This document shows positions 1 to 64,000 of a stretch of 64,000 bases of DNA, in pieces. Position 1 is the stretch's first letter. Each line of letters starts with the position of its first letter. Where the stretch lies: positions 522,769 through 586,768 of the forward strand of contig NZ_CP104971.1 in assembly GCF_025452195.1 (NCBI RefSeq). The letters run 5' to 3'. The position numbers were made by a program, and so were the translations under genes. Source of the stretch: Phyllobacterium zundukense. GTDB taxonomy: Bacteria > Pseudomonadota > Alphaproteobacteria > Rhizobiales > Rhizobiaceae. The notes beneath the pieces are model-generated. The model was not told the origin of the DNA and did no database searches. It saw only the letters and a list, made by a program, of their open reading frames with translations.

Positions 1-151
1 CGATATCGATGGAAGTCTGCGACTGGTCGAGGGTCTGCGGCTCGCCGCTATTGCCACGATGGAGCACCATTTCGGCCAAGGCGGGGCTTGCGCCCAACAT
101 CAGCGATCCGAGCAGCAATGCCGCACGGAGATTGAGTTTCATTAAGGTCAT
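1..151 (-). CDS. Peptide ABC transporter substrate-binding protein (OppA/DppA type), N-terminal part only
   Basis: This is the first 50 codons of a gene running off the left edge. The predicted product starts with a Sec signal peptide (a basic MTLMKLNLRAA stretch, a leucine-rich core, cleavage after ASPALA). The mature start, VLHRGNSGEPQTLDQ, is typical of family 5 oligopeptide-binding proteins, which deliver peptides to an inner-membrane ABC permease. ATG at 151 is preferred because a purine-rich AGGGGAAGGA lies about 8 bases upstream of it; a second in-frame ATG is at 142. Substrate class comes from the mature N-terminus only, so the exact peptide range is unknown. Confidence 0.75.
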   Translation of the reverse strand, partial: MTLMKLNLRAALLLGSLMLGASPALAEMVLHRGNSGEPQTLDQSQTSIDI

Positions 152-612
152 TTTTCTGTTCCTTCCCCTCTAAGAGAATTGCGAAGGCATGAACAAAGGC
201 CAAAAAATGGCCAAACGCAAGCAGGGGCTAATGCTTTCGTAGTAATATTTTTTCGAAGAGGGGATTACGGTAACGTCAACGAATTGTTGCACTATATGGA
301 CCAAAGCGAGATTTAGCGCCGTTTTTGGCTTGAAATGCGGCATTCTCGACTCGTATGACAGTCATATCGGAATTTGTGGAAAACCCGGCTGGAACACCTA
401 ATGACTGGACGCAGGGGCCGACGAGGGCATTCTCGGTGGCGCCGTGCACCGGAGCGTCTTGGGGGCTGGCGAGCAGCCACTGAAAATCAAGATTCCAGTA
501 AAAATTATTGTATGGAGAACTATTACAATATTGCTTTTCGTTGCCGGAAACAGTTTTCTGTCGTCTGCCTCGGATCGATGCGTCTGTTTAATTCATATTG
601 AAAGCGATTTAC
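152..612. other. Intergenic region, 461 bp, no convincing gene
   Basis: The region separates the leftward peptide-binding-protein gene from the rightward protease gene and should hold promoters for both. A small hairpin is visible at 198-212 (GGCCA, AAAAA, TGGCC). Two short open frames (374-601 and 444-638) lack a ribosome-binding site and recognisable protein features, so I do not call them genes. Confidence 0.5.
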
Positions 613-1784
613 ATGCTCAAGGCGGAATGGGAAGATAGAAACGGTGGCAGGTTGCCCCCATCAAACATCTGGAAAGAATACTTAGCCATCATCTTTGTTG
701 TTATTGTTGTCGCGGAGCTGGCGCAGCAGTCTATCTGGGTTCCGATACTATCCTGGATAAGTTCGGACAGCTTGCTGGAACTAACCCTGACCCGGTATCC
801 GAGACCTTTTATTCCCGTCTGGAGATCGAGCCGTTGCCCAGTGCAGTTGTTAACCGCAATCCGATGGCCGGGCATATTGCGGTCCTGCTTCGTGAACCTT
901 GTGACTGGAACGCAACGTACGAATTTGCAGGCGCCTTGCAGCAAGCGGGCTACCAACGCGAGGCTGCGAAGGTATTCCAGGCCTATTCGGCTAAATGTCG
1001 GCCATCTGATGTTGCACTCTACCGTGCGGCCGACATTCTCTATGGATTGAGTGACTTTCCAGCGGCCATCAAGGTAACGGACGATTTGCTCGCTATGTCC
1101 CCGGACCTGCCGCAATTCCACTACCTGCGGGCGCAGATACTCCAGGGCACCAAGCGCTACAAGGAAGCGATTGACGCTTACGACTCTACGATTGGTTTGG
1201 CGGAAGATATCAACTCGATCAACAGCGAGGTCTTTCGCCAGCTTTCAGCCAGTTATGCGGCTTTGGGCGACTATTGCGAAGCAATTACCCCTATCCAGAC
1301 CTGGATGGGGCTAGATCCCGCGGCGAACGATACACAACGCACGCGGAAAATTCTCAAGGATTACAGCGCGAAAGGCAAATGCGAATTGTCTCACGCAACG
1401 GGAAGCGATCGCTTTCCAACGCAAGGGCAGAATGTGATCACGGCCAAGGTGATGATCAACGGCGTGCCGGGAATCTTCATTGTCGATACCGGCGCGAGCT
1501 TTGTCTCGTTGTCGAAGAAGTTCGCCGAGCGCGCGAAACTGCCCCTGTCCGGAAATTACTCTATCCGCATGCAGACAGCCAACGGCATAGCGATGGCGCA
1601 GCGAAGCTCGATTTCCAAGGTTCAGATCGGCCGGATTTCGGCGGAAGGTGTAGCTGCGGTGGTCATGGCCGCAGGGGAAGATGCCGGCGACGGCATTGAC
1701 GGATTATTGGGACGTTCGTTCTTATCCCGTTTCGATGTGAGCTTTGGCGAGAAAGAATGGCGCATCGAAAGCAAGAAACAATAG
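613..1784 (+). pseudogene. Membrane-anchored TPR and retropepsin-like aspartic protease, apparently frameshifted
   Basis: The C-terminal two thirds encode TPR-like helices (roughly 900-1350) followed by a retropepsin-like aspartyl protease domain: FIVDTGASFVSLS holds the catalytic DTG and IDGLLGRSFLSRFDV is the usual second half. The N-terminus is split. From ATG 613 frame 1 gives MLKAEWEDRNGGRLPPS followed by a membrane segment ending IFVVIVVA near 714. The natural continuation, GAGAAVYLGSDTILDKF, is in frame 3 from 714. Inserting one G in the gcgga at 712-716 would restore one frame. Either the gene is broken, or a base is missing from the assembly, or a shorter protein starts internally (a TTG at 834). 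The predicted intact product would be a single-pass envelope protease of about 390 residues. Confidence 0.65.
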
Positions 1785-1787
1785 GAA

Positions 1788-3413
1788 TCATTCCGCTGTT
1801 TCTGAATCACGCAGCAGGGCTTCAAGCGTTTCCAGCCGGTCGGCTTCGATGGGCGGCTTGTCCCAGCGCAGGCGCGAAATGCGCGGGAACCGCATGGCAA
1901 CGCCGGATTTGTGCCGCTTGGAGCGGTTGAGGCCTTCGAACGCCACCTCAAGCACGAGGCCATGTTCGGGTTCGGCCCGCACGGAGCGCACGGGGCCGAA
2001 ACGCTCGGTCGTGTTGTTGCGCACGAAAGCGTCAAGCTGCTTCAACTCTTCATCGGTGAAGCCGAAATAGGCCTTGCCAACGGGAACCAGTTGCGGCTCG
2101 CTTTCCGGTCCTGTCCAGACGGCGAAGGTATAATCGGAATAGTAGCTCGAACGCTTGCCATGGCCGCGCTGCGCATAAACAAGCACGGCATCGATGATGA
2201 AGGGATCGCGCTTCCACTTGAACCACGGACCTTTTGGCCGACCCGGGACATAGGCCGACGAGCGCTGCTTCAGCATCAGCCCTTCGATGATCGGATGCGG
2301 CGGGTTCTTGCGCAGTTCGACGAGGTCCTCGAAGTTTTCGAAAGGAACCAGCGGCGAAAGGTCGAAGCGCGTCGGCTCCAGCTGTTTGACGAAGAATTCG
2401 AGGCGGGTGCGCCGTTCCGCAAACGAAAATGCGCGGATATCCTCCTTGCCGTCAAAAAGCAGATCGTAGAGCCGGACAAAGGCGGGATGGCTTTCAAGCT
2501 GCTTGGCCGAGACGGTCTTGCGGTTGAGGCGTTGCTGCAGGTCGCCGAAAGCGCCGATCTCGATCGCGGCATCGACGCTGCGCGCGACGAGCAATTCGCC
2601 GTCGAGCGTGCCTTCGAAACTCATGAAATCCGCAATGTCGGGAAAGGCATGGGAGATATCGTCGCCGGTGCGCGAATAGATACGGCATTTTCCGCCCTCA
2701 GCCGTCAGTTGCACGCGAATGCCGTCCCACTTCCACTCGGCGGCGTAATCCTCCGCATTGATTCTGGCATAGTCCGGTTCTTCGAGCGGTGTCGACAGCA
2801 TCACCGGGCGGAACGGCGCCGCGGCCAGGCTTTCCGGCTTGTCGGCAGTCTTTTCAAGCCAGGCGAATAACGGCTGGTAGGGCGGCTTCAGGCCATGCCA
2901 TAGCTCTTCGATCTCGGTGACATCGACTTCGCCGAATTGTGCCAGCGCCTGTTTGGCAAGCCGGGCCGAAACCCCGATGCGCATGCCGCCGGTGACGAGC
3001 TTCAGCAGCGCGTAGCGGGCGGAGGCGTCGAGCTGGTCCAGCCATTTTTCAACGAGGCGCACGGCGTCGCTGCGCGAAGCATGTTCCAGAGAAGTGACGA
3101 TATCGCCGAGCGTCGGCACGGCATTGGCACGCAGCGGTTCGTCGGTTGACCAGACCAGCGAGATGGTTTCTGCAAGATCGCCGACATAGTCGTAGGAATA
3201 AGCAAAAAGCTGCGCGTCCATGCGCTCGGCAATCAAGGCGCGGATCATCGCAGGCTTGACGTTGGCTATGTTGAGATCGCCGGTGATGGCGGCAAGCGCA
3301 AGGCCCCGGTCCGGATCAGGCGTATCGCGGAAATAGTCAACGAGGAGCGTCAACTTCCCGTTGCGCGCAGGCGTCAAAACAAGGCGATCAAGGAGTTGGG
3401 CAAATTCCTCCAT
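1788..3413 (-). CDS. ATP-dependent DNA ligase of the ligase/exonuclease/helicase/PdeM cluster
   Basis: The 541-residue protein joins DNA nicks through an enzyme-AMP intermediate. The adenylation motif is EWKWDGIRVQ with the nucleophilic lysine at residue 228; an N-terminal ligase domain precedes it (about 1-190) and an OB-fold domain follows (from about 410). An open frame extends 80 codons further upstream, but the start at 3413 is chosen because its ATG overlaps the TGA of the upstream exonuclease gene by one base (TGATG), typical of translational coupling. It matches the bacterial ligase type always found with the other three genes of this cluster, not LigD. The set is inferred to act in DNA repair; the specific lesion is not established. 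Confidence 0.93.
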   Translation of the reverse strand: MEEFAQLLDRLVLTPARNGKLTLLVDYFRDTPDPDRGLALAAITGDLNIANVKPAMIRALIAERMDAQLFAYSYDYVGDLAETISLVWSTDEPLRANAVPTLGDIVTSLEHASRSDAVRLVEKWLDQLDASARYALLKLVTGGMRIGVSARLAKQALAQFGEVDVTEIEELWHGLKPPYQPLFAWLEKTADKPESLAAAPFRPVMLSTPLEEPDYARINAEDYAAEWKWDGIRVQLTAEGGKCRIYSRTGDDISHAFPDIADFMSFEGTLDGELLVARSVDAAIEIGAFGDLQQRLNRKTVSAKQLESHPAFVRLYDLLFDGKEDIRAFSFAERRTRLEFFVKQLEPTRFDLSPLVPFENFEDLVELRKNPPHPIIEGLMLKQRSSAYVPGRPKGPWFKWKRDPFIIDAVLVYAQRGHGKRSSYYSDYTFAVWTGPESEPQLVPVGKAYFGFTDEELKQLDAFVRNNTTERFGPVRSVRAEPEHGLVLEVAFEGLNRSKRHKSGVAMRFPRISRLRWDKPPIEADRLETLEALLRDSETAE

Positions 3414-4450
3414 CAATCGCCCTCGTCTTCGTAGCCAACGAGGTGCAAGGGCCGTGCGGCGAAATCGTTCAGCTCGCACCAGCGCACCAAAGCTTCCTCG
3501 CGTCCGTGGGTGACCCAAACTTGGGCAGGTCCAAGCTCGGTGATCGTGCCGGTCAACTCGTCCCAGTCGCAATGGTCGGAAAGAATGATCGGCAGCTCGA
3601 CACCGCCCTGGCGCGCCCGCTGGCGAATGCGCATCCAGCCCGAGGCAAAGCATGAGACCGGATCGGGAAAACGCCTCGCCCAGCGATCGAGAAAGGCCGA
3701 GGGAGGCCCGATGACGATAGCGCCGGCGAAATCCTGCACGCTACCTGTCTCGGTCGTCGCCGGTGCCAGAGATCCGAGATCGATGCCTTGCGATTGATAG
3801 TAGTCGCAGAGCTTCTCGAGTGCGCCGTGGATATAGATCGTCCGGTCGTAGCCGGCATCGCGCAGCATACGGATGACGCGCTGAGCCTTCCCCAGCGCAT
3901 AGGCGCCGACGAGATGCGAGCGCTCGGGAAACTGTTCGACCGATTTGAGCAGCTTGGCGATCTCGTCGCGGCTGTCGGGATGGCGGAATACGGGGAGCGC
4001 GAAGGTTGCTTCGGTGATGAAGACGTCGCAAGCGACGGGTTCAAAACCGAGGCATGTCGGATCGGCGCGGCGCTTGTAGTCTCCGGAGGCGACGATACGC
4101 ATGCCATCCTTCTCCACAGCGATCTGCGCCGATCCGAGCACATGGCCAGCCGGGTGAAAACTGACGCTGACGCCATTGACTTCGATGGATTTGCCAAGCT
4201 CTGCAGCCTGTGTTTCGCCGGCGAAATTCGCGCCGTAGCGCAAGCCCATGATGTCGAGTGTCTGCTGCGTTGCCATCACACTGCGGTGACCGGAGCGGGC
4301 ATGATCGGAATGGCCATGGGTGATCAATGCACGCTCGACGGGACGAACCGGATCGATATGGAAATCACCGGCCGGGGAGTAAAGGCCGGCGGGCGTCGAA
4401 CATAGCAGAGCTTCGGGACGTTTCAGCAAGACATTCCTCGGGTTTACCAC
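3413..4450 (-). CDS. Ligase-associated DNA exonuclease, metallo-beta-lactamase fold
   Basis: The 345-residue protein has the metallo-beta-lactamase metal motif HGHSDHA (H45, H47, D49, H50) and the later SGDYKRRADPT and THG elements seen in nucleases of the SNM1/CPSF-like group. In this cluster the family is annotated as a ligase-associated exonuclease, expected to trim DNA ends before ligation. It is the first gene of a two-gene leftward operon with the ligase. No ATG is available near the N-terminus; GTG 4450 is the earliest start, and a later TTG at the VLLKRPEAL stretch is possible. Confidence 0.88.
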   Translation of the reverse strand: MVNPRNVLLKRPEALLCSTPAGLYSPAGDFHIDPVRPVERALITHGHSDHARSGHRSVMATQQTLDIMGLRYGANFAGETQAAELGKSIEVNGVSVSFHPAGHVLGSAQIAVEKDGMRIVASGDYKRRADPTCLGFEPVACDVFITEATFALPVFRHPDSRDEIAKLLKSVEQFPERSHLVGAYALGKAQRVIRMLRDAGYDRTIYIHGALEKLCDYYQSQGIDLGSLAPATTETGSVQDFAGAIVIGPPSAFLDRWARRFPDPVSCFASGWMRIRQRARQGGVELPIILSDHCDWDELTGTITELGPAQVWVTHGREEALVRWCELNDFAARPLHLVGYEDEGD

Positions 4451-4537
4451 CTAACGAACATAGGCCGCATTTGGCTCCGCGCAATCCTGACAAACAATGT
4501 CTTGGCGCTTTGAGGCCGCACAACTACATTCGCCCCA
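4451..4537. promoter_or_regulatory. Divergent promoter region of the DNA repair cluster
   Basis: This 87-bp gap is the only non-coding DNA between the leftward exonuclease-ligase operon and the rightward helicase-pdeM operon, so it must carry both promoters. I do not see a LexA-type inverted repeat in it, which leaves open whether the cluster is damage-inducible. Confidence 0.5.
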
Positions 4538-7054
4538 GTGAGCACCATTAAACCACTCGCCGAGATCGGCACCCCTCTTCTGCCGCCATCCTTCCTGAAC
4601 TGGTTTCAGGCGAAGGGCTGGTCGCCCCGCGCGCATCAACTGGCGCTGGTGCAGGAATCGCAACAGGGAAACTCGACCCTTCTCATAGCGCCGACAGGCG
4701 CGGGCAAGACGCTGGCTGGATTTCTGCCGGCGCTGGTCGATCTGGCGCAGCGCGGCAAGAGCAATGCTTCGAGCCGCGGCATCCATACGCTGTATATCTC
4801 GCCGCTGAAGGCGCTGGCTGTCGATATTCATCGCAACCTGGAAAAGCCCATCTCGGAGATGGGCCTGGATATCTCGCTCGAGACGCGCACCGGCGACACG
4901 CCCGCCTATAAACGGCAGCGGCAGAAACTGGCGCCGCCGGATATATTGTTGACAACGCCGGAGCAGCTGGCGCTTCTGATCGCGGCCAGGGATGCCGGGC
5001 GGTTCTTCGAGGATCTGCGCTACGTGATCTTCGATGAATTGCATTCCCTCGTTACGTCCAAGCGGGGCCACCTGTTGTCACTCGGATTGGCAAGGCTGCG
5101 GCGCCTGCAGCCGGGCGTGCAGACGATCGGACTTTCCGCTACGGTCGCCGACCCGGATGGGTTGCGGCGCTGGCTTCTGCCACAGACCAGCGATGCGCCA
5201 ATGGCCAGTCTTGTCACCGTGGAAGGCGGCGCAAAACCGCACATCACCATTCTCGAATCGGACGATCATGTGCCATGGGCCGGTCATTCGGCGGTCTATG
5301 CGCTGCCTGGCATCTACGACGCGATCAAGCGGCACGGCACGACGCTGATCTTCGTCAATACGCGCAGCCAGGCGGAGCGGCTGTTTCATGATCTGTGGAT
5401 GGCGAATGACGACAATATGCCGATCGCGCTGCATCACGGCTCGCTCGATGTCGGCAAGCGCCGCAAGGTGGAGCAGGCCATGGCGGCCAATGCCTTGCGG
5501 GCGGTGGTCGCGACATCGACGCTCGATCTCGGCATCGACTGGGGCGATGTCGATCTCGTCATTCATGTCGGGGCACCCAAGGGCGCGAGCCGCCTCGCGC
5601 AGCGCATCGGCCGCTCCAACCACCGCATGGACGAACCCTCGCGCGCGATCCTCGTTCCGGCCAACCGCTTCGAGGTGATGGAATGCCAGGCGGCGCTGGA
5701 CGCCAATTATACCGGTGCGCAGGATACACCGCCACTGGCTGACGGTTCGCTCGACGTGCTGGCGCAGCATGTGCTCGGCATGGCCTGCGCCGAGCCGTTC
5801 CGGGCAGACGATCTCTACGCAGAAGTGACCACCGCCCTGCCCTATGCGGCGCTGCCACGCGAGACTTTCGATCGCATCGTCGATTTCGTCGCGACCGGCG
5901 GGTATGCGTTGAAAAGCTATGAACGCTTCGCCAAGATCAAGCAGACCGCGGATGGCACCTGGCGTGTGACCCACCCGCGCTTTGCCCAACAATACCGGTT
6001 GAATGTCGGTACCATTATAGAGGCGCCGAGCCTTAACGTGCGGCTCACCCGCCAGCGCGGCAAAGGCGGCAATGTTCGAGGTGGTCCGGTGCTCGGCAAG
6101 GTGGAGGAGTATTTCGTCGAGTCGCTCAGTCCAGGCGAGACCTTCTTCTTTTCCGGCCGTGTGCTGCGCTTCGAGGGTATTCGCGAGAACGAATGCATTG
6201 TCACGAACGCTGAAGGGTTCGACGCCAAGATACCATCCTATGAAGGAGGTAAATTTCCTTTGTCTACCTATCTTGCAAGCCAGGTTCGGGCCATGCTGGC
6301 AGACCCCGCGCGCTGGGGAGCATTGCCTGATCAGGTCAGTGACTGGCTGCGTATCCAGAAGGAGAAATCCGTGCTGCCGCAGCCGGGCAGCCTGCTTGTC
6401 GAAACGTTCCCGCGCGGCGAGCGATCCTACATGGTGATCTATCCGTTCGAGGGCAGGCTGGCACACCAGACGCTGGGCATGCTGCTCACCCGTCGGCTGG
6501 AACGCGCCAAGGCGCGGCCGCTCGGCTTTATCGCCACCGACTACGCCGTATCGATCTGGGGGCTGCGCGACATGGGGCGGATGTTCCAAAATGGTGAACT
6601 GCCGCTGTCAGAGCTCTTCGACGAGGATATGCTGGGGGACGATCTCGAAACCTGGCTGTCGGAGAGTTTCATGTTGAAGCGCACCTTCCGCAATTGTGCG
6701 CTTATCTCTGGCCTGGTTGAAAAACGTCATCCCGGACAGGAAAAATCCGGACGGCAAGTGACGGTTTCGACCGACCTGATCTACGACGTGCTGCGCGAGC
6801 ACGAGCCCGATCACATCCTGATCCAGGCGACGCGCGCCGATGCCGCAACGGGTCTTCTCGACATTCGGCGTTTGAGCGATATGCTAAGCCGAATCAAGGG
6901 TCATATCGTTCACAAGAACCTCGACCAGATCTCGCCTTTTGCCGTTCCCGTGATGATGGAGATAGGCAAGGAACGTGTTCCCGGTGAAGCGCATGAGACG
7001 CTCCTGGAAGAGATCGCCGACGAACTGACCCGGGAAATGATGGATCATAAATGA
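4538..7054 (+). CDS. Ligase-associated Lhr-type DEXH helicase
   Basis: The 838-residue superfamily 2 helicase has Walker A APTGAGKT at residues 51-58, the Walker B box DELH at 166-169, LSAT (motif III) near 200, and motif VI in GASRLAQRIGRSNHR. Length and layout match the Lhr-core family: two RecA domains, a winged helix and a C-terminal DUF-type domain. It is expected to be an ATP-driven 3'-5' translocase that unwinds DNA or RNA-DNA hybrids. Translation starts at GTG 4538; no ATG precedes the helicase domain. The stop overlaps the next gene in ATGA, so helicase and PdeM are probably co-translated. Confidence 0.92.
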   Translation: MSTIKPLAEIGTPLLPPSFLNWFQAKGWSPRAHQLALVQESQQGNSTLLIAPTGAGKTLAGFLPALVDLAQRGKSNASSRGIHTLYISPLKALAVDIHRNLEKPISEMGLDISLETRTGDTPAYKRQRQKLAPPDILLTTPEQLALLIAARDAGRFFEDLRYVIFDELHSLVTSKRGHLLSLGLARLRRLQPGVQTIGLSATVADPDGLRRWLLPQTSDAPMASLVTVEGGAKPHITILESDDHVPWAGHSAVYALPGIYDAIKRHGTTLIFVNTRSQAERLFHDLWMANDDNMPIALHHGSLDVGKRRKVEQAMAANALRAVVATSTLDLGIDWGDVDLVIHVGAPKGASRLAQRIGRSNHRMDEPSRAILVPANRFEVMECQAALDANYTGAQDTPPLADGSLDVLAQHVLGMACAEPFRADDLYAEVTTALPYAALPRETFDRIVDFVATGGYALKSYERFAKIKQTADGTWRVTHPRFAQQYRLNVGTIIEAPSLNVRLTRQRGKGGNVRGGPVLGKVEEYFVESLSPGETFFFSGRVLRFEGIRENECIVTNAEGFDAKIPSYEGGKFPLSTYLASQVRAMLADPARWGALPDQVSDWLRIQKEKSVLPQPGSLLVETFPRGERSYMVIYPFEGRLAHQTLGMLLTRRLERAKARPLGFIATDYAVSIWGLRDMGRMFQNGELPLSELFDEDMLGDDLETWLSESFMLKRTFRNCALISGLVEKRHPGQEKSGRQVTVSTDLIYDVLREHEPDHILIQATRADAATGLLDIRRLSDMLSRIKGHIVHKNLDQISPFAVPVMMEIGKERVPGEAHETLLEEIADELTREMMDHK

Positions 7055-7767
7055 CGCCGGTGTTTCAGACGATCAAGACAGCCTTACATGGCGCAGCCGA
7101 AGTGATGGTTGCCGGGCACAGCGGCGTTTGCGATCCGTCAGGCGCACTTTATCTCGAAAGCGACCGGATTCTCGTCGTGTCGGATCTGCATTTCGAAAAG
7201 GGCTCGTCATTTGCCCGGCGCGGCATGATGCTGCCGCCATACGACACGGCAACGACGCTTGCCGCGCTTGCGAAGATCGTCGCGCGCTACAACCCCCTCT
7301 GCGTGATAAGCCTCGGCGACAGTTTTCACGATGGTCAAGCGGCAGCGCGGCTGCCCGCGGTATACGCGGCGGAACTCGCCATATTGATGGCGGGGCGCGA
7401 GTGGATCTGGATCACCGGCAATCATGACCCGGAACATCCGGCGGATTTGCCGGGCGAGACATTCACGGAGCTGGCGCTCGGCAATCTGGTCTTCCGGCAC
7501 GAGCCGTCGAGATCTCCTTTCTCGGGTGAGATAGCAGGGCATTTGCACCCGGCAGCCAAGGTGGTTCGGCGCGGGCAATCGGTGCAGCGGCGCTGCTTCG
7601 TCAGCGACCGCTCGCGTCTGATCATGCCGGCGTTCGGCGCTTATGCGGGCGGAATGAATATTCTCGGCCGGGCTTTTCACGGATTGTTCGACGCACAAAC
7701 AATTACCGCCTATATGCTCGGTCATGCCCGGGTCTATCCGATGGTCAGGAAGGCCCTGTTTCTTTAA
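7051..7767 (+). CDS. pdeM: Ligase-associated DNA damage response endonuclease PdeM
   Basis: The 238-residue calcineurin-like metallophosphoesterase has the ordered two-metal motifs SDLHFEKG (44-51), GDSFHD, GNHDPE and GHLHP. This family member sits with the ligase, exonuclease and helicase genes, where it is annotated as a phosphoesterase or nuclease of DNA repair. Its start overlaps the helicase stop by four bases (ATGA). The motifs are intact, so it should be active; the real substrate (DNA ends or RNA) is not known from sequence. Confidence 0.9.
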   Translation: MTPVFQTIKTALHGAAEVMVAGHSGVCDPSGALYLESDRILVVSDLHFEKGSSFARRGMMLPPYDTATTLAALAKIVARYNPLCVISLGDSFHDGQAAARLPAVYAAELAILMAGREWIWITGNHDPEHPADLPGETFTELALGNLVFRHEPSRSPFSGEIAGHLHPAAKVVRRGQSVQRRCFVSDRSRLIMPAFGAYAGGMNILGRAFHGLFDAQTITAYMLGHARVYPMVRKALFL

Positions 7768-7791
7768 CGGTTCTCGTCCATCTAGCACCGT

Positions 7792-8253
7792 TTATATTGG
7801 CAATCGCCCGTCTTCCTTCAGCGTATCAAGTACGATAGCGGTTTTGACATGCTGGACGGATTGATGCGGCAGCAGAACCTCATTGACGAATGTCGAAAGT
7901 CCGCGCAGGTCCGGTGTCACCACCTTGATGAAATAATCCATCTCTCCAGTCAGAGCATGGGCTTCCATGACCTGAGGCAGTTTCGAGATGAGTTCTGAAA
8001 AGCGTTGCGCGTTGTCCCGGTTGTGCGTTGCCAGTGTCACAGAGATAATGTTGACGATACCGAGGCCAAGCTTTTCCCGGTCGATCTCCGCCCGGTAGCC
8101 GCGAATATATCCCTCTTCCTCCAGCCGTGAGCGGCGGCGTGAACATTGCGACGGCGAGAGGTTGATCCGCTCGGAAAGCTCATTGTTAGTCAGCCGCCCG
8201 TCTTCCTGCAGGCAAATGAGAATTTTGCGGTCAGATGGATCAAGTTGCGGCAT
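7792..8253 (-). CDS. Lrp/AsnC family transcriptional regulator
   Basis: The 153-residue protein has an N-terminal winged helix-turn-helix (LDPSDRKILICLQEDGRL, then LSPSQCSRRRSRLEEEG) and a C-terminal RAM/ligand domain ending in the usual KTAIVLDTLKE. Lrp-type regulators form octamers and bind amino acids or related ligands. It is transcribed divergently from hpd with a 121-bp gap, so control of 4-hydroxyphenylpyruvate dioxygenase in response to an aromatic amino acid is the natural inference. The gap holds an AT-rich near-palindrome around TATGCATGAAAC (8274-8290) that could be its site. Confidence 0.9.
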   Translation of the reverse strand: MPQLDPSDRKILICLQEDGRLTNNELSERINLSPSQCSRRRSRLEEEGYIRGYRAEIDREKLGLGIVNIISVTLATHNRDNAQRFSELISKLPQVMEAHALTGEMDYFIKVVTPDLRGLSTFVNEVLLPHQSVQHVKTAIVLDTLKEDGRLPI

Positions 8254-8374
8254 ATGTGCATCCTATATCGTTTCTATGCATGAAACATGCAAAGTATGTG
8301 GTTATGAAGCGTTGAAATGCAAGCACATTGCGGGCGGTTTGCGCGATAATATCAACCACCGCATGGAGGATGAT

Positions 8375-9487
8375 ATGGGCCCGTTTCCGCACGACGCACC
8401 GAAAGCCACGATCAGCAAGGATAACCCCGCCGGAACGGACGGTTTTGAATTCGTTGAATTCTCCCATCCGCAGCCGGAGCAGCTTGAAGAGCTTTTTGCG
8501 TGCATGGGTTATGTGCCTGTGGCCCGCCACAAGACCAAAAACATCACGGTCTGGCGCCAGGGCGACATCAACTACATCATCAATGCCGAGCCGGGTTCGC
8601 ACGCGACGAAGTTCGTCGACAAGCATGGCCCCTGCGCCCCTTCCATGGCCTGGCGGGTGGTGGATGCCAAGCACGCCTACAACCATGCGGTTGCCAACGG
8701 CGCGACGCCCTATGAGGGCGACGACAAGACACTCGATGTTCCGGCGATTGTCGGCATTGGCGGATCAATGCTGTATTTCATCGAAACCTACGGCGATAAG
8801 GGCTCGGTGTACGATGCGGAGTTCGAGTGGCTGGGAGAGCGCGATCCGAAGCCGGAAGGTGTCGGTTTCTATTATCTCGATCACCTCACCCATAATGTCT
8901 ATCGCGGCAATATGGATAAATGGTGGGCGTTCTATCGCGAACTCTTCGGCTTCAAGCAAATTCATTTCTTCGATATTGCCGGCAAGTTTACGGGTCTGGT
9001 TTCCCGCGCGATTACCTCGCCTTGCGGCAAGATCCGGATCCCGCTGAATGAATCGACAGATGACAAGAGTCAGATCGAGGAGTATTTGCGCAGGTACAAG
9101 GGCGAAGGCATCCAGCACATCGCTGTCGGGACGGAGGCGATCTATGACGCGACCGACAAGCTCGCCGATAACGGGCTCAAATTCATGCCCGGACCGCCCG
9201 AGACCTATTACGAAAAATCGCAGACCCGTGTAAACGGCCATGACGAGCCGATCGAGCGTATGAAGAAGCACGGCATTCTCATCGATGGCGAAGGCGTCGT
9301 CGATGGCGGCATGACGAAGATTTTGCTGCAGATTTTCTCAAAGACCGTAATCGGCCCGATTTTCTTCGAGTTCATCCAGCGCAAGGGTGACGAAGGATTT
9401 GGTGAAGGCAATTTCCGCGCTTTGTTCGAATCGATCGAGGAAGACCAAATCCGGCGCGGTGTGATAAAAATCGCAGCAGCGGAGTAG
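8375..9487 (+). CDS. hpd: 4-hydroxyphenylpyruvate dioxygenase
   Basis: The 370-residue enzyme converts 4-hydroxyphenylpyruvate to homogentisate, the second step of tyrosine breakdown after transamination. It has the duplicated vicinal-oxygen-chelate fold, and the three iron ligands are visible: H170 in LDHLTHNV, H248 in IQHIAVG and E332 in FFEFIQRKGDEGFGEGN. ATG 8375 is chosen because GGAGGA at 8365-8370 lies 4 bases upstream; an in-frame ATG at 8363 overlaps that ribosome site. The rest of the pathway, hmgA-fah-maiA, lies 1.1 kb away on the other strand beyond a toxin-type gene pair. Confidence 0.96.
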   Translation: MGPFPHDAPKATISKDNPAGTDGFEFVEFSHPQPEQLEELFACMGYVPVARHKTKNITVWRQGDINYIINAEPGSHATKFVDKHGPCAPSMAWRVVDAKHAYNHAVANGATPYEGDDKTLDVPAIVGIGGSMLYFIETYGDKGSVYDAEFEWLGERDPKPEGVGFYYLDHLTHNVYRGNMDKWWAFYRELFGFKQIHFFDIAGKFTGLVSRAITSPCGKIRIPLNESTDDKSQIEEYLRRYKGEGIQHIAVGTEAIYDATDKLADNGLKFMPGPPETYYEKSQTRVNGHDEPIERMKKHGILIDGEGVVDGGMTKILLQIFSKTVIGPIFFEFIQRKGDEGFGEGNFRALFESIEEDQIRRGVIKIAAAE

Positions 9488-9527
9488 GAGGCTGTAAACT
9501 GCATGAATAGTGCATTATATATGGCAC

Positions 9528-9752
9528 ATGACCGCGACCTATGGAACCACGATTGTACCGGCAGATTTCCCCGAGCTGACTTTGCTCGCGTGGAACCGTG
9601 ACGTTGCGCGCCCCATCCCCGCAGAAGAAGCATTTGAGCTCTATGAACGGAACTGGCGATTTGTCGATGCAGAGCATCTGACGCCGTGTGAAGCCAAGCT
9701 CATCAAAGAACTGACGAATGCTTTCGGGAATGGTGTACTTCTAATTTCCTGA
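9528..9752 (+). CDS. Small protein upstream of an AbiEii-type nucleotidyltransferase, candidate antitoxin partner
   Basis: This 74-residue acidic protein (YGTTIVPADFPELTLLAW near the start) has no signal peptide or membrane segment. It ends 37 bases before the nucleotidyltransferase gene on the same strand, the place of an antitoxin, but is far shorter than the roughly 200-residue AbiEi antitoxins. No domain is recognised. An earlier in-frame GTG is at 9510; ATG 9528 is preferred although no strong ribosome site precedes it. The function as antitoxin or accessory is inferred from position only. Confidence 0.6.
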   Translation: MTATYGTTIVPADFPELTLLAWNRDVARPIPAEEAFELYERNWRFVDAEHLTPCEAKLIKELTNAFGNGVLLIS

Positions 9753-9789
9753 CTTTTCGTTTCGCAAGTGCTCCTGCATAGTGTGGGAT

Positions 9790-10605
9790 ATGCAGTCGAG
9801 ACGGAAAATTGTGATCAAAATCAAACGCAATGAACATCGCGTCATCCTTGAGGCTCTAAGGCTCATGGATCATGAATTTCTTGTCGCCAACGGCTGCTGG
9901 TTTGGTGGGGGGACAGCAATCGTCCTTAAGCTAGGCGAATATCGCCAGTCGCTTGATGTTGATTTTCTTTGCTCCAGTGTGGACGGATACCGGGCACTTC
10001 GCAGTGCAGCGGTGGAACGTGGCGTCCGGGGTTTTTTTCCGGAACCCGTGGAAACGGTGCGGGGTTTCAAGTCTGATCAATACGGCTTGCGGACAGCGCT
10101 TGGCCTGCATGGCCAGATAATTAAGTTTGAAATTATTCGCGAAGCCAGAATTCAGTTGAGAGGACACATGGACGAACAACTGGGGTTGCCCACGCTGGTC
10201 GTGCAGGATCTCTTTGCGGAAAAGCTGCTTGCCAATGCTGACCGGTGCCATGACCGTTCTGTTGCCTACCGCGATGCGATTGATCTTGGCATGCTTGTGA
10301 TCGGGTTTGGCAATATTCCAGACGAGGCGATTGCCAATGGATTGAACGCCTACGGTGAGGACGTTCCGCGCAAGCTCGCATGGGCAGCTTACAAACTTCA
10401 TGGCGTAGACGAATTGCGACACGCAAGTGACGTTCTGCAAATGGAGAGAAACGATACGGTACGAGCTGTCAAAGCGATAACCGCGGAAGTAAAGCGTATT
10501 TGGCCACAAGAGATGCGCAGCCTGATCGGCACAATGAAGGGCGCGGTAAGGATATCGGAAGATTTCGATGACCTCGGCCCCGAGTGGGATCAATACATCG
10601 AGTGA
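9790..10605 (+). CDS. Nucleotidyltransferase of the AbiEii/AbiGii toxin family
   Basis: The 271-residue protein has the nucleotidyltransferase signature: the glycine-rich GGGTAIVLKLGEYRQSLDVD places the paired catalytic aspartates about ten residues after the GGGTA turn, and a helical domain beginning VVQDLFAEKLLANADR follows, as in AbiEii. AbiEii-type toxins are GTP-dependent nucleotidyltransferases that block growth, in phage defence or as type IV toxins. A GTG at 9781 and an ATG at 9790 are possible starts. It interrupts the homogentisate pathway locus between hpd and maiA, suggesting later insertion. Confidence 0.82.
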   Translation: MQSRRKIVIKIKRNEHRVILEALRLMDHEFLVANGCWFGGGTAIVLKLGEYRQSLDVDFLCSSVDGYRALRSAAVERGVRGFFPEPVETVRGFKSDQYGLRTALGLHGQIIKFEIIREARIQLRGHMDEQLGLPTLVVQDLFAEKLLANADRCHDRSVAYRDAIDLGMLVIGFGNIPDEAIANGLNAYGEDVPRKLAWAAYKLHGVDELRHASDVLQMERNDTVRAVKAITAEVKRIWPQEMRSLIGTMKGAVRISEDFDDLGPEWDQYIE

Positions 10606-10632
10606 ACCGTGCCGCGGCGCTTGCTCCCGGGA

Positions 10633-11271
10633 TCAGACCTTCACCTTGTCCGGATGCGCCGCTGCGAAGGCGTCGATAGCCCTGCACCGTTTGACGATTG
10701 CACTTATGCGTTTGAAGCCGCTCGTCTTAACACCCCATCGCTTGGCATTGTAAACTTGGGGAACAAGGCAGAAATCTGCCATGCCAGGCGCGTTGCCCTG
10801 GCAGAATTTCCCCGTATCCGGATGGTCCAGCATGGCCTCGAATGCGGAAAGGCCCTCGGCGATGAACTTGCGCATCCAGGCGATGCGGATCTTGTCGCCA
10901 CCTTCGGTCAAATACAGGATGTGGGCCATCACACCCATGTTGCAGACAGGATGTGTGTCCATGGCTATGGCATAGGAAAGCGCCCTCACCCGCTGCCTTC
11001 CGGCCGGTTCCTGCGGCAGGAAGCCTGCGTCCAGATAGATCTCGTCAAGATATTCGATGATTGCCAATGACTGGGTCATCATCCGCCCATCCATGGCAAG
11101 CGTTGGAACGAGACCTTGCGGGTTACGGCTGAGATTGTCGTCGCCTTTGTGTTCGTCCTTGAGAAGATTGACCGGCACGGTTTCATATTCGAGACCGAGA
11201 CGGTTGAGCGCTATGCGCACCCGATAGCTGGCGGATGAGCGCCAGTAGTCGTAAAGGATGATACCGTTCAT
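10633..11271 (-). CDS. maiA: Maleylacetoacetate isomerase (zeta-class glutathione transferase)
   Basis: The 212-residue protein isomerises maleylacetoacetate to fumarylacetoacetate using glutathione. The active-site signature SSASYRVRIALN is at residues 12-23, in a thioredoxin-fold domain with NPQGLVPTL and QSLAIIEYLDE, followed by the all-helical domain. It is the last gene of the hmgA-fah-maiA operon; its ATG overlaps the TGA of fah (ATGA at 11268-11271). Confidence 0.95.
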   Translation of the reverse strand: MNGIILYDYWRSSASYRVRIALNRLGLEYETVPVNLLKDEHKGDDNLSRNPQGLVPTLAMDGRMMTQSLAIIEYLDEIYLDAGFLPQEPAGRQRVRALSYAIAMDTHPVCNMGVMAHILYLTEGGDKIRIAWMRKFIAEGLSAFEAMLDHPDTGKFCQGNAPGMADFCLVPQVYNAKRWGVKTSGFKRISAIVKRCRAIDAFAAAHPDKVKV

Positions 11272-12287
11272 GCTTCACGCCCGTAATTGATGACCTGCTG
11301 CTCGATGGCGCCGAAGATCGAATGACCATAGGGGTCCTTCATCTCGATCCGCACAAGATCGCCGAAACGCAGGAACGGCGTCTGGGGAGCGCCTTCCCGG
11401 ATGGTCTCGATCATGCGGATCTCCGCTATACAGGAATAGCCCGCCCCATCCTCCTCGACTGGTTTGCCGGGCCCGCCGTCGAGCTTGTTGGAGACCGTGC
11501 CGGAGCCGACGATCGTACCGGCACCAAGCGGCCGCGTCCTGGCGGCATGGGCGATCAGCGTCGGGAAATCGAAGGTCATGTCGATACCGGCATTGGCGCG
11601 GCCGAACGGCCTCCCATTCAGGTTGACATGTAACGGCAGGTGCACCTTACTTCCGTCCCAGGCATCGCCGAGTTCATCGGGGGTCACGGCAACGGGCGAA
11701 AACGCCGATGATGGTTTGGACTGGAAGAAGCCGAAACCTTTCGCGAGTTCCGCCGGGATCAGACCACGCAGACTGACATCATTGACCAGCATGACAAGAC
11801 GGATTGTATCACGTGCCTCGTCGACACTTGCACCCATTAGCACGTCATCGACAACAACGGCGACCTCCCCTTCCATGTCGATCCCATAGGCCTCGTCCGC
11901 CATGCGGATCGGTTCGCGTGGCCCGAGGAAACCGTCGGAACCACCCTGGTAGATCAGAGGATCGGTCCAGAAGCTCTGTGGCATCTCGGCGCCACGTGCC
12001 CTGCGAACCAGTTCGACATGATTGACATAGGCGGAGCCGTCCGCCCACTGATAGGCGCGTGGCAATGGCGCCATTGCCTCATGTTCGTGGAAGCGGCCGG
12101 TGGGGACCGCACCAAGCTCGAGACTTTTGCCAAGCGCTTCCAGATGCGGTGCTATACGCGCCCAATCGTCGAGCGCCGATTGCAGGGTCGGCGCGAGAAA
12201 CGAAGCGTCGGTAAAGCGGGTCAGATCCTTGGAGACAAGAACGAGCTTGCCGTCGCGGGTACCGTTGTCCAGGGAGGCTAGCTTCAT
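11268..12287 (-). CDS. Fumarylacetoacetate hydrolase family protein
   Basis: The 339-residue enzyme is expected to split fumarylacetoacetate to fumarate and acetoacetate, ending tyrosine degradation. The metal-binding region is visible as [15 protein letters not shown] (the conserved E-x-E), with a later catalytic core containing [11 protein letters not shown] and [20 protein letters not shown]. The open frame extends to 12359, but ATG 12287 is chosen because it overlaps the hmgA stop in ATGA. It belongs to the short bacterial FahA-like group. Confidence 0.93.
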
Positions 12288-13618
12288 TTGTTTTTGTTCT
12301 CCTCTGACCAGTCGCCCTCGGGCGTTCCGTTGAACCGCTTCTTCAGGTCTTTCCAGCAATCCGCGTAATTGTCCTGCAGCGATACGAGTTCTGCGGCAAA
12401 ACGGGTCAGATGTTGCGGGAAACGCGTCTCGAACATGAACGCCAGAGTGTTCTCAAGGCGTTGCGGCTTGAGTTCCACCGTCGAGGCCTTGTTGAAACCC
12501 ATCGCGTCGGGACCATGTGCCAGCATCATATTGTGCAGGCTCATGCCGCCCGGCACGAACCCCTCCTCCTTGGCGTCGTACTGACCATATACCAGACCCA
12601 TGAATTCGGACATGATGTTGCGATGGTACCAGGGCGGGCGGAAACTGTGTTCTGCCACCAGCCAGCGCGGCGGGAAAATCACGAAATCGACGTTGGCCGT
12701 GCCCTCTTCGCCGGAGGGAGCGGTCAGCACGGTGAAGATCGACGGGTCCGGGTGATCGAACAGGATAGCGCCGACAGGTGAGAAGGTGCGCAGATCGTAT
12801 TTGTAAGGCGCATAATTGCCGTGCCACGCAACGACGTCGAGAGGCGAATGATCGAGCGTCGTTTGATAGAACTTGCCGCACCATTTCACATGCAGCCGGC
12901 AAGGAATTTCCTTTTCTTCGAAGGCCGCAACAGGTGTTTTGAAATCGCGCGGATTGGCCAGGCAGTTGGCGCCGATCGGGCCGCGATCCGGCAACGAGAA
13001 TTTCGCGCCGTAATTCTCGCAGATATAGCCTCGCGCCTCACCATCAAGGGCCGCAATCTTGAACATCATGCCGCGCGGGATGACGCAGATCTCCGAAGGT
13101 TCGATCTCGATGATGCCCATTTCGGTGAAGATACGGAGCCTTCCCTTTTCCGGTACCAAAAGCATTTCGCCATCGGCATCGAAGAAATAGTCGTCTTCCA
13201 TATCGCGGTTGAATGCATAGACATGCGCCGCCATGCCTGCCTGGCCATGGACATCGCCGGCCGTGGTCATGGTGCGGATGCCATCGATGAAACTCGTTGG
13301 TTGCTGCGGCATCGGTGTCGGATTCCAGCGCAGCTGGCCGATTGGCAATTCATGATCATCAAGGTTAGGCGCGGTCTTCCAATGTTCGCGCTTCGATGGT
13401 GTGAACCGGCCGCTGTGCTTGACCGAAGGCCGGATACGATAGAGCCAGGAACGTTCATTGATGCCGCGCGGCGCGGTAAAGGGAGAGCCGGACAGTTGCT
13501 CGGCATAGAGCCCATAGGCGCAACGCTGCGGTGAGTTCTGCCCCTGCGGCAGAGCGCCAGGCAGGGACTCTGTCTCGAAATCATTGCCGAAGCCGGGCAT
13601 GTAGTTGACAGCCGCCAT
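12284..13618 (-). CDS. hmgA: Homogentisate 1,2-dioxygenase
   Basis: The 444-residue protein opens the homogentisate ring to maleylacetoacetate. Length and landmarks match the family: the N-terminal [19 protein letters not shown], and the iron-site region near the C-terminal third, [20 protein letters not shown], with histidine and glutamate ligands. It is the first gene of a three-gene leftward operon with overlapping stops and starts. A divergent MarR regulator gene lies 82 bp away, and the gap holds a candidate operator. Confidence 0.97.
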
Positions 13619-13638
13619 GACGATACCTCCTCTGAATT

Positions 13639-13671
13639 TAGTTGCAATTGTGACGATCTATTTTGTAACTA
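13639..13671. promoter_or_regulatory. Inverted repeat between hmgA and its MarR regulator, candidate operator
   Basis: TAGTTGCAA (13639-13647) and TTGTAACTA (13663-13671) are inverted with one mismatch and a 15-bp spacer. They lie 21-53 bp upstream of the hmgA start and 30-62 bp upstream of the marR start, where a MarR dimer could repress both promoters. TAGTTnCAA-type arms are common for MarR regulators of aromatic catabolism; the assignment is inference. Confidence 0.55.
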
Positions 13672-13700
13672 TCAACTTGAAACAGGATTCTTTTACGCCG

Positions 13701-14153
13701 ATGACAGCCGAGACAACACAGCCGCTGATATTGGAAAATTTCCTTCCCTACCGGCTGAACAAGGCGGCGGAGGCCGTCAGCCAGCGCTTTGCCAGCATCT
13801 ATCGCGAGCGATACGGGTTGACGCGGCCTGAATGGCGCACCTTGGCGACGCTTGGCCAGTTCGGTATTTTGACGGCCACTGCAATCGGTGCGCATTCCTC
13901 CATGCACAAGACGAAGGTCTCGAGGGCGGTGTTCGCGCTGGAAAAGCGCCGATGGCTAAGTCGCAAGCGTGATGACATCGACCGGCGCATCGAGAACCTG
14001 GAACTCACGCCCGCAGGGCACAAGGCCTATAATGAACTTGCCAAGGTCGCGCATCAGTTTGAGACCGACCTGCTTTCGGCTCTCGGGAAACTGGGCGAGA
14101 ATGAGTTGAAAGCCGGACTGGCTGCGCTGGAGAAGTACTATAATCAGGCGTGA
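13701..14153 (+). CDS. MarR family regulator, probable repressor of the homogentisate operon
   Basis: The 150-residue winged-helix protein has a MarR core: LTRPEWRTLATLGQFG (recognition domain), HKTKVSRAVFALEKRRWLSRKRD with the basic wing, and a C-terminal dimerisation helix. ATG 13701 is preferred over an upstream in-frame ATG at 13605 because the family starts just before ILENFLPYRLNKAAEAVS. Divergent placement next to hmgA implies control of homogentisate degradation with a pathway intermediate as ligand. Confidence 0.9.
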   Translation: MTAETTQPLILENFLPYRLNKAAEAVSQRFASIYRERYGLTRPEWRTLATLGQFGILTATAIGAHSSMHKTKVSRAVFALEKRRWLSRKRDDIDRRIENLELTPAGHKAYNELAKVAHQFETDLLSALGKLGENELKAGLAALEKYYNQA

Positions 14154-14162
14154 CCTTGTGGG

Positions 14163-14200
14163 TTGACTATTTCTGACAGAATATATATCTTGGTATATAT
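14163..14200 (+). promoter_or_regulatory. Probable vapBC promoter and operator
   Basis: A TTGACT hexamer at 14163-14168 is followed after 17 bases by TATCTT (14186-14191). The -10 region lies within the AT-rich dyad ATATATATCTTGGTATATAT (14181-14200), just upstream of the AGGGAGG ribosome site and vapB. VapBC complexes usually autorepress through such dyads. Confidence 0.45.
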
Positions 14201-14219
14201 CAAGGGAGGGATCCTGTTC

Positions 14220-14480
14220 ATGACCCAGACGGCAAAGATTTTTACGAATGGGCGCAGTCAAGCAGTGCGCCTTCCTGCAGCCTATCGGTTCGACAGCAGC
14301 GAGGTATTTATTCGCCGTGATGAAGTTACGGGTGATGTCATCCTGTCGAGCAAACCTGATAACTGGGATGGATTTCTCGCAGCACTTAGAGAAGGAGATG
14401 TACCTGCCGATTTCCTTAGCAGGGAAGAGCGCAATCTTTCCGGCAGCGATACAGATCCATTTGAGGGTTGGGAGGAGTGA
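14220..14480 (+). CDS. vapB: VapB family antitoxin
   Basis: The 86-residue protein has an N-terminal AbrB/SpoVT swapped-hairpin domain (TAKIFTNGRSQAVRLPAAYRF), the DNA-binding part of VapB-type antitoxins, and a C-terminal acidic tail ([21 protein letters not shown]) that would wrap the toxin. ATG 14220 follows AGGGAGG at a good distance. Its TGA overlaps the vapC start. Confidence 0.9.
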   Translation: MTQTAKIFTNGRSQAVRLPAAYRFDSSEVFIRRDEVTGDVILSSKPDNWDGFLAALREGDVPADFLSREERNLSGSDTDPFEGWEE

Positions 14481-14884
14481 GCTCACTTTTCATGCTCGAT
14501 ACCAACGCTGTCAGCCTAGCAATCAAGGGAAATGCCGCCACTGTCAAACGCATGGTCGATATCCCAATGGCATCAATATGCATCTCTGTTGTCACCGAGG
14601 CAGAGCTGCTTTTCGGGCTTGCGAAGCGACCTGCAGCTACAAAGCTCTCCAGTCGAATTCACGAGTTTCTAAAGCGTGTGAATAGCCTGCCGCTCGACAG
14701 CACCGTAGCTGCCCGCTATGGACCATTGCGCGCACAGCTGGAGCAGCGCGGAAGGGCGATCATAGGGCTAGACTTGTTGATTGCTGCTCACGCAATCGCT
14801 GCAAATGCGATTTTGGTGTCAAATGATGCAGCGTTCCGCCATGTCGAAGGTCTCCAAGTGGAGGACTGGTCGAAAGATCCCTAA
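14477..14884 (+). CDS. vapC: VapC family PIN-domain ribonuclease toxin
   Basis: The 135-residue PIN nuclease has the acidic catalytic residues in [10 protein letters not shown] (D near residue 7), TEAELLFGL and [12 protein letters not shown], ending [19 protein letters not shown]. It resembles the FitB/VapC group that cleaves tRNA or rRNA. The start may be GTG 14477, overlapping the vapB stop in GTGA, or ATG 14492; a GGAGGA lies at 14471-14476, too close for the first and far for the second. Its stop overlaps that of the convergent ABC permease gene by four bases. Confidence 0.9.
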
Positions 14885-15642
14885 CTCTTCAATCTGTATC
14901 CCGTCGTGAAGATCCAGCGCAGGATCAGAATGCAGGCGATGAGGAACAGCGCTGTCATGGCAAGGCTGGTGCCGATGTGCACGTCCGACAGGCCAAAGAA
15001 GCTCCAGCGGAAACCGCTGATCAGGTACACAACCGGGTTGAACAGCGTCACTTTCTGCCAGAAAGGCGGCAGCATGTCGATGGAGTAAAAACTGCCTCCG
15101 AGGAAGGTTAGCGGCGTGATGATCATCAGCGGGACGAGCTGCAGCTTTTCGAAGCCGTCGGCCCAGATGCCGATGATGAAGCCGAACATGCTGAATGTAA
15201 CTGCAGTCAGCACCAGGAATAGCAGCATGACGAAGGGATGTTCAATCCGCAACGGTACGAACAAGGCGGCCGTGGCCAGAATGATGACCCCGAGAATGAT
15301 GGATTTGGTCGCTGCGGCGCCGACATAGGCGATGACGATCTCCAGATAGGACACGGGTGCCGACAAGAGCTCGTAGATCGTTCCGACGAACTTCGGAAAA
15401 TAGATGCCGAAGGAAGCGTTCGAGATGCTCTGCGTCAACAGCGACAGCATGATCAGACCGGGCACGATGAACGCGCCATAGCTGACCCCGCTGATTTCAG
15501 GAATACGTCCGCCGATGGCCGAACCAAAGACGACGAAATACAGGCTCGTCGAAACGACAGGCGAGATGACGCTCTGCATGATCGTGCGCCATGTGCGGTG
15601 CATCTCGAACAGGTAGATCGCCTTGATGGCATAGAGGTTCAT
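14881..15642 (-). CDS. ABC-2 type transporter permease
   Basis: The 253-residue integral membrane protein has six predicted segments and the ABC-2 signature region ([19 protein letters not shown], then [16 protein letters not shown]), as in the drug/polysaccharide exporters of the YadH/NodJ type. With the neighbouring ATPase it would form a half-transporter exporting an unknown lipid or drug. Its ATG overlaps the ATPase stop in ATGA (15639-15642). No substrate can be read from sequence; the YadGH-like pairing in enterobacteria is also uncharacterised. Confidence 0.92.
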
Positions 15643-16565
15643 TTGCGTTCCCTCACGAGATTCACGAAGATTTCTTCCAATGAACTTTCGCGCGTCTGGA
15701 TATCCTTGAAACGGACGCCGGCCTTGTCGAGGTCTTTCAGCAAAGCCGTAATCCCGGTGCGGTCCTTCTGCGTGTCATAGTGATAAATGAGTTCGCAGCC
15801 GTCGGACGAAAGCTCAAGCTCGTATTGGGCCAACGCCTCCGGTACCTTGTCACGTTTTTCCTGAAGAAACAGCCGCAATTGCTTCCTGCCGAGCGAGCGC
15901 ATCAGTTCAGCCTTCTCCTCGACCAAAATGATTTCGCCATGGCTGATGACGCCGATGCGATCGGCCATCTGCTGGGCTTCCTCGATATAATGCGTCGTCA
16001 GGATGATGGTGACGCCGGATTCGCGCAGTGCCCGGACGACATTCCACATGTCGCGCCGGAGCTCTACGTCGACCCCGGCCGTAGGCTCATCGAGAAACAG
16101 GATCTCCGGTTCGTGCGACAAAGCTTTCGCGATCATCACCCGGCGTTTCATGCCGCCGGAAAGCGTCATGAGCTTTGAATCCTTCTTGTCCCACAGCGAC
16201 AGTTCTTTCAGGATCTTTTCGATATGCGCCGGCTTGGCCGGCTTGCCGAAGAGACCGCGACTGAAACTGACTGTATTCCAGACCGTCTCGAAGGCATCTG
16301 TCGTCAGTTCCTGGGGCACAAGGCCGATCTTGCTACGGGCAGCGCGATATTCCTTGATGATATCGTGGCCGTCGGCGAGGATCGTTCCCGATGTCGGATT
16401 GACGATGCCGCAAATTGTCGAGATCAGTGTGGTCTTGCCCGCGCCGTTTGGACCGAGCAGCGCGAATATCTCGCCATGTCGAATGTCGAGATTGATGTTC
16501 TTCAGCGCTTCGAAACCGGTTGAGTAGGTTTTGTAAAGGCTGGAGACAGAGATAGCTGAGGACAT
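15639..16565 (-). CDS. ABC transporter ATP-binding protein of the ABC-2 exporter
   Basis: The 308-residue ATPase has Walker [10 protein letters not shown], signature LSGGMKRR, Walker [15 protein letters not shown] and switch histidine in [10 protein letters not shown], and a C-terminal 70-residue extension ending [13 protein letters not shown], usual in the CcmA/NodI-like export group. The open frame runs to 16745, but ATG 16565 ([14 protein letters not shown]) is the sensible start. It drives the permease encoded immediately downstream. Confidence 0.93.
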
Positions 16566-16731
16566 GAATTTACCTGGAAAGGAATTTCGGTCTGGACGTA
16601 TCTGGCGGAACAAATCTGAGGCGCAGGCGCGCCCGTGAGAATGGTGTTCCTTATATGGGGTTGGATATCGTTTTACAAACCGGCATTCCTGACAATTTAC
16701 GTCAGCAGCGTTGCCGAAGGAGAACTGGCAA

Positions 16732-16757
16732 AAAAGCCCGGCCATTGCCGGGCTTTT
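16732..16757 (-). terminator. Rho-independent terminator of the Fsr-type gene
   Basis: AAAAGCCCGGC (16732-16742) pairs perfectly with GCCGGGCTTTT (16747-16757) around a 4-base loop CATT. On the minus strand a run of T residues follows, just beyond the stop of the MFS gene at 16763. The hairpin is nearly symmetrical and could also work in the other direction. Confidence 0.88.
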
Positions 16758-16762
16758 GTTGT

Positions 16763-17983
16763 TCAGGCCGTGGCCGGTTCGCCCCGTACTTCCCGCATAC
16801 TTGGCAGGAAGACCGTCAGCAATCCAAGGAATGGCAGGTAGGAACAGATCATATAGACATAGTCGATGCCCTTGGCATCGGCGACGAAGCCGAGCACCGC
16901 AGCGGCAATACCGGCCATGCCAAAGGCGAAGCCGAAGAAGATACCGGCTATCATGCCGACCCGGCCGGGTACCAGCTCCTGGGCAAAAACCACAATCGCA
17001 GGAAAGGCGGACGAGAGGATGAAGCCGATGAAGACCGTGAGCACACCTGTCCAGAGCAGATTGGCGTAGGGCATCATTAACGTGAATGGCAGGACGCCAA
17101 GGATCGAGAACCAGATGACGGCCTTGGTGCCGATCTTGTCGCCGATCGGGCCGCCGAGAATAGTCCCGACAGCAGCGGCACCGAGGAACAGGAACAGCAT
17201 CATCTGCGATTGCTGCACGGAAATACCGAACTTGTGGATGACGTAGAACGTGTAATAGCTGGAAATACTGGCAAGGTAGATGTTCTTCGTGAAGACAAGC
17301 AGCGTCAGGATCAGCAGCGATGTAATGACCTTTTTGCGCGGCAGCTTCAGGACCCTGCTGGCGGCCGGTTTGTTCGCATTGGCGATGCGATAGCGCTGGT
17401 ACCAGCTGCCGACCTGATAAAGGATGATCATGCCGATCAGAGCGGCAGCGGAGAACCAGGCAATGCTTTGCTGGCCGCGCGGCAGCACGATGAAGGCCGC
17501 GAGCAAAGGCCCGAGCGCCGTGCCGAAATTGCCGCCGACCTGAAAGAACGACTGCGCCAGACCATGGCGCCCGCCCGAGGCGAGACGGGCCACACGCGAG
17601 GCTTCCGGGTGGAAGATCGACGAACCGATACCGATGAAAGCGGCGCCGGCGAGCAACATGACATAATGCGTGGCGATGGAAAGCAAGCCGAGCCCGACCA
17701 GCGAAAAAGCCATGCCGACGGGCAGCGAATAGGGCATCGGGCGCTTGTCGGTATAAGTGCCGACGACCGGCTGCAGCAACGAGGCCGTGACCTGGAATGT
17801 CAGCGTCAAGAAACCGATCTGCTTGAAATTGAGGCCATAGTTCTCCTTGAGCATCGGATAGATAGCTGCAAGCAGCGACTGCATCATGTCATTGAGAAAA
17901 TGGCAGAAGCTGACTGCGAAAATGATGGCGAAGACAGTTGTTTCAGCAGAAGTCCGCTGAGCAGGCAAGGCAGTATCGGTCAT
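16763..17983 (-). CDS. fsr: MFS exporter of the fosmidomycin resistance (Fsr) type
   Basis: The 406-residue inner-membrane protein has twelve predicted segments and the Fsr-family features: [26 protein letters not shown] at the start of the first helices (quoted in part as [18 protein letters not shown]), [32 protein letters not shown] in the N-terminal half ([11 protein letters not shown] is diagnostic), and [10 protein letters not shown]. The family exports fosmidomycin and related toxic compounds by proton antiport. The reading frame is open to 18352, but ATG 17983 ([10 protein letters not shown]) fits. It has its own terminator and is divergent from an AraC regulator that probably controls it. 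Confidence 0.9.
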
Positions 17984-18112
17984 GGTATGCGTCCATCGTA
18001 GAAAGAGGGTGTCCCGCCCCAAGCGGTCACCCCTCTTTCGCATCTGATATACCTGTTGCACGCATCCTGCTTTCGTGGTTTGGTCCAGTTCTTTCGAGTG
18101 TGGGCCAAAACA

Positions 18113-18924
18113 ATGCGCTATCAGACATTTGCTGCCCGGAACGCTGCGGGCCTGCGGCTTGAGGAGCTGCATAAGGTGCGGCTCAACTGGCTTGAGCAAG
18201 CCGAAGGCGACGTTTTTGCGTTGGCGACGGTTTATCCGTCGGGATTCCACATTCCCGACCATCATCACAGCCAATCGCAACTCCTGCACGCCATCAGCGG
18301 CGTTGCCATGGTCACGACCAAGTTTGGCCGCTGGATGGTTCCGCCACATCATGCCCTATGGCTGCCTGCAGGGACGGAACATGCGGTGGATATGCTGGGC
18401 GATGTCTCGATGCATTCAATCTATGTGCGGCCGGACGCGGTGGCGGGCTTGAAACGGCATTTGCACGTGGTGGGGCTGACGCCCCTGATGGACAATCTGA
18501 TCCGCGAGGCGGTGGCGGCGCCTGCCGACGTGCACGCCGATCCACGGACGACATTTGTCATGGGATTGCTGCTGCATGAAATCCCCAACCTTCCGGAACG
18601 GCCACTCGGCCTGCCATTCCCGGAGGACCGGCGGCTGGCGGCACTGTGCCGCGGGTTCCTCGAGAACCCCTCGCCTCACACAGATATCGACGATTGGGCG
18701 GATCGGCTCGGAATGAGCCGGCGTACTTTCACGCGGACATTTCGGCGCGAAACCGGACTCAGCCTTTCAACGTGGCGCCAGCAGGCGTGCCTGTTGTCAG
18801 CGCTGCCCCGCCTGACAAAGGGTGAGCCGGTGACCAGTGTCGCACTCGACCTCGGCTATAACAGCGTGCCGGCTTTCACTACCATGTTCAAACGCATGCT
18901 CGGCGCCCCGCCCCGGCATTACCT

Positions 18925-18940
<16 letters not shown>
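18113..18940 (+). CDS. AraC family regulator with cupin domain, divergent from fsr
   Basis: The 275-residue protein has an N-terminal cupin sensing domain ([33 protein letters not shown]) and a C-terminal pair of helix-turn-helix motifs ([40 protein letters not shown]). This is the layout of the NimR-type AraC regulators, which control adjacent MFS efflux genes. The 129-bp gap to fsr is the only available promoter region for both. Its last 16 bases overlap the end of metH on the other strand. Confidence 0.92.
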
Positions 18941-22701
<3,761 letters not shown>

Positions 22702-22753
22702 AACTTGGCACGCCTCATGATCCACGATCCGGATGAGGTGTATTGATATTCAC

Positions 22754-22859
22754 GCTATGACGTCCTGCAAACGGCGGTTTTCTGCGCTCCGGTGCTCACG
22801 TACCAAAATGTACGCTGCGCTCCGGTGCTCGAAAACCACCATTTTCGGAGCGTCATAGC
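22754..22859. repeat. 106-bp imperfect palindromic repeat in the metH leader
   Basis: The outer arms pair (GCTATGACG at 22754-22762 with CGTCATAGC at 22851-22859), then GGCGGTTTTC near 22773 with GAAAACCACC near 22831. The inside holds two direct copies of CTGCGCTCCGGTGCTC (22782-22797 and 22815-22830) around a small CGTAC/GTACG hairpin. Length and structure recall the ~105-bp palindromic Bru-RS elements described in Brucella; identity to them is not checked. It lies between the metH operator and the metH start, so it would be transcribed into the leader as a long hairpin. Confidence 0.65.
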
Positions 22860-22892
22860 AAAAATCTCAAATACACCCGAGGTGTGAGGGTC

Positions 22893-22912
22893 ACATAAAG
22901 ATATCTTTATGT
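22893..22912. promoter_or_regulatory. Perfect 20-bp palindrome upstream of metH, SahR-type operator
   Basis: ACATAAAGATATCTTTATGT is perfectly self-complementary over 20 bases. ATAAAGATATCTTTAT-type palindromes upstream of metH, ahcY and metK are the binding sites of SahR, the ArsR-family S-adenosylhomocysteine-responsive repressor of proteobacteria. Its distance from the metH start (about 190 bp) is stretched by the palindromic repeat between them. Confidence 0.75.
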
Positions 22913-22976
22913 CAACAAGTCAATTCTGTTGGCGGCATGATATGTCGCAGTTGTGGTGGTTCGTCGGCCTTGTAAA

Positions 22977-22991
22977 ACGGCAATATGCCGT
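22977..22991. promoter_or_regulatory. Palindrome in the promoter of the Xre/RES module
   Basis: ACGGCA and TGCCGT flank ATA, giving a perfect 15-bp dyad 42 bases upstream of the antitoxin ATG and just before a TATATT-like -10 (22993-22998). This is a likely autoregulatory operator for the antitoxin-toxin complex. Confidence 0.5.
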
Positions 22992-23032
22992 CTATATTCG
23001 AGCAAGTTGCCGCAAAGGCCTGGAGCACGTAG

Positions 23033-23470
23033 ATGTCAAAAGTCATTGTCGAGGAAGTTGCCCGAAAGCTCGGTGGGACGCCGGTGCTCGGATCTGAAGT
23101 TCGCTCGCAGGCGGATCTCGCCATGGTTGTCCGTGGTCGCTTGCCTTTGAGTGCTCTCAAGGGCTTGACCCTTGCTGGACTGACCAATCAGGAGATCGAG
23201 CAATTCGTTATTCCTCAGCGCACAAGGCGGCACCGCGCCGACAAGAAGCAACCGTTGACTGTTGACGAGTCCGACAGGACAGTCCGTTTGATGCGTATCC
23301 AGACACTGGCTGAAGAAACGTTTGGCGACAAGGAAAAAGCCAATCGCTGGCTGCGTCGAACGCTGGCCGAACTCGGGGGCGAAACGCCGCTTGTGATTGC
23401 GCAGACGGAAGCTGGCGTCCGCGTCATCGAAACCATTCTTGGCAAGATCGCCTGGGGTGCAGCCGCCTAG
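23033..23470 (+). CDS. Antitoxin of the Xre/MbcA/ParS toxin-binding type
   Basis: The 145-residue protein has a helix-turn-helix-like N-terminal half (PLSALKGLTLAGLTNQEIEQFV) and the C-terminal Xre/MbcA/ParS toxin-binding domain: LAEETFGDKEKANRWLRRTL and a final GVRVIETILGKIAWG. Such proteins neutralise RES-domain toxins and repress their own operon. The toxin gene follows after 8 bases on the same strand. Confidence 0.92.
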   Translation: MSKVIVEEVARKLGGTPVLGSEVRSQADLAMVVRGRLPLSALKGLTLAGLTNQEIEQFVIPQRTRRHRADKKQPLTVDESDRTVRLMRIQTLAEETFGDKEKANRWLRRTLAELGGETPLVIAQTEAGVRVIETILGKIAWGAAA

Positions 23471-23478
23471 AGGCTCTG

Positions 23479-23940
23479 ATGCGGCTTTGGCGATTATCCG
23501 GCAAGCAGCATGCGGAGACTTTTGACGGCGGCTATGGACTGCTGTTCGATGGCCGCTGGAACAGCGTTGGGCATGCGGTGACCTATTGCGCGACGTCACC
23601 CGCCCTTTGTGTCCTTGAAAAGCTGGTACACGTCGAAGATCCGACACTTTTGCCGAAACTCGTCATGGTGACCTATGAGGTGCCGGACAATGTTCCGGTC
23701 GAGAACATCGCAGTTCAATCTTTGCCGTCAGACTGGCGACGGCAGGAGGGCTTGACGCAAGGCATGGGCGATGATTGGCACAAGGCCAAAACAGCGCCGC
23801 TGTTGATGGTGCCGTCAGCGATCGTTCCTATTGCCGGTTCGCCCGATATCAACGTGCTGATCAATCATTCACACCGGCTGGCGGCGGAGGTCAAGGTGCT
23901 CACATTGGAGCCGTTCACGCTCGACCCGCGACTTTTATAG
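23479..23940 (+). CDS. RES domain toxin (NAD+-degrading type)
   Basis: The 153-residue protein carries the RES domain: the conserved arginine and serine cluster in GLLFDGRWNSVGHAVTYCATS, the following glutamate in LCVLEKLVHVED, and the late ILVNHSH-like INVLINHSHRLAAEV. RES toxins such as MbcT degrade NAD+. The partner antitoxin directly precedes it. Key residues appear intact, so the toxin is probably functional. Confidence 0.93.
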   Translation: MRLWRLSGKQHAETFDGGYGLLFDGRWNSVGHAVTYCATSPALCVLEKLVHVEDPTLLPKLVMVTYEVPDNVPVENIAVQSLPSDWRRQEGLTQGMGDDWHKAKTAPLLMVPSAIVPIAGSPDINVLINHSHRLAAEVKVLTLEPFTLDPRLL

Positions 23941-23956
23941 ACGGACAGCTGGAGTT

Positions 23957-24748
23957 TCACAGCGCCGCCGACTGCGGCAGGACAAAGGGCACATGCTTGT
24001 CGGGCAAGGCGCCGACTTTCAACGCACATTCATAGACACGCAGGATACGGTCGTCGGTAAGGACCTCCGCGGGTGTACCCACGCTATCAATAGTGCCCTC
24101 GTGCATGACCACGACGCGGTCCGCATACATAGAGGTCAGATTGAGATCGTGCAGAATCGCGATTACCCCGCCGCCACGCGTGGCAAATGCGCGGGCGATC
24201 TGCATGATGATGAGCTGATGCTTGATATCAAGACTGGAGACGGGCTCATCGAGGAAGAGAAAGCGCGGCTGACCATCGAGAACGGGCTGCCAGACCTGGC
24301 AGAGAACCCGCGCGAGTTGTACGCGCTGCTGTTCGCCTCCGGAAAGCTCCTGGTAGAAACGGCCGCCAAAGCCGGCGAGATCGACGAGTGCCAGTGCCTC
24401 GTCCGGGAGGTTTTCGGCGACATGATGTGTCGCGCCGGAACGACCGCTGGTAAGACCGAGCTTGACGATTTCGCGAACGGTGAACGGAAAGGACAGCGAG
24501 GTCGATTGTGGCAGGATCGCCCGCATGGCGGCCAACTGCCACGGTTTCAGATGGCCGAGCGAGTGCCCGTTGATCGTTATGCGACCGGTGAAAGGCAGAT
24601 CGCCGGAAAGCGCCCGCATCAGCGTCGTCTTGCCAGAACCGTTCGGACCGACAATGACAGTCAGTTCCCCCGCCTGAGCATCGAAACTCGCATCTTTGAC
24701 GATGGCCTTGCGTCCAAGCATGACGTTGACGTTGGAAAGGCTGATCAT
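23957..24748 (-). CDS. hmuV: Hemin ABC transporter ATP-binding protein
   Basis: The 263-residue ATPase powers haem import through HmuU. It has Walker A GPNGSGKTT, signature LSGGEQQRVQLARVL, Walker B RFLFLDEPVSSLD and switch histidine in AILHDLN, and it matches HmuV length. The ATG at 24748 follows the hmuU stop by two bases; an upstream extension to 24790 overlaps hmuU and is unlikely. It is the last gene of hmuPSTUV. Confidence 0.94.
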   Translation of the reverse strand: MISLSNVNVMLGRKAIVKDASFDAQAGELTVIVGPNGSGKTTLMRALSGDLPFTGRITINGHSLGHLKPWQLAAMRAILPQSTSLSFPFTVREIVKLGLTSGRSGATHHVAENLPDEALALVDLAGFGGRFYQELSGGEQQRVQLARVLCQVWQPVLDGQPRFLFLDEPVSSLDIKHQLIIMQIARAFATRGGGVIAILHDLNLTSMYADRVVVMHEGTIDSVGTPAEVLTDDRILRVYECALKVGALPDKHVPFVLPQSAAL

Positions 24749-24750
24749 GA

Positions 24751-25968
24751 TCAAAGATCCACAATGCCGCGGCGGCGCAGCAGTATCCACAGGAAGAAGG
24801 GCGCGCCGACAGCTGCCGTAACGATGCCGATCGGCAATTCCGCAGGGGCGACGATGGTGCGGCTGACGGCGTCCGCGACCAGCAGCAGGCTCGCACCCAG
24901 GAGTGCGGATGCCGGGAGCAGATAGCGATGGTCCGGTCCTATGACCAGCCGAAGCAGATGCGGCACCACAACGCCGACGAAGCCGATGCCACCGCTGACG
25001 GCAACGGACGCACCAGTTGCGGCAGCGACCACAATGATGGCCACGCGCTTGAAACGCTGGACCGGAATGCCGAGGTGGCTTGCCGAGGCTTCACCAAGTG
25101 CGAGAGCATTGAGGCCGCGCCCAAGAAAGGGAGAAACCAGCAGCGCCGATACGATAAAGGGACCAGCCGCAGACATCTTGGCCCAATTGGAACCGGCGAG
25201 TGATCCCAGTGTCCAGAACGTCAGATCGCGGAGCTGCCTGTCATCGGCGAGAAATGTCAGGAGGCCTATGTACGCCATGGCCATCGCGCCAAGTGCAATA
25301 CCGGCCAGGAGCATTGTCGCGATGGAGGTTTGACCGCGCCGCGTGGCGACGCCATAGAGAATGAGCGTGAAAACCAGGGCGCCGATAAAGGCGGCAATCG
25401 GCAGGGCAAATATACCGAAGGTCGAAATGAACGGTGTGAGAACCGTCGTGCCAAGGACAATAACGCTGACGGCTCCAAGACCTGCACCCGCGGAGACGCC
25501 GACAATACCGGGATCCGCGAGCGGATTGCGAAACAAGCCCTGCATCACCGCACCGGAGACAGCAAGCGACGCTCCGATCATCGCGCCGAGAATAATGCGC
25601 GGCAACCTTATATCCCAGATGATGATGCTGTCGCGCAGGGAAAGGACATTATCGTCACTGCTTGCGCCTCGAACCAAAGCGCTGACAACAGATATGACCG
25701 AAGCGTCGGATGCGCCAGCCGTAAGGCTGAACAGCATCGTCGCCAGCAGAGCAAAGCCCAGCACTACGATGACGCCCCTGGCCAGGAATGAACGGTCGCC
25801 TTCCGCACGGGTTTTGCTTTGCCCAGACCGAAGAGCGGCAGGTCTCACTGGAGCAATTCCGTTTTTCCTAGTATCACGGGATTGCTCCAGCTTTTTGTTT
25901 TTACGCAATTCCGAACGGAAAACCGTTTCACACTTTTCCTGGAATTGCTCTAGAACAGACTCGCTCAT
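24751..25968 (-). CDS. hmuU: Hemin ABC transporter permease with a repeat-encoded N-terminal extension
   Basis: The 405-residue FecCD-family protein forms the inner-membrane haem channel; the core (from about residue 62) has the usual ten segments, with RLPRIILGAMIGASLAVSG, GLFRNPLADPGI and FVGVVVPHLLR. The first 60 residues are abnormal: residues 6-40 are translated from a palindromic repeat (25850-25951). Despite this the frame is open, and ATG 25968 overlaps the hmuT stop in ATGA, so translation probably starts there. FecCD permeases are normally about 335-370 residues. Confidence 0.93.
   Translation of the reverse strand: MSESVLEQFQEKCETVFRSELRKNKKLEQSRDTRKNGIAPVRPAALRSGQSKTRAEGDRSFLARGVIVVLGFALLATMLFSLTAGASDASVISVVSALVRGASSDDNVLSLRDSIIIWDIRLPRIILGAMIGASLAVSGAVMQGLFRNPLADPGIVGVSAGAGLGAVSVIVLGTTVLTPFISTFGIFALPIAAFIGALVFTLILYGVATRRGQTSIATMLLAGIALGAMAMAYIGLLTFLADDRQLRDLTFWTLGSLAGSNWAKMSAAGPFIVSALLVSPFLGRGLNALALGEASASHLGIPVQRFKRVAIIVVAAATGASVAVSGGIGFVGVVVPHLLRLVIGPDHRYLLPASALLGASLLLVADAVSRTIVAPAELPIGIVTAAVGAPFFLWILLRRRGIVDL
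25850..25951. repeat. Palindromic intergenic-type repeat lying inside the hmuU reading frame
   Basis: The ends are inverted: GGAGCAATTCC (25850-25860) and GGAATTGCTCT (25941-25951). The interior shows the GGAAAACCGTTTCACACTTT and CGCAATTCCGAACGG blocks that I recognise from the repeat scattered between genes of Rhizobiales. Here it occupies codons 6-40 of hmuU without a stop in that frame. Confidence 0.7.
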
Positions 25969-26843
25969 TGGCTCGTTTCAGTGCCGTAGAACGCCTTGGC
26001 CAGATCGTGCACCGCTTCCGCCGTCCGTGGCCCGAAGCCGAGCAGATACTGCCCGCCCATGCGCACGATGTTCTTTCTCTGGCCGGCAGGCGTCGCTGCA
26101 ATCGCCTTGTTGGCGAGAAGATCCGCGTCGGTTGTAGCGCGCGGCCCGTGAATATCCATCACGAGAATGACATCCGGCTGCGCCGTGAGGATCGCTTCGT
26201 CGGTCATTGTCTTGTAGCCGGAATATCCGGTAACGACATTGTCGGCGCCTGCAAGTTGGATGATGCCGTCGGCAGCCGTCTTGGTGCCTGCTGCCATGAT
26301 TTTTCCGCCTGTTGTACTGAGGACGAAGAGCACACGTTTGCGGGTCTTGATAGCTTTGGTTTCGGCTTTCGCCGCCGCCAATTTCTGCTCGACTTTGGCA
26401 GATAGCTTCTCGGCCTTGTCATCGACGCCGAGTGCCTTGCCGACGATCCGGATTTTTTCCGACACGTTTTCGGCCGTGTAGTTTTCCGGAACGAACACGA
26501 AAGGTACGCTGGCTTTTTTCAATACGTCGATGGCTTCACGCGGGCCTGAACCCTCAACGGCAATGATCGCAGTCGGGTTGATCGACAGGACGCCTTCCGG
26601 CGACAACGCACGCATGTATCCGACATCGGGAATCTTGTGCGCAGCTTCGGGGAAAACGCTGGTGGTATCGCGGCCGACCAACCGCCCCTCCTCACCCAGA
26701 TCGTAGATGATTTCGGTGATCGACCCCCCAATGGACACCACGCGGCTTGCATCGGGAATGGGGCCGGAAATCTCTTCTGCCATCGCAACGGCTGGCAGCG
26801 CCAGAATGCCGAGCGCTGCCACCATGAGGGGGAATCTGTTCAT
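25965..26843 (-). CDS. hmuT: Hemin ABC transporter periplasmic binding protein
   Basis: The 292-residue protein binds haem in the periplasm. It has a signal peptide (NRFPLMVAALGILALPAVAMA) quoted here as ending PAVAMAEE, and a BtuF/TroA-like fold with RVVSIGGSITEIIYDLGEEG and SVFPEAAHKIPDVGYMRAL, the usual HmuT landmarks. Two starts are possible; ATG 26843 is preferred because AGGA lies 7 bases upstream, while ATG 26849 is one base after that site. The stop overlaps hmuU. Confidence 0.94.
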   Translation of the reverse strand: MNRFPLMVAALGILALPAVAMAEEISGPIPDASRVVSIGGSITEIIYDLGEEGRLVGRDTTSVFPEAAHKIPDVGYMRALSPEGVLSINPTAIIAVEGSGPREAIDVLKKASVPFVFVPENYTAENVSEKIRIVGKALGVDDKAEKLSAKVEQKLAAAKAETKAIKTRKRVLFVLSTTGGKIMAAGTKTAADGIIQLAGADNVVTGYSGYKTMTDEAILTAQPDVILVMDIHGPRATTDADLLANKAIAATPAGQRKNIVRMGGQYLLGFGPRTAEAVHDLAKAFYGTETSQ

Positions 26844-26852
26844 TGTCATTTC

Positions 26853-27911
26853 CTATGCCGCAGCACGCATGAGGCGTGGCAGCGCTTCGACGAGCTGACG
26901 CCAATCGCCACGTTCGCCGGAGCCTTCATGGCGCTTGCCGAAAAACTGGATGATCATGTCGCCCTCTGCGCCATAGGCTTCGAGCGAGGTAACATGCCCG
27001 TCCTTGGTAGGCTTGCGCACAGCCCACAACTCCGCGATGTGATCAGTACGCAGATGCATATGAAAGGTTTCGTCGAGGATATTGATCCATGATCCCATCG
27101 GCTTCACGTTGTGAATTGGTCCCGAATGAATCTGGATGCAGCCGCGATTGCCGATGAAGCACATGATCGGCAATTGCTCCTGCGCTGCATCGTGCATCAT
27201 TGCGGTCAATGCGGCCGTGTCGAGTTGCCAGGCATAGTCTTGTCCGATCACCTGCACCGCCTGATGGCGGGTCATATTGAAGGAGCGCAGGATGCCGAAG
27301 AATTCGTGGACATCCTTCATCTGGGTCCAGCGGTCGCGTAAGCCGGCCGCATCCAGTTCGTCAAGCTCTGCGGTTTTTTCCTCCGGCTTCGGCAGGGCTG
27401 TCAGTTGCAGTGACTGTGACTGATCATCGAGACGAAGTTTGGCAACGAGAGTCTGGTAGGCTTCCAGATTGGAGGCTGGGCGAAGATGGATCTTGTGGAT
27501 GGCCTCGCCGGCTGCATCGAAGAATTGCAGACTGCGGCGGACGTCTTCGCCGTCCTGCTTTTCGACGGCAAAGCCATGTGCCCAGGCATTGGGAAAAAGC
27601 CGCATATCGATCTGCTCGCCGAGCAGCATGGAGGCGTGCTTGCCGACGATCGGCTTGTCATAAACACCGATCTTCTCATGGACGGCGCTCTCGTTGCGGG
27701 TGAGCGCCATCACTTCGCCAAGCGATTCGATTTCAGTCAGGAAGGTTTCGATGTGCGGGTTGATACGAACGACATTGATCCCGCAATAGGCGGCCACCAG
27801 CTCGGCTTCCGAGATCTGCAGCTGCTGCGCAAGGTCGCGCTCGCGCATTTTCGGGTTCTCAGCCCTCGCCTGCCGAATTGCCTCGGGTGTTGGTTTTACT
27901 GCGTTAGTCAT
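26853..27911 (-). CDS. hmuS: Hemin-degrading/trafficking factor HmuS
   Basis: The 352-residue cytoplasmic protein has the two tandem HemS/ChuS-like domains (about 20-170 and 190-350). The first repeat includes LGEVMALTRNESAVHEKIG and the second MCFIGNRGCIQIHSGPIHN with MGSWINILDETFHMHLR. It receives imported haem and either delivers or degrades it. It sits 21 bases after hmuP and just before hmuT in a single leftward operon. Confidence 0.95.
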   Translation of the reverse strand: MTNAVKPTPEAIRQARAENPKMRERDLAQQLQISEAELVAAYCGINVVRINPHIETFLTEIESLGEVMALTRNESAVHEKIGVYDKPIVGKHASMLLGEQIDMRLFPNAWAHGFAVEKQDGEDVRRSLQFFDAAGEAIHKIHLRPASNLEAYQTLVAKLRLDDQSQSLQLTALPKPEEKTAELDELDAAGLRDRWTQMKDVHEFFGILRSFNMTRHQAVQVIGQDYAWQLDTAALTAMMHDAAQEQLPIMCFIGNRGCIQIHSGPIHNVKPMGSWINILDETFHMHLRTDHIAELWAVRKPTKDGHVTSLEAYGAEGDMIIQFFGKRHEGSGERGDWRQLVEALPRLMRAAA

Positions 27912-27932
27912 GTTTCAGCCTGTTGATGGGAA

Positions 27933-28142
27933 CTATTTATTCAGGATCAGTTTGCCCTGCCGGGTAATTTTGAGACGGTAGAGGGAGCCAGCGTGTTCAA
28001 TGCCAACCTCGTTGGTGCCGTCGAAAAGGATGTCGCTACCGTAGACGCGGATGTCCTTTTGTATCGGCGCGGAAAAATTGGCGCGCACCGGCGTAGTGTT
28101 GGGGAGACGCACCTGCATATCGATGATCTGACGTGGAGACAT
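27933..28142 (-). CDS. hmuP: Hemin uptake protein HemP/HmuP
   Basis: The 69-residue protein matches the small HemP/HmuP family: the conserved C-terminus IEHAGSLYRLKITRQGKLIL includes the YxLxxTxxGKLIL motif. In rhizobia and Burkholderia HmuP is required for expression of the haem receptor gene and often heads the hmu operon, as here. A TGA-N9-TCA iron-box-like site lies 69 bases upstream of its ATG. Confidence 0.93.
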   Translation of the reverse strand: MSPRQIIDMQVRLPNTTPVRANFSAPIQKDIRVYGSDILFDGTNEVGIEHAGSLYRLKITRQGKLILNK

Positions 28143-28344
28143 GGCAGTGGGCCTTTTCTGTTCCTTTTGTCCGGGACAGCGCTGCTCGCATTATCCCACT
28201 TATTTAAACTTGACTATGTTATTCATCTTTATTACTCAATCGAAACAAGAGTCAACAACTCAAGTTAAAAAGACCTGTCAATTTGCAGCAAGCCCTGGCC
28301 ATAGCATGACCGCTGTTACAGCCATATTCCTGCTTGCCGCAACA
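28143..28344. other. AT-rich intergenic region upstream of hmuP
   Basis: This holds the leftward hmuP promoter, including the iron-box-like site listed separately. No protein-coding feature is visible. The open frame at 28316-28540 on the minus strand covers the terminator and overlaps the end of the binding-protein gene; it is a shadow. Confidence 0.5.
28211..28225 (-). promoter_or_regulatory. Iron-responsive (IRO-type) operator of hmuP
   Basis: TGACTATGTTATTCA fits TGA-N9-TCA, the rhizobial IRO box bound by the iron-sulphur repressor RirA. It lies 69-83 bases upstream of hmuP in an AT-rich promoter. Only the six fixed bases match, so this is suggestive, but RirA is the standard regulator of hmu genes in this group. 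Confidence 0.5.
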
Positions 28345-28382
28345 GGGTGGCGTCGGGGTTAGAGTCCCCCCGGCGCCAACCC
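28345..28382 (+). other. GC-rich hairpin resembling a T-arm, followed by a terminator
   Basis: GGGG (28355-28358) and CCCC (28366-28369) enclose the 7-base loop TTAGAGT. Outside them GGGTGGCG (28345-28352) pairs with CGCCAACCC (28374-28382) apart from one bulged base. A 7-base loop starting TT and containing GA resembles the T-arm of a tRNA or tmRNA, but no cloverleaf or CCA end can be built around it. With the terminator at 28395 it could be the 3' part of a rightward small RNA. Confidence 0.35.
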
Positions 28383-28394
28383 TGGCCAAACAAA

Positions 28395-28416
28395 AAAGGG
28401 CCCTTGCAGGCCCTTT
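28395..28416. terminator. Bidirectional rho-independent terminator
   Basis: AAAGGGCC (28395-28402) and GGCCCTTT (28409-28416) form a perfect 8-bp stem. T-rich tracts follow on both strands. It ends the leftward sugar operon just past the binding-protein stop at 28443, and would also stop rightward transcripts from the region before it. Confidence 0.85.
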
Positions 28417-28442
28417 CTTTTTCAATGGATATGCGTCTCAGA

Positions 28443-29387
28443 TCAGAAGGGCGAATCCGGGAAGTAGAATTCCTTGGCGTTGTCCTTGGTGACCAGTGTC
28501 GCATCGAGGATGTATTTGCCGCGCACAGGGACCTGGTCATAGAAGTTTGCGACCGTGAGTTCCATTGCCGTGGCGATCATTGAAGGCGGATAGAGCACGT
28601 TGATCGGTGTCATCGCATCACCATCGGCAACGCGCTTGATCATGTCCTTCATACCGGCGCCACCGATGACTAACTTGATGTCGGTGCGCTTGGCCTGATC
28701 GATGGCCTCGAGTACACCAACAGCCATATCGTCATCCTGGCACCATACGGCGTCGATCTTCGGAAACTTGGTCAGGTAGTCCTGCATGATCTTGAAGGCA
28801 TCATCGCGTGACCAGTTACCGAACTGCTTGTCGAGAACCTTGATGCCGCTGCCGGCGATTGCATCGTCAAAACCCTTCTGGCGCTCTTCGTCGATGACGA
28901 TCGGCAGACCACGGATGACAACAACGTCACCGGTCTTCAGTGTGTCCTTGAGATATTCGCCAGCGACGCGGCCGAGCTCCGGATTGTTACCGGCAACGTA
29001 AAGATCCTGAATCGTCGGATCGGACAGAGCGCGGTCAACCACGGTAACGAAAACGCCCTTTTCCTTGACCTGACGCAGAGGATCGGTCAGTTCGTCGGAA
29101 TTGTGCGGCAGGGTAACGAGTGCGTCGATGCCCTGCGTCGTCAGATCTTCGAGTGCATTCGCTTGCGATGCTCCATCAGGCGAAGTCTTGATGGTGATCT
29201 TGAGGCCCGGATGAGCAGCCTCGAGCAGCTTGGCAGCCCGTTCTGCGTGGTAGACAACGCCGCCCGTCCAGCCGTGATCTGCCGCAGGTATCGACACGGC
29301 AATGTTGACCTCTTTGTCCTGAGCGTAGGCCAAGGTCATGCTCGAAGCGAGCGCCGCCCCGGCAAGACCGATCAAAAGTTTACGCAT
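28443..29387 (-). CDS. Sugar ABC transporter substrate-binding protein (ribose-type)
   Basis: The 314-residue periplasmic protein has a signal peptide (cleavage after LAYAQ region) and the Peripla_BP_4 fold: VNIAVSIPAADHGWTGGVVY, DALVTLPHNSDELTDPL, WCQDDDMAVGVLEAI. It is a pentose/hexose-binding-protein homologue, but the ligand cannot be assigned. It is the last gene of a six-gene leftward operon behind its permease, after a 113-bp gap that contains an AAGGGG/CCCCTT hairpin (around 29458-29481), which may raise or lower its share of the transcript. Confidence 0.93.
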   Translation of the reverse strand: MRKLLIGLAGAALASSMTLAYAQDKEVNIAVSIPAADHGWTGGVVYHAERAAKLLEAAHPGLKITIKTSPDGASQANALEDLTTQGIDALVTLPHNSDELTDPLRQVKEKGVFVTVVDRALSDPTIQDLYVAGNNPELGRVAGEYLKDTLKTGDVVVIRGLPIVIDEERQKGFDDAIAGSGIKVLDKQFGNWSRDDAFKIMQDYLTKFPKIDAVWCQDDDMAVGVLEAIDQAKRTDIKLVIGGAGMKDMIKRVADGDAMTPINVLYPPSMIATAMELTVANFYDQVPVRGKYILDATLVTKDNAKEFYFPDSPF

Positions 29388-29500
29388 TTGGTTTCTCCCA
29401 ATTTAGCTCGGGCCTTGATTGCGGCTCGGTGGGTGGCCCTTTTCCCCCCGTTCCCTTAGAAGGGGCAGCCTCCCGCCCCCTTACGCGTATAGTCTGCCGA

Positions 29501-30507
29501 CTATTTTTTCTTTTGCAGGGTGCGCTGCACCAGCATGGCGATAATGATGATCGTGCCCTGTACCGCGCCGATCAGATATTCACTGACGATGTTCGAAAGC
29601 ACCATGATGTTGCCGACGATCTCCAGCATGAACGCACCGCAGATCGTACCCCAGATGCGGCCGACACCGCCGCGCAGTGCAGTGCCGCCGATGACCACAG
29701 CGGTGATCGCCTGGAGTTCCCACAGCATGCCTGTCGTCGTCGTCGCGGCGCCGAGGCGCGGGACGTAGACGACGACGGCGATGGCGACGCAGATGCCTTG
29801 AATGATGTAGGTCATGGCGCGGACGCGATTGACGTGGATTCCCGAATATTTTGCCACATCCTCGTTCGAGCCAACGGCGATCACGTGCCGTCCGAACGAT
29901 GTCTTGTAAAGGATGAACGCGCCGAGCAGGCCCGCGGCGATAATGACCCAGACCGGTATCGGCAGGCCGAGAAACACCCCGGTGTAGACCGGGCGGAACA
30001 TATTGCGCATCGCGATGGATTTCATCGCGATCGAACCGCCATCCGCCAGCCAGACCGTGACCGACCGGAAGATCGCCATGGTGCCCAGCGTGACGATGAA
30101 GGGCTCTATCTTGCCGATGGTGATAACCGCGCCGTTGAGCAGTCCCGCAAGAGCGCCGACACCGATGGCAACCACGATACCCGTGGCCAGCATGGCTACA
30201 TCACCGTCTATGGAAGCCGAGTTCAGGAACAGGATCATGATACCGGCGACAAGCGCGGCCATGGAGCCAACCGACAGATCGAGACCGCCTGCGGAGATGA
30301 CGAATGTCGCGCCAATCGCAATGATGGCAATGAAGGACGACCGGGTCAGAACGTTGAGCAGATTGTCGATCGACAGGAAATTTGGGTTGACGAGAGCCCC
30401 GAGAACGAACAATGCGGCAAGCGCCAGGAATGGCGCAACGGCCGTCTTGTCGAGATCCGCCAGCTTGCGGCCGAAACCGCGTGTGTCGGTGATTGTTTTC
30501 GTGTCGG

Positions 30508-30511
<4 letters not shown>
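29501..30511 (-). CDS. Sugar ABC transporter permease (RbsC type)
   Basis: The 336-residue membrane protein belongs to the BPD_transp_2 family of ribose/xylose-type importers; landmarks are ISAGGLDLSVGSMAAL, IEPFIVTLGTMAIFRS and VVIGGTALRGGVGRIWGT. It pairs with the double ATPase upstream; the starts overlap in ATGA (30508-30511). The open frame extends to 30649, but ATG 30511 fits the family N-terminus. Confidence 0.94.
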
Positions 30512-32054
<1,543 letters not shown>

Positions 32055-32055
<1 letters not shown>

Positions 32056-33227
32056 CACACCTTCGTCCAAACGCCGCCCGCCTTGGATGACTTCACCGCA
32101 GCCTCGATGAATTCCATCCCCGCAAGCCCATCGTCCACAGTCGGAAAAATCACATCCTTCGGGGGGTTTTTTCCGCTACGCGCTGCGATGATCGCTTGCG
32201 CAGCCTCGGCGTAGATATTCGCGAAGCCTTCGAGATAGCCTTCCGGATGACCGGATGGAACGCGGGTCAAACGCGCCGCCTCCGGCGATGCGCCAGCACC
32301 GCCGCGCGTGAGCAATTGCTTCGGTTTGCCGAAAGGCGTGTACCAGAGATAGTTTGGATCCGCCTGCGTCCATTCGATCCCACCCTTGGTGCCGTAGATG
32401 CGCAGCTTGAGGCCGTTCTCATTGCCTGGAGCCACCTGGCTCGCCCAGATCATGCCCTTGGCACCGCCTTCGAAGCGCATAAGAATTTGCACATCGTCGT
32501 CGAGCACCCTGCCCTCGCCAAAACTGGTGAGCTCGGCGCAGAGTTGCTTGAGCTTGAGTCCTGAAACGAAACAGGCAAGGTTATAGGCATGTGTGCCGAT
32601 ATCGCCGATGGCACCACCTGCACCCGAACGCTTCGGATCAATGCGCCATTCGGCCTGCTTGTTGCCCGTGGCTTCGGTTTTCTCCGTCATCCAGTCTTGC
32701 GGGTATTCAGCCTGCACGACACGAATGTCGCCGAGCACGCCCTTGGTAACCATGGCGCGTGCCTGACGCATCATCGGATAGCCGGTGTAATTATGCGTGA
32801 CGACGAAGAGCTTGCCGGTCTTGTTGACCAGCGACACGAGTTCCTTTGCTTCTTTGACAGTCGTGGTCAGCGGCTTGTCGCAGATGACGTGGATCCCCGC
32901 TTTCAGGAATGCCTTTGCCGCTGGAGCGTGCATGTGGTTCGGCGTGACGATGGAAACCGCTTCGATGCCGTCGGGACGCTTGGCTTCGGTCTTGGCCATC
33001 TCCTCGAACGAAGTGTAGGCGCGGTCTTCGGCGATGCCGATTTCCTTCGCGGAAGCTTTGGCGCGCGCCGGATCGGAAGAGAGCGCGCCTGCAACGAGCT
33101 CATACTGATCGTCCATGCGCAGCGCAATTCGGTGCACTGCGCCGATGAAAGCGCCCTGCCCGCCTCCGACCATACCGATACGGATACGGCGGCTTGCGGG
33201 TTTCGCCCTGGATGCTCCAATAGCCAT
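32055..33227 (-). CDS. Gfo/Idh/MocA family oxidoreductase
   Basis: The 390-residue protein has an N-terminal Rossmann NAD(P) domain (RIRIGMVGGGQGAFIGAVHR) and the family motif CDKPLTTT with the conserved lysine of the EKP-type site, followed by the substrate domain (GGAIGDIGTHAYNLACF holds the catalytic D-x-x-x-H). It probably oxidises a ring hydroxyl of the imported sugar or polyol. It is encoded between an epimerase/isomerase-like enzyme and the transporter ATPase. Confidence 0.93.
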
Positions 33228-33238
33228 TATTCGATCCT

Positions 33239-34294
33239 CTATTTCAGGCCAAGAATACGGCGATTGGCCGCGTCATCGGTGCCAGAGCCGGCAAAATCAT
33301 CAAACGCGCGCTCGGTGACACGGATGAGATGTGCGTCGATGAACTGCGCTCCCTCGCGGGCGCCGTCCTCGGGATGTTTCAACGCGCATTCCCATTCGAG
33401 TACCGCCCAGCCATCGAAATCATAGGCGGTCAATTTCGAGAAGACCGCACCGAAATCGACTTGCCCGTCGCCGAGCGAGCGGAAGCGGCCCGCGCGGTTG
33501 ATCCAGGATTGGTAGCCCCCATAGACGCCCTGCCGGCCGGTCGGATTGAACTCGGCGTCCTTGACGTGGAAGGCTTTGATCTTCTCGTGGTAGATGTCGA
33601 TATAATCAAGATAATCGAGTTGCTGCAGGACGAAATGAGACGGATCATAGAGTAGATTGGCGCGGGAATGGTTTTTTACCCGCTCCAGGAACATCTCGTA
33701 AGTGATGCCGTCGTGCAGATCTTCACCTGGATGGATCTCATAGGCGGCATCGACACCCTGCTCGTCGAAATAGTTGAGGATCGGCGTCCAGCGTTTCGCC
33801 AGCTCATCGAATGCCGCCTCGACGAGACCCGCCGGACGCTGCGGAAACGGATAAAGGAATGGCCATGCCAGAGCCCCTGAGAACGTCGGTATTGCCTTGA
33901 GGCCGAGGTGTTTTGAAGCGCGGGCGGCGCGCCTGAGCTGATCCACCGCCCACTCTTGCCGTGCTTTCGGATTGCCATGCACTTCCGGTGCGGCAAAACC
34001 GTCCATCAACTCGTCATAGACCGGATGAACCGCCACGAGCTGGCCCTGAAGGTGGGTTGCGAGCTCCGTGATGGTCAAGCCATGCGAAGCGGCAACACCG
34101 GCGATCTCGTCGCAATAATCCTTCGAATCGGAAGCCTTCTTCAGATCGATGAGGCGTCCATCCCAAGCCGGTATCTGGATACCCTTGTAGCCCATCCCCG
34201 CTGCCCATCCGCACATGGCATCGAGCGAATTGAACGGCGCCTCGTCGCCCGCGAACTGCGCTAGGAAAATGGCCGGTCCCTTGATCGTCTTCAT
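33239..34294 (-). CDS. Sugar phosphate isomerase/epimerase family TIM-barrel protein
   Basis: The 351-residue protein belongs to the xylose-isomerase-like (AP endonuclease 2 fold) group; metal-ligand stretches are visible in AAYEIHPGEDLHDG, YDPSHFVLQQLDY, AFHVKDAEFN and AVLEWECALK. It would isomerise or dehydrate the keto product of the neighbouring dehydrogenase. ATG 34294 has GGAGG seven bases upstream, so the extended frame to 34396 is discounted. Confidence 0.93.
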   Translation of the reverse strand: MKTIKGPAIFLAQFAGDEAPFNSLDAMCGWAAGMGYKGIQIPAWDGRLIDLKKASDSKDYCDEIAGVAASHGLTITELATHLQGQLVAVHPVYDELMDGFAAPEVHGNPKARQEWAVDQLRRAARASKHLGLKAIPTFSGALAWPFLYPFPQRPAGLVEAAFDELAKRWTPILNYFDEQGVDAAYEIHPGEDLHDGITYEMFLERVKNHSRANLLYDPSHFVLQQLDYLDYIDIYHEKIKAFHVKDAEFNPTGRQGVYGGYQSWINRAGRFRSLGDGQVDFGAVFSKLTAYDFDGWAVLEWECALKHPEDGAREGAQFIDAHLIRVTERAFDDFAGSGTDDAANRRILGLK

Positions 34295-34322
34295 GTCAAT
34301 CCTCCAATTCCAGATTTTGCCG

Positions 34323-35348
34323 TCAAGGCATGTTGTCCCTGAGAAATATATCGATGCGAATGTGTTCCTGACCTGGAACGATCGGGCGTCCCTCACGTAA
34401 TGCGGTCAGGATACGGGCAGCGCTGCGCGCCATGTGACCTGCATCCTGATTGATGAGCGCGTCCACCGTGCCACGCACGAGATGGCGGCGCGTCGAGGTT
34501 GTCAGTTCGTGCGCGACGAAGATCACGTCGGAAACGTGGTTTGTCGCTTCGAGCGCAGCGATGACGCCCGCCTGCCCGCCGCCGGCATTGTAGATGGCGA
34601 CGAGGTCGGGATGATCCCGCAGCAGCGAGCGGGTGACGGCCTCGACGCGTGCGTTCTCGTCGCGCGCTTCGCGCACGGGCAGCACTTCGAGGTTTGGATA
34701 TTCGCGGGAGAGTATCTGTTCGAAACCGAACTGGCGCTCGACGTGATCGCGCAATGCCAGCGACCCGGCGATCATGCCGACCTTGCCCTTGCGCGGCCCG
34801 ACGAAGCGGCCGATCAGCGAGGCAGCTGTTCGCCCGGCAGCAAAGTTGTCTATGCCGACATAATGCGCCCGCCGAGAATTCGGCACGTCCGACACGAGAG
34901 TAAGCACGACCACACCGGCGTCTGCCAAGGCGTTGATCGCCTCGGTGACAGCGGGATGATCGAGTGCGACTACGGCGACACCGTCGATACCGGACGGGAG
35001 CTTTTCGAGGGCTGCCGCAAGGGCTTCACCGTCGAACGTATCGACGTGCTGGATCGACAGGCGGACACGTTCCTGCAATTGGCGCTCGCGCGTGGCCCGG
35101 AATTCGGCGCCGAGGGCCATCATGAATTCGTTTTCGCCGGTCGGCAGGATGATGCGGAAATCATAGTCGCGTCCGCGAGCGAGCCGGGATGCATGTGGAT
35201 CCGGCAAAAAGCCAAGCTGTTTGATGGCCGCATTGACGCGTTCGATGGTGCGCGCGTGCACACCAATCCTTCCGTTCACGACACGATCAACCGTTGCTAA
35301 ACTGACACCGGCTTCTCGGGCGACGTCTTCGAGCGTCATCTTCCCCAC
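34323..35348 (-). CDS. LacI family regulator of the sugar operon
   Basis: The 341-residue protein has the LacI DNA-binding domain (TLEDVAREAGVSLATVDRVV, then the hinge ASRLARGRD) and a periplasmic-binding-protein-like sensor domain. It starts at GTG 35348, with GGAGGAG about eight bases upstream, rather than at the internal ATG (MTLEDV). It heads the operon; the isomerase follows after 28 bases, so it likely represses its own operon in the absence of the sugar. Confidence 0.92.
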   Translation of the reverse strand: MGKMTLEDVAREAGVSLATVDRVVNGRIGVHARTIERVNAAIKQLGFLPDPHASRLARGRDYDFRIILPTGENEFMMALGAEFRATRERQLQERVRLSIQHVDTFDGEALAAALEKLPSGIDGVAVVALDHPAVTEAINALADAGVVVLTLVSDVPNSRRAHYVGIDNFAAGRTAASLIGRFVGPRKGKVGMIAGSLALRDHVERQFGFEQILSREYPNLEVLPVREARDENARVEAVTRSLLRDHPDLVAIYNAGGGQAGVIAALEATNHVSDVIFVAHELTTSTRRHLVRGTVDALINQDAGHMARSAARILTALREGRPIVPGQEHIRIDIFLRDNMP

Positions 35349-35596
35349 GAGAATTCTCCTCCGCCTAAAGTCTTAGATCAGCGAAATGAGGTGTGCAACT
35401 CTTTTTGAGTGGTTTTGATGGGAAAATTTCACGTCATTTCTCGCGCGGACACAGCGACGATGACGACCGAATGGTTCAAACGCGAACCCGCGGTGGAACG
35501 CTGCGTCTTTGAATTGCTGAGGAACCGCGCGCGAAATTCAGCTTCGTCAACTTTCGAGCGACGGCGTTTTCTGCTGCGGTGCTTGGGATACCGCGA
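35349..35596. promoter_or_regulatory. Upstream region of the LacI-led sugar operon
   Basis: This 248-bp gap must hold the promoter and operator of the leftward LacI-led operon. I see no perfect 14-bp LacI-type palindrome. A short rightward open frame (35409-35663) has no protein-like features. Confidence 0.4.
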
Positions 35597-35866
35597 TCAG
35601 TTGTCTTTCCGCGAGACGAATTTGTTGAATCGGCTCGGTTTTCCGTCCTCGGTCTCTTCCTGATAGAGAAAGGCGAGCTGGCGATCATCGAAAACTTCGA
35701 AAAAATCGTCCCATGATATCTTCTCGAGGTTTTCTTCCCGTTCGCCGAAATCGATCCGCAAGATACCGCCCTCATCGCGTCCTGTAACCTTGGATGGCCG
35801 GCCATCCCGCGCCTCCACCCATTTACGAATGAGCTTGTGGTCTGTCGTTGATTGCGTCGAAGACAT
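35597..35866 (-). CDS. Conserved small hypothetical protein
   Basis: The 89-residue protein has a pattern I recognise from many rhizobial genomes without a function: a KLIRKWVEARDGRPSKV start, LRIDFGE in the middle, ISWDDFFEVFDDRQLAFLYQ and the end SRFNKFVSRKDN. Database copies are sometimes labelled glucan branching enzyme, which nothing here supports. ATG 35866 has GGGAG seven bases upstream. It appears monocistronic. Confidence 0.8.
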   Translation of the reverse strand: MSSTQSTTDHKLIRKWVEARDGRPSKVTGRDEGGILRIDFGEREENLEKISWDDFFEVFDDRQLAFLYQEETEDGKPSRFNKFVSRKDN

Positions 35867-35959
35867 TTTTCCACTCCCTCTCTGGGGTTGATCGATGCTA
35901 TCGAACGCATCGCCCATCAGAGGAGTTCCCGTTCCGGTCAAGAAAATGCAGCTTGATCG

Positions 35960-36985
35960 CTAGAAATTGAGGAACGCTGCTGTATCGCTATCGAGCGGTA
36001 TGCCGTCCCGCAGACGCTGCTGTTCCACGGCCCATTCGCGATCGCCCGGCGCCATGACCTTGCCGCCGTCGATGGCGGGAACTGCCCGGAGCTGATCGAG
36101 GTAAGCGCGCATACCTGCGGCAAAGATGTTCGCACCTGCAAAGCGTGCAGGATCGATAGCCAGAAAGAAATGTCCCATATTGCGCGGCGTCGATATGTCG
36201 TCGCTGTTGACCATGGGGATAAAATCAGGATCGAGCGTCGTGCCTGTGAGGACAGCGGAAAGGAGAGTCGCCACACCGGCAAGTCCGGCGCCCTTGAAAC
36301 CGAAGCCTGCGCCACCTAGTGGCAACAGCATCTGCGCTACATTCGGATCCCGCGTAGGTGCGCCTGCAGCGTCCGCTGCTACACCGTCAGGCAACTCTTT
36401 GTGCAAGGAACGATAGAGCAGGACACGGTTGAGCGGGATGGACGACGTCGCCATGTCCAGCAGCCATGGCTTTTCGCCCGTTACCGGTGCGGCAAAGGCG
36501 AGCGGGTTGGTTCCGTGAAATGGTTCGGCACCATCGAAAAGCCCCACGATCGAGTCGGTATTGGTGGTGGCAAAGCCGATCATGCCCGCTTCCACAATGG
36601 CGAGGGCATAGGCGCCTGCAGCCCCTAAATGTGAGGAACGGGTCGCGCCAACGGCACCTATGCCACTTTCCCGGGCGATCTCGATGGCGACAGCCACAGC
36701 GCGATATGCGGTTAGATGACCGAGCCCGTTATCGCCGTCGACCATGGCTGTGGCAGGGCCAGTGCGGTGACATGAAACAGCAGCTCGCGGATTGACGCGA
36801 CCGCCGCGCAGGACCTTGCAGTAATGCGTGATCAAGCGCGCGCCATGACTGTCGATGCCAAGAAGGGATGCGTGCATCAGGGCTTTTGTCGTTGCGGCTG
36901 CCGCCTCATCAGGGACGCCTTCGGCCACAAGCGCAGCCAGAAGGCGTTTTGCAAGCTCATCCACCTTAACGAGAATTTCCGCCAT
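35960..36985 (-). CDS. Malate/L-lactate dehydrogenase-like (Ldh2 family) oxidoreductase
   Basis: The 341-residue NAD(P)-dependent enzyme belongs to the MDH/LDH type-2 family, which includes 2,3-diketo-L-gulonate and ureidoglycolate dehydrogenases. Landmarks are LLGIDSHGARLITHYCK (catalytic histidine in SHG), VDGDNGLGHL, GATRSSHLGAAGAYAL and GTNPLAFAAP. It is divergent from the GntR regulator and sugar-acid transporter operon, suggesting it reduces or oxidises a keto acid in the same pathway. Confidence 0.92.
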   Translation of the reverse strand: MAEILVKVDELAKRLLAALVAEGVPDEAAAATTKALMHASLLGIDSHGARLITHYCKVLRGGRVNPRAAVSCHRTGPATAMVDGDNGLGHLTAYRAVAVAIEIARESGIGAVGATRSSHLGAAGAYALAIVEAGMIGFATTNTDSIVGLFDGAEPFHGTNPLAFAAPVTGEKPWLLDMATSSIPLNRVLLYRSLHKELPDGVAADAAGAPTRDPNVAQMLLPLGGAGFGFKGAGLAGVATLLSAVLTGTTLDPDFIPMVNSDDISTPRNMGHFFLAIDPARFAGANIFAAGMRAYLDQLRAVPAIDGGKVMAPGDREWAVEQQRLRDGIPLDSDTAAFLNF

Positions 36986-37031
36986 CTGTTCATCCCCACA
37001 AGTATCTAGATGTCTGTGCCGCTAATATATG

Positions 37032-37044
37032 ATATCTCAGATAT
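37032..37044. promoter_or_regulatory. Palindrome between the Ldh2-type gene and gntR
   Basis: ATATCT and AGATAT flank a single C, forming a perfect 13-bp dyad upstream of the preferred GntR start at 37067. A related ATCTAGAT palindrome sits at 37005-37012. Both lie between the divergent genes and could be GntR sites. Confidence 0.5.
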
Positions 37045-37066
37045 AAGCACGACAGGAGATGTCTTT

Positions 37067-37783
37067 GTGACCCTAACGCTTGCGAGAGGTCCTTCATTGA
37101 CGGAACAGGCGGCCGCGCATATCCGCAGCCGCATTGTACACGGTACGCTGCAGTGCGGCGAACCCTTGTCCGAACTGGCGCTGGCTCAGGAGCTTGGGGT
37201 AAGCAAGACTCCGGTACGCGAGGCGCTTCTGGAATTGAAGCGCCAGGGCCTTGTCGAAATACACCCTCAACGCGGCACCTTCGTCTTCGAAATGAGTTCA
37301 ACCCAGGTCGTGCAGCTCGCCGAGATGCGTTCCATACTCGAACTCGCCGCCCTTCGTCTGGCCATGGAACGCAATCGGGATGCCCTGCGCCGCCGTTGGG
37401 CCGAACTTGTCGCCGACATGGATGTGGCGATGGCAAATGGAAACACGCAGGATTATCGCGTTCTCGACGGGATGTTCCATCAAGCAATGTTCGATCTCGC
37501 AGAAAATCAGTTTCTGTCCGAGACGTTCACCGTTATCGCGTTCCGCATCCAGGCCTTGCGCAACCGGCTGTCACTCGATCCTGCGCTCAATGAAAAGTCG
37601 CATGGAGAGCACAAGCGCCTGCTGGAGCTCGTTACGAAGAACGACAATGAGAAGGTTGTGGAATTGCTAGCCTGGCATATTGAATGGACACGTTCTTCTT
37701 ACATTGAATTGCTGGGGGTGCCTGCAGCCGACAACAGACCAACGCGCAATAGTGAGCGGCGGCTGAAAGCCGTGAAACGATAG
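37067..37783 (+). CDS. GntR family (FadR/FCD type) transcriptional regulator
   Basis: The 238-residue protein has the N-terminal GntR helix-turn-helix (IRSRIVHGTLQCGEPLSELA, LGVSKTPVREALLELKRQGLV) and a helical FCD ligand domain with metal-site histidines (MFHQAM, GEHKRLLELV, WHIEW). The frame is open from ATG 37010, but GTG 37067 has AGGAG seven bases upstream and removes a stretch that overlaps the operator-like palindrome. It leads the lactonase-transporter operon and is divergent from the dehydrogenase gene. Confidence 0.9.
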   Translation: MTLTLARGPSLTEQAAAHIRSRIVHGTLQCGEPLSELALAQELGVSKTPVREALLELKRQGLVEIHPQRGTFVFEMSSTQVVQLAEMRSILELAALRLAMERNRDALRRRWAELVADMDVAMANGNTQDYRVLDGMFHQAMFDLAENQFLSETFTVIAFRIQALRNRLSLDPALNEKSHGEHKRLLELVTKNDNEKVVELLAWHIEWTRSSYIELLGVPAADNRPTRNSERRLKAVKR

Positions 37784-37810
37784 TAGCCGTATTCGGCGGC
37801 GTGAAAAAGC

Positions 37811-38773
37811 ATGACGGATAGATATGGGGAGGGCCAATCATTGGGAACGGAAGAGGATTTTCTTTCATCGGACGATGAACAGTTCGCGTCTTTTTTTCCG
37901 AACGGCGCCAGGCTGGAGCGGATCGCGACCGGCTTTATCTGGGCCGAAGGGCCGGTCTGGATCAACGAAACGCATGAACTGCGCTTTTCCGACATTCCCA
38001 ATAACCGGATGATGTCCTGGTCACAGGATAAAGGCTTGCAGGTGTTCCGGCAGCCGTCACAACGAACCAATGGCAATACACTGGACCGGACCGGCGCGAT
38101 GATTTCCTGCGAACATGGCGGACGCTGTGTCAGCCGCACCGGCAAGGATGGCAGTTATGAGGTTCTTGCGACGCACTGGAAGGGCAAACGCCTGAATTCT
38201 CCCAATGATGTGGTGGTCAAATCCGATGGTTCCATCTGGTTTACCGATCCGCCCTACGGCATCATTTCCGATCATGAAGGCATTCGCGCGCCGAGCGAGA
38301 TCGGCAGCAATCAGGTTTACCGGATCGATCCGGAGACGCACCTCGTCGAGGTGGTGGCGGATGATTTCGACCGGCCGAACGGTCTCGCCTTCTCCCCTAA
38401 CGAAACCGTGCTCTACATCGCCGATTCCGGTCGTGCTCGCGGCCATGGCTTCGGTTTTGACGATGCGCGTCCGCATAACGTGCGCGCTCTCGAGGTGATC
38501 GACGGAAGAAAACTTGGGAACAGCCGCGTGGTCGCGGAGATCGACATGGTGCCGGACGGACTGCGCGTCGACACCGAGGGGCTGTTGTGGATATCCGCCG
38601 AGGACGGCGTTCACTGTTACACGCCTGATGGAAAAAGGCTTGGCCAGGTTCTCGTACCCGAGGTCGTCGCCAATCTCACCTTTGGCGGGCCCGAAAAATC
38701 GCGGCTGTTCATTGCGGCTACGAGTTCGATCTATGCACTGGAGACGACACGGCGAGGTGTGCAAACCCCGTAA
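37811..38773 (+). CDS. SMP-30/gluconolactonase family protein
   Basis: The 320-residue six-bladed propeller enzyme hydrolyses sugar lactones. Metal-ligand motifs are visible: AEGPVW (glutamate), LNSPNDVVV (asparagine) and FDRPNGLAFSPNETVLYIAD (asparagine and aspartate), as in gluconolactonases. It follows gntR and precedes the importer genes, so the imported sugar is probably oxidised to a lactone and opened to an acid. Confidence 0.92.
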   Translation: MTDRYGEGQSLGTEEDFLSSDDEQFASFFPNGARLERIATGFIWAEGPVWINETHELRFSDIPNNRMMSWSQDKGLQVFRQPSQRTNGNTLDRTGAMISCEHGGRCVSRTGKDGSYEVLATHWKGKRLNSPNDVVVKSDGSIWFTDPPYGIISDHEGIRAPSEIGSNQVYRIDPETHLVEVVADDFDRPNGLAFSPNETVLYIADSGRARGHGFGFDDARPHNVRALEVIDGRKLGNSRVVAEIDMVPDGLRVDTEGLLWISAEDGVHCYTPDGKRLGQVLVPEVVANLTFGGPEKSRLFIAATSSIYALETTRRGVQTP

Positions 38774-38814
38774 CTGGCAAGCAAGAAGATAATTAACAAG
38801 GAGGAGGAACCGAA

Positions 38815-39945
38815 ATGAAAACGACACTTAAATATCTGGCGGCTGCTACTGCTGCCACTCTGGCAATGACGGTATCTGCCTATGCGGCGGGGCCTGAAAT
38901 CGTCAAAGGTCCGAGCAAGGACGCGGAATGCTTCAAGCCGCTGACGGCGGAAACGAAGTTTTTCCAATGGCCCAAGAAGGAAGGTCCGTACCGCATAGCG
39001 CTTGCCAACGGTTTCATCGGCAACACCTGGCGTATCCAGATGATTCAGACAGCAAAGGCTTATGCTGCCTTGCCGGAGGTGAAGGCCAAACTCAAGGAAT
39101 TCAAGGTGGTCTCGACTGGCGACGATGTCGCTGCCCAGATCGCGGCGGTGGATAATTTCATCAACTCCGGCTATGACGCAATCGTTGTCAACGCGCAGAA
39201 TCCGACGGCATTCAAGCCGGTCATCAAGCGTGCCAATGCCGCTGGCGTGGTCCTCATCGCTTTCGACAACACACTTGATACTGATGAGGCCGTCAATGTG
39301 AATGTCGACCAGAAGGGGCTTGGCGAATTGTGGGGCAACTGGCTTGTCAAGAATGTGCCTGGCAACAAAGGCAAGCTGCTCGAAGTACGCGGCGTTACCG
39401 GCACGTCCGTCGATCGCGATCGTCATGAGGGCATTCAGGAAGTCCTGAAAAAGTCTGGCGGACAGTGGGAATCCGTAGAGGTCGTCGGCCGCTGGGATGA
39501 CGGCACTGCGCAGAAGGTCGTGGCTGATGCCATTGCCGTGCACAAGCATTTCGATGGCGTTTCCGTTCAGGGCGGCTCGACGGGAACAGTGCGTGCCATG
39601 ATCGACGCGAAACATCCTTTCGTTCCGGTGGGCGGTGAAACGGAGAATGGTTTCCGCAAGCTCTGCGCCCAATATTCCAAGGATGGATTGAAATGCACCT
39701 CCGCAGGTACCGGCCCTGCGCAGGTTGCCGTTGCCATCAAGACTGCGATTGCCGCACTTGAAGGAGAGGTCGTCCCGCAATCGATTTCGCTGCCGCTGTC
39801 CATTGTCGAAGATCCGAATTTCAAGGACGGCGACAGCTTCTATTCAAAAGAAACCGACAACTTCTTCGTTGGTAATTCCTTCCCGACCTGCGGCATCAAT
39901 TTCAGTGCACAGGAAATCATGGGTCAGACCAAAGCCGATCAGTAA
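38815..39945 (+). CDS. Sugar ABC transporter substrate-binding protein
   Basis: The 376-residue protein has a signal peptide (LAMTVSAYAAGP) and a Peripla_BP_4 fold: ALANGFIGNTWRIQMIQTAK, FINSGYDAIVVNAQNP, NVDQKGLGELWGNWLV. It starts at an ATG after a very strong AAGGAGGAGG site. The ligand is unknown. A hairpin follows its stop, perhaps stabilising the abundant binding-protein mRNA. Confidence 0.93.
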   Translation: MKTTLKYLAAATAATLAMTVSAYAAGPEIVKGPSKDAECFKPLTAETKFFQWPKKEGPYRIALANGFIGNTWRIQMIQTAKAYAALPEVKAKLKEFKVVSTGDDVAAQIAAVDNFINSGYDAIVVNAQNPTAFKPVIKRANAAGVVLIAFDNTLDTDEAVNVNVDQKGLGELWGNWLVKNVPGNKGKLLEVRGVTGTSVDRDRHEGIQEVLKKSGGQWESVEVVGRWDDGTAQKVVADAIAVHKHFDGVSVQGGSTGTVRAMIDAKHPFVPVGGETENGFRKLCAQYSKDGLKCTSAGTGPAQVAVAIKTAIAALEGEVVPQSISLPLSIVEDPNFKDGDSFYSKETDNFFVGNSFPTCGINFSAQEIMGQTKADQ

Positions 39946-39956
39946 ATCTGCAATGT

Positions 39957-39979
39957 CGGGGCGCAGAATGTGCGCCCCG
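39957..39979 (+). other. Stem-loop between the binding-protein and ATPase genes
   Basis: CGGGGCGCA and TGCGCCCCG form a perfect 9-bp stem around the loop GAATG, 11 bases after the binding-protein stop. Only a weak pyrimidine tract follows, so partial termination or 3'-end protection is more likely than full termination. Confidence 0.6.
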
Positions 39980-40000
39980 GTTCTCTTTGGGAGGGGTTTC

Positions 40001-41527
40001 GTGTCGGACGCTGCACCAATTCTGGAAATGAAACATGTCGCGAAGCGCTATGGCGGTATCACTGCGCTGAACGAGGTGGATTTCGTCGCCTACCCAGGCG
40101 AGATTCATGCGATTCTTGGCGAGAACGGCGCCGGCAAATCGACACTGATCAAGATTGCCGCCGGAGTGACCGATCCGAGCGATGGCGAGGTCTTCGTTGA
40201 CGGTCGGCGCGTAAATTTTCGCAATCCAACGGAGGCGATGGCCGCAGGCGTGGTCTGTGTTTTCCAGGAGCTCTCGTTACTGCCTGATCTGACGGTTGCG
40301 GATAATCTCTCGATCGTCTCCCCTCCTCTTCGCGGCGGGTTGATTGATAGTGCCGCACAGCGTCAACGCGCGCGGGAGCTGCTTGCGTCGATCGGCTGCG
40401 AGGATGTGCATCCGCTCGAACTCGTGCGCGACCTGCCGCTGTCACGGCGTCAGATGGTAGAAATCGCCAAGGCGCTGGGCAAAAAGCCGAAGCTGCTCAT
40501 TCTGGACGAGGCGACTTCAGCGTTGACAGCTGCCGATGTTGAACGTGTCTACGCGATCATCCGCAAGCTTCGATCTGAAGGCGTCGGTATTCTCTATGTG
40601 TCGCACCGGATGCATGAGATCGAGGCTCTTGCCGATGTTGCAACCGTTTTCCGCAATGGAAGGAGGATCGAAACGTTCCGGAAGGGCGAGCGATCGGTCA
40701 GCGCCATCGTCCAGATGATGATTGGGCGTGAATTAACGCATCACTATCCTGACAAGCCAGCGCCGAAGCCGGCGGAACCGGTAGCACTGTCCGCCAAAAA
40801 CCTTTCTTGGGGTACCCAGTTGCGCGATATCTCACTTGATATTCGCAAGGGCGAAATCGTCGGACTGGGAGGATTGGACGGTCAGGGACAGCGGTCCCTG
40901 CTGTTGGCGCTTTTTGGTGTGCTCAAGGGTGTTTCCGGCACGGTCGAAATAATGGGCAAACCGCACCGTCTTTCGGGACCGCGTTCGGCAATGCGGGCTT
41001 CCTTGCCAATGGCGCTCATTCCCGAGGATCGAAAGACGGAGGGTCTGATGTTGCCGATGAATATTCGCGACAATATCAGTCTGGCTTCGTTGTCCCGGTT
41101 CCAGAAGGGATTGAGATTGGATGGCGGTAAAGAGCATTCCGCTGTCGAAAGGATGATCGACAGCCTGAAGATCAAGATTTCCGATCTTGCCGCCGCAGTT
41201 TCCACTCTGTCGGGTGGCAACCAGCAAAAGGTCGTGCTGGCGAAATGGTTGATGACCGATCCCGGCATCATCCTTCTCAACGACCCCACGCGCGGTATCG
41301 ACGTAGGCACCAAACAGGAGGTGTATCAGCTGCTTCGTGACCTTGCGGACAAGGGAGTGGCGGTGCTCTTCTATTCCACAGACTATGCCGAGCTGATCGG
41401 CTGCTGCGACCGCGTTCTCGTCATGTATAACGGCGGCATCGCGCGGGAACTGAAGGGCCAGCACCTCAACGAGCGCACGATCATCGAGACGGCACTCAAT
41501 GTCGACGACAAGGAACAGGCGGCATGA
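40001..41527 (+). CDS. Sugar ABC transporter ATP-binding protein with two nucleotide-binding domains
   Basis: The 508-residue protein has an intact first domain (Walker A GENGAGKST, Walker B LLILDEATSALT). The second is degenerate: GLDGQGQRS replaces Walker A, LSGGNQQKVVLAKWL is intact, and Walker B reads LLNDPTRGID, with asparagine and aspartate where aspartate and glutamate are usual. It is likely that only one composite site hydrolyses ATP. GTG 40001 is chosen for the GGGAGGGG just upstream. The stop overlaps the permease start in ATGA. Confidence 0.93.
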   Translation: MSDAAPILEMKHVAKRYGGITALNEVDFVAYPGEIHAILGENGAGKSTLIKIAAGVTDPSDGEVFVDGRRVNFRNPTEAMAAGVVCVFQELSLLPDLTVADNLSIVSPPLRGGLIDSAAQRQRARELLASIGCEDVHPLELVRDLPLSRRQMVEIAKALGKKPKLLILDEATSALTAADVERVYAIIRKLRSEGVGILYVSHRMHEIEALADVATVFRNGRRIETFRKGERSVSAIVQMMIGRELTHHYPDKPAPKPAEPVALSAKNLSWGTQLRDISLDIRKGEIVGLGGLDGQGQRSLLLALFGVLKGVSGTVEIMGKPHRLSGPRSAMRASLPMALIPEDRKTEGLMLPMNIRDNISLASLSRFQKGLRLDGGKEHSAVERMIDSLKIKISDLAAAVSTLSGGNQQKVVLAKWLMTDPGIILLNDPTRGIDVGTKQEVYQLLRDLADKGVAVLFYSTDYAELIGCCDRVLVMYNGGIARELKGQHLNERTIIETALNVDDKEQAA

Positions 41528-42504
41528 ACGATCTTCGCCATCGCATCCATCACAATGGCGGGTTGCTCGCAGCTATCGGTCTCTTCATCGTGATGTTCAT
41601 TATCTACGTCAGCAATCATCCGGTCGGGCTGACTGCGGCCGTGGCGACCACGGCGTCCAACAAGGCGGTTCTGCTCGCGCTGGTCGCCATGGCGCAGACA
41701 TTGCCGGTGTTGACGCGCGGTCTCGACCTTTCGGTGGGAATGGTCTTCATCCTTGCCAATTGTCTGGCGTCGGTCATTGTGGTCGGCACGATCGGCGAAG
41801 GGTTTCTTGGCATTGCCATTGTCCTTGGCGCGGGTGCGCTGGCCGGGTTCGTCAACGGGGCAATCATTGTCTGGGGCCGGCTGCAACCGATCATCACGAC
41901 GCTTGCGACGGGTGCTGTGTACTACGGCATCGCGCTCTATGTTCGTCCGGGACCCGGAGGCGACGTACAATCTGATATCGCCGACTTTGCGACCGGACAG
42001 CTCTTCGGCATCATGCCGACAGCGCTTGTCGTACTCTTTGCGATTGTGCTGATCGTCTGGGTACCCTACCGGAACTCGGTGCTTGGCCGTGCAGCCTATG
42101 CCGTGGGCTCGAACGAGCAGGCCGCCTATATGTCCGGCGTGCCGGTACAGCGGGCGAAGCTATTGGCCTATACACTTGCAGGCTTCCTTGCTGCCATCGG
42201 CGGACTGATGCTCACCTTCAACACCTATTCAGGCGAGGCCTCCGCTCCGATTGCCAGTACCTATACACTCAATTCCATCGCGGCCGTGGTGATTGGCGGG
42301 ACGTCGCTGTTTGGTGGCTGGGGGTCGGCTATCGGATCCATCTTTGGCGCGTTCGTGCTTCGCACCATCGAGGATCTGCTTTTTGTGTTTGATCTCGATC
42401 CGTTGTGGCAGCCGCTGTTCCAGGGTGTCGTCCTGCTCGCGGCGGTAAGTCTCGGCGCATTGCGCGTCCTGCGTATCCGCAACCGCCTGGAGCTCTTCGC
42501 ATGA
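41524..42504 (+). CDS. Sugar ABC transporter permease 1
   Basis: The 326-residue BPD_transp_2 membrane protein has LTRGLDLSVGMVFILANCL, VGSNEQAAYMSGVPVQR and VVIGGTSLFGGWGSAIGS, matching RbsC-type permeases. With the next gene it forms a heterodimeric channel, unlike the single-permease system at 29501-32055. Both ends overlap neighbouring genes by four bases. Confidence 0.94.
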   Translation: MNDLRHRIHHNGGLLAAIGLFIVMFIIYVSNHPVGLTAAVATTASNKAVLLALVAMAQTLPVLTRGLDLSVGMVFILANCLASVIVVGTIGEGFLGIAIVLGAGALAGFVNGAIIVWGRLQPIITTLATGAVYYGIALYVRPGPGGDVQSDIADFATGQLFGIMPTALVVLFAIVLIVWVPYRNSVLGRAAYAVGSNEQAAYMSGVPVQRAKLLAYTLAGFLAAIGGLMLTFNTYSGEASAPIASTYTLNSIAAVVIGGTSLFGGWGSAIGSIFGAFVLRTIEDLLFVFDLDPLWQPLFQGVVLLAAVSLGALRVLRIRNRLELFA

Positions 42505-43487
42505 GCGACTCGAAACTTCCGGTCAGCACCATCCCTGTCCTGCGGTTTGCCTTCGACCGTTCGCTTGTCATTGCTTTTGCTTGCATAATCCTGATGCTCC
42601 TTGGCGGAGCGCTCTATTCCCGCGAATTCCTCTCACCGGAATATCTCCTGCAGCAACTTCAAATCAGCGCGTTTCTCGGCATCATTGCCTCGGGCGCAAT
42701 GATGGTCATCCTGATCGGTCACATCGACCTTTCGATCCCGTGGACGGTGACACTTGGCGCGATGATGGCGACGGCCGTTGCCGGCTGGTTCGGCGAGACC
42801 GGCAATCTTATCGCCATTCCGGTCGGGGTGTTCTGCGGCGCGATGGTCGGATTGCTGAATGGCCTCGGGGTGGCCTATTTGCGGCTGCCATCGATGATTT
42901 TTACGCTTGGCATGAACGCCGTGGTGCAAGGGCTGATGGTGTTGCATACGGGTGGCTTTGCGCCGCAGGACCATGCCACCGATGCGATGCATTTCCTGGC
43001 TGTCGGTCGGCCGGTCTTCGGTATCCCCAATGCCCTGCTCATATGGGTCGTCGTTGGCGCGTTCACTATCTTTCTTCTGACCCGTACGGCATTCGGCAGG
43101 CGCGTCTATGCGGTGGGCAACCGCGAGGCTGCAGCTTATCTCTCGGGTGTCAATACGAATGCGGTGATCATCTGGTGTTTTGTCTTGTCAGGGGCAGCAG
43201 CCGCCTTCGCCGGCGTGCTGCTTGCGGGTTATTCTACCAAGGCTTATCAGGCCATGGGCGACCCGTATTTGCTGCCGGCCATCGCTGCCGTTGTGCTCGG
43301 TGGTACCAATATTCTCGGCGGACGCGGCAACTACCTCGGTACGATTGCAGGCGTTATCCTGATCACCCTGCTGCAATCGATCCTCGCGGTTATGCAGATG
43401 CCGGAAGCTGGCCGGCAGATCATCTACGGCGTGGTTATTCTTGTTATGCTGCTCGCCTATGGGCGCGGCGAGATCGATCGAAAGTAG
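42501..43487 (+). CDS. Sugar ABC transporter permease 2
   Basis: The 328-residue homologue of permease 1 has LIGHIDLSIPWTVTLGAMMA, VGNREAAAYLSGVNTNAV and VVLGGTNILGGRGNYLGT. The frame extends back to 42405, but ATG 42501 overlaps the upstream stop in ATGA. It is the last gene of the gntR-led operon. Confidence 0.94.
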   Translation: MSDSKLPVSTIPVLRFAFDRSLVIAFACIILMLLGGALYSREFLSPEYLLQQLQISAFLGIIASGAMMVILIGHIDLSIPWTVTLGAMMATAVAGWFGETGNLIAIPVGVFCGAMVGLLNGLGVAYLRLPSMIFTLGMNAVVQGLMVLHTGGFAPQDHATDAMHFLAVGRPVFGIPNALLIWVVVGAFTIFLLTRTAFGRRVYAVGNREAAAYLSGVNTNAVIIWCFVLSGAAAAFAGVLLAGYSTKAYQAMGDPYLLPAIAAVVLGGTNILGGRGNYLGTIAGVILITLLQSILAVMQMPEAGRQIIYGVVILVMLLAYGRGEIDRK

Positions 43488-43534
43488 CGCCAGGAGCTGG
43501 ACAAGCTTTCCCCAAGAGTCAATGCTAGTGAGCA

Positions 43535-44203
43535 ATGGGGAAGGCTATGCCCAAATCAGACATTTCAACGGCACCTGCCGTAATCTACCGGGACTACACG
43601 CTGGCTGAGTTGCGGGCCGACGGTGCTGTTCATGTCATTGGCGTTATTCTGGCGATGGGAGGGTCGGTCGCGCTGCTGTCATTCATGGTTGATCGGACAG
43701 CGCCAGGTCCTTATGTGGCAACGACGATCTATCTTGCTACGCTCGTTCTGTCGATGTCACTTTCGGCTGTGTACAATATCTGGCCGCTTTCGCCGATAAA
43801 GCGGTTTCTGCGGCGTTTCGACCATTCGGCGATCTACCTCCTGATTGCCGGAACCTATACGCCTTTCATGGCCAAGAGCGGAACGTGGTGGCTGCTGGCA
43901 GGCGTATGGGCCATTGCCATCGTTGGCGTACTTCTAAAATTCCTGAAGCCAGACCGCTTCGACAGGCTGTCGATCGGACTCTATCTTGCGCTTGGCTGGA
44001 GCGGCGCCGCGGCCTATCAGGAATTTTCCAGTGCGCTCTCCGCCACGATCGTCTGGCTCATTCTCGCCGGTGGGGTGGTCTATTCGCTCGGGGTTATTTT
44101 CCATATTCTGGAAAGGTTGCCATTTCACAACGCAATATGGCACGGGTTCGTACTGATCGCTGCCAGTATTCACTTTGCAGCGGTGTGTTCGGCCGTCGCC
44201 TGA
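43535..44203 (+). CDS. Hemolysin III / PAQR-type membrane protein
   Basis: The 222-residue protein has seven predicted segments and the family motifs: a histidine in ADGAVHVIG, SAVYN, FDHSAIYLLIAGTYTPF and the C-terminal WHGFVLIAASIHF with the zinc-binding histidines. Despite the name, members are membrane hydrolase or receptor-like proteins of unclear role. ATG 43535 and ATG 43547 are both possible; an AAGG lies just before the latter. It is convergent with the RND gene, with one base between the stops. Confidence 0.9.
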   Translation: MGKAMPKSDISTAPAVIYRDYTLAELRADGAVHVIGVILAMGGSVALLSFMVDRTAPGPYVATTIYLATLVLSMSLSAVYNIWPLSPIKRFLRRFDHSAIYLLIAGTYTPFMAKSGTWWLLAGVWAIAIVGVLLKFLKPDRFDRLSIGLYLALGWSGAAAYQEFSSALSATIVWLILAGGVVYSLGVIFHILERLPFHNAIWHGFVLIAASIHFAAVCSAVA

Positions 44204-44204
44204 A

Positions 44205-47200
44205 TTATTCAGCCGGCGCCGGCGCGTGCGTGCCGCGCAGCCTGCGGCCGATCTTGCTCAAGGCGCGAGACAAATCCTCCATGTAGAGGAAAATAACCGG
44301 TGTGATGAACAGCGTGAGGATCTGGGAGACGACGAGACCACCGACGACCGCCACACCGAGCGGCTGACGAAGCTCCGAGCTTGCTCCTGCACCAATGGCG
44401 ATGGGAATCGTGCCCATGAGAGCAGCGAGGGTCGTCATCATGATTGGCCGGAAACGCACGAGACAGGCTTCGCGAATGGCATCGAACGAGGTTTCACCGG
44501 CGCGTTGTCGAACAAGCGCGAAATCGACCATCATGATGGCATTCTTCTTGACGATGCCGATCAGCATGAGAATGCCGATAATCGCAATGACGCTAAGATC
44601 GTAGCCGAACAGCTCCAGCGTCGCGAGTGCGCCTGCAGCCGCGGCCGGCAGTCCGGTCAGGATGGTAAGCGGATGGACGAAGCTTTCATAAAGGATGCCG
44701 AGTACAATGTAGATCGTCAGTATCGCCGCGCCGACAAGCAAACCCTGATTGGCGAGGGATTGCTGGAACACCTGGGCGGTGCCGGTAAAACTCGACGTGA
44801 TGGTGTCAGGAACACCTAGCTGCGTTTTGAGAGCAGCAAGCTCCTGTACCGCCTGACCAAGTGAGACACCTTGCGGCAGATTGAAGGAGATCGTGACGGC
44901 GGGGAGCTGTCCGAGCTGGCTGACTGCCAGCAGCCCGGTCTTGCGCTCGACGTGGGCGAAGGCTGAAAGCGGTATCAGCTTGCCGGTGGTTGGCGAGCGG
45001 ATCTGCATCTGGTCAAGCTTGTCGGTCGTCCAGGGAATGTCCGGATCGAGTTCGAGAATGACCTGATAGCTATCGGCCGTCGAGAATATAGTCGATGCCT
45101 GATTGGTACCGAAAGCGTAGTAGAACGTATTGCGCAACTGATCGGCATTGATGCCGAGCATTTGCGCCTTGTCCTGATCGATCACCAGATTTGCCTGAAG
45201 TGCATTGTCCTGCAAATTGCTCGACACGTCGACGAAGGTCTGACGTTCCTGCTGCATTGCCAGCAGGATTTTCTGCGACCACGGATAGAGATCGGTCGAA
45301 GAGACACTTTGAAGATTGTATTGATACTGCGCATTGGAGGAGACGCCACCGATACGCAGATTCTGTACGGCGACAGGGTAGCTGGTAATCCCGGGAATCT
45401 TCGACAAGGTCTGGCGCAGATCACGCAGAAGCGGTTCAAGCGCCAGTCGTTCCGACTTTGGTTTCAACTCAACGAACATTCGCCCCTGATTGAGACTGGC
45501 GGAGTTGAAACCGCCACCAACCGTGGATACGACATGCGAAACATATGGCTTGCTTGAAATTGCATCCGCCACCTTTTTCTGCAGCACCACCATGGCATCG
45601 AACGAGATGTCCTGCCGGGCCTCGGTCGAGATCGACAACTGCCCGATATCCTCAGTCGGCAGGAAGCCCTTGTTAATCGTTGAAAAGAGATAACCGGTCG
45701 CAACGACGGTCAGCAGGAATACGCCAAGGACGACGGGGCGTGCGCGCAGGCAAAGATCAAGAACACGGCCGTAATCCGACTGCACCGCATCGAACATGCG
45801 TTCGGTAAGCGGTTTCTTCTTTTCGCCGTCGGTATGTTTTTCGGGAGGCAAATGGCTGCATAGCATCGGCGTCAGCGTGAGGGATATCAGCGCCGAGGCA
45901 ACGATAGCGACTGTCACGACGACGGCGAATTCGTTGAAGATACGCCCGACGACGCCACCCATCAGCAGGATCGGGATGAACACCGCAACCAGCGACGTGG
46001 TGATCGAGATGATCGTAAAGCCGATCTCCTCGCTACCCTTTAGCGCCGCCTCAAGCGGAGCCATGCCATCTTCTATATGACGGGCTATGTTTTCCAGCAT
46101 GACGATCGCATCATCGACGACCAGTCCGACAGACAAGGTCAAGCCGAGCAGAGAGATGTTGTCGATCGAAAACCCGAGCACATACATCGCGCCAAGTGTG
46201 GCGATCAACGAAAGCGGGACAGCCACGATCGGGACCATCGTTGCGCTCACACGGCGCAAGAAGATGAAGATCACCAGGATAACGAGGCCAATCGTCAAGA
46301 GCAGTGTGAATTGCACGTCTGACACCGCCTGCCGGATAGAGGCCGAGCGGTCGTTCAGGATGTGGATGCTTGCCGAAGGTCCAAGGTCCTGCTCGAATTG
46401 CGGGAGGATCGCCTTGACGCGATCCACGACGTCGACGGTGTTGGCGCCCGGCTGGCGAAAAACGCCCAGAACAAGCGATGGCTTGCCATCATATCGGCTC
46501 TCGGTCTGCGTGGTGGCAACGGAATCGATAACACGGGCTACATCACCGAGGCGAACAAGCTTGCCATTCGCTGATTTGACGATGATCTGCCGGAACGTGT
46601 CGGCGTTTTGCGCCTGCGTATCGGCTTCGATCGCCATCTGCTGCGTCGGGCTGGAAATCGTTCCCACGGGGGCGATCGAATTTTTGCTGGCGACAGCAGC
46701 CGTCAGTTCGTCTAGGCCAATGCCGCGTGCGGTCACCGCCTCCGGATCGACCTCGACGCGCACTGCATATTGTTTGGTCCCGAAGACCTGGACTTCTCCA
46801 ACGCCATTGATCGTCGAAAACGCGGGAGACATCACGTTTTCGGCGTAGTCGTCGAGTTTCGACAACTGCATTGTGTCGCTCTGTAGCGCCACGAGGACGA
46901 CGGGCGCATCGGCAGGATTGCTCTTTCGATAGCTCGGGGGAGTCGTCATGTTGGCGGGCAGCTGGCGCAGAGTGCTTGCAATGGCTGCCTGAACGTCGGC
47001 CGCAGCCTGATCGATATCACGGTTCAAATCGAATTCGAGCGTAATATGCGTTGCGCCCTCGGTACTCGTCGAACTGATCGTCGAAATGGCTTGGATAGTT
47101 GAGAACTGCTTGATCAGCGGCGTCGCAACGGCACTCGCCATCGTATCGGGCGCTGCGCCGGGGAGCTGGGCGGAAACCGTTATGATCGGAAAATCGACTT

Positions 47201-47315
47201 CAGGCAGCGCAGCGACCGGAATGAAATTATAAGCAAAAAGGCCCGACGCCGCGAGCGCGATGGAAAGCAGAATGGTTGCAATCGGCCGGCGGATGAAGAC
47301 CGATGAAATATTCAT
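44205..47315 (-). CDS. RND efflux transporter permease (hydrophobe/amphiphile exporter type)
   Basis: The 1036-residue pump has the RND topology: two large periplasmic loops and twelve segments. Proton-relay residues are intact (the aspartate pair in GLVVDDAIVMLENI and the lysine in GIVKKNAIMMVDF). It has the MdtB-like start MNISSVFIRRPIATILL. Together with the adaptor encoded just upstream and a separate outer-membrane TolC it would expel drugs or toxic metabolites. No regulator is adjacent. Confidence 0.96.
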   Translation of the reverse strand: MNISSVFIRRPIATILLSIALAASGLFAYNFIPVAALPEVDFPIITVSAQLPGAAPDTMASAVATPLIKQFSTIQAISTISSTSTEGATHITLEFDLNRDIDQAAADVQAAIASTLRQLPANMTTPPSYRKSNPADAPVVLVALQSDTMQLSKLDDYAENVMSPAFSTINGVGEVQVFGTKQYAVRVEVDPEAVTARGIGLDELTAAVASKNSIAPVGTISSPTQQMAIEADTQAQNADTFRQIIVKSANGKLVRLGDVARVIDSVATTQTESRYDGKPSLVLGVFRQPGANTVDVVDRVKAILPQFEQDLGPSASIHILNDRSASIRQAVSDVQFTLLLTIGLVILVIFIFLRRVSATMVPIVAVPLSLIATLGAMYVLGFSIDNISLLGLTLSVGLVVDDAIVMLENIARHIEDGMAPLEAALKGSEEIGFTIISITTSLVAVFIPILLMGGVVGRIFNEFAVVVTVAIVASALISLTLTPMLCSHLPPEKHTDGEKKKPLTERMFDAVQSDYGRVLDLCLRARPVVLGVFLLTVVATGYLFSTINKGFLPTEDIGQLSISTEARQDISFDAMVVLQKKVADAISSKPYVSHVVSTVGGGFNSASLNQGRMFVELKPKSERLALEPLLRDLRQTLSKIPGITSYPVAVQNLRIGGVSSNAQYQYNLQSVSSTDLYPWSQKILLAMQQERQTFVDVSSNLQDNALQANLVIDQDKAQMLGINADQLRNTFYYAFGTNQASTIFSTADSYQVILELDPDIPWTTDKLDQMQIRSPTTGKLIPLSAFAHVERKTGLLAVSQLGQLPAVTISFNLPQGVSLGQAVQELAALKTQLGVPDTITSSFTGTAQVFQQSLANQGLLVGAAILTIYIVLGILYESFVHPLTILTGLPAAAAGALATLELFGYDLSVIAIIGILMLIGIVKKNAIMMVDFALVRQRAGETSFDAIREACLVRFRPIMMTTLAALMGTIPIAIGAGASSELRQPLGVAVVGGLVVSQILTLFITPVIFLYMEDLSRALSKIGRRLRGTHAPAPAE

Positions 47316-48535
47316 TTAGCGGCCTCTAAGGCTCCGGAAACCGGGCTGTCGATCGACGATGCTATATCTGCCGCCTGCGTGCTCGTCTGGACAGGTGAGC
47401 CGTCTTGCAAGTGAAGCTGGCCGTCGACCACCACCTGATCGCCAGGCGCTACGCCGGAAGCGACAACTGCGGTGTCGCCTACCGTGTCGGTCAGTGTGAT
47501 GTTCTGCTTTGCAACCGTTTTGTTGGAATGAACGAGGAAGACGAACGAGCCGTCATTTCCCTGCTGAATGGCGACAAGCGGCACAGTCGTGGCATTCTTG
47601 TGAACCGTGAGCTCCACTACAGCCCTAACATACTGTCCGGGCCAAAGCGCACCGTCCGTATTGGCGATATCTGCCTTCAAAACCACCGTGCCGGAAGACG
47701 TGTCTACATTCGAATCGATGAAATTCAATGTGCCCGTCGCGATCGTATCGTTGCTGCCTGGAAGTTTGACCTGGACCGGCGTCGGGTGATCCGCCACGGC
47801 TGATCGCAGTGCGGGCAGGTCACGTTCGGCAATGACAAAGGCAACACGCAGCGGCGCCATTTTGGTTATGGTGAGAAGGTCACTCGTATCCGCAGTGCGA
47901 ACAAGGTTGCCGACAGACGTATTGACGACACCGACGCGACCGTCGATTGGCGCCGTGATCGCCATATAAGATAGTTGTACCTGATCAGCAGCAATCTGAG
48001 CCTTGTCCATATTGATCGTCGCTTCGAGCACCTTAACGGCTGCTTCGAACTGATAGACCTGCTGATTGGTATCGACGTTGCGTTTTTGCAGGTCCCTGGC
48101 ACTTGTCAGATCGAGATTTGCAGCAACCAGACTTGCCTGGTCCTTGGCGAGCAATGCTTGATCCTTATCGATCATGGCGCGGATTGCACGATCGTCGAGC
48201 TGAAAAAGCACGTCTCCGGCCTTGACCATTTGACCGTCGGTGACTTCGGTTGCGACGACAACGCCGTCGATCTGTGGCTTGACGGCGACCGTGTCGCTCG
48301 GCTCCATCGTGGCAACGACTGTCTTGGTGACAGGCACATCCTCCGATTTGGCAGATGCAACGACGACGGAGGCCGTTCCTCCCCCTTTATGAGCCTTGCC
48401 GCCAACGGGCGACGTATCGACTGATGCTGCGCTTTGTGAGGGGAAAGATGCGTGCGGGTATAATTGGGGATAGACGACAAAATAGCCAATACCGGCAATG
48501 AGTGCTGCACCTATCAGAAGGCCGATACGCTTCAT
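47312..48535 (-). CDS. RND efflux periplasmic adaptor (membrane fusion protein)
   Basis: The 407-residue protein has an N-terminal signal anchor (KRIGLLIGAALIAGIGYFVV), the lipoyl-like pair around QIDGVVVATEV and APIDGRVGVV, the coiled-coil hairpin (MIDKDQALLAKDQASLVAAN and following) and the beta-barrel domain. ATG 48535 is preferred to upstream codons. Its stop overlaps the pump gene in ATGA, so the two are one operon. Confidence 0.94.
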   Translation of the reverse strand: MKRIGLLIGAALIAGIGYFVVYPQLYPHASFPSQSAASVDTSPVGGKAHKGGGTASVVVASAKSEDVPVTKTVVATMEPSDTVAVKPQIDGVVVATEVTDGQMVKAGDVLFQLDDRAIRAMIDKDQALLAKDQASLVAANLDLTSARDLQKRNVDTNQQVYQFEAAVKVLEATINMDKAQIAADQVQLSYMAITAPIDGRVGVVNTSVGNLVRTADTSDLLTITKMAPLRVAFVIAERDLPALRSAVADHPTPVQVKLPGSNDTIATGTLNFIDSNVDTSSGTVVLKADIANTDGALWPGQYVRAVVELTVHKNATTVPLVAIQQGNDGSFVFLVHSNKTVAKQNITLTDTVGDTAVVASGVAPGDQVVVDGQLHLQDGSPVQTSTQAADIASSIDSPVSGALEAAK

Positions 48536-48592
48536 GACAAATATCTCTTTCGTGGCGGATGCCGTGGGAGCCCGCCATCCCCTAATGCGCAA

Positions 48593-48721
48593 GCACTAAC
48601 GACTCCGAAGGCCATTTCAAATTATAGTTTCGTAATGATTTGAACCTTGTGGCGGCGCTTGCGGCGTCAATCACAGGCGCTGTCTGGGTTTTTTGTAGGT
48701 CGCACGCTCGACATCAACTGC
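48593..48721. other. Gap between the adaptor gene and the Pho-box promoter
   Basis: This holds the leftward promoter of the RND operon and leads into the Pho-box-like site listed separately. No gene is visible. Confidence 0.4.
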
Positions 48722-48739
48722 TCGTCACACAATTGTTAC
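48722..48739 (+). promoter_or_regulatory. Pho-box-like site upstream of the first ATPase
   Basis: TCGTCAC-ACAA-TTGTTAC: two 7-bp direct half-sites at an 11-bp period, as in PhoB boxes (CTGTCAt-N4-CTGTCAc). It ends 53 bases before the ATG at 48793. Both half-sites deviate from consensus, but spacing and position match the second site at 52739. Confidence 0.55.
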
Positions 48740-48792
48740 GCAAACGCAGCATAGCCGGTGTCAAATTGCAGAAAGAATTGTAAAACCTGCGC

Positions 48793-49827
48793 ATGACCGA
48801 AATCCGCATCCAGAACCTGACAAAACGCTTTGGTGACGTCACCGCGCTCGACGACATCTCGATTGATTTTCCAGCCGGATCGTTCACTTCATTACTCGGC
48901 CCTTCTGGTTGCGGCAAGACCACCTTGCTGCGGCTGATCGCTGGATTTGAGGCCCCGGATGGCGGGCAGCTGTCGTTTGGTGATGAGTTGATCGCCGATG
49001 CCCAAAACCAGAAGAAACCGGAAGAACGCGGTGTCGGCGTCGTCTTCCAGTCTTATGCCCTCTGGCCGCATATGGATGTGGCTGCAAATGTCGCCTATCC
49101 GTTGAAGACGCGAAAGGTGGGCAAGGACGAGATTGCGAGCCGCGTCGCCGCCGTCCTCGACAGTGTGGGCCTCGATGGTTACGCCAAGCGTGGGATCGAG
49201 GAGCTCTCCGGCGGCCAGCGTCAGAGGGTTGCCCTTGCCCGCTGCCTGGTAGCGGACGCAAAGATTATTCTCTTCGATGAGCCACTCGCCAATCTCGACA
49301 TGCATTTGCGGGCTTCGATGGTCGAAGCATTTCGCGAGATCCACCGTCGGACGCGCGCGACGATTGTCTATGTAACGCATGATCAATCCGAAGCGCTCGC
49401 GCTGTCCGACCGTGTAGCGGTCATGAGTTCAGGAAATATTTTGCAGGTCGCGTCCCCCTCGCAAGTCTATCATTCGCCGGCCGACCGAAAGGTGGCAGGA
49501 TTTATCGGGCGCGGGACGCTTGTCTCCGGCACAGTCGTGCACAGGAACGGCCAATCAACCATCGTCAATATCGGGGGCACACACGTCACTGCACGTGGAC
49601 AGGCCAACGGTGCGGATAGCGTTCAGGTTCTGCTGCGTCCTGAAACCATCACCCTTTCCGAGCAAGGTCTCGCTGCTGTCGTTCAGCAACGCACCTATCG
49701 TGGACCGGTGCACGAAACGTGGCTTGAACTTGCCAATGGCGAGCGGCTGACGCTTGACAGCCCGGATCCCCTCCCCCTTGGAAGCAAGGTGCATGTCGGC
49801 GTTAGCGACGCCTGGATCATTCCTTAA
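48793..49827 (+). CDS. ABC transporter ATP-binding protein, Fe3+/phosphonate-type importer
   Basis: The 344-residue ATPase has Walker A GPSGCGKTT, signature LSGGQRQRVALARCL, Walker B IILFDEPLANLD and a C-terminal TOBE-like regulatory part (VQVLLRPETITL). It is of the FbpC/AfuC type. Its convergent neighbours on the other strand are the two-domain permease and binding protein of the same importer class, and the stops abut with no gap. The Pho-box-like site upstream suggests phosphate-starvation control, as for the afu genes of Sinorhizobium. Confidence 0.93.
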   Translation: MTEIRIQNLTKRFGDVTALDDISIDFPAGSFTSLLGPSGCGKTTLLRLIAGFEAPDGGQLSFGDELIADAQNQKKPEERGVGVVFQSYALWPHMDVAANVAYPLKTRKVGKDEIASRVAAVLDSVGLDGYAKRGIEELSGGQRQRVALARCLVADAKIILFDEPLANLDMHLRASMVEAFREIHRRTRATIVYVTHDQSEALALSDRVAVMSSGNILQVASPSQVYHSPADRKVAGFIGRGTLVSGTVVHRNGQSTIVNIGGTHVTARGQANGADSVQVLLRPETITLSEQGLAAVVQQRTYRGPVHETWLELANGERLTLDSPDPLPLGSKVHVGVSDAWIIP

Positions 49828-51579
49828 TCAACGCCATGGTAAGACGCCCGCGGGGAGCTTCCTGCCGAACCGGTCCAGAAGGAGAAGCAATACCACGACG
49901 ATGACAATGGTCGTGACTGCGATTGCCGCCGCCTGGGTGCCGAGCCCCGCCTCCTCAAGGCTGAACAACACAACGCCCAAGGTTTCGTTGCCGCTTGACC
50001 ACAGCAAAGCAGAGACGGTCAGCTCATTGAAAGCGCTCATGAATACCAGAAGCGCGCCCGCGACGGCGGCTGGTGCGACCAGCGGCGCGGTGATCGTCAT
50101 CATCCGACGTAAGGGGTAAGCACCTGACACTGCGGCGGCCTCGTCCAGATCCCGCGAGATTTGGCCGACGGCAGCGGTGACCGGTTTCATGGCGAGAGCA
50201 AAGAAACGCATGAGATAAGCCGCGAGGATGATCCATGGCGTAGCGTAGAGGCTACCGATGAACGGCAGCGGTCGCAGAAACAGAAGAATGCAGGCAATGG
50301 CCAGCACGATGCCCGGCAGCGCATAGGGCAGTTCGATCATCCCATGCAACACGCGTTGTGACAGGCGCGAAAAGCGCTCAAGGCCGATTGCCAAAGGAAT
50401 GGCACCGACGGCGAGGATCAAAGCCGCGCCACCAGCCAAGATTGTGGAATTGCGGAAGGCGCGATTGGTCGAAGCCTGACGAAACAGCACTTCCTCGAAG
50501 TTGGAAAAGGTCAGAGTGCTCCAATTGAGCGGAACACCGAATGACGGAATAAGCGCAGTCGTTACCAAGGCGAGAACAGGGAGGATGAGCATGAATAATA
50601 TAGCGATCCAGCCCAGCAGTGCGAGCGGCAACCGCCAACCTCCTAAAGTGAAACGCGCAGGTGTTCCGGCCGTGTAACGATGACCAGCGCGGCGCAGGGC
50701 CAGCGCCTGCAACGTGACACCGAGTAGCGCCAGGGTGGCAATCAGCACGGAGAGCGCCGCGACTTGCGGCAAAACGCTTGGGCCGAAGCTGGAAATTCGC
50801 TGATAGATCAGCGTTGTCAGCGTCAGATAATTGACCGGCATGCCGAGCAGCGCGGGAATGCCGAAATTGCCGACGCCAGAGACGAAGGCTAGCGCCGTTG
50901 CGGCGACTAGATATGGCCGAACCATCGGCAGGATAATGGTGACGAGCACACGCAGCGGCGAAGAGCCCGATGAACGCGCCGCTTCAACCAGATCCCGCGG
51001 GACGCGCGTGAGCCCTGCACGCAGCGTAATAAAGATGATCGGCGCGTGTTGAATGGCGTAAAGCAGGATAATGCCCTTGCGGCCGAGCAGAGGATTGGCG
51101 GTGCCCGGAAGGGGCGAGAGATTGAATGCTCCGAGCAAGGTGCTCGATGGTCCGAACAGATGCAGCCAGGACAGCGCCATGACTTGCGGTGCGATCATCA
51201 ACGGCAGCAGCAATAAAAAACCCAGTGTCCGCCGCCCCGGCAAATCGGTCATCGATAGCGCAACGGCAAAGGGCGCACCGATCACGAGTGCCAGTAACGC
51301 GCCGAAGAAGGACGTGTCGAGCGTATTGAACGTTGCGCGGATGCCCGCCGGGCTTGCAAGACGGTTTGCGAAAGCGGCCAAATCAACTTCGCCGCCGGGC
51401 GCAAGGGCCGTCGACACGAGGCGCAGCACGGGAACCAGGCTCAGGAGAAAAATGACGACCAGAACGGCCAGGCCAGAAAGCCACGTATCGTACCGAAGTT
51501 TTCGCCACAGGATCGGGAGAAAGCCCGCGTCGTGTGACGCGGGTCGTTCATTCGGGCGAATAGATTGGGAAACAGCCAA
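49828..51579 (-). CDS. ABC transporter permease with two fused transmembrane domains (FbpB/AfuB type)
   Basis: The 583-residue protein contains two BPD_transp_1 domains, each with an EAA loop (LVEAARSSGSSPLRVLVTII and LDEAAAVSGAYPLRRMMTIT). Single-chain double permeases are typical of ferric-iron and 2-aminoethylphosphonate importers. No ATG precedes the first domain; translation probably starts at TTG 51579, six bases after the binding-protein stop, preceded by TAAGG. Confidence 0.93.
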   Translation of the reverse strand: MAVSQSIRPNERPASHDAGFLPILWRKLRYDTWLSGLAVLVVIFLLSLVPVLRLVSTALAPGGEVDLAAFANRLASPAGIRATFNTLDTSFFGALLALVIGAPFAVALSMTDLPGRRTLGFLLLLPLMIAPQVMALSWLHLFGPSSTLLGAFNLSPLPGTANPLLGRKGIILLYAIQHAPIIFITLRAGLTRVPRDLVEAARSSGSSPLRVLVTIILPMVRPYLVAATALAFVSGVGNFGIPALLGMPVNYLTLTTLIYQRISSFGPSVLPQVAALSVLIATLALLGVTLQALALRRAGHRYTAGTPARFTLGGWRLPLALLGWIAILFMLILPVLALVTTALIPSFGVPLNWSTLTFSNFEEVLFRQASTNRAFRNSTILAGGAALILAVGAIPLAIGLERFSRLSQRVLHGMIELPYALPGIVLAIACILLFLRPLPFIGSLYATPWIILAAYLMRFFALAMKPVTAAVGQISRDLDEAAAVSGAYPLRRMMTITAPLVAPAAVAGALLVFMSAFNELTVSALLWSSGNETLGVVLFSLEEAGLGTQAAAIAVTTIVIVVVLLLLLDRFGRKLPAGVLPWR

Positions 51580-51585
51580 AGAGCC

Positions 51586-52560
51586 TTACTGCCCCATGAC
51601 TTCGCTGAATTTTTCTTTGTTCGCCGTGTCGTTCGCCAACGCGCCGGCTGCGTCGAACGCCAGCACCTTGATGGCAGAACGATCCGGATAGCCTGCCGGA
51701 AGGCCGGCATCGGGACGCGCAGGGATATAGCCCATGCCGACCGCAAGCTTCTGTCCTTCTTCAGACAAAAGGAAGTTGACGAAGGCCTTTGCTGCCTCAG
51801 GGTTCTTCGCGGTTGAGAGAATCGCGACCGGTTCGGTTACGGCCGAGACACCTTCCTTTGGGAATACGAACTCGACTGGCGCGCCCTTGGCCTTTTCGCG
51901 GATTGGCATGTAATCGACGATCATGCCGAAAAGTTTGTCGCCACCGCTGACAGCCTTGAGAACATCGCCATTGCCGCCGGCCGCCTGCGCACCATTCTTG
52001 GCGAGCTCGCCATAGAAATCCCAGCCTTGCGGCAGGTTTTCGGTCAACGTCACGGTATGGATCATCGCGGCGCCCGATGTCAGCGGGCTCGGCAAACTGA
52101 CCAGATTCTTGGCCTCGGGCTTGGTGAGGTCGCTCCAGCTCGCGGGAACGAAAGGCGCCTTCGTGTTGTAGACGATGCCAGTCGTGATGAGTTTGGTGGA
52201 GAAATAGGTTCCGTCCTTGTCCATCAGCGCCGGGTCGATGCCGTCAGTATTGGCATCCTTGAAGGCGAGCAGACGGCCCTCTTTCTTCAAACCTTCCATT
52301 GTCACAACATCTGAAATCAAAAGAACATCGGGTTGGGGATTGCCCGCTTCGATCTCGGCCCGCAGCTTGGCCATGACCTTAGGCGTTCCGTCACGAACCC
52401 ATTCGACCTTGATGCCGGGGTTCTTTGCCATAAAGGCATCCGTCGTCTTTTGTGCGTCGGTGTTGGGCTGACTTGTATAGAGAACGAGTTTACCATCAGC
52501 GGCGAAGGCTGGATGAAGTCCGGCGGCCAGTAGAACTGCAGCGGCGAGAAGTTGGCGCAC
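51586..52560 (-). CDS. ABC transporter periplasmic binding protein (FbpA/AfuA type)
   Basis: The 324-residue protein has a signal peptide (LLAAAVLLAAGLHPAFAADG) and a two-domain iron/solute-binding fold: KLVLYTSQPNTDAQKTTDAF, VEWVRDGTPKVMAKL, GNPQPDVLLISD. GTG 52560 is preferred because AAGGGA lies seven bases upstream; an extended frame starts at TTG 52587. The ligand may be ferric iron or an organophosphorus compound. A Pho-box-like site on this strand lies about 90 bases upstream. Confidence 0.92.
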   Translation of the reverse strand: MRQLLAAAVLLAAGLHPAFAADGKLVLYTSQPNTDAQKTTDAFMAKNPGIKVEWVRDGTPKVMAKLRAEIEAGNPQPDVLLISDVVTMEGLKKEGRLLAFKDANTDGIDPALMDKDGTYFSTKLITTGIVYNTKAPFVPASWSDLTKPEAKNLVSLPSPLTSGAAMIHTVTLTENLPQGWDFYGELAKNGAQAAGGNGDVLKAVSGGDKLFGMIVDYMPIREKAKGAPVEFVFPKEGVSAVTEPVAILSTAKNPEAAKAFVNFLLSEEGQKLAVGMGYIPARPDAGLPAGYPDRSAIKVLAFDAAGALANDTANKEKFSEVMGQ

Positions 52561-52652
52561 GATGATTCCCTTTATCAAACGAGACAAGCCCGCGTCTTTC
52601 TATGCGGGCACAAACGGATTGGCCACCCTTATACAAGCCGGTTAACGGTTCT

Positions 52653-52670
52653 ATGACACTTATACGAAAG
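52653..52670 (-). promoter_or_regulatory. Pho-box-like site for the leftward binding-protein operon
   Basis: On the minus strand this reads CTTTCGT-ATAA-GTGTCAT, two half-sites at an 11-bp period with 5/7 and 6/7 matches to CTGTCAT and an AT-rich spacer. It is one of two such sites in the 251-bp divergent gap. Confidence 0.55.
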
Positions 52671-52738
52671 TCGCACTTTGCCTGTCGAGTACCATCGAAA
52701 TGGCGAAAATGTACAATTGCAGCTTCAATATTTTTCGC

Positions 52739-52756
52739 TTGTCACGTGGCTGTTAC
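52739..52756 (+). promoter_or_regulatory. Pho-box-like site for the rightward phosphodiester importer operon
   Basis: TTGTCAC-GTGG-CTGTTAC: half-sites 6/7 and 6/7 to CTGTCAC with 11-bp period, 55 bases upstream of ATG 52812. Confidence 0.6.
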
Positions 52757-52811
52757 GAACAGAAAGTACAAGAAAAAATGCACAGCTGCGCAACAAGGGT
52801 GGAACTGAAAT

Positions 52812-53915
52812 ATGCGGCCATTTCTCTCGGTCGAGAAGATGAGCGTTGGCTACGGCACAACGACCGTTCTCGATAAGCTTGACCTCGGTATTCATAAGGG
52901 CGAATTTGTCGCTTTGCTGGGCTCGTCGGGCTGCGGAAAAACCACATTGTTGCGCACGATCGCGGGATTTGCCAAGCCATTTTCTGGGTCTATCCAGGTG
53001 GCGGATCGCGATGTCACGCAAATGCGGCCGGACAAACGCGGCATGGCGCTGGTTTTCCAGTCCTATGCTCTCTGGCCGCACATGACTGTTGCCCAGAACA
53101 TCGGCTATGGGCTGAAGTTGCAGAGGCAGTCGCGTGAAAGTATCGCCGCGCGGGTCAACGACATGCAGAATCTGCTTGGCCTTGCGGGACTTGGCGATCG
53201 TAAACCTGGACAGCTTTCCGGCGGACAGCGGCAGCGCGTCGCGCTCGGCCGGGCGTTGGCGATCGATCCGGAAATCCTGCTGCTTGATGAGCCACTTTCC
53301 AATCTCGATGCGCGCATTCGCCTGACGGTGCGCCACGAGATTCGGTCCCTGCAGAAGCGGCTCGGTATCACTGCGATCCATGTCACCCACGACCGCGAAG
53401 AAGCGATGGTGATGGCAGACCGCATCGTCATCATGAATGCAGGCCATATTGAACAGGAGGGGTCACCGGAAGACGTTTACAACAAACCCGCCTCCCCTTT
53501 CGTGGCAGCGTTCATGGGGGCTGAGAATCTTTTGTCGATGCAGGCGCGTGTCCATGGCGACCAGGTCGAACTCATGGAAGGTTCGTTCAACCCGTCGACC
53601 ATCACAGCACGTGCCGGGCGAACATTGGCAACCGGCCCGGTTGAACTGCGGTTCCGTGCCGAGGCCGCACGACTTGCAAGTCCTTCAGATAGGACGGCGC
53701 TGGAACCGGGCGCGCTGGAGCTACGCGGCCAGGTTACAAGCGTCAGCTATCCGGGTGGGCATTGGCGTCACGCGATCAGGCTGGGTGAGAACGAGATCCT
53801 TGTCGATGCTGATACGCCCTTCAATCAGGGCGAGACGGTAAGAGTGTGCATTCCAGCCAAGTCGCTTTTTATCTTCAACGTTGTCGAAGGCGCGGCTGAG
53901 GCACGCGCGCATTAA
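52812..53915 (+). CDS. ABC transporter ATP-binding protein (PotA/PhnT type)
   Basis: The 367-residue ATPase has Walker A GSSGCGKTT, signature LSGGQRQRVALGRAL, Walker B ILLLDEPLSNLDARI and a C-terminal TOBE_2 domain ending VRVCIPAKSLFIFNV. It heads a rightward operon with its binding protein, two permeases, a LacI regulator and a phosphodiesterase. Its nearest relatives by layout are 2-aminoethylphosphonate, spermidine and glycerophosphodiester importers; the adjoining enzyme favours a phosphodiester. Confidence 0.93.
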   Translation: MRPFLSVEKMSVGYGTTTVLDKLDLGIHKGEFVALLGSSGCGKTTLLRTIAGFAKPFSGSIQVADRDVTQMRPDKRGMALVFQSYALWPHMTVAQNIGYGLKLQRQSRESIAARVNDMQNLLGLAGLGDRKPGQLSGGQRQRVALGRALAIDPEILLLDEPLSNLDARIRLTVRHEIRSLQKRLGITAIHVTHDREEAMVMADRIVIMNAGHIEQEGSPEDVYNKPASPFVAAFMGAENLLSMQARVHGDQVELMEGSFNPSTITARAGRTLATGPVELRFRAEAARLASPSDRTALEPGALELRGQVTSVSYPGGHWRHAIRLGENEILVDADTPFNQGETVRVCIPAKSLFIFNVVEGAAEARAH

Positions 53916-53988
53916 CACAAATTGGATGCCGCGGACCTGGCCGCCAAACAACACTGCTACCTTTCACTTTTCTCAATGGAGATAACAA

Positions 53989-55122
53989 ATGAAAACACTT
54001 CTAGTCTCTCTTATCCTCGGACTGGCGGGGACTCCCGCTGCAGCTGGCGATCTCACGGTTTTGACAGCTGGTGATCAGAACATGGTCGACTACATCAACG
54101 ACTATCTCGGCCCTCTCTTCGAGAAGGAAAATCCGGGGACGACGGTTCGCGTCGTTGGCACAGGCCCAGGGGACGCCGGATCGCAGAAGATCGTCGAGCG
54201 GTTCGATGCACAGGCAAAGGCCAATGTCGACAAATGGGACGCTGACGTCGCCGTTGTGCATGAGAAATTCGCCGGGCCGTTGGTCAAGAACGGTTATCTT
54301 GAATCGTATCGCTCGAAGATACCTTCCGGAGAGATGGTCACCAGCGAAAAGGCAAAGATGGCGCTCGGCGCAAATGTCGATGGTTATGTCATGCCGATGT
54401 TTTCAAGCCAGACAGCGATTGCATATAACCCGGCGCTGATTTCCAATCCACCCAAGAGCTACGAAGAGCTTGTTACTTGGGCCAAACAGAATCCGAAGCA
54501 GTTCGGCTATAATGGCATCAAGGGTGGAGCGTCAGGGGTCAGTTTCGTCATGGGCTGGATCTATGCCTTCGGCGACGGCGACGCCAACAAACTGATGAAT
54601 GGTCCATTCGAGGAAGCCGAGACCAAAAAATGGGACAAGGCTTTCGCCAGTTTGAAGGATTTCACAACCAACGCCACCCTTACCCCCGGCAATGCTGGCA
54701 CATTGGATATGCTCAGCCGCGGCGAAATTGCCATGGGGCCGGTCTGGGTCGACATGTTCTATTCGTGGCAGGCGGATGGCAAATTGCCACCCGAAATGAA
54801 GTTGTTCCTGCCCGCGCCGGGTATGCCAGGACAACCGATGCATTATGTCATTCCGTCCAAGAGCCCGAACACCGAACTGGCAGAAAAATTCGTTGCGCTT
54901 GCGACAAGCCCGAAAGTCCAGGCCGATGGTATCGTCAAGCGATTCAACTGGTACCCCGGGATCGATGCGAAATTCGTGCAGCCCGAACTGGACAAAGCCA
55001 GCTGGGACAAGCTCTTCGTCGATATTTCCCCGGACGATCTCGCAACCAAAGCCAAGCCTTTCCCGATCGCACCATATAACTCGGCGATCCTCGAGGCTTA
55101 TGAAAAGAACGTAGCCAACTAA
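53989..55122 (+). CDS. ABC transporter substrate-binding protein of the PotD/family-1 type
   Basis: The 377-residue protein has a signal peptide (SLILGLAGTPAAAGDL) and begins its mature part LTVLTAGDQNMVDYINDYLG, a layout shared by spermidine/phosphonate-binding proteins. FSSQTAIAYNPALISNPPKS and PMHYVIPSKSPNTELAEKF are typical. It follows its ATPase after 73 bases. The ligand is not deducible; a phosphodiester is inferred from the operon. Confidence 0.93.
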   Translation: MKTLLVSLILGLAGTPAAAGDLTVLTAGDQNMVDYINDYLGPLFEKENPGTTVRVVGTGPGDAGSQKIVERFDAQAKANVDKWDADVAVVHEKFAGPLVKNGYLESYRSKIPSGEMVTSEKAKMALGANVDGYVMPMFSSQTAIAYNPALISNPPKSYEELVTWAKQNPKQFGYNGIKGGASGVSFVMGWIYAFGDGDANKLMNGPFEEAETKKWDKAFASLKDFTTNATLTPGNAGTLDMLSRGEIAMGPVWVDMFYSWQADGKLPPEMKLFLPAPGMPGQPMHYVIPSKSPNTELAEKFVALATSPKVQADGIVKRFNWYPGIDAKFVQPELDKASWDKLFVDISPDDLATKAKPFPIAPYNSAILEAYEKNVAN

Positions 55123-55152
55123 TATCTTCTATTGGGCCGTTGACATTTGTCG

Positions 55153-56004
55153 ATGGCCCCCTCCCCTCTCCGGAACTTTTTGATGCAGACGCGCCTTCTC
55201 GCACTCCTCCTTGTTCTTCCGGCACTGATCATGATCGTGCTGTTTTTCATCGTGCCGCTGTTTGCGTCGATCCTCGGTGCATTCGAGGTCGGCGACAGTT
55301 TTGGCCTCGGCAATTTCAGCAAATCGTTCGATCTCTATTCGAGGGACATGATCTTCACCGTGGTCATCGTCTCCATTTCGACCGCGCTCATCGGACTTTT
55401 GTCTATCGCGATTGGCGGATATCTTACCCTTGGCGAGAATCCGCGTTCCGTTGCCATCCTGCGCTGGCTTTATCGCTGGCCGATGTTCATTCCTTTTATC
55501 GTTGTCGGTCAGGTCTTGCGCACCTTTCTTGCCAAAAACGGGCTGATGAACAACATCCTTGTCAGTCTTGGAATATTGACACCTTTGCAGACGACAGGGT
55601 TTCTCGACTGGCGCGGTATTGTGATTGCTTTCGTCTGGAAGCAGACGCCGTTCGTGACGCTGCTTGTTGCCGGAGCTATGGCATCGCTCGATCGCAGTAC
55701 GATAGAAGCCGCACGCAATCTTGGCGCTTCGCGCCTGCGTATTCTCATCGAGATTGTCGTGCCGCAGATCTCCGGCACGTTGCTCGTCGGTTTGATCCTT
55801 TCCTTCGTCACCATGATGTCTGTGCTGTCCGTCCCGCTGATGATCAACGCCCAGTCGCCAACGATGCTGACCGCCGATATCGCTTTTCGGATCAATGCCC
55901 ATGGTGATTACGGCGTCGCCAACGCACTCGGCATGATTTCTTTGCTTTTGACGGCTGGTGTGGCACTGATATATCTGCGTCAGACAATGAAGGATCGCTT
56001 ATGA
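55153..56004 (+). CDS. ABC transporter permease (PotB type)
   Basis: The 283-residue membrane protein has six segments and the EAA motif IEAARNLGASRLRILIEIV. It has ATG 55153 or an upstream TTG at 55147. It pairs with the following permease. Confidence 0.92.
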   Translation: MAPSPLRNFLMQTRLLALLLVLPALIMIVLFFIVPLFASILGAFEVGDSFGLGNFSKSFDLYSRDMIFTVVIVSISTALIGLLSIAIGGYLTLGENPRSVAILRWLYRWPMFIPFIVVGQVLRTFLAKNGLMNNILVSLGILTPLQTTGFLDWRGIVIAFVWKQTPFVTLLVAGAMASLDRSTIEAARNLGASRLRILIEIVVPQISGTLLVGLILSFVTMMSVLSVPLMINAQSPTMLTADIAFRINAHGDYGVANALGMISLLLTAGVALIYLRQTMKDRL

Positions 56005-56813
56005 CGGCTCAAATCGATCTCTGGTGGCTGCCGCGGGCCTTCATTCTTGGGCTCCTCGCCTTCATCATTTTCGGGCCACTGACCAATCTGCTTTTGTGGA
56101 CAGTAGCGGAGAAATGGTATTTCCCGCATATGTTGCCATTGGAATACGGATTCACTTTCTGGCAGAGGGTATTCTCGCCGCGTGGGAATGCGATGGCGTC
56201 ATTGATGACGAGCATCGTCGTCGCGACGCTCACCGTTGTGGCGTCGCTAGTCTTGGCAATTCCCGCAGGCTATGCTCTATCGCGGCTGAAACTTCCGTTT
56301 CGCGGTTTGATCCTTCTCGCATTCCTTATCCCTCAGGCTTTCCCCAACCTTCCGGTTTACGTAAACATAGCTCGGTTTTTTTACGAGATCGGCCTTAACG
56401 GAACCATCGCCGGTGTCGTCATAGTGCACGTGACACATGGTCTGGTTTACGCGGTATGGATTGCTACGGCGGCATTTTCAGCAGTGGATATCGATCTCGA
56501 AGAAGCGGCGCGTTCAATTGGTGCCGGGCCGTTTCGCGCGTTTCGCGATGTCACGCTTCCCCTTGCCGCTCCCGGTCTCATGGCCAGTGCTATCTTCGTT
56601 TTCCTGGAGTCGCTCGACGAATTTACCGGCAGCTATTTTGTCGGCGCGCCCGTCGTGAATACACTGCCCCTATTGCTATACACTGCGGGTTCAGGCGGAA
56701 ATTATCAGATTGCGTCAATCACCGCTCTGCTGTTACTCGTACCTTCGATTGGCTTCATGCTGGTGGTGGAGCGATTCTTGCGGGCAGACGTGCTTTCCAA
56801 GGTCGGACATTGA
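56001..56813 (+). CDS. ABC transporter permease (PotC type)
   Basis: The 270-residue membrane protein has the EAA motif LEEAARSIGAGPFRAFRDVT and six segments. Its ATG overlaps the PotB-type stop (ATGA at 56001-56004). Together the two permeases give the heterodimer that the single ATPase gene serves. Confidence 0.92.
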   Translation: MTAQIDLWWLPRAFILGLLAFIIFGPLTNLLLWTVAEKWYFPHMLPLEYGFTFWQRVFSPRGNAMASLMTSIVVATLTVVASLVLAIPAGYALSRLKLPFRGLILLAFLIPQAFPNLPVYVNIARFFYEIGLNGTIAGVVIVHVTHGLVYAVWIATAAFSAVDIDLEEAARSIGAGPFRAFRDVTLPLAAPGLMASAIFVFLESLDEFTGSYFVGAPVVNTLPLLLYTAGSGGNYQIASITALLLLVPSIGFMLVVERFLRADVLSKVGH

Positions 56814-56817
56814 AAAC

Positions 56818-57867
56818 ATGAAATCTAAAAACAAGCACGCTTCCAATGACGACAAGCAGTACGTCAGTGCGCTGCAGGTCGCGAAACACGCGGGTGTATC
56901 CCGCTCGGCGGTGTCGAGGGCCTTTACACCAGGAGCAAGCGTTTCGGCCAAAAAACGCGAGAAGATCATGGAGGCCGCGGAAGCGCTTGGCTATCAGGTC
57001 AACGATCTAGCGCGTGGTCTTCTGGCTCGAAGGAGCCGGCTCGTGGGTTTGGTCGTCACCAATCCCGAACTCGGCTATCGCTCACATCTGGTTGCAGCGC
57101 TGACCAAGGCGCTCATTCACCGGGGTAGTGTTCCCATAGTGATCAACACCGGCCGCACCGAAGAAGAACTCGTTGCGGCACAAAAGACGCTTTTTGGTTA
57201 TCGCGCAGAAGCGACCATTATCCTCTCCGGTTCACCGCCCTCGTCTTTCGTTGATCTAGCCCGCCGCAATGGCCAGCCATTGATCGTTCTTGGCCGCTCG
57301 GAAACGGGAGCAGATGATGTCAATATCGACAATGAAGGCGCCGGCCGCGAGGCGGCCCGGTTTTTTCTCGCCGATGGCACAAAGAAGTTGGGCTTTGCCG
57401 GTGCGCTGCCGGGCACACCCACGACGATCGAACGCGAGTACGGGTTCCGGCTGGAAGCGGAGCTCCATGGTGCTACTGTCCTGACCGGAAATGGTAAGAA
57501 TTCGGACTATGCGGGCGGGCAGGAAGCCGCTCAGCAGCTTTTCGCTGTTGAAAGCGACCGCCCTGATGCCGTGTTCTGCGCCAATGATCTTGTGGCATTT
57601 GGCTTGATTGATTATGTGCGGAAACACACAAAACTTTCGATCCCGGAAGATCTTTCCATTGTCGGATTCGATGATATTCCGGAGGCGTCATGGGATGCCT
57701 ACAATCTCACGACCTTTCAGCAGGACGCGAGCACTATGGCGGCGCATGCAGTGGCACTTCTCGATCGCCGCCAGGCGGAACCTGACCGCCCGCCTGCTCA
57801 TGAACGCTTGAATACACGTCTTATCCTGCGCGGCAGCGCGCGTATTCCCGGGTCGTACAAATCCTAG
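56818..57867 (+). CDS. LacI family regulator in the phosphodiesterase operon
   Basis: The 349-residue protein has a LacI DNA-binding domain (VSALQVAKHAGVSRSAVSRA, hinge-like LARGLLARRSRLVGLVV) and the sensor domain (GFAGALPGTPTTIEREYGF, DAVFCANDLVAFGLIDYV). ATG 56818 lies four bases after the permease stop. A LacI regulator inside a Pho-box operon suggests a second, substrate-linked control on top of phosphate. Confidence 0.92.
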   Translation: MKSKNKHASNDDKQYVSALQVAKHAGVSRSAVSRAFTPGASVSAKKREKIMEAAEALGYQVNDLARGLLARRSRLVGLVVTNPELGYRSHLVAALTKALIHRGSVPIVINTGRTEEELVAAQKTLFGYRAEATIILSGSPPSSFVDLARRNGQPLIVLGRSETGADDVNIDNEGAGREAARFFLADGTKKLGFAGALPGTPTTIEREYGFRLEAELHGATVLTGNGKNSDYAGGQEAAQQLFAVESDRPDAVFCANDLVAFGLIDYVRKHTKLSIPEDLSIVGFDDIPEASWDAYNLTTFQQDASTMAAHAVALLDRRQAEPDRPPAHERLNTRLILRGSARIPGSYKS

Positions 57868-57889
57868 AAAAACTCCTGGAACTTCCTGC

Positions 57890-58663
57890 ATGAAAATTAT
57901 CCAAGTGACTGATCTGCATCTGGTGAAGCCGGGCGCAACCCTGTGTGGCCTTGATCCCCTGGCGCGTTTGCAGGCGTGCATCACCGACATCAACCAAAAT
58001 CACGGCGATGCCGAACTGGTAATCTTTACCGGCGATCTGAGTGACACTGGTGAGGAGATTACCTATCGGGTTCTGGCGGATGAACTCATGAAATTGCGCC
58101 CGCCTTTCCGTCTGATGCTCGGCAATCATGACGATCGCAATGCTTTTCTTAACGTCTTTGACGCCGTCCGTGCCGAGGAAGGCTTCGTCCAGAGTGTGGA
58201 AGACACCCGCGAAGGCAGGCTGATCATGCTGGATACGCAGGTTCCTGGGCGGCCAGAAGGTCGTCTGGATGAAACGCGATTGCGCTGGCTGCAGCAGCGC
58301 CTTATGGAGGCCAGGGGCCGTCCGGTGTTTCTGTTCTCACACCACCCGCCCTTTCCTATTTACATGCCGCTTTTGGACCGCATGGGCATCGTCGAAGCGG
58401 ATGCGCTCCACCCGCTCCTGAAGGAATATGGCAATGTCCGGCATATTTTTGCCGGCCATGCACACCGGCCGATCGCGGGGAGTTGGCGGGGCATTCCTGT
58501 CAGCGTCCTGCGCGGCACCAACCATCAGTCGGCACTGGATTTTTCGCCGGATAGAATTGCGGTTACGCACGAGCCGCCAGCCTATGCCGTGATTTTTATC
58601 GATGAGGAGAGCGTGGTTGCGCACTTTCACGATTTTCTTGATCGAACGGCGGCGTATCGCTGA
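57890..58663 (+). CDS. Calcineurin-like phosphodiesterase (GpdQ/CpdA type)
   Basis: The 257-residue enzyme has the ordered two-metal motifs: VTDLHLVKPG, TGDLSDTGEE, LGNHDDR, FLFSHHPPF and FAGHAHRPI. This set matches the cytoplasmic glycerophosphodiesterase/cAMP-phosphodiesterase family (GpdQ, RpdE). Encoded last in the importer operon, it probably releases phosphate monoester or alcohol from the imported phosphodiester. Confidence 0.92.
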   Translation: MKIIQVTDLHLVKPGATLCGLDPLARLQACITDINQNHGDAELVIFTGDLSDTGEEITYRVLADELMKLRPPFRLMLGNHDDRNAFLNVFDAVRAEEGFVQSVEDTREGRLIMLDTQVPGRPEGRLDETRLRWLQQRLMEARGRPVFLFSHHPPFPIYMPLLDRMGIVEADALHPLLKEYGNVRHIFAGHAHRPIAGSWRGIPVSVLRGTNHQSALDFSPDRIAVTHEPPAYAVIFIDEESVVAHFHDFLDRTAAYR

Positions 58664-58682
58664 TGCACTCGGTCGACTGTAA

Positions 58683-59153
58683 TTAATCGCGCGGCTTAGC
58701 CTTGTCGCTTTGATAGGCGCGGATGTGTTCTGAGGGAACGACGGAATACGTTTTGCGATAGAGCTTGGAAAACCGGCCGGGATTCGAAAAGTGGAGCTTG
58801 GCCGCCAGTTCCCTCACGGATGTTGCTTTCCCGCTGTAAATGATTTCATGGGCTGCAGCAATGCGGCTATTGAGAAGGACCTGGATCGGCGTGGCACCGC
58901 GGTATTTGCGAAACAGGCGCTGCAAGGCGCGGATATTGACGCCCGCGGCATTTGCGATGTCTGAAATGCTGACGAAATTGCAAATGTTATTTCGGATGAA
59001 CTCTTCGGCCAGAGCCAATTGCTGCAGGGGGTCGCGCGAAAATCCTGGCCTGTTGTTGAGCGTATATTGGACAGGGATCGTGTTCGCGCGCGCACTCGAT
59101 TCTTCGGCGCTGGGGATTCTCTGTCTGAAACTGTGAGCCGTATCATCTGCCAT
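58683..59153 (-). CDS. Short AraC-type DNA-binding protein
   Basis: The 156-residue protein consists almost only of the AraC HTH pair: ISDIANAAGVNIRALQRLFR and VRELAAKLHFSNPGRFSKLY. A ligand-sensing domain, usual in 280-residue AraC regulators, is missing. The frame is open to 59399, but that stretch (59154-59399) does not look like protein; ATG 59153 is preferred. Possibly a remnant of a larger regulator, or a stand-alone SoxS-like one. It is convergent with the phosphodiesterase gene. Confidence 0.8.
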   Translation of the reverse strand: MADDTAHSFRQRIPSAEESSARANTIPVQYTLNNRPGFSRDPLQQLALAEEFIRNNICNFVSISDIANAAGVNIRALQRLFRKYRGATPIQVLLNSRIAAAHEIIYSGKATSVRELAAKLHFSNPGRFSKLYRKTYSVVPSEHIRAYQSDKAKPRD

Positions 59154-59311
59154 TGTGAAATACCTGATCGAGTGTTGAAGATCCAAACCGGGGTAGAATA
59201 CAATCTGGCGTAGAAGAATTGTAGGCGTAAAACGTAGGATTGCATAACTTAATACGTCAGAGTCAAGGATTTGAAAATTGAACCTTAGTGTTATGTCCGC
59301 AAGCAAGCGGT

Positions 59312-59327
59312 GTTGACAGCTGTCAAC
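59312..59327. promoter_or_regulatory. Perfect 16-bp palindrome, operator candidate 1
   Basis: GTTGACAGCTGTCAAC is perfectly self-complementary. It is one of two copies 67 bp apart between divergent genes, the spacing and symmetry expected of a dimeric regulator binding twice. Confidence 0.55.
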
Positions 59328-59378
59328 CCAGCAGTTGGGCTCACCAAGAGGCAAGCCCGCTGTTTCTTTTGGAGACGC

Positions 59379-59394
59379 GTTGACAGCTGGCAAC
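59379..59394. promoter_or_regulatory. 16-bp palindrome with one mismatch, operator candidate 2
   Basis: GTTGACAGCTGGCAAC differs from the copy at 59312-59327 at one base. It lies nearer the transpeptidase gene. Confidence 0.55.
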
Positions 59395-59497
59395 GACATC
59401 TCTCAGAAGGTTAAGACGCTTCTATTTAATTCATCGTTTGTAAACCACATTTCCATACAGTTTGAACGATTGCCAATATTTGTAAGCGAGTACGAAA

Positions 59498-60238
59498 TTG
59501 TCCCAGCGTAAACAGGCATCCACGACCAAACAGCCAATCCCGGCGATCTCTCGGCGCCACCTCCTGTCGGGTGCCGGGTCCATGGCCGTACTCGGAATAG
59601 CGGGCTGCACCCAAACGGCATTCGAACTGCCAACTATGGAAATAGACGCGATGCCGACCAGCGGCATACGGCCGCAAATCAGTATTGATAAATCCGTCAC
59701 TGTCCCAGATGTTATGTACGCCGCCGTGCAGGAGGGGCCGTACTCGCTCCCCGCAGTTCCATATCAGAAGGTCCCAGTTCAGTTTCGGCGTCAAATAGTT
59801 GTCGATCCCACAGGCGAGCAGCCGGGTACGATTGTCGTCCGCCTGCAGGAGCGTTTTCTTTACCTGGTCCAACCCGGCGGTGATGCCATTCGTTATGGCG
59901 TCGGGATCGGCAAAGACGGCTTCCTTTGGAGCGGGCGCGCCAATATCCAGTATAAGAAAGAATGGCCACGGTGGACGCCGCCACGCGAAATGATTCAGCG
60001 CAAGCCGGAATTGGCCAAATATCAGAATGGCATGGACCCGGGTCCACAAAATCCTCTGGGAGCAAGGGCTCTCTACATTTTCAAGGACGGCGTCGATACC
60101 GGCTATCGGATTCACGGATCGCCGGAATGGTGGTCGATCGGACAGTCGATGTCATCCGGCTGCGTGCGCTTGATCAATCAGGACATTATTGATCTTTATA
60201 GTCGGGTCCCCGGAAAAGCGACGGTCGTGGTTGGCTAG
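59498..60238 (+). CDS. L,D-transpeptidase (YkuD family)
   Basis: The 246-residue protein has the catalytic motif HGSPEWWSIGQSMSSGCVRL (histidine and SxGCxR cysteine) near its end. The N-terminus is unusual in holding both a twin-arginine-like SRRHLLSGAGSMAV and a lipobox-like LGIAGC, so it may be exported by Tat and anchored as a lipoprotein. It cross-links peptidoglycan or attaches envelope proteins. TTG 59498 is the only in-frame start upstream of the signal peptide; no strong ribosome site is visible. Confidence 0.88.
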   Translation: MSQRKQASTTKQPIPAISRRHLLSGAGSMAVLGIAGCTQTAFELPTMEIDAMPTSGIRPQISIDKSVTVPDVMYAAVQEGPYSLPAVPYQKVPVQFRRQIVVDPTGEQPGTIVVRLQERFLYLVQPGGDAIRYGVGIGKDGFLWSGRANIQYKKEWPRWTPPREMIQRKPELAKYQNGMDPGPQNPLGARALYIFKDGVDTGYRIHGSPEWWSIGQSMSSGCVRLINQDIIDLYSRVPGKATVVVG

Positions 60239-60375
60239 ACGCTCCAAATGCGTTACTAATTCAAAGCAGTCCCTCAAAATGATTCATCCGGTGTTGCCGC
60301 CGGGATCCAGCAACTCCCCAACGGAAGCTAAATTGTATATAGCGTCTGTTTAATCAATCGTTTACCATAATTTCA

Positions 60376-61566
60376 ATGGTTTATGATTCTGGTGAGTTAT
60401 CCTTCAATGATCTACTTCAACCCGTCGTTGCTGCCGAAGATGCGTTGGCGCGACTTGATGACAGGGTTGGTCGCAAGAATGATCTCGGCGAAACGAATGG
60501 ACGCCGGACGCGCGATGGGCTTTTGCGCGAAAATGAGGGTTGGATAGAACGCTCGCATTTCGTAGAGGCGTGTAATGCTCTCTGGTTGGCAGGAGAGCTT
60601 GTTCATGTCGAAGATTTAGTTCTTCATGATGCACGCATGGACATCCGCACTCCGACACATGAGCTAACAAGGGCTCATGCCATTTTGCGTACGCGCCGCC
60701 AGATTGCTGCGAGCCCGCCGCCTTGGCCGTTCAGTTCGAAAGGTCTCGCTAGCCTGCGCGGGCGGGCAATCAGCGAGTTAACTGTGCTGTCTCAGGAAAA
60801 CGTGCCAGCGGTTGAACCCGTTGCGGATGATGAGCTCGAGGTCAAATCAGACGCCGAAAACGCGTTCGAAGACGAACTGGCCAAATTGGATGCGTTGCTG
60901 GTCCACGCCTCACGGCTGCTTGCGCAACCAGTAGAGGCTGGCGGGGGGAGGGGAGGGAGCAAACCTTCAACGACGGACCTCACACCGGATGGCGACCCGT
61001 TGGTATATGATCCGGATTGGGATGAAGATGCGCGGATCGAGCGGTGGTTGGCAGTTCATGACCGGAGTCGTGGTTTGCCGCCACTTCTTGCAGCTGCAGT
61101 GGTTTGGGACGCTTGGGAGAATATCGAACCGCTGCAACATCAGCACTGGCTGGGTCCAATGCTCGTCTCCGCCATGCTGAGAGAACGGGGCAAGACGAGA
61201 TCGCATCTCGCAGCCTTCAATGCGGGATTGCGCTCCATTCCGCGTGACCGCCGCCGTTCCCGCGATCATACGACACGGCTTATTGCATTTCTGGAAGCGG
61301 TTCAGATATCGAGCATGGCAAATCTGAAGGAAGTCGAACGGCTGAGTCTTGCGCGTATGCAAATGGAACGAAAATTGAAGGATCGACGCTCCACATCAAG
61401 CCTTCCCGGCATGATCGATCTCATTTTATCGCGGCCCATGGTATCAACAGCTCTGATTGCCAAGGAATTGAAGATCTCGCAACGCGGGGCGCTCAATCTC
61501 ATCAGTGAACTTGGCGTGCGGGAAATGACGGGCAGGGGGCGTTACCGCGCTTGGGGGATCGTCTGA
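60376..61566 (+). CDS. RHE_PE00001-family protein with DUF1612 and HTH domains
   Basis: The 396-residue protein matches the DUF1612/helix-turn-helix family known chiefly from Rhizobium plasmids. Features seen: VAAEDALARLDDRVGR and GLLRENEGWIERSHFVEAC in the N-terminal part, an acidic linker (residues 155-215), HDRSRGLPPLLAAAVVWDAW in the centre and a terminal helix-turn-helix (MVSTALIAKELKISQRGALN, LGVREMTGRGRYRAWGIV). Function unknown; the family occurs in mobile or plasmid-like regions. Confidence 0.88.
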   Translation: MVYDSGELSFNDLLQPVVAAEDALARLDDRVGRKNDLGETNGRRTRDGLLRENEGWIERSHFVEACNALWLAGELVHVEDLVLHDARMDIRTPTHELTRAHAILRTRRQIAASPPPWPFSSKGLASLRGRAISELTVLSQENVPAVEPVADDELEVKSDAENAFEDELAKLDALLVHASRLLAQPVEAGGGRGGSKPSTTDLTPDGDPLVYDPDWDEDARIERWLAVHDRSRGLPPLLAAAVVWDAWENIEPLQHQHWLGPMLVSAMLRERGKTRSHLAAFNAGLRSIPRDRRRSRDHTTRLIAFLEAVQISSMANLKEVERLSLARMQMERKLKDRRSTSSLPGMIDLILSRPMVSTALIAKELKISQRGALNLISELGVREMTGRGRYRAWGIV

Positions 61567-61928
61567 AACATTCGGATAGCCGATGAGATGTGGATCGGGT
61601 TTTCATTCCGGAACTCTAGGCAGAAAAGCCCGCTAGTACACGACCGGAAGTCACCAGAAAACGGTCGTTTGAAAATGCCGATAATCTCGAAGCCACAGTT
61701 CCTACGGGCGACAAAGCCCAGTATAATCAACGAGAACAGGCGTCTAGACGATCAGAGCAGCGCACTAGACGTCGATCTTTATGGACGTCGGGTTCCATCG
61801 CGCGGCCATGGTTGGCTTCGACCTCTTTCAGTCCGATAAGCCGAAGCTAAGCCGGAGATAAGTACCGTGTAGCAGAAAAAATTAACGTAAACAGTGGGTT
61901 AATGACCGCAGAGTTCTCGTCGGCGAAA

Positions 61929-61961
61929 TTTCAAATCGGGTAAACGGGGCAGATTTCCGGG
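61929..61961 (+). repeat. Direct repeat, left copy
   Basis: TTTCAAATCGGG-TAAACGGGGCAGATTTCC resembles the sequence at 63557-63587 (TTTCAAATCG-TAAGCGGGGCATATTTC), same orientation, a two-base indel and a few substitutions. Confidence 0.55.
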
Positions 61962-62003
61962 CAAGATGGTTCAAATGGATGCCGCGACGACATCCACGTA
62001 CTT

Positions 62004-62040
62004 GGGGTTGTTTGCGGGAGGGGGCGGAATCCTGCGCTAA
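62004..62040 (+). repeat. Inverted repeat, left copy, flanking the ureohydrolase gene
   Basis: The core GTTTGCGGGAGGGG followed by GCGGAATCCTGCGCTAA recurs in inverse orientation at 63122-63157 with one indel and a few mismatches over about 36 bp. Confidence 0.6.
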
Positions 62041-62200
62041 AGTCTTTTCAAACCTGCCGAACAGTGGAACCTATCGGTATGTCGGCGCCAACTTAGGGAT
62101 TACGGACAACGGGTCCTCGGTTCGGTGTAGGATGCCACACCCGTAAACTACTCACCATGCTTGCTTAACATCAGAATTTCACCTTTTCAGGACCGCCCCA

Positions 62201-63130
62201 ATGAACATCTCATCCTCTTTTCTCGGTTTTCCCGCTAATCTTGGCGACGACCGAATGCCCCGTATGGTGATATTTGGTGTTGGTCACGGCAGCACCTATC
62301 CGGGCAAGGACAGTAGCGCCTACACCCTGGCAGCTGACGCGATTCGCGCTGCAAGCCAAGACGATGCCATACTCGTAGAGCACTGGGATTTTGATCTTGG
62401 AGGGCCGCTTTTTAACGGCGAGCCGGGATGCTGTATTGATGCTGGCGACATCCAGACTACCATGCATGACAATGAAGGCAATCGAGCCCGTATCGAGGCG
62501 AAGACGCGTGAAGCCTTGGCATTGCAGGCCGTACCGATCCTGCTCGGCGGCGATTGTTCTGTGACATTTCCCTTTCTCGCCAGCTTTAGAGACGACGGCC
62601 CTGTCTGGGTTTTGCAGATTGATGCCCATATCGACTGGCGCAACGAGGTCGACGGCGAACGCTACGGCTACTCCAGCCCTATGCGTCGGGCGAGTGAGAT
62701 GCCGCATGTCGCGGGCATCGTGCAAGTCGGCCTGCGCAGTGTTGGCAGCGCTCGTCTGGCGGATGTTGACGCGGCACGACGCTATGGCAGCCACTTTGTA
62801 ACGGCTCGTGAGATTCACACACGTGGCGTCGAAGCTGCTCTTCGGCATATTCCGAAAGGAACGCGGGTCGTCGTCACTCTCGACTGCGATAGCCTCGATC
62901 CCAGCATCATGCCTGGTGTGGCGGCGCGCACCCCCGGTGGCCTCACCTATACGCAGGTGATCGATCTGATTGCAGGCGTGGGGAGCCGGGCAAGGATCAT
63001 AGGATTCGATCTTGTCGAGCTCTATCCGCCCGCTGACATTGACGGCATGTCAGCGCTGACGGCTGCCCGCATTGTCGTCAACACGATAGGTTCAGTTGTT
63101 CGGCAGGTTGGAAAAGAGAGCTTAGCGTAG
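62201..63130 (+). CDS. Agmatinase/arginase-like ureohydrolase with an altered metal site
   Basis: The 309-residue protein belongs to the ureohydrolase family, whose members hydrolyse guanidino compounds with two manganese ions. DAHID (141-145) and TLDCDSLDP (226-234) are intact, but the first metal-ligand motif, normally GGDHS, reads GGDCS (C119). The last codons lie inside an inverted repeat, so the C-terminus may be altered. It is isolated between repeats with no polyamine genes nearby. Activity or a changed metal preference cannot be told from sequence. Confidence 0.88.
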   Translation: MNISSSFLGFPANLGDDRMPRMVIFGVGHGSTYPGKDSSAYTLAADAIRAASQDDAILVEHWDFDLGGPLFNGEPGCCIDAGDIQTTMHDNEGNRARIEAKTREALALQAVPILLGGDCSVTFPFLASFRDDGPVWVLQIDAHIDWRNEVDGERYGYSSPMRRASEMPHVAGIVQVGLRSVGSARLADVDAARRYGSHFVTAREIHTRGVEAALRHIPKGTRVVVTLDCDSLDPSIMPGVAARTPGGLTYTQVIDLIAGVGSRARIIGFDLVELYPPADIDGMSALTAARIVVNTIGSVVRQVGKESLA

Positions 63131-63157
63131 GATTCGGCCCCTCCCGCAAACGACCCC
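63122..63157 (-). repeat. Inverted repeat, right copy
   Basis: The reverse complement has the same GTTTGCGGGAGGGG core and CCTACGCTAA end as 62004-62040. It overlaps the last three codons of the ureohydrolase gene. Confidence 0.6.
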
Positions 63158-63253
63158 TACTTGGGTACAGGTACTAACGTTCTTGGCCGAGGGGTGACCT
63201 GTTTCCAGGAGATTATCTCGTCGGGATTTAAAGGGCGGCGGATACTTCCCGGC

Positions 63254-63493
63254 TTATTGATCATACGGGATCTTAACATCCGCGCAGTACGGGAACGCTT
63301 GATCGTCAGCACTATTAGCCCCGACAATATAGGTCAGAAGATCGCACATGCGCTTGGGAGGATGTTCGATCATACCGAACGGTGGCGCCCAACTTTGTAC
63401 CTTCATGTTCATCTTGCCGACCAAACCCGCAACCAGCCGGCGCATGGCACCGAGCGACAAGGTATCAACAGAATCAACGGATGGCAGCTTCAT
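63254..63493 (-). pseudogene. Possible transposase N-terminal remnant (IS66-like)
   Basis: The frame starts MKLPSVDSVDTLSLGAMRRL and continues VAGLVGKM; this resembles the N-terminus of IS66-type transposases but then the similarity ends and the frame stops early. The rest of the transposase is not in the window. The identification is from memory of the family and uncertain. Confidence 0.3.
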
Positions 63494-63556
63494 GCCACCT
63501 TGAATCAGAATTCGCTGCGCTTGAAAATATATCTGCCCGGGAATTTGGTCCGGTTA

Positions 63557-63587
63557 TTTCAAATCGTAAGCGGGGCATATTTCTGGG
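63557..63587 (+). repeat. Direct repeat, right copy
   Basis: This partner of the copy at 61929-61961 lies 64 bp to the right of the transposase-like start and may be part of an insertion sequence end. Confidence 0.55.
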
Positions 63588-64000
63588 TGGCTTCTGACAA
63601 ACGATTCCAACTTAAAATGCTTAGCCAGAAATCGGGTGTCGATTGCTGGTTACGAAGGACGTCAATTTTGCCGGGAGTGTTCAATTTGCGCTGATCTGGC
63701 TCGAGTGCCAAGGCAAGCGATGCGCAAGGTATTGGCATCTAGACTTTTATCGAACGCGGGCGTTCGAGAAGGCCGAGAAAAGTCCATCTGATCCGCCGTG
63801 CACTTGCGCGCTGAATCCATGTTTGGTGTTCACGGGCAATGCGAGGAGCATCTCCCGTACTTCTGGAGACAGTCCACGAATGCCTGAGATGCTCATGCTA
63901 TAGATTTTCGCATCTTTGATAGGAGTGCCATCGAACCCGCTCACATATAGGCTTTTTTGGCACGCATCTCGCGCGAACCGCTTCATATCTCGAAGATCGA
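63588..64000. other. Right end of the window, unresolved
   Basis: A leftward open frame at 63747-63986 encodes 79 residues (VSGFDGTPIKDAKIYSMSIS and EVREMLLALPVNTKHGFSAQ). Its frame is also open to the window edge, so it could be the end of a gene beginning outside. I recognise no family. Confidence 0.3.

Follow-up and report, generated by a model that had tools for sequence, protein, structure and literature searches.

Two neighbouring Phyllobacterium importers carry predicted phosphate-starvation boxes, and one looks like an uptake system for phosphate diesters

Gene content of the locus

The 64 kb stretch of Phyllobacterium DNA analysed here in full (the window) encodes two neighbouring ABC importers (Table 1). 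Importer 1, which is annotated as 'iron', consists of a solute-binding protein and a fused double permease (SBP1-PERM1) with a convergently transcribed ATPase (ATP1). Importer 2 belongs to an operon (operon 2; 52812-58663) with the gene order ATP2-SBP2-PERM2a-PERM2b-LacI-PDE. The LacI-family regulator contains a helix-turn-helix domain (PF00356) and a periplasmic-binding-like domain (PF13377), both scoring over the cut-off, and PDE carries all of the class III motifs (DxH, GDxxD, GNHD, and GHxH) within Pfam family PF00149. The best NCBIfam model for PDE is SpdA (NF050112), against which it scores 244.4 bits, below the equivalog cut-off of 400; because of this shortfall, the substrate of PDE cannot be named from its sequence. 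SpdA itself is an S. meliloti enzyme described as a 2',3'-cyclic nucleotide phosphodiesterase; its gene, unlike that of PDE, sits at the cyaD1/clr locus (PMC4222275). ATP2 likewise falls below the cut-off of the UgpC model NF008653 (340.2 versus 432 bits), and a fold search with SBP2, for which the structural model is weak (pLDDT 68), returned binding proteins for polyamines, sugars, and dinucleotides as well as UgpB, all with tied Z-scores. No description of operon 2 was found among the titles and abstract openings listed in the literature search, a search within which most subscription journals did not fall.

Table 1. Genes and candidate regulatory elements of the two-importer locus (window positions).
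Feature	Position	Strand	Remarks
Pho box 1, TCGTCAC-N4-TTGTTAC	48722..48739	+	ATP1 promoter; matrix rank 1 in window
Weak -10-like CATAGC	48750..48755	+	10 bp after box 1; 3/6 positions agree with TATAAT at the best of nine spacings
ATP1, importer-1 ABC ATPase (FbpC/PotA/PhnT2-like)	48793..49827	+	Convergent to PERM1
PERM1, importer-1 fused double permease	49828..51579	-	
SBP1, importer-1 AfuA/PhnS2-like solute-binding protein	51586..52587	-	Start may be GTG 52560
-10-like TATAAG	52628..52633	-	8 bp after box 2; 5/6 matches; TATA conserved; coordinates hand-counted
Pho box 2 (corrected), GTGTCAT-AGAA-CCGTTAA	52642..52659	-	SBP1-PERM1 promoter; matrix rank 3 in window
Pho box 3, TTGTCAC-GTGG-CTGTTAC	52739..52756	+	Operon 2 promoter; matrix rank 2 in window
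-10-like TACAAG	52767..52772	+	10 bp after box 3; 4/6 matches; mostly conserved
Candidate LacI operator, palindrome ATGCACAGCTGCGCAA	52778..52793	+	16 bp; ahead of the first gene of operon 2
ATP2, importer-2 ABC ATPase	52812..53915	+	
SBP2, importer-2 solute-binding protein (YnjB/SBP_bac_8-like)	53989..55122	+	
PERM2a, permease	55147..56004	+	
PERM2b, permease	56001..56813	+	
LacI-family regulator	56815..57867	+	Start codon chosen in the analysis; ORF list begins at TTG 56710
PDE, class III metallophosphoesterase (GpdQ/SpdA-like)	57890..58663	+	Metal motifs DLH, GDLSD, GNHD, HHP, and GHAH present

Pho boxes and their conservation

The original prediction proposed three Pho-box-like sites at this locus, and it was borne out for sites 1 and 3 and for the existence, though not the register, of site 2. 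Site 1 (with the spacer ACAA) and site 3 lie exactly where they had been placed, 53 bases ahead of ATG 48793 and 55 bases ahead of ATG 52812, respectively. Site 2 had been assigned to 52653-52670 on the reverse strand, 11 bp away from the conserved box; the first half-site of that register (CTTTCGT) is not kept in Phyllobacterium promoters, whereas the register one period downstream (GTGTCAT-AGAA-CCGTTAW) is conserved in the genus and scores higher in the window with the matrix described below (13.3 versus 9.5). Across the window and 12 relatives, scores for the corrected register range from 13.3 to 17.2, compared with -9.2 to 10.3 for the register first proposed. With site 2 corrected, all three promoters carry two 7-bp half-sites near CTGTCAT at an 11-bp period, followed 8-10 bp downstream by a -10-like hexamer that is weak in part; for box 1, the CATAG of this hexamer is kept across the Phyllobacterium promoters, with CATAA in one locus (L033).

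A scoring matrix built from ten other Pho genes was used to scan the approximately 128,000 strand positions of the window. This matrix is rough: its starting point was a rhizobial consensus, and its pstS-, PhoX-, and phnG-group sites are simply the best match on either strand of each locus, such that some may be wrong. The three boxes ranked first, second, and third in the window (14.2, 13.3, and 13.3), ahead of a fourth match (12.1) located within the SBP2 gene, and four matches scoring at least 12 were observed versus 1.2 expected. The score values alone are nevertheless at background level, since 60 Markov-simulated windows gave a mean maximum of 13.6 and a 95th percentile of 18.1; on the terms in which the original prediction had itself been framed, these values count against it. 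Window-wide matrix significance was accordingly dropped as evidence. What exceeds chance is the position of the boxes, each ahead of a start codon and on the correct strand, together with their conservation.

That conservation, on which the original prediction also depended, is evident in orthologous promoters. In 12 Phyllobacterium loci, the boxes stand out as a footprint against diverged flanking DNA. With a box called in relatives on the sense strand at a shuffle p<0.02 (several loci sit at the p = 0.02 threshold), a box precedes SBP1 in 71 of the best 80 of 99 loci (12/12 in Phyllobacterium and 59/68 elsewhere), compared with one antisense call among the 68 loci outside the genus. For operon 2, 48 loci elsewhere were compared, 47 of which contain no SBP1 gene within the 10-14 kb fetched; a box precedes the operon in 32 of them (antisense, 2/48), the 16 loci without one at this threshold being L287-L289, L324, L335-L337, L339-L341, L343-L345, L347, L349, and L350. 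Ahead of ATP1, a box is present in 11 of 12 Phyllobacterium loci with no antisense calls; outside the genus the share drops to 8 of the 32 convergent loci (antisense, 1), and none of the Mesorhizobium loci among these 32 has a significant box.

The remainder of the genome is consistent with control by PhoB. The Pho-box pattern occurs 44 times genome-wide, versus 20 for a reversed control, and intergenic boxes precede pstS (twice), PhoX, phnG, a DUF3419 (BtaA-like) gene, a phytase-like gene, an NPP-type diesterase, and a Na/Pi cotransporter; the boxes at the two pstS genes lie 52 and 53 bp from the gene, much as at sites 1 and 3. Two genome-encoded proteins score over the curated PhoB cut-off. 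These two are accompanied by many related regulators (53 matches to the PhoB model in all, some of them partial), which, like the second half-sites reading TGTTAC rather than TGTCAT, would fit binding of the direct repeats by a different OmpR-family regulator. We regard that alternative as very improbable, as a TGTTAY second half-site also stands ahead of both pstS genes, PhoX, the BtaA-like gene, and the Na/Pi cotransporter. Taken together, the conserved orthologous boxes, the like boxes and spacing at pstS and other Pho genes, and the two PhoB proteins favour the phosphate-starvation island originally proposed, and a PhoB-controlled island with an organophosphate or phosphodiester importer is, in our estimation, likely.

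A candidate LacI operator

Between the -10-like hexamer and the start codon of operon 2 lies a palindrome of which the original prediction made no mention. Its consensus recurs with at most two mismatches in 45 of 61 promoters, and its 14-bp core pattern has a single exact match in the 6.4 Mb genome, although the p values and this uniqueness are in part post hoc, as the same promoters had served for picking out the consensus and the 14-bp pattern by eye. Judged by sequence, the palindrome is probably the operator for the LacI repressor encoded in operon 2.

Ligand of importer 1

Among proteins of solved structure, SBP1 is closest in sequence to the binding proteins of the hexose-phosphate importer AfuABC (PMC4546632) and of P5PAB (PMC8427247), both of which were historically mislabelled as iron transporters. 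The AfuA-type label of the original prediction does not extend to hexose-phosphate specificity, as two of the three sugar-contacting residues are not conserved. H205, D206, and E229, used as the AfuA family motif in PMC4546632, align to V224, D225, and V250 in SBP1; the residues at the phosphate end are partly kept (S37, S148, G149, and T150 align to T68, S171, G172, and A173). Because H205 and E229 are replaced by valines, the ligand is probably not G6P and need not be a sugar phosphate at all; a hexose phosphate is disfavoured on these aligned residues. The 2-aminoethylphosphonate importers PhnSTUV and PhnS2T2U2 belong to the same superfamily and provide the best NCBIfam matches for SBP1 (PhnS2), PERM1 (PhnU2), and ATP2 (PhnT2), all far under the equivalog cut-offs (SBP1 scores 139.9 bits against TIGR03261, with a cut-off of 392.75), and 2-aminoethylphosphonate was set aside as a ligand since all model scores were under their cut-offs. 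A fold search with SBP1 placed MctA, AfuA, and FbpA at nearly tied Z-scores and so yields no ligand; the resemblance to ferric-binding proteins of the FbpA type is one of fold.

The annotation itself would make importer 1 a carrier of ferric iron or an iron complex, co-regulated by PhoB through the linked chemistry of phosphate and iron. A similarly annotated operon of S. meliloti, SMc04316/SMc04317, is described as encoding predicted iron transport proteins, having a Pho box, and being highly induced by phosphate stress (PMC8829014). The likeness is one of description, and the Phyllobacterium locus differs in that its ATPase gene is convergent with a Pho box of its own and operon 2 is attached; the name afu, which the original prediction had linked to the Sinorhizobium PhoB regulon, does not occur in the main text of that paper. 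We consider an iron importer unlikely, and importer 1 probably takes up a small organophosphate different from the ligand of importer 2.

Partner enzymes and ligand of importer 2

The relatives of operon 2 were compared across 48 loci, which are not phylogenetically independent and comprise 14 of 16 hits in the same GTDB family (excluding the window and G149) and 34 of 36 hits at order level (excluding the window and G047, already counted). A metallophosphoesterase accompanies the importer in 18 of the 48 loci, always downstream and co-directional, and 14 of these 18 homologues pass a strict four-motif test. An unrelated 2H cyclic phosphodiesterase (CPDase) lies in or beside the operon in 13 others (nine co-directional, four divergent and upstream), with both HxT/S motifs in 13/13 and Pfam CPDase or 2_5_RNA_ligase2 in the eight scanned. 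Within the 10-14 kb fetched per locus, both diesterase types were never found together (0/48) and neither was found in 17/48. In 30 genomes searched, PF07823 matched once in each of 11 genomes and had no match in the other 19; every one of these matches falls in the importer-2 operon (nine) or divergently beside it (two). An IMPase-family gene adjoins 11 of the 48 operons, in eight cases alongside the metallophosphoesterase and in three alongside the CPDase; it is nearest to the HisN and inositol monophosphatase models but scores under their cut-offs, and thus does not name the monoester. The earlier proposal that PDE acts on the imported ligand has gained support from these two unrelated diesterase families, tempered by the 17 loci with neither. 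Not every Phyllobacterium genome links the two importers, since one genome of the genus (G063) has operon 2 with its Pho box and no close SBP1 alongside.

The exchange of one diesterase family for another suggests, from gene neighbourhood, that the ligand of importer 2 is a phosphodiester, perhaps a cyclic one. A close functional parallel is the Ugp system, composed of ugpBAEC and the cytoplasmic UgpQ, in which PhoB-regulated ABC uptake of an intact phosphodiester is followed by intracellular hydrolysis. Operon 2 differs from it in its diesterase family, in a binding protein that is not identified as UgpB, and in possessing its own LacI regulator and candidate operator. On the Ugp pattern, the ligand could instead be non-cyclic (glycerophosphodiesters or glycerophosphoinositol), with diesterases of broad specificity; the regulatory part of this account is common to the cyclic one, and the ligand differs. 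Such a non-cyclic ligand is possible but rather unlikely, given the CPDase-type enzymes in or beside 13/48 operons, which are known for acting on cyclic phosphodiesters and are not known to act on open-chain glycerophosphodiesters. That the ligand is cyclic seems to us a serious candidate reading, if somewhat short of an even chance. Only tentatively do we propose the fuller scheme, in which operon 2 would be a dedicated importer of cyclic phosphodiesters, probably 2',3'-cyclic nucleotides from RNA decay, that opens only when phosphate is short (PhoB) and ligand is present (LacI), and in which two unrelated cytoplasmic cyclic phosphodiesterases would be interchangeable across the Hyphomicrobiales.

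Proposed mechanism and implications

Under low phosphate, phosphorylated PhoB would bind the boxes in place of a -35 element, and transcription of SBP1-PERM1 and of the convergent ATP1, which together make up importer 1, as well as of operon 2 would then start from the three promoters. At the palindrome, the operon's own LacI repressor would most likely remain bound until ligand arrives, making operon 2 an AND gate for low phosphate and available ligand. Through importer 2, a phosphodiester would enter the cell uncleaved, and this is most likely a cyclic compound, for example a 2',3'-cyclic nucleotide; the gene partners suggest that a cytoplasmic diesterase then opens it to a monoester, from which a monophosphatase, such as the IMPase-family enzyme beside the operon in some relatives, may free phosphate.

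Organic diesters are a source of phosphorus in soil. Both importers of Phyllobacterium, a soil bacterium, carry a predicted phosphate-starvation switch, and importer 2 also seems to have a ligand-sensing off switch and looks like an uncharacterised uptake system for phosphate diesters, possibly RNA breakdown products, that are cleaved in the cell. If this reading is true, importers filed as 'iron(III)', 'spermidine/putrescine', 'maltose-binding', or 'uncharacterized YnjBCD' (names taken from among the best 120 matches listed for each importer) would be phosphorus scavengers in soil and plant-associated Hyphomicrobiales, and importer 2 would be a candidate route, open to direct testing, by which a phosphodiester, whether cyclic or not, is taken up. 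The candidate PhoB box and LacI operator in a single promoter would, in turn, offer a compact model of an organophosphate importer gated by both need and supply.

Conservation of the Pho Boxes

The window belongs to a 587-kb contig of a 6.4-Mb genome and carries boxes before ATP1, SBP1 and ATP2 (ATPase and binding protein of importer 1, and first gene of operon 2, respectively). Sites 1 and 3 lie exactly where the original prediction placed them, whereas site 2 exists but in a register shifted by 11 bp: the predicted CTTTCGT-ATAA-GTGTCAT has a variable first half across 12 Phyllobacterium loci (named relatives, SBP1 84–97% identical), but these loci all keep GTGTCAT-AGAA-CCGTTAT, with A or G in first position and minor variations, and a TATA-type -10 after it; we therefore reassigned the site. 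A Pho matrix was derived from sites of ten other Pho genes (genus-wide for pstS, phnG and phoX, single own-genome sites for the remaining seven) and from no site of this locus. In a scan of the window the three boxes ranked 1, 2 and 3, site 2 scoring 13.3 in the corrected register and 9.5 (rank 9) in the predicted one, but these values are not significant against the maxima of 60 simulated windows (mean 13.6, 95th percentile 18.1). Box scores alone would not convince; conservation does.

Upstream of SBP1, a sense-strand box (p<0.02) was found in 12/12 Phyllobacterium and 59/68 other loci, with antisense matches in 1/68; the antisense matches in 11 of the 12 Phyllobacterium loci are expected because divergent box 3 occupies the same stretch. 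Upstream of ATP1, a box is present in 11/12 Phyllobacterium loci, within flanks otherwise unalignable between subgroups, versus only 8 of 32 loci elsewhere, none of those passing being from Mesorhizobium. ATP1 is co-directional with SBP1 and the fused double permease PERM1 in Rhizobium and Agrobacterium and convergent in Phyllobacterium, Mesorhizobium, Devosia and others; in Phyllobacterium it therefore needs its own promoter. An RND-type-efflux-like protein and a membrane-fusion-partner-like protein adjoin ATP1, and the start region of this pair shares one intergenic stretch with box 1. Among 48 operon-2 loci outside the window, a sense-strand box (p<0.02) precedes ATP2 in 32, versus antisense matches in two. 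Comparison thus lends good support to the predicted phosphate-starvation control, with boxes conserved before SBP1, ATP2 and, in Phyllobacterium, ATP1; the island is real, and PhoB would be the protein that binds the boxes.

Features discussed in the text and their coordinates
Feature	Coordinates	Strand	Remark
RND-like pair	44205-48592	-	
Site 1	48722-48739	+	53 bp before ATG 48793 (ATP1)
Site 2, corrected	52642-52659	-	
Site 2, as predicted	52653-52670	-	
Site 3	52739-52756	+	55 bp before ATG 52812 (ATP2)
Palindrome ATGCACAGCTGCGCAA	52778-52793		between -10 and start codon of operon 2; candidate LacI operator
Operon 2	52812-58663	+	
AraC-type C-terminal HTH protein	58683-59399	-	238 aa only; downstream of operon 2
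Second pst cluster	G000:C3:171000-178721		window's contig, outside the window
Further Pho-box match	G000:C2:457750-457766		lies 189 bp upstream of the gene for an SBP_bac_8 binding protein (433 aa)
SBP1 and PERM1 homologues	L349:6164-8969		beside operon 2, convergent
Neighbours of an operon-2 copy	L347:8022-8831		
Phosphatase-like neighbour of importer 1	L094:9330-10439		example

Pho Boxes Elsewhere in the Genome

The pattern YGTYAY-N5-YGTYAY has 44 genome matches (20 for the reversed control), two of which are sites 1 and 3. Intergenic boxes precede two pstS-type genes (52 and 53 bp; Pfam PBP_like_2), PhoX (71 bp), phnG (63 bp), a DUF3419/BtaA-like gene (49 bp), a GNAT/OlsB-like gene (47 bp; Acetyltransf_5), a phytase-like gene (59 bp), a type I phosphodiesterase (55 bp), an ABC ATPase of PhnC-like appearance (37 bp; ABC_tran) and a Na/Pi cotransporter (140 bp); pstS, BtaA, OlsB and PhnC are what we take the PBP_like_2, DUF3419, Acetyltransf_5 and ABC_tran genes to be. 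Remaining matches fall within open frames or have no recognised Pho gene close downstream. Two PhoB genes exceed the curated cut-off, one of them within the second pst cluster. Each of the two pstS genes is preceded by a TGTTAT-type box. The SBP_bac_8 protein may belong to a further Pho-regulated importer. In G158, of the same genus, six PhnG matches are spread over four contigs, which may reflect multiple C-P lyase clusters or contamination (listed at 4%).

Importer 1 and Its Ligand

Among the best 80 of 99 SBP1 loci, PERM1 follows SBP1 in all 80 and an ATP1 homologue follows both in 78 (the L067 sequence ends early; L075 has none). Databases label SBP1 an iron protein. Its closest solved sequences are AfuA and VcA0625 (glucose-6-phosphate) and P5PA (pyridoxal phosphate). 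In the alignment, the AfuA sugar contacts H205/D206/E229 become V224/D225/V250, and the phosphate contacts S37/S148/G149/T150 become T68/S171/G172/A173; V224, T68, S171, G172 and A173 are invariant in 30 aligned sequences. A phosphorylated ligand carrying another head group fits best. An endonuclease/exonuclease/phosphatase-like protein lies downstream of SBP1-PERM1-ATP1 in 4 of 14 loci inspected (L076, L078, L094 and L107; Rhizobium-type), possibly a clue to the ligand. In S. meliloti, PMC8829014 describes SMc04316/SMc04317 as predicted iron transport proteins with a Pho box, among the highly induced core phosphate-stress genes; by this description (iron label and Pho box) they are possible counterparts of importer 1.

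Operon 2 and Its Proposed Regulation

ATP2-SBP2-PERM2a-PERM2b-LacI-PDE run in one direction with gaps of 73, 24, -4, 1 and 22 bp (LacI start chosen by hand). SBP2 occurs in 16/151 genomes at the level of the window's GTDB family and in 36/397 at order level. Operon 2 adjoins importer 1 in all 12 Phyllobacterium loci of the SBP1 set (best 80 of 99); in G063, of the same genus, it stands apart with its box still present. Within the 10–14 kb covered per locus, SBP1 and PERM1 homologues lie beside it at only one of the 48 loci, L349. Since the box before ATP2 recurs in 32 loci and 47 lack these neighbours, PhoB control seems to be intrinsic to operon 2 rather than derived from importer 1. The L349 pairing, in another family (f27), reflects either separate origin or retention. 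For the AraC-type protein, some relatives yield partial matches at best and others no match, possibly the mark of a decaying gene.

The consensus TTGCACAGCTGTGCAA of the palindrome occurs with at most two mismatches in 45/61 promoters (10–30 bp before the start in 38 of the 45) and at p<0.02 versus shuffles in 50/61, p values that are post hoc because the consensus was picked by eye from the same promoters. Exact TGCRCAGCTGYGCA occurs in the 6.4 Mb only at operon 2, with 12 other one-mismatch sites; when up to one mismatch is allowed, its reversed control matches 4 sites on each strand. At about this position, some of the more distant loci carry different palindromes (TTGCACACGCGTGCAA in L347, ATGAACACGTGTTCAT in L350). 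From the position of ATGCACAGCTGCGCAA and the LacI gene in the operon, we infer a LacI operator, at which LacI would form an AND gate with PhoB.

Alternative Diesterase Partners of Operon 2

A co-directional metallophosphoesterase homologous to PDE lies downstream in 18/48 loci (three, in L346, L348 and L351, being only distant relatives at 79–90 bits), 14 of the 18 passing a strict four-motif test. A 2H CPDase occurs in 13/48, nine in the same direction and four divergent upstream (L338, L340-L342); all 13 keep the two HxT/S motifs, Pfam-confirmed in the eight scanned. Within the 10–14 kb covered per locus, neither enzyme is found in 17/48, and both together in 0/48. When 30 of these genomes were searched with PF07823, 11 had exactly one match each and 19 had none, the threshold missing two genomes with a profile-found CPDase (G235 and G271); all 11 matches are at operon 2, nine inside and two divergently beside it. 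An IMPase-family gene adjoins operon 2 in 11 loci (five Pfam-scanned): in eight it separates LacI from the metallophosphoesterase, and in three, all with a CPDase, it lies immediately upstream of ATP2. A twelfth, in L347, is convergent and downstream. Also near the L347 copy are a glycerophosphodiester-phosphodiesterase-like protein, a LacI-type regulator and a second ABC ATPase.

2H enzymes open cyclic phosphodiesters. Two unrelated diesterases alternating in one role suggest that this shared activity is what operon 2 needs. Together, importer 2, diesterase and monophosphatase would cover every step that turns an external diester into phosphate. A literature search found no description of such an importer. 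Operon 2 is a candidate phosphodiester importer with putative PhoB-plus-LacI control and interchangeable diesterases, and is the part of the island that merits specialist attention.
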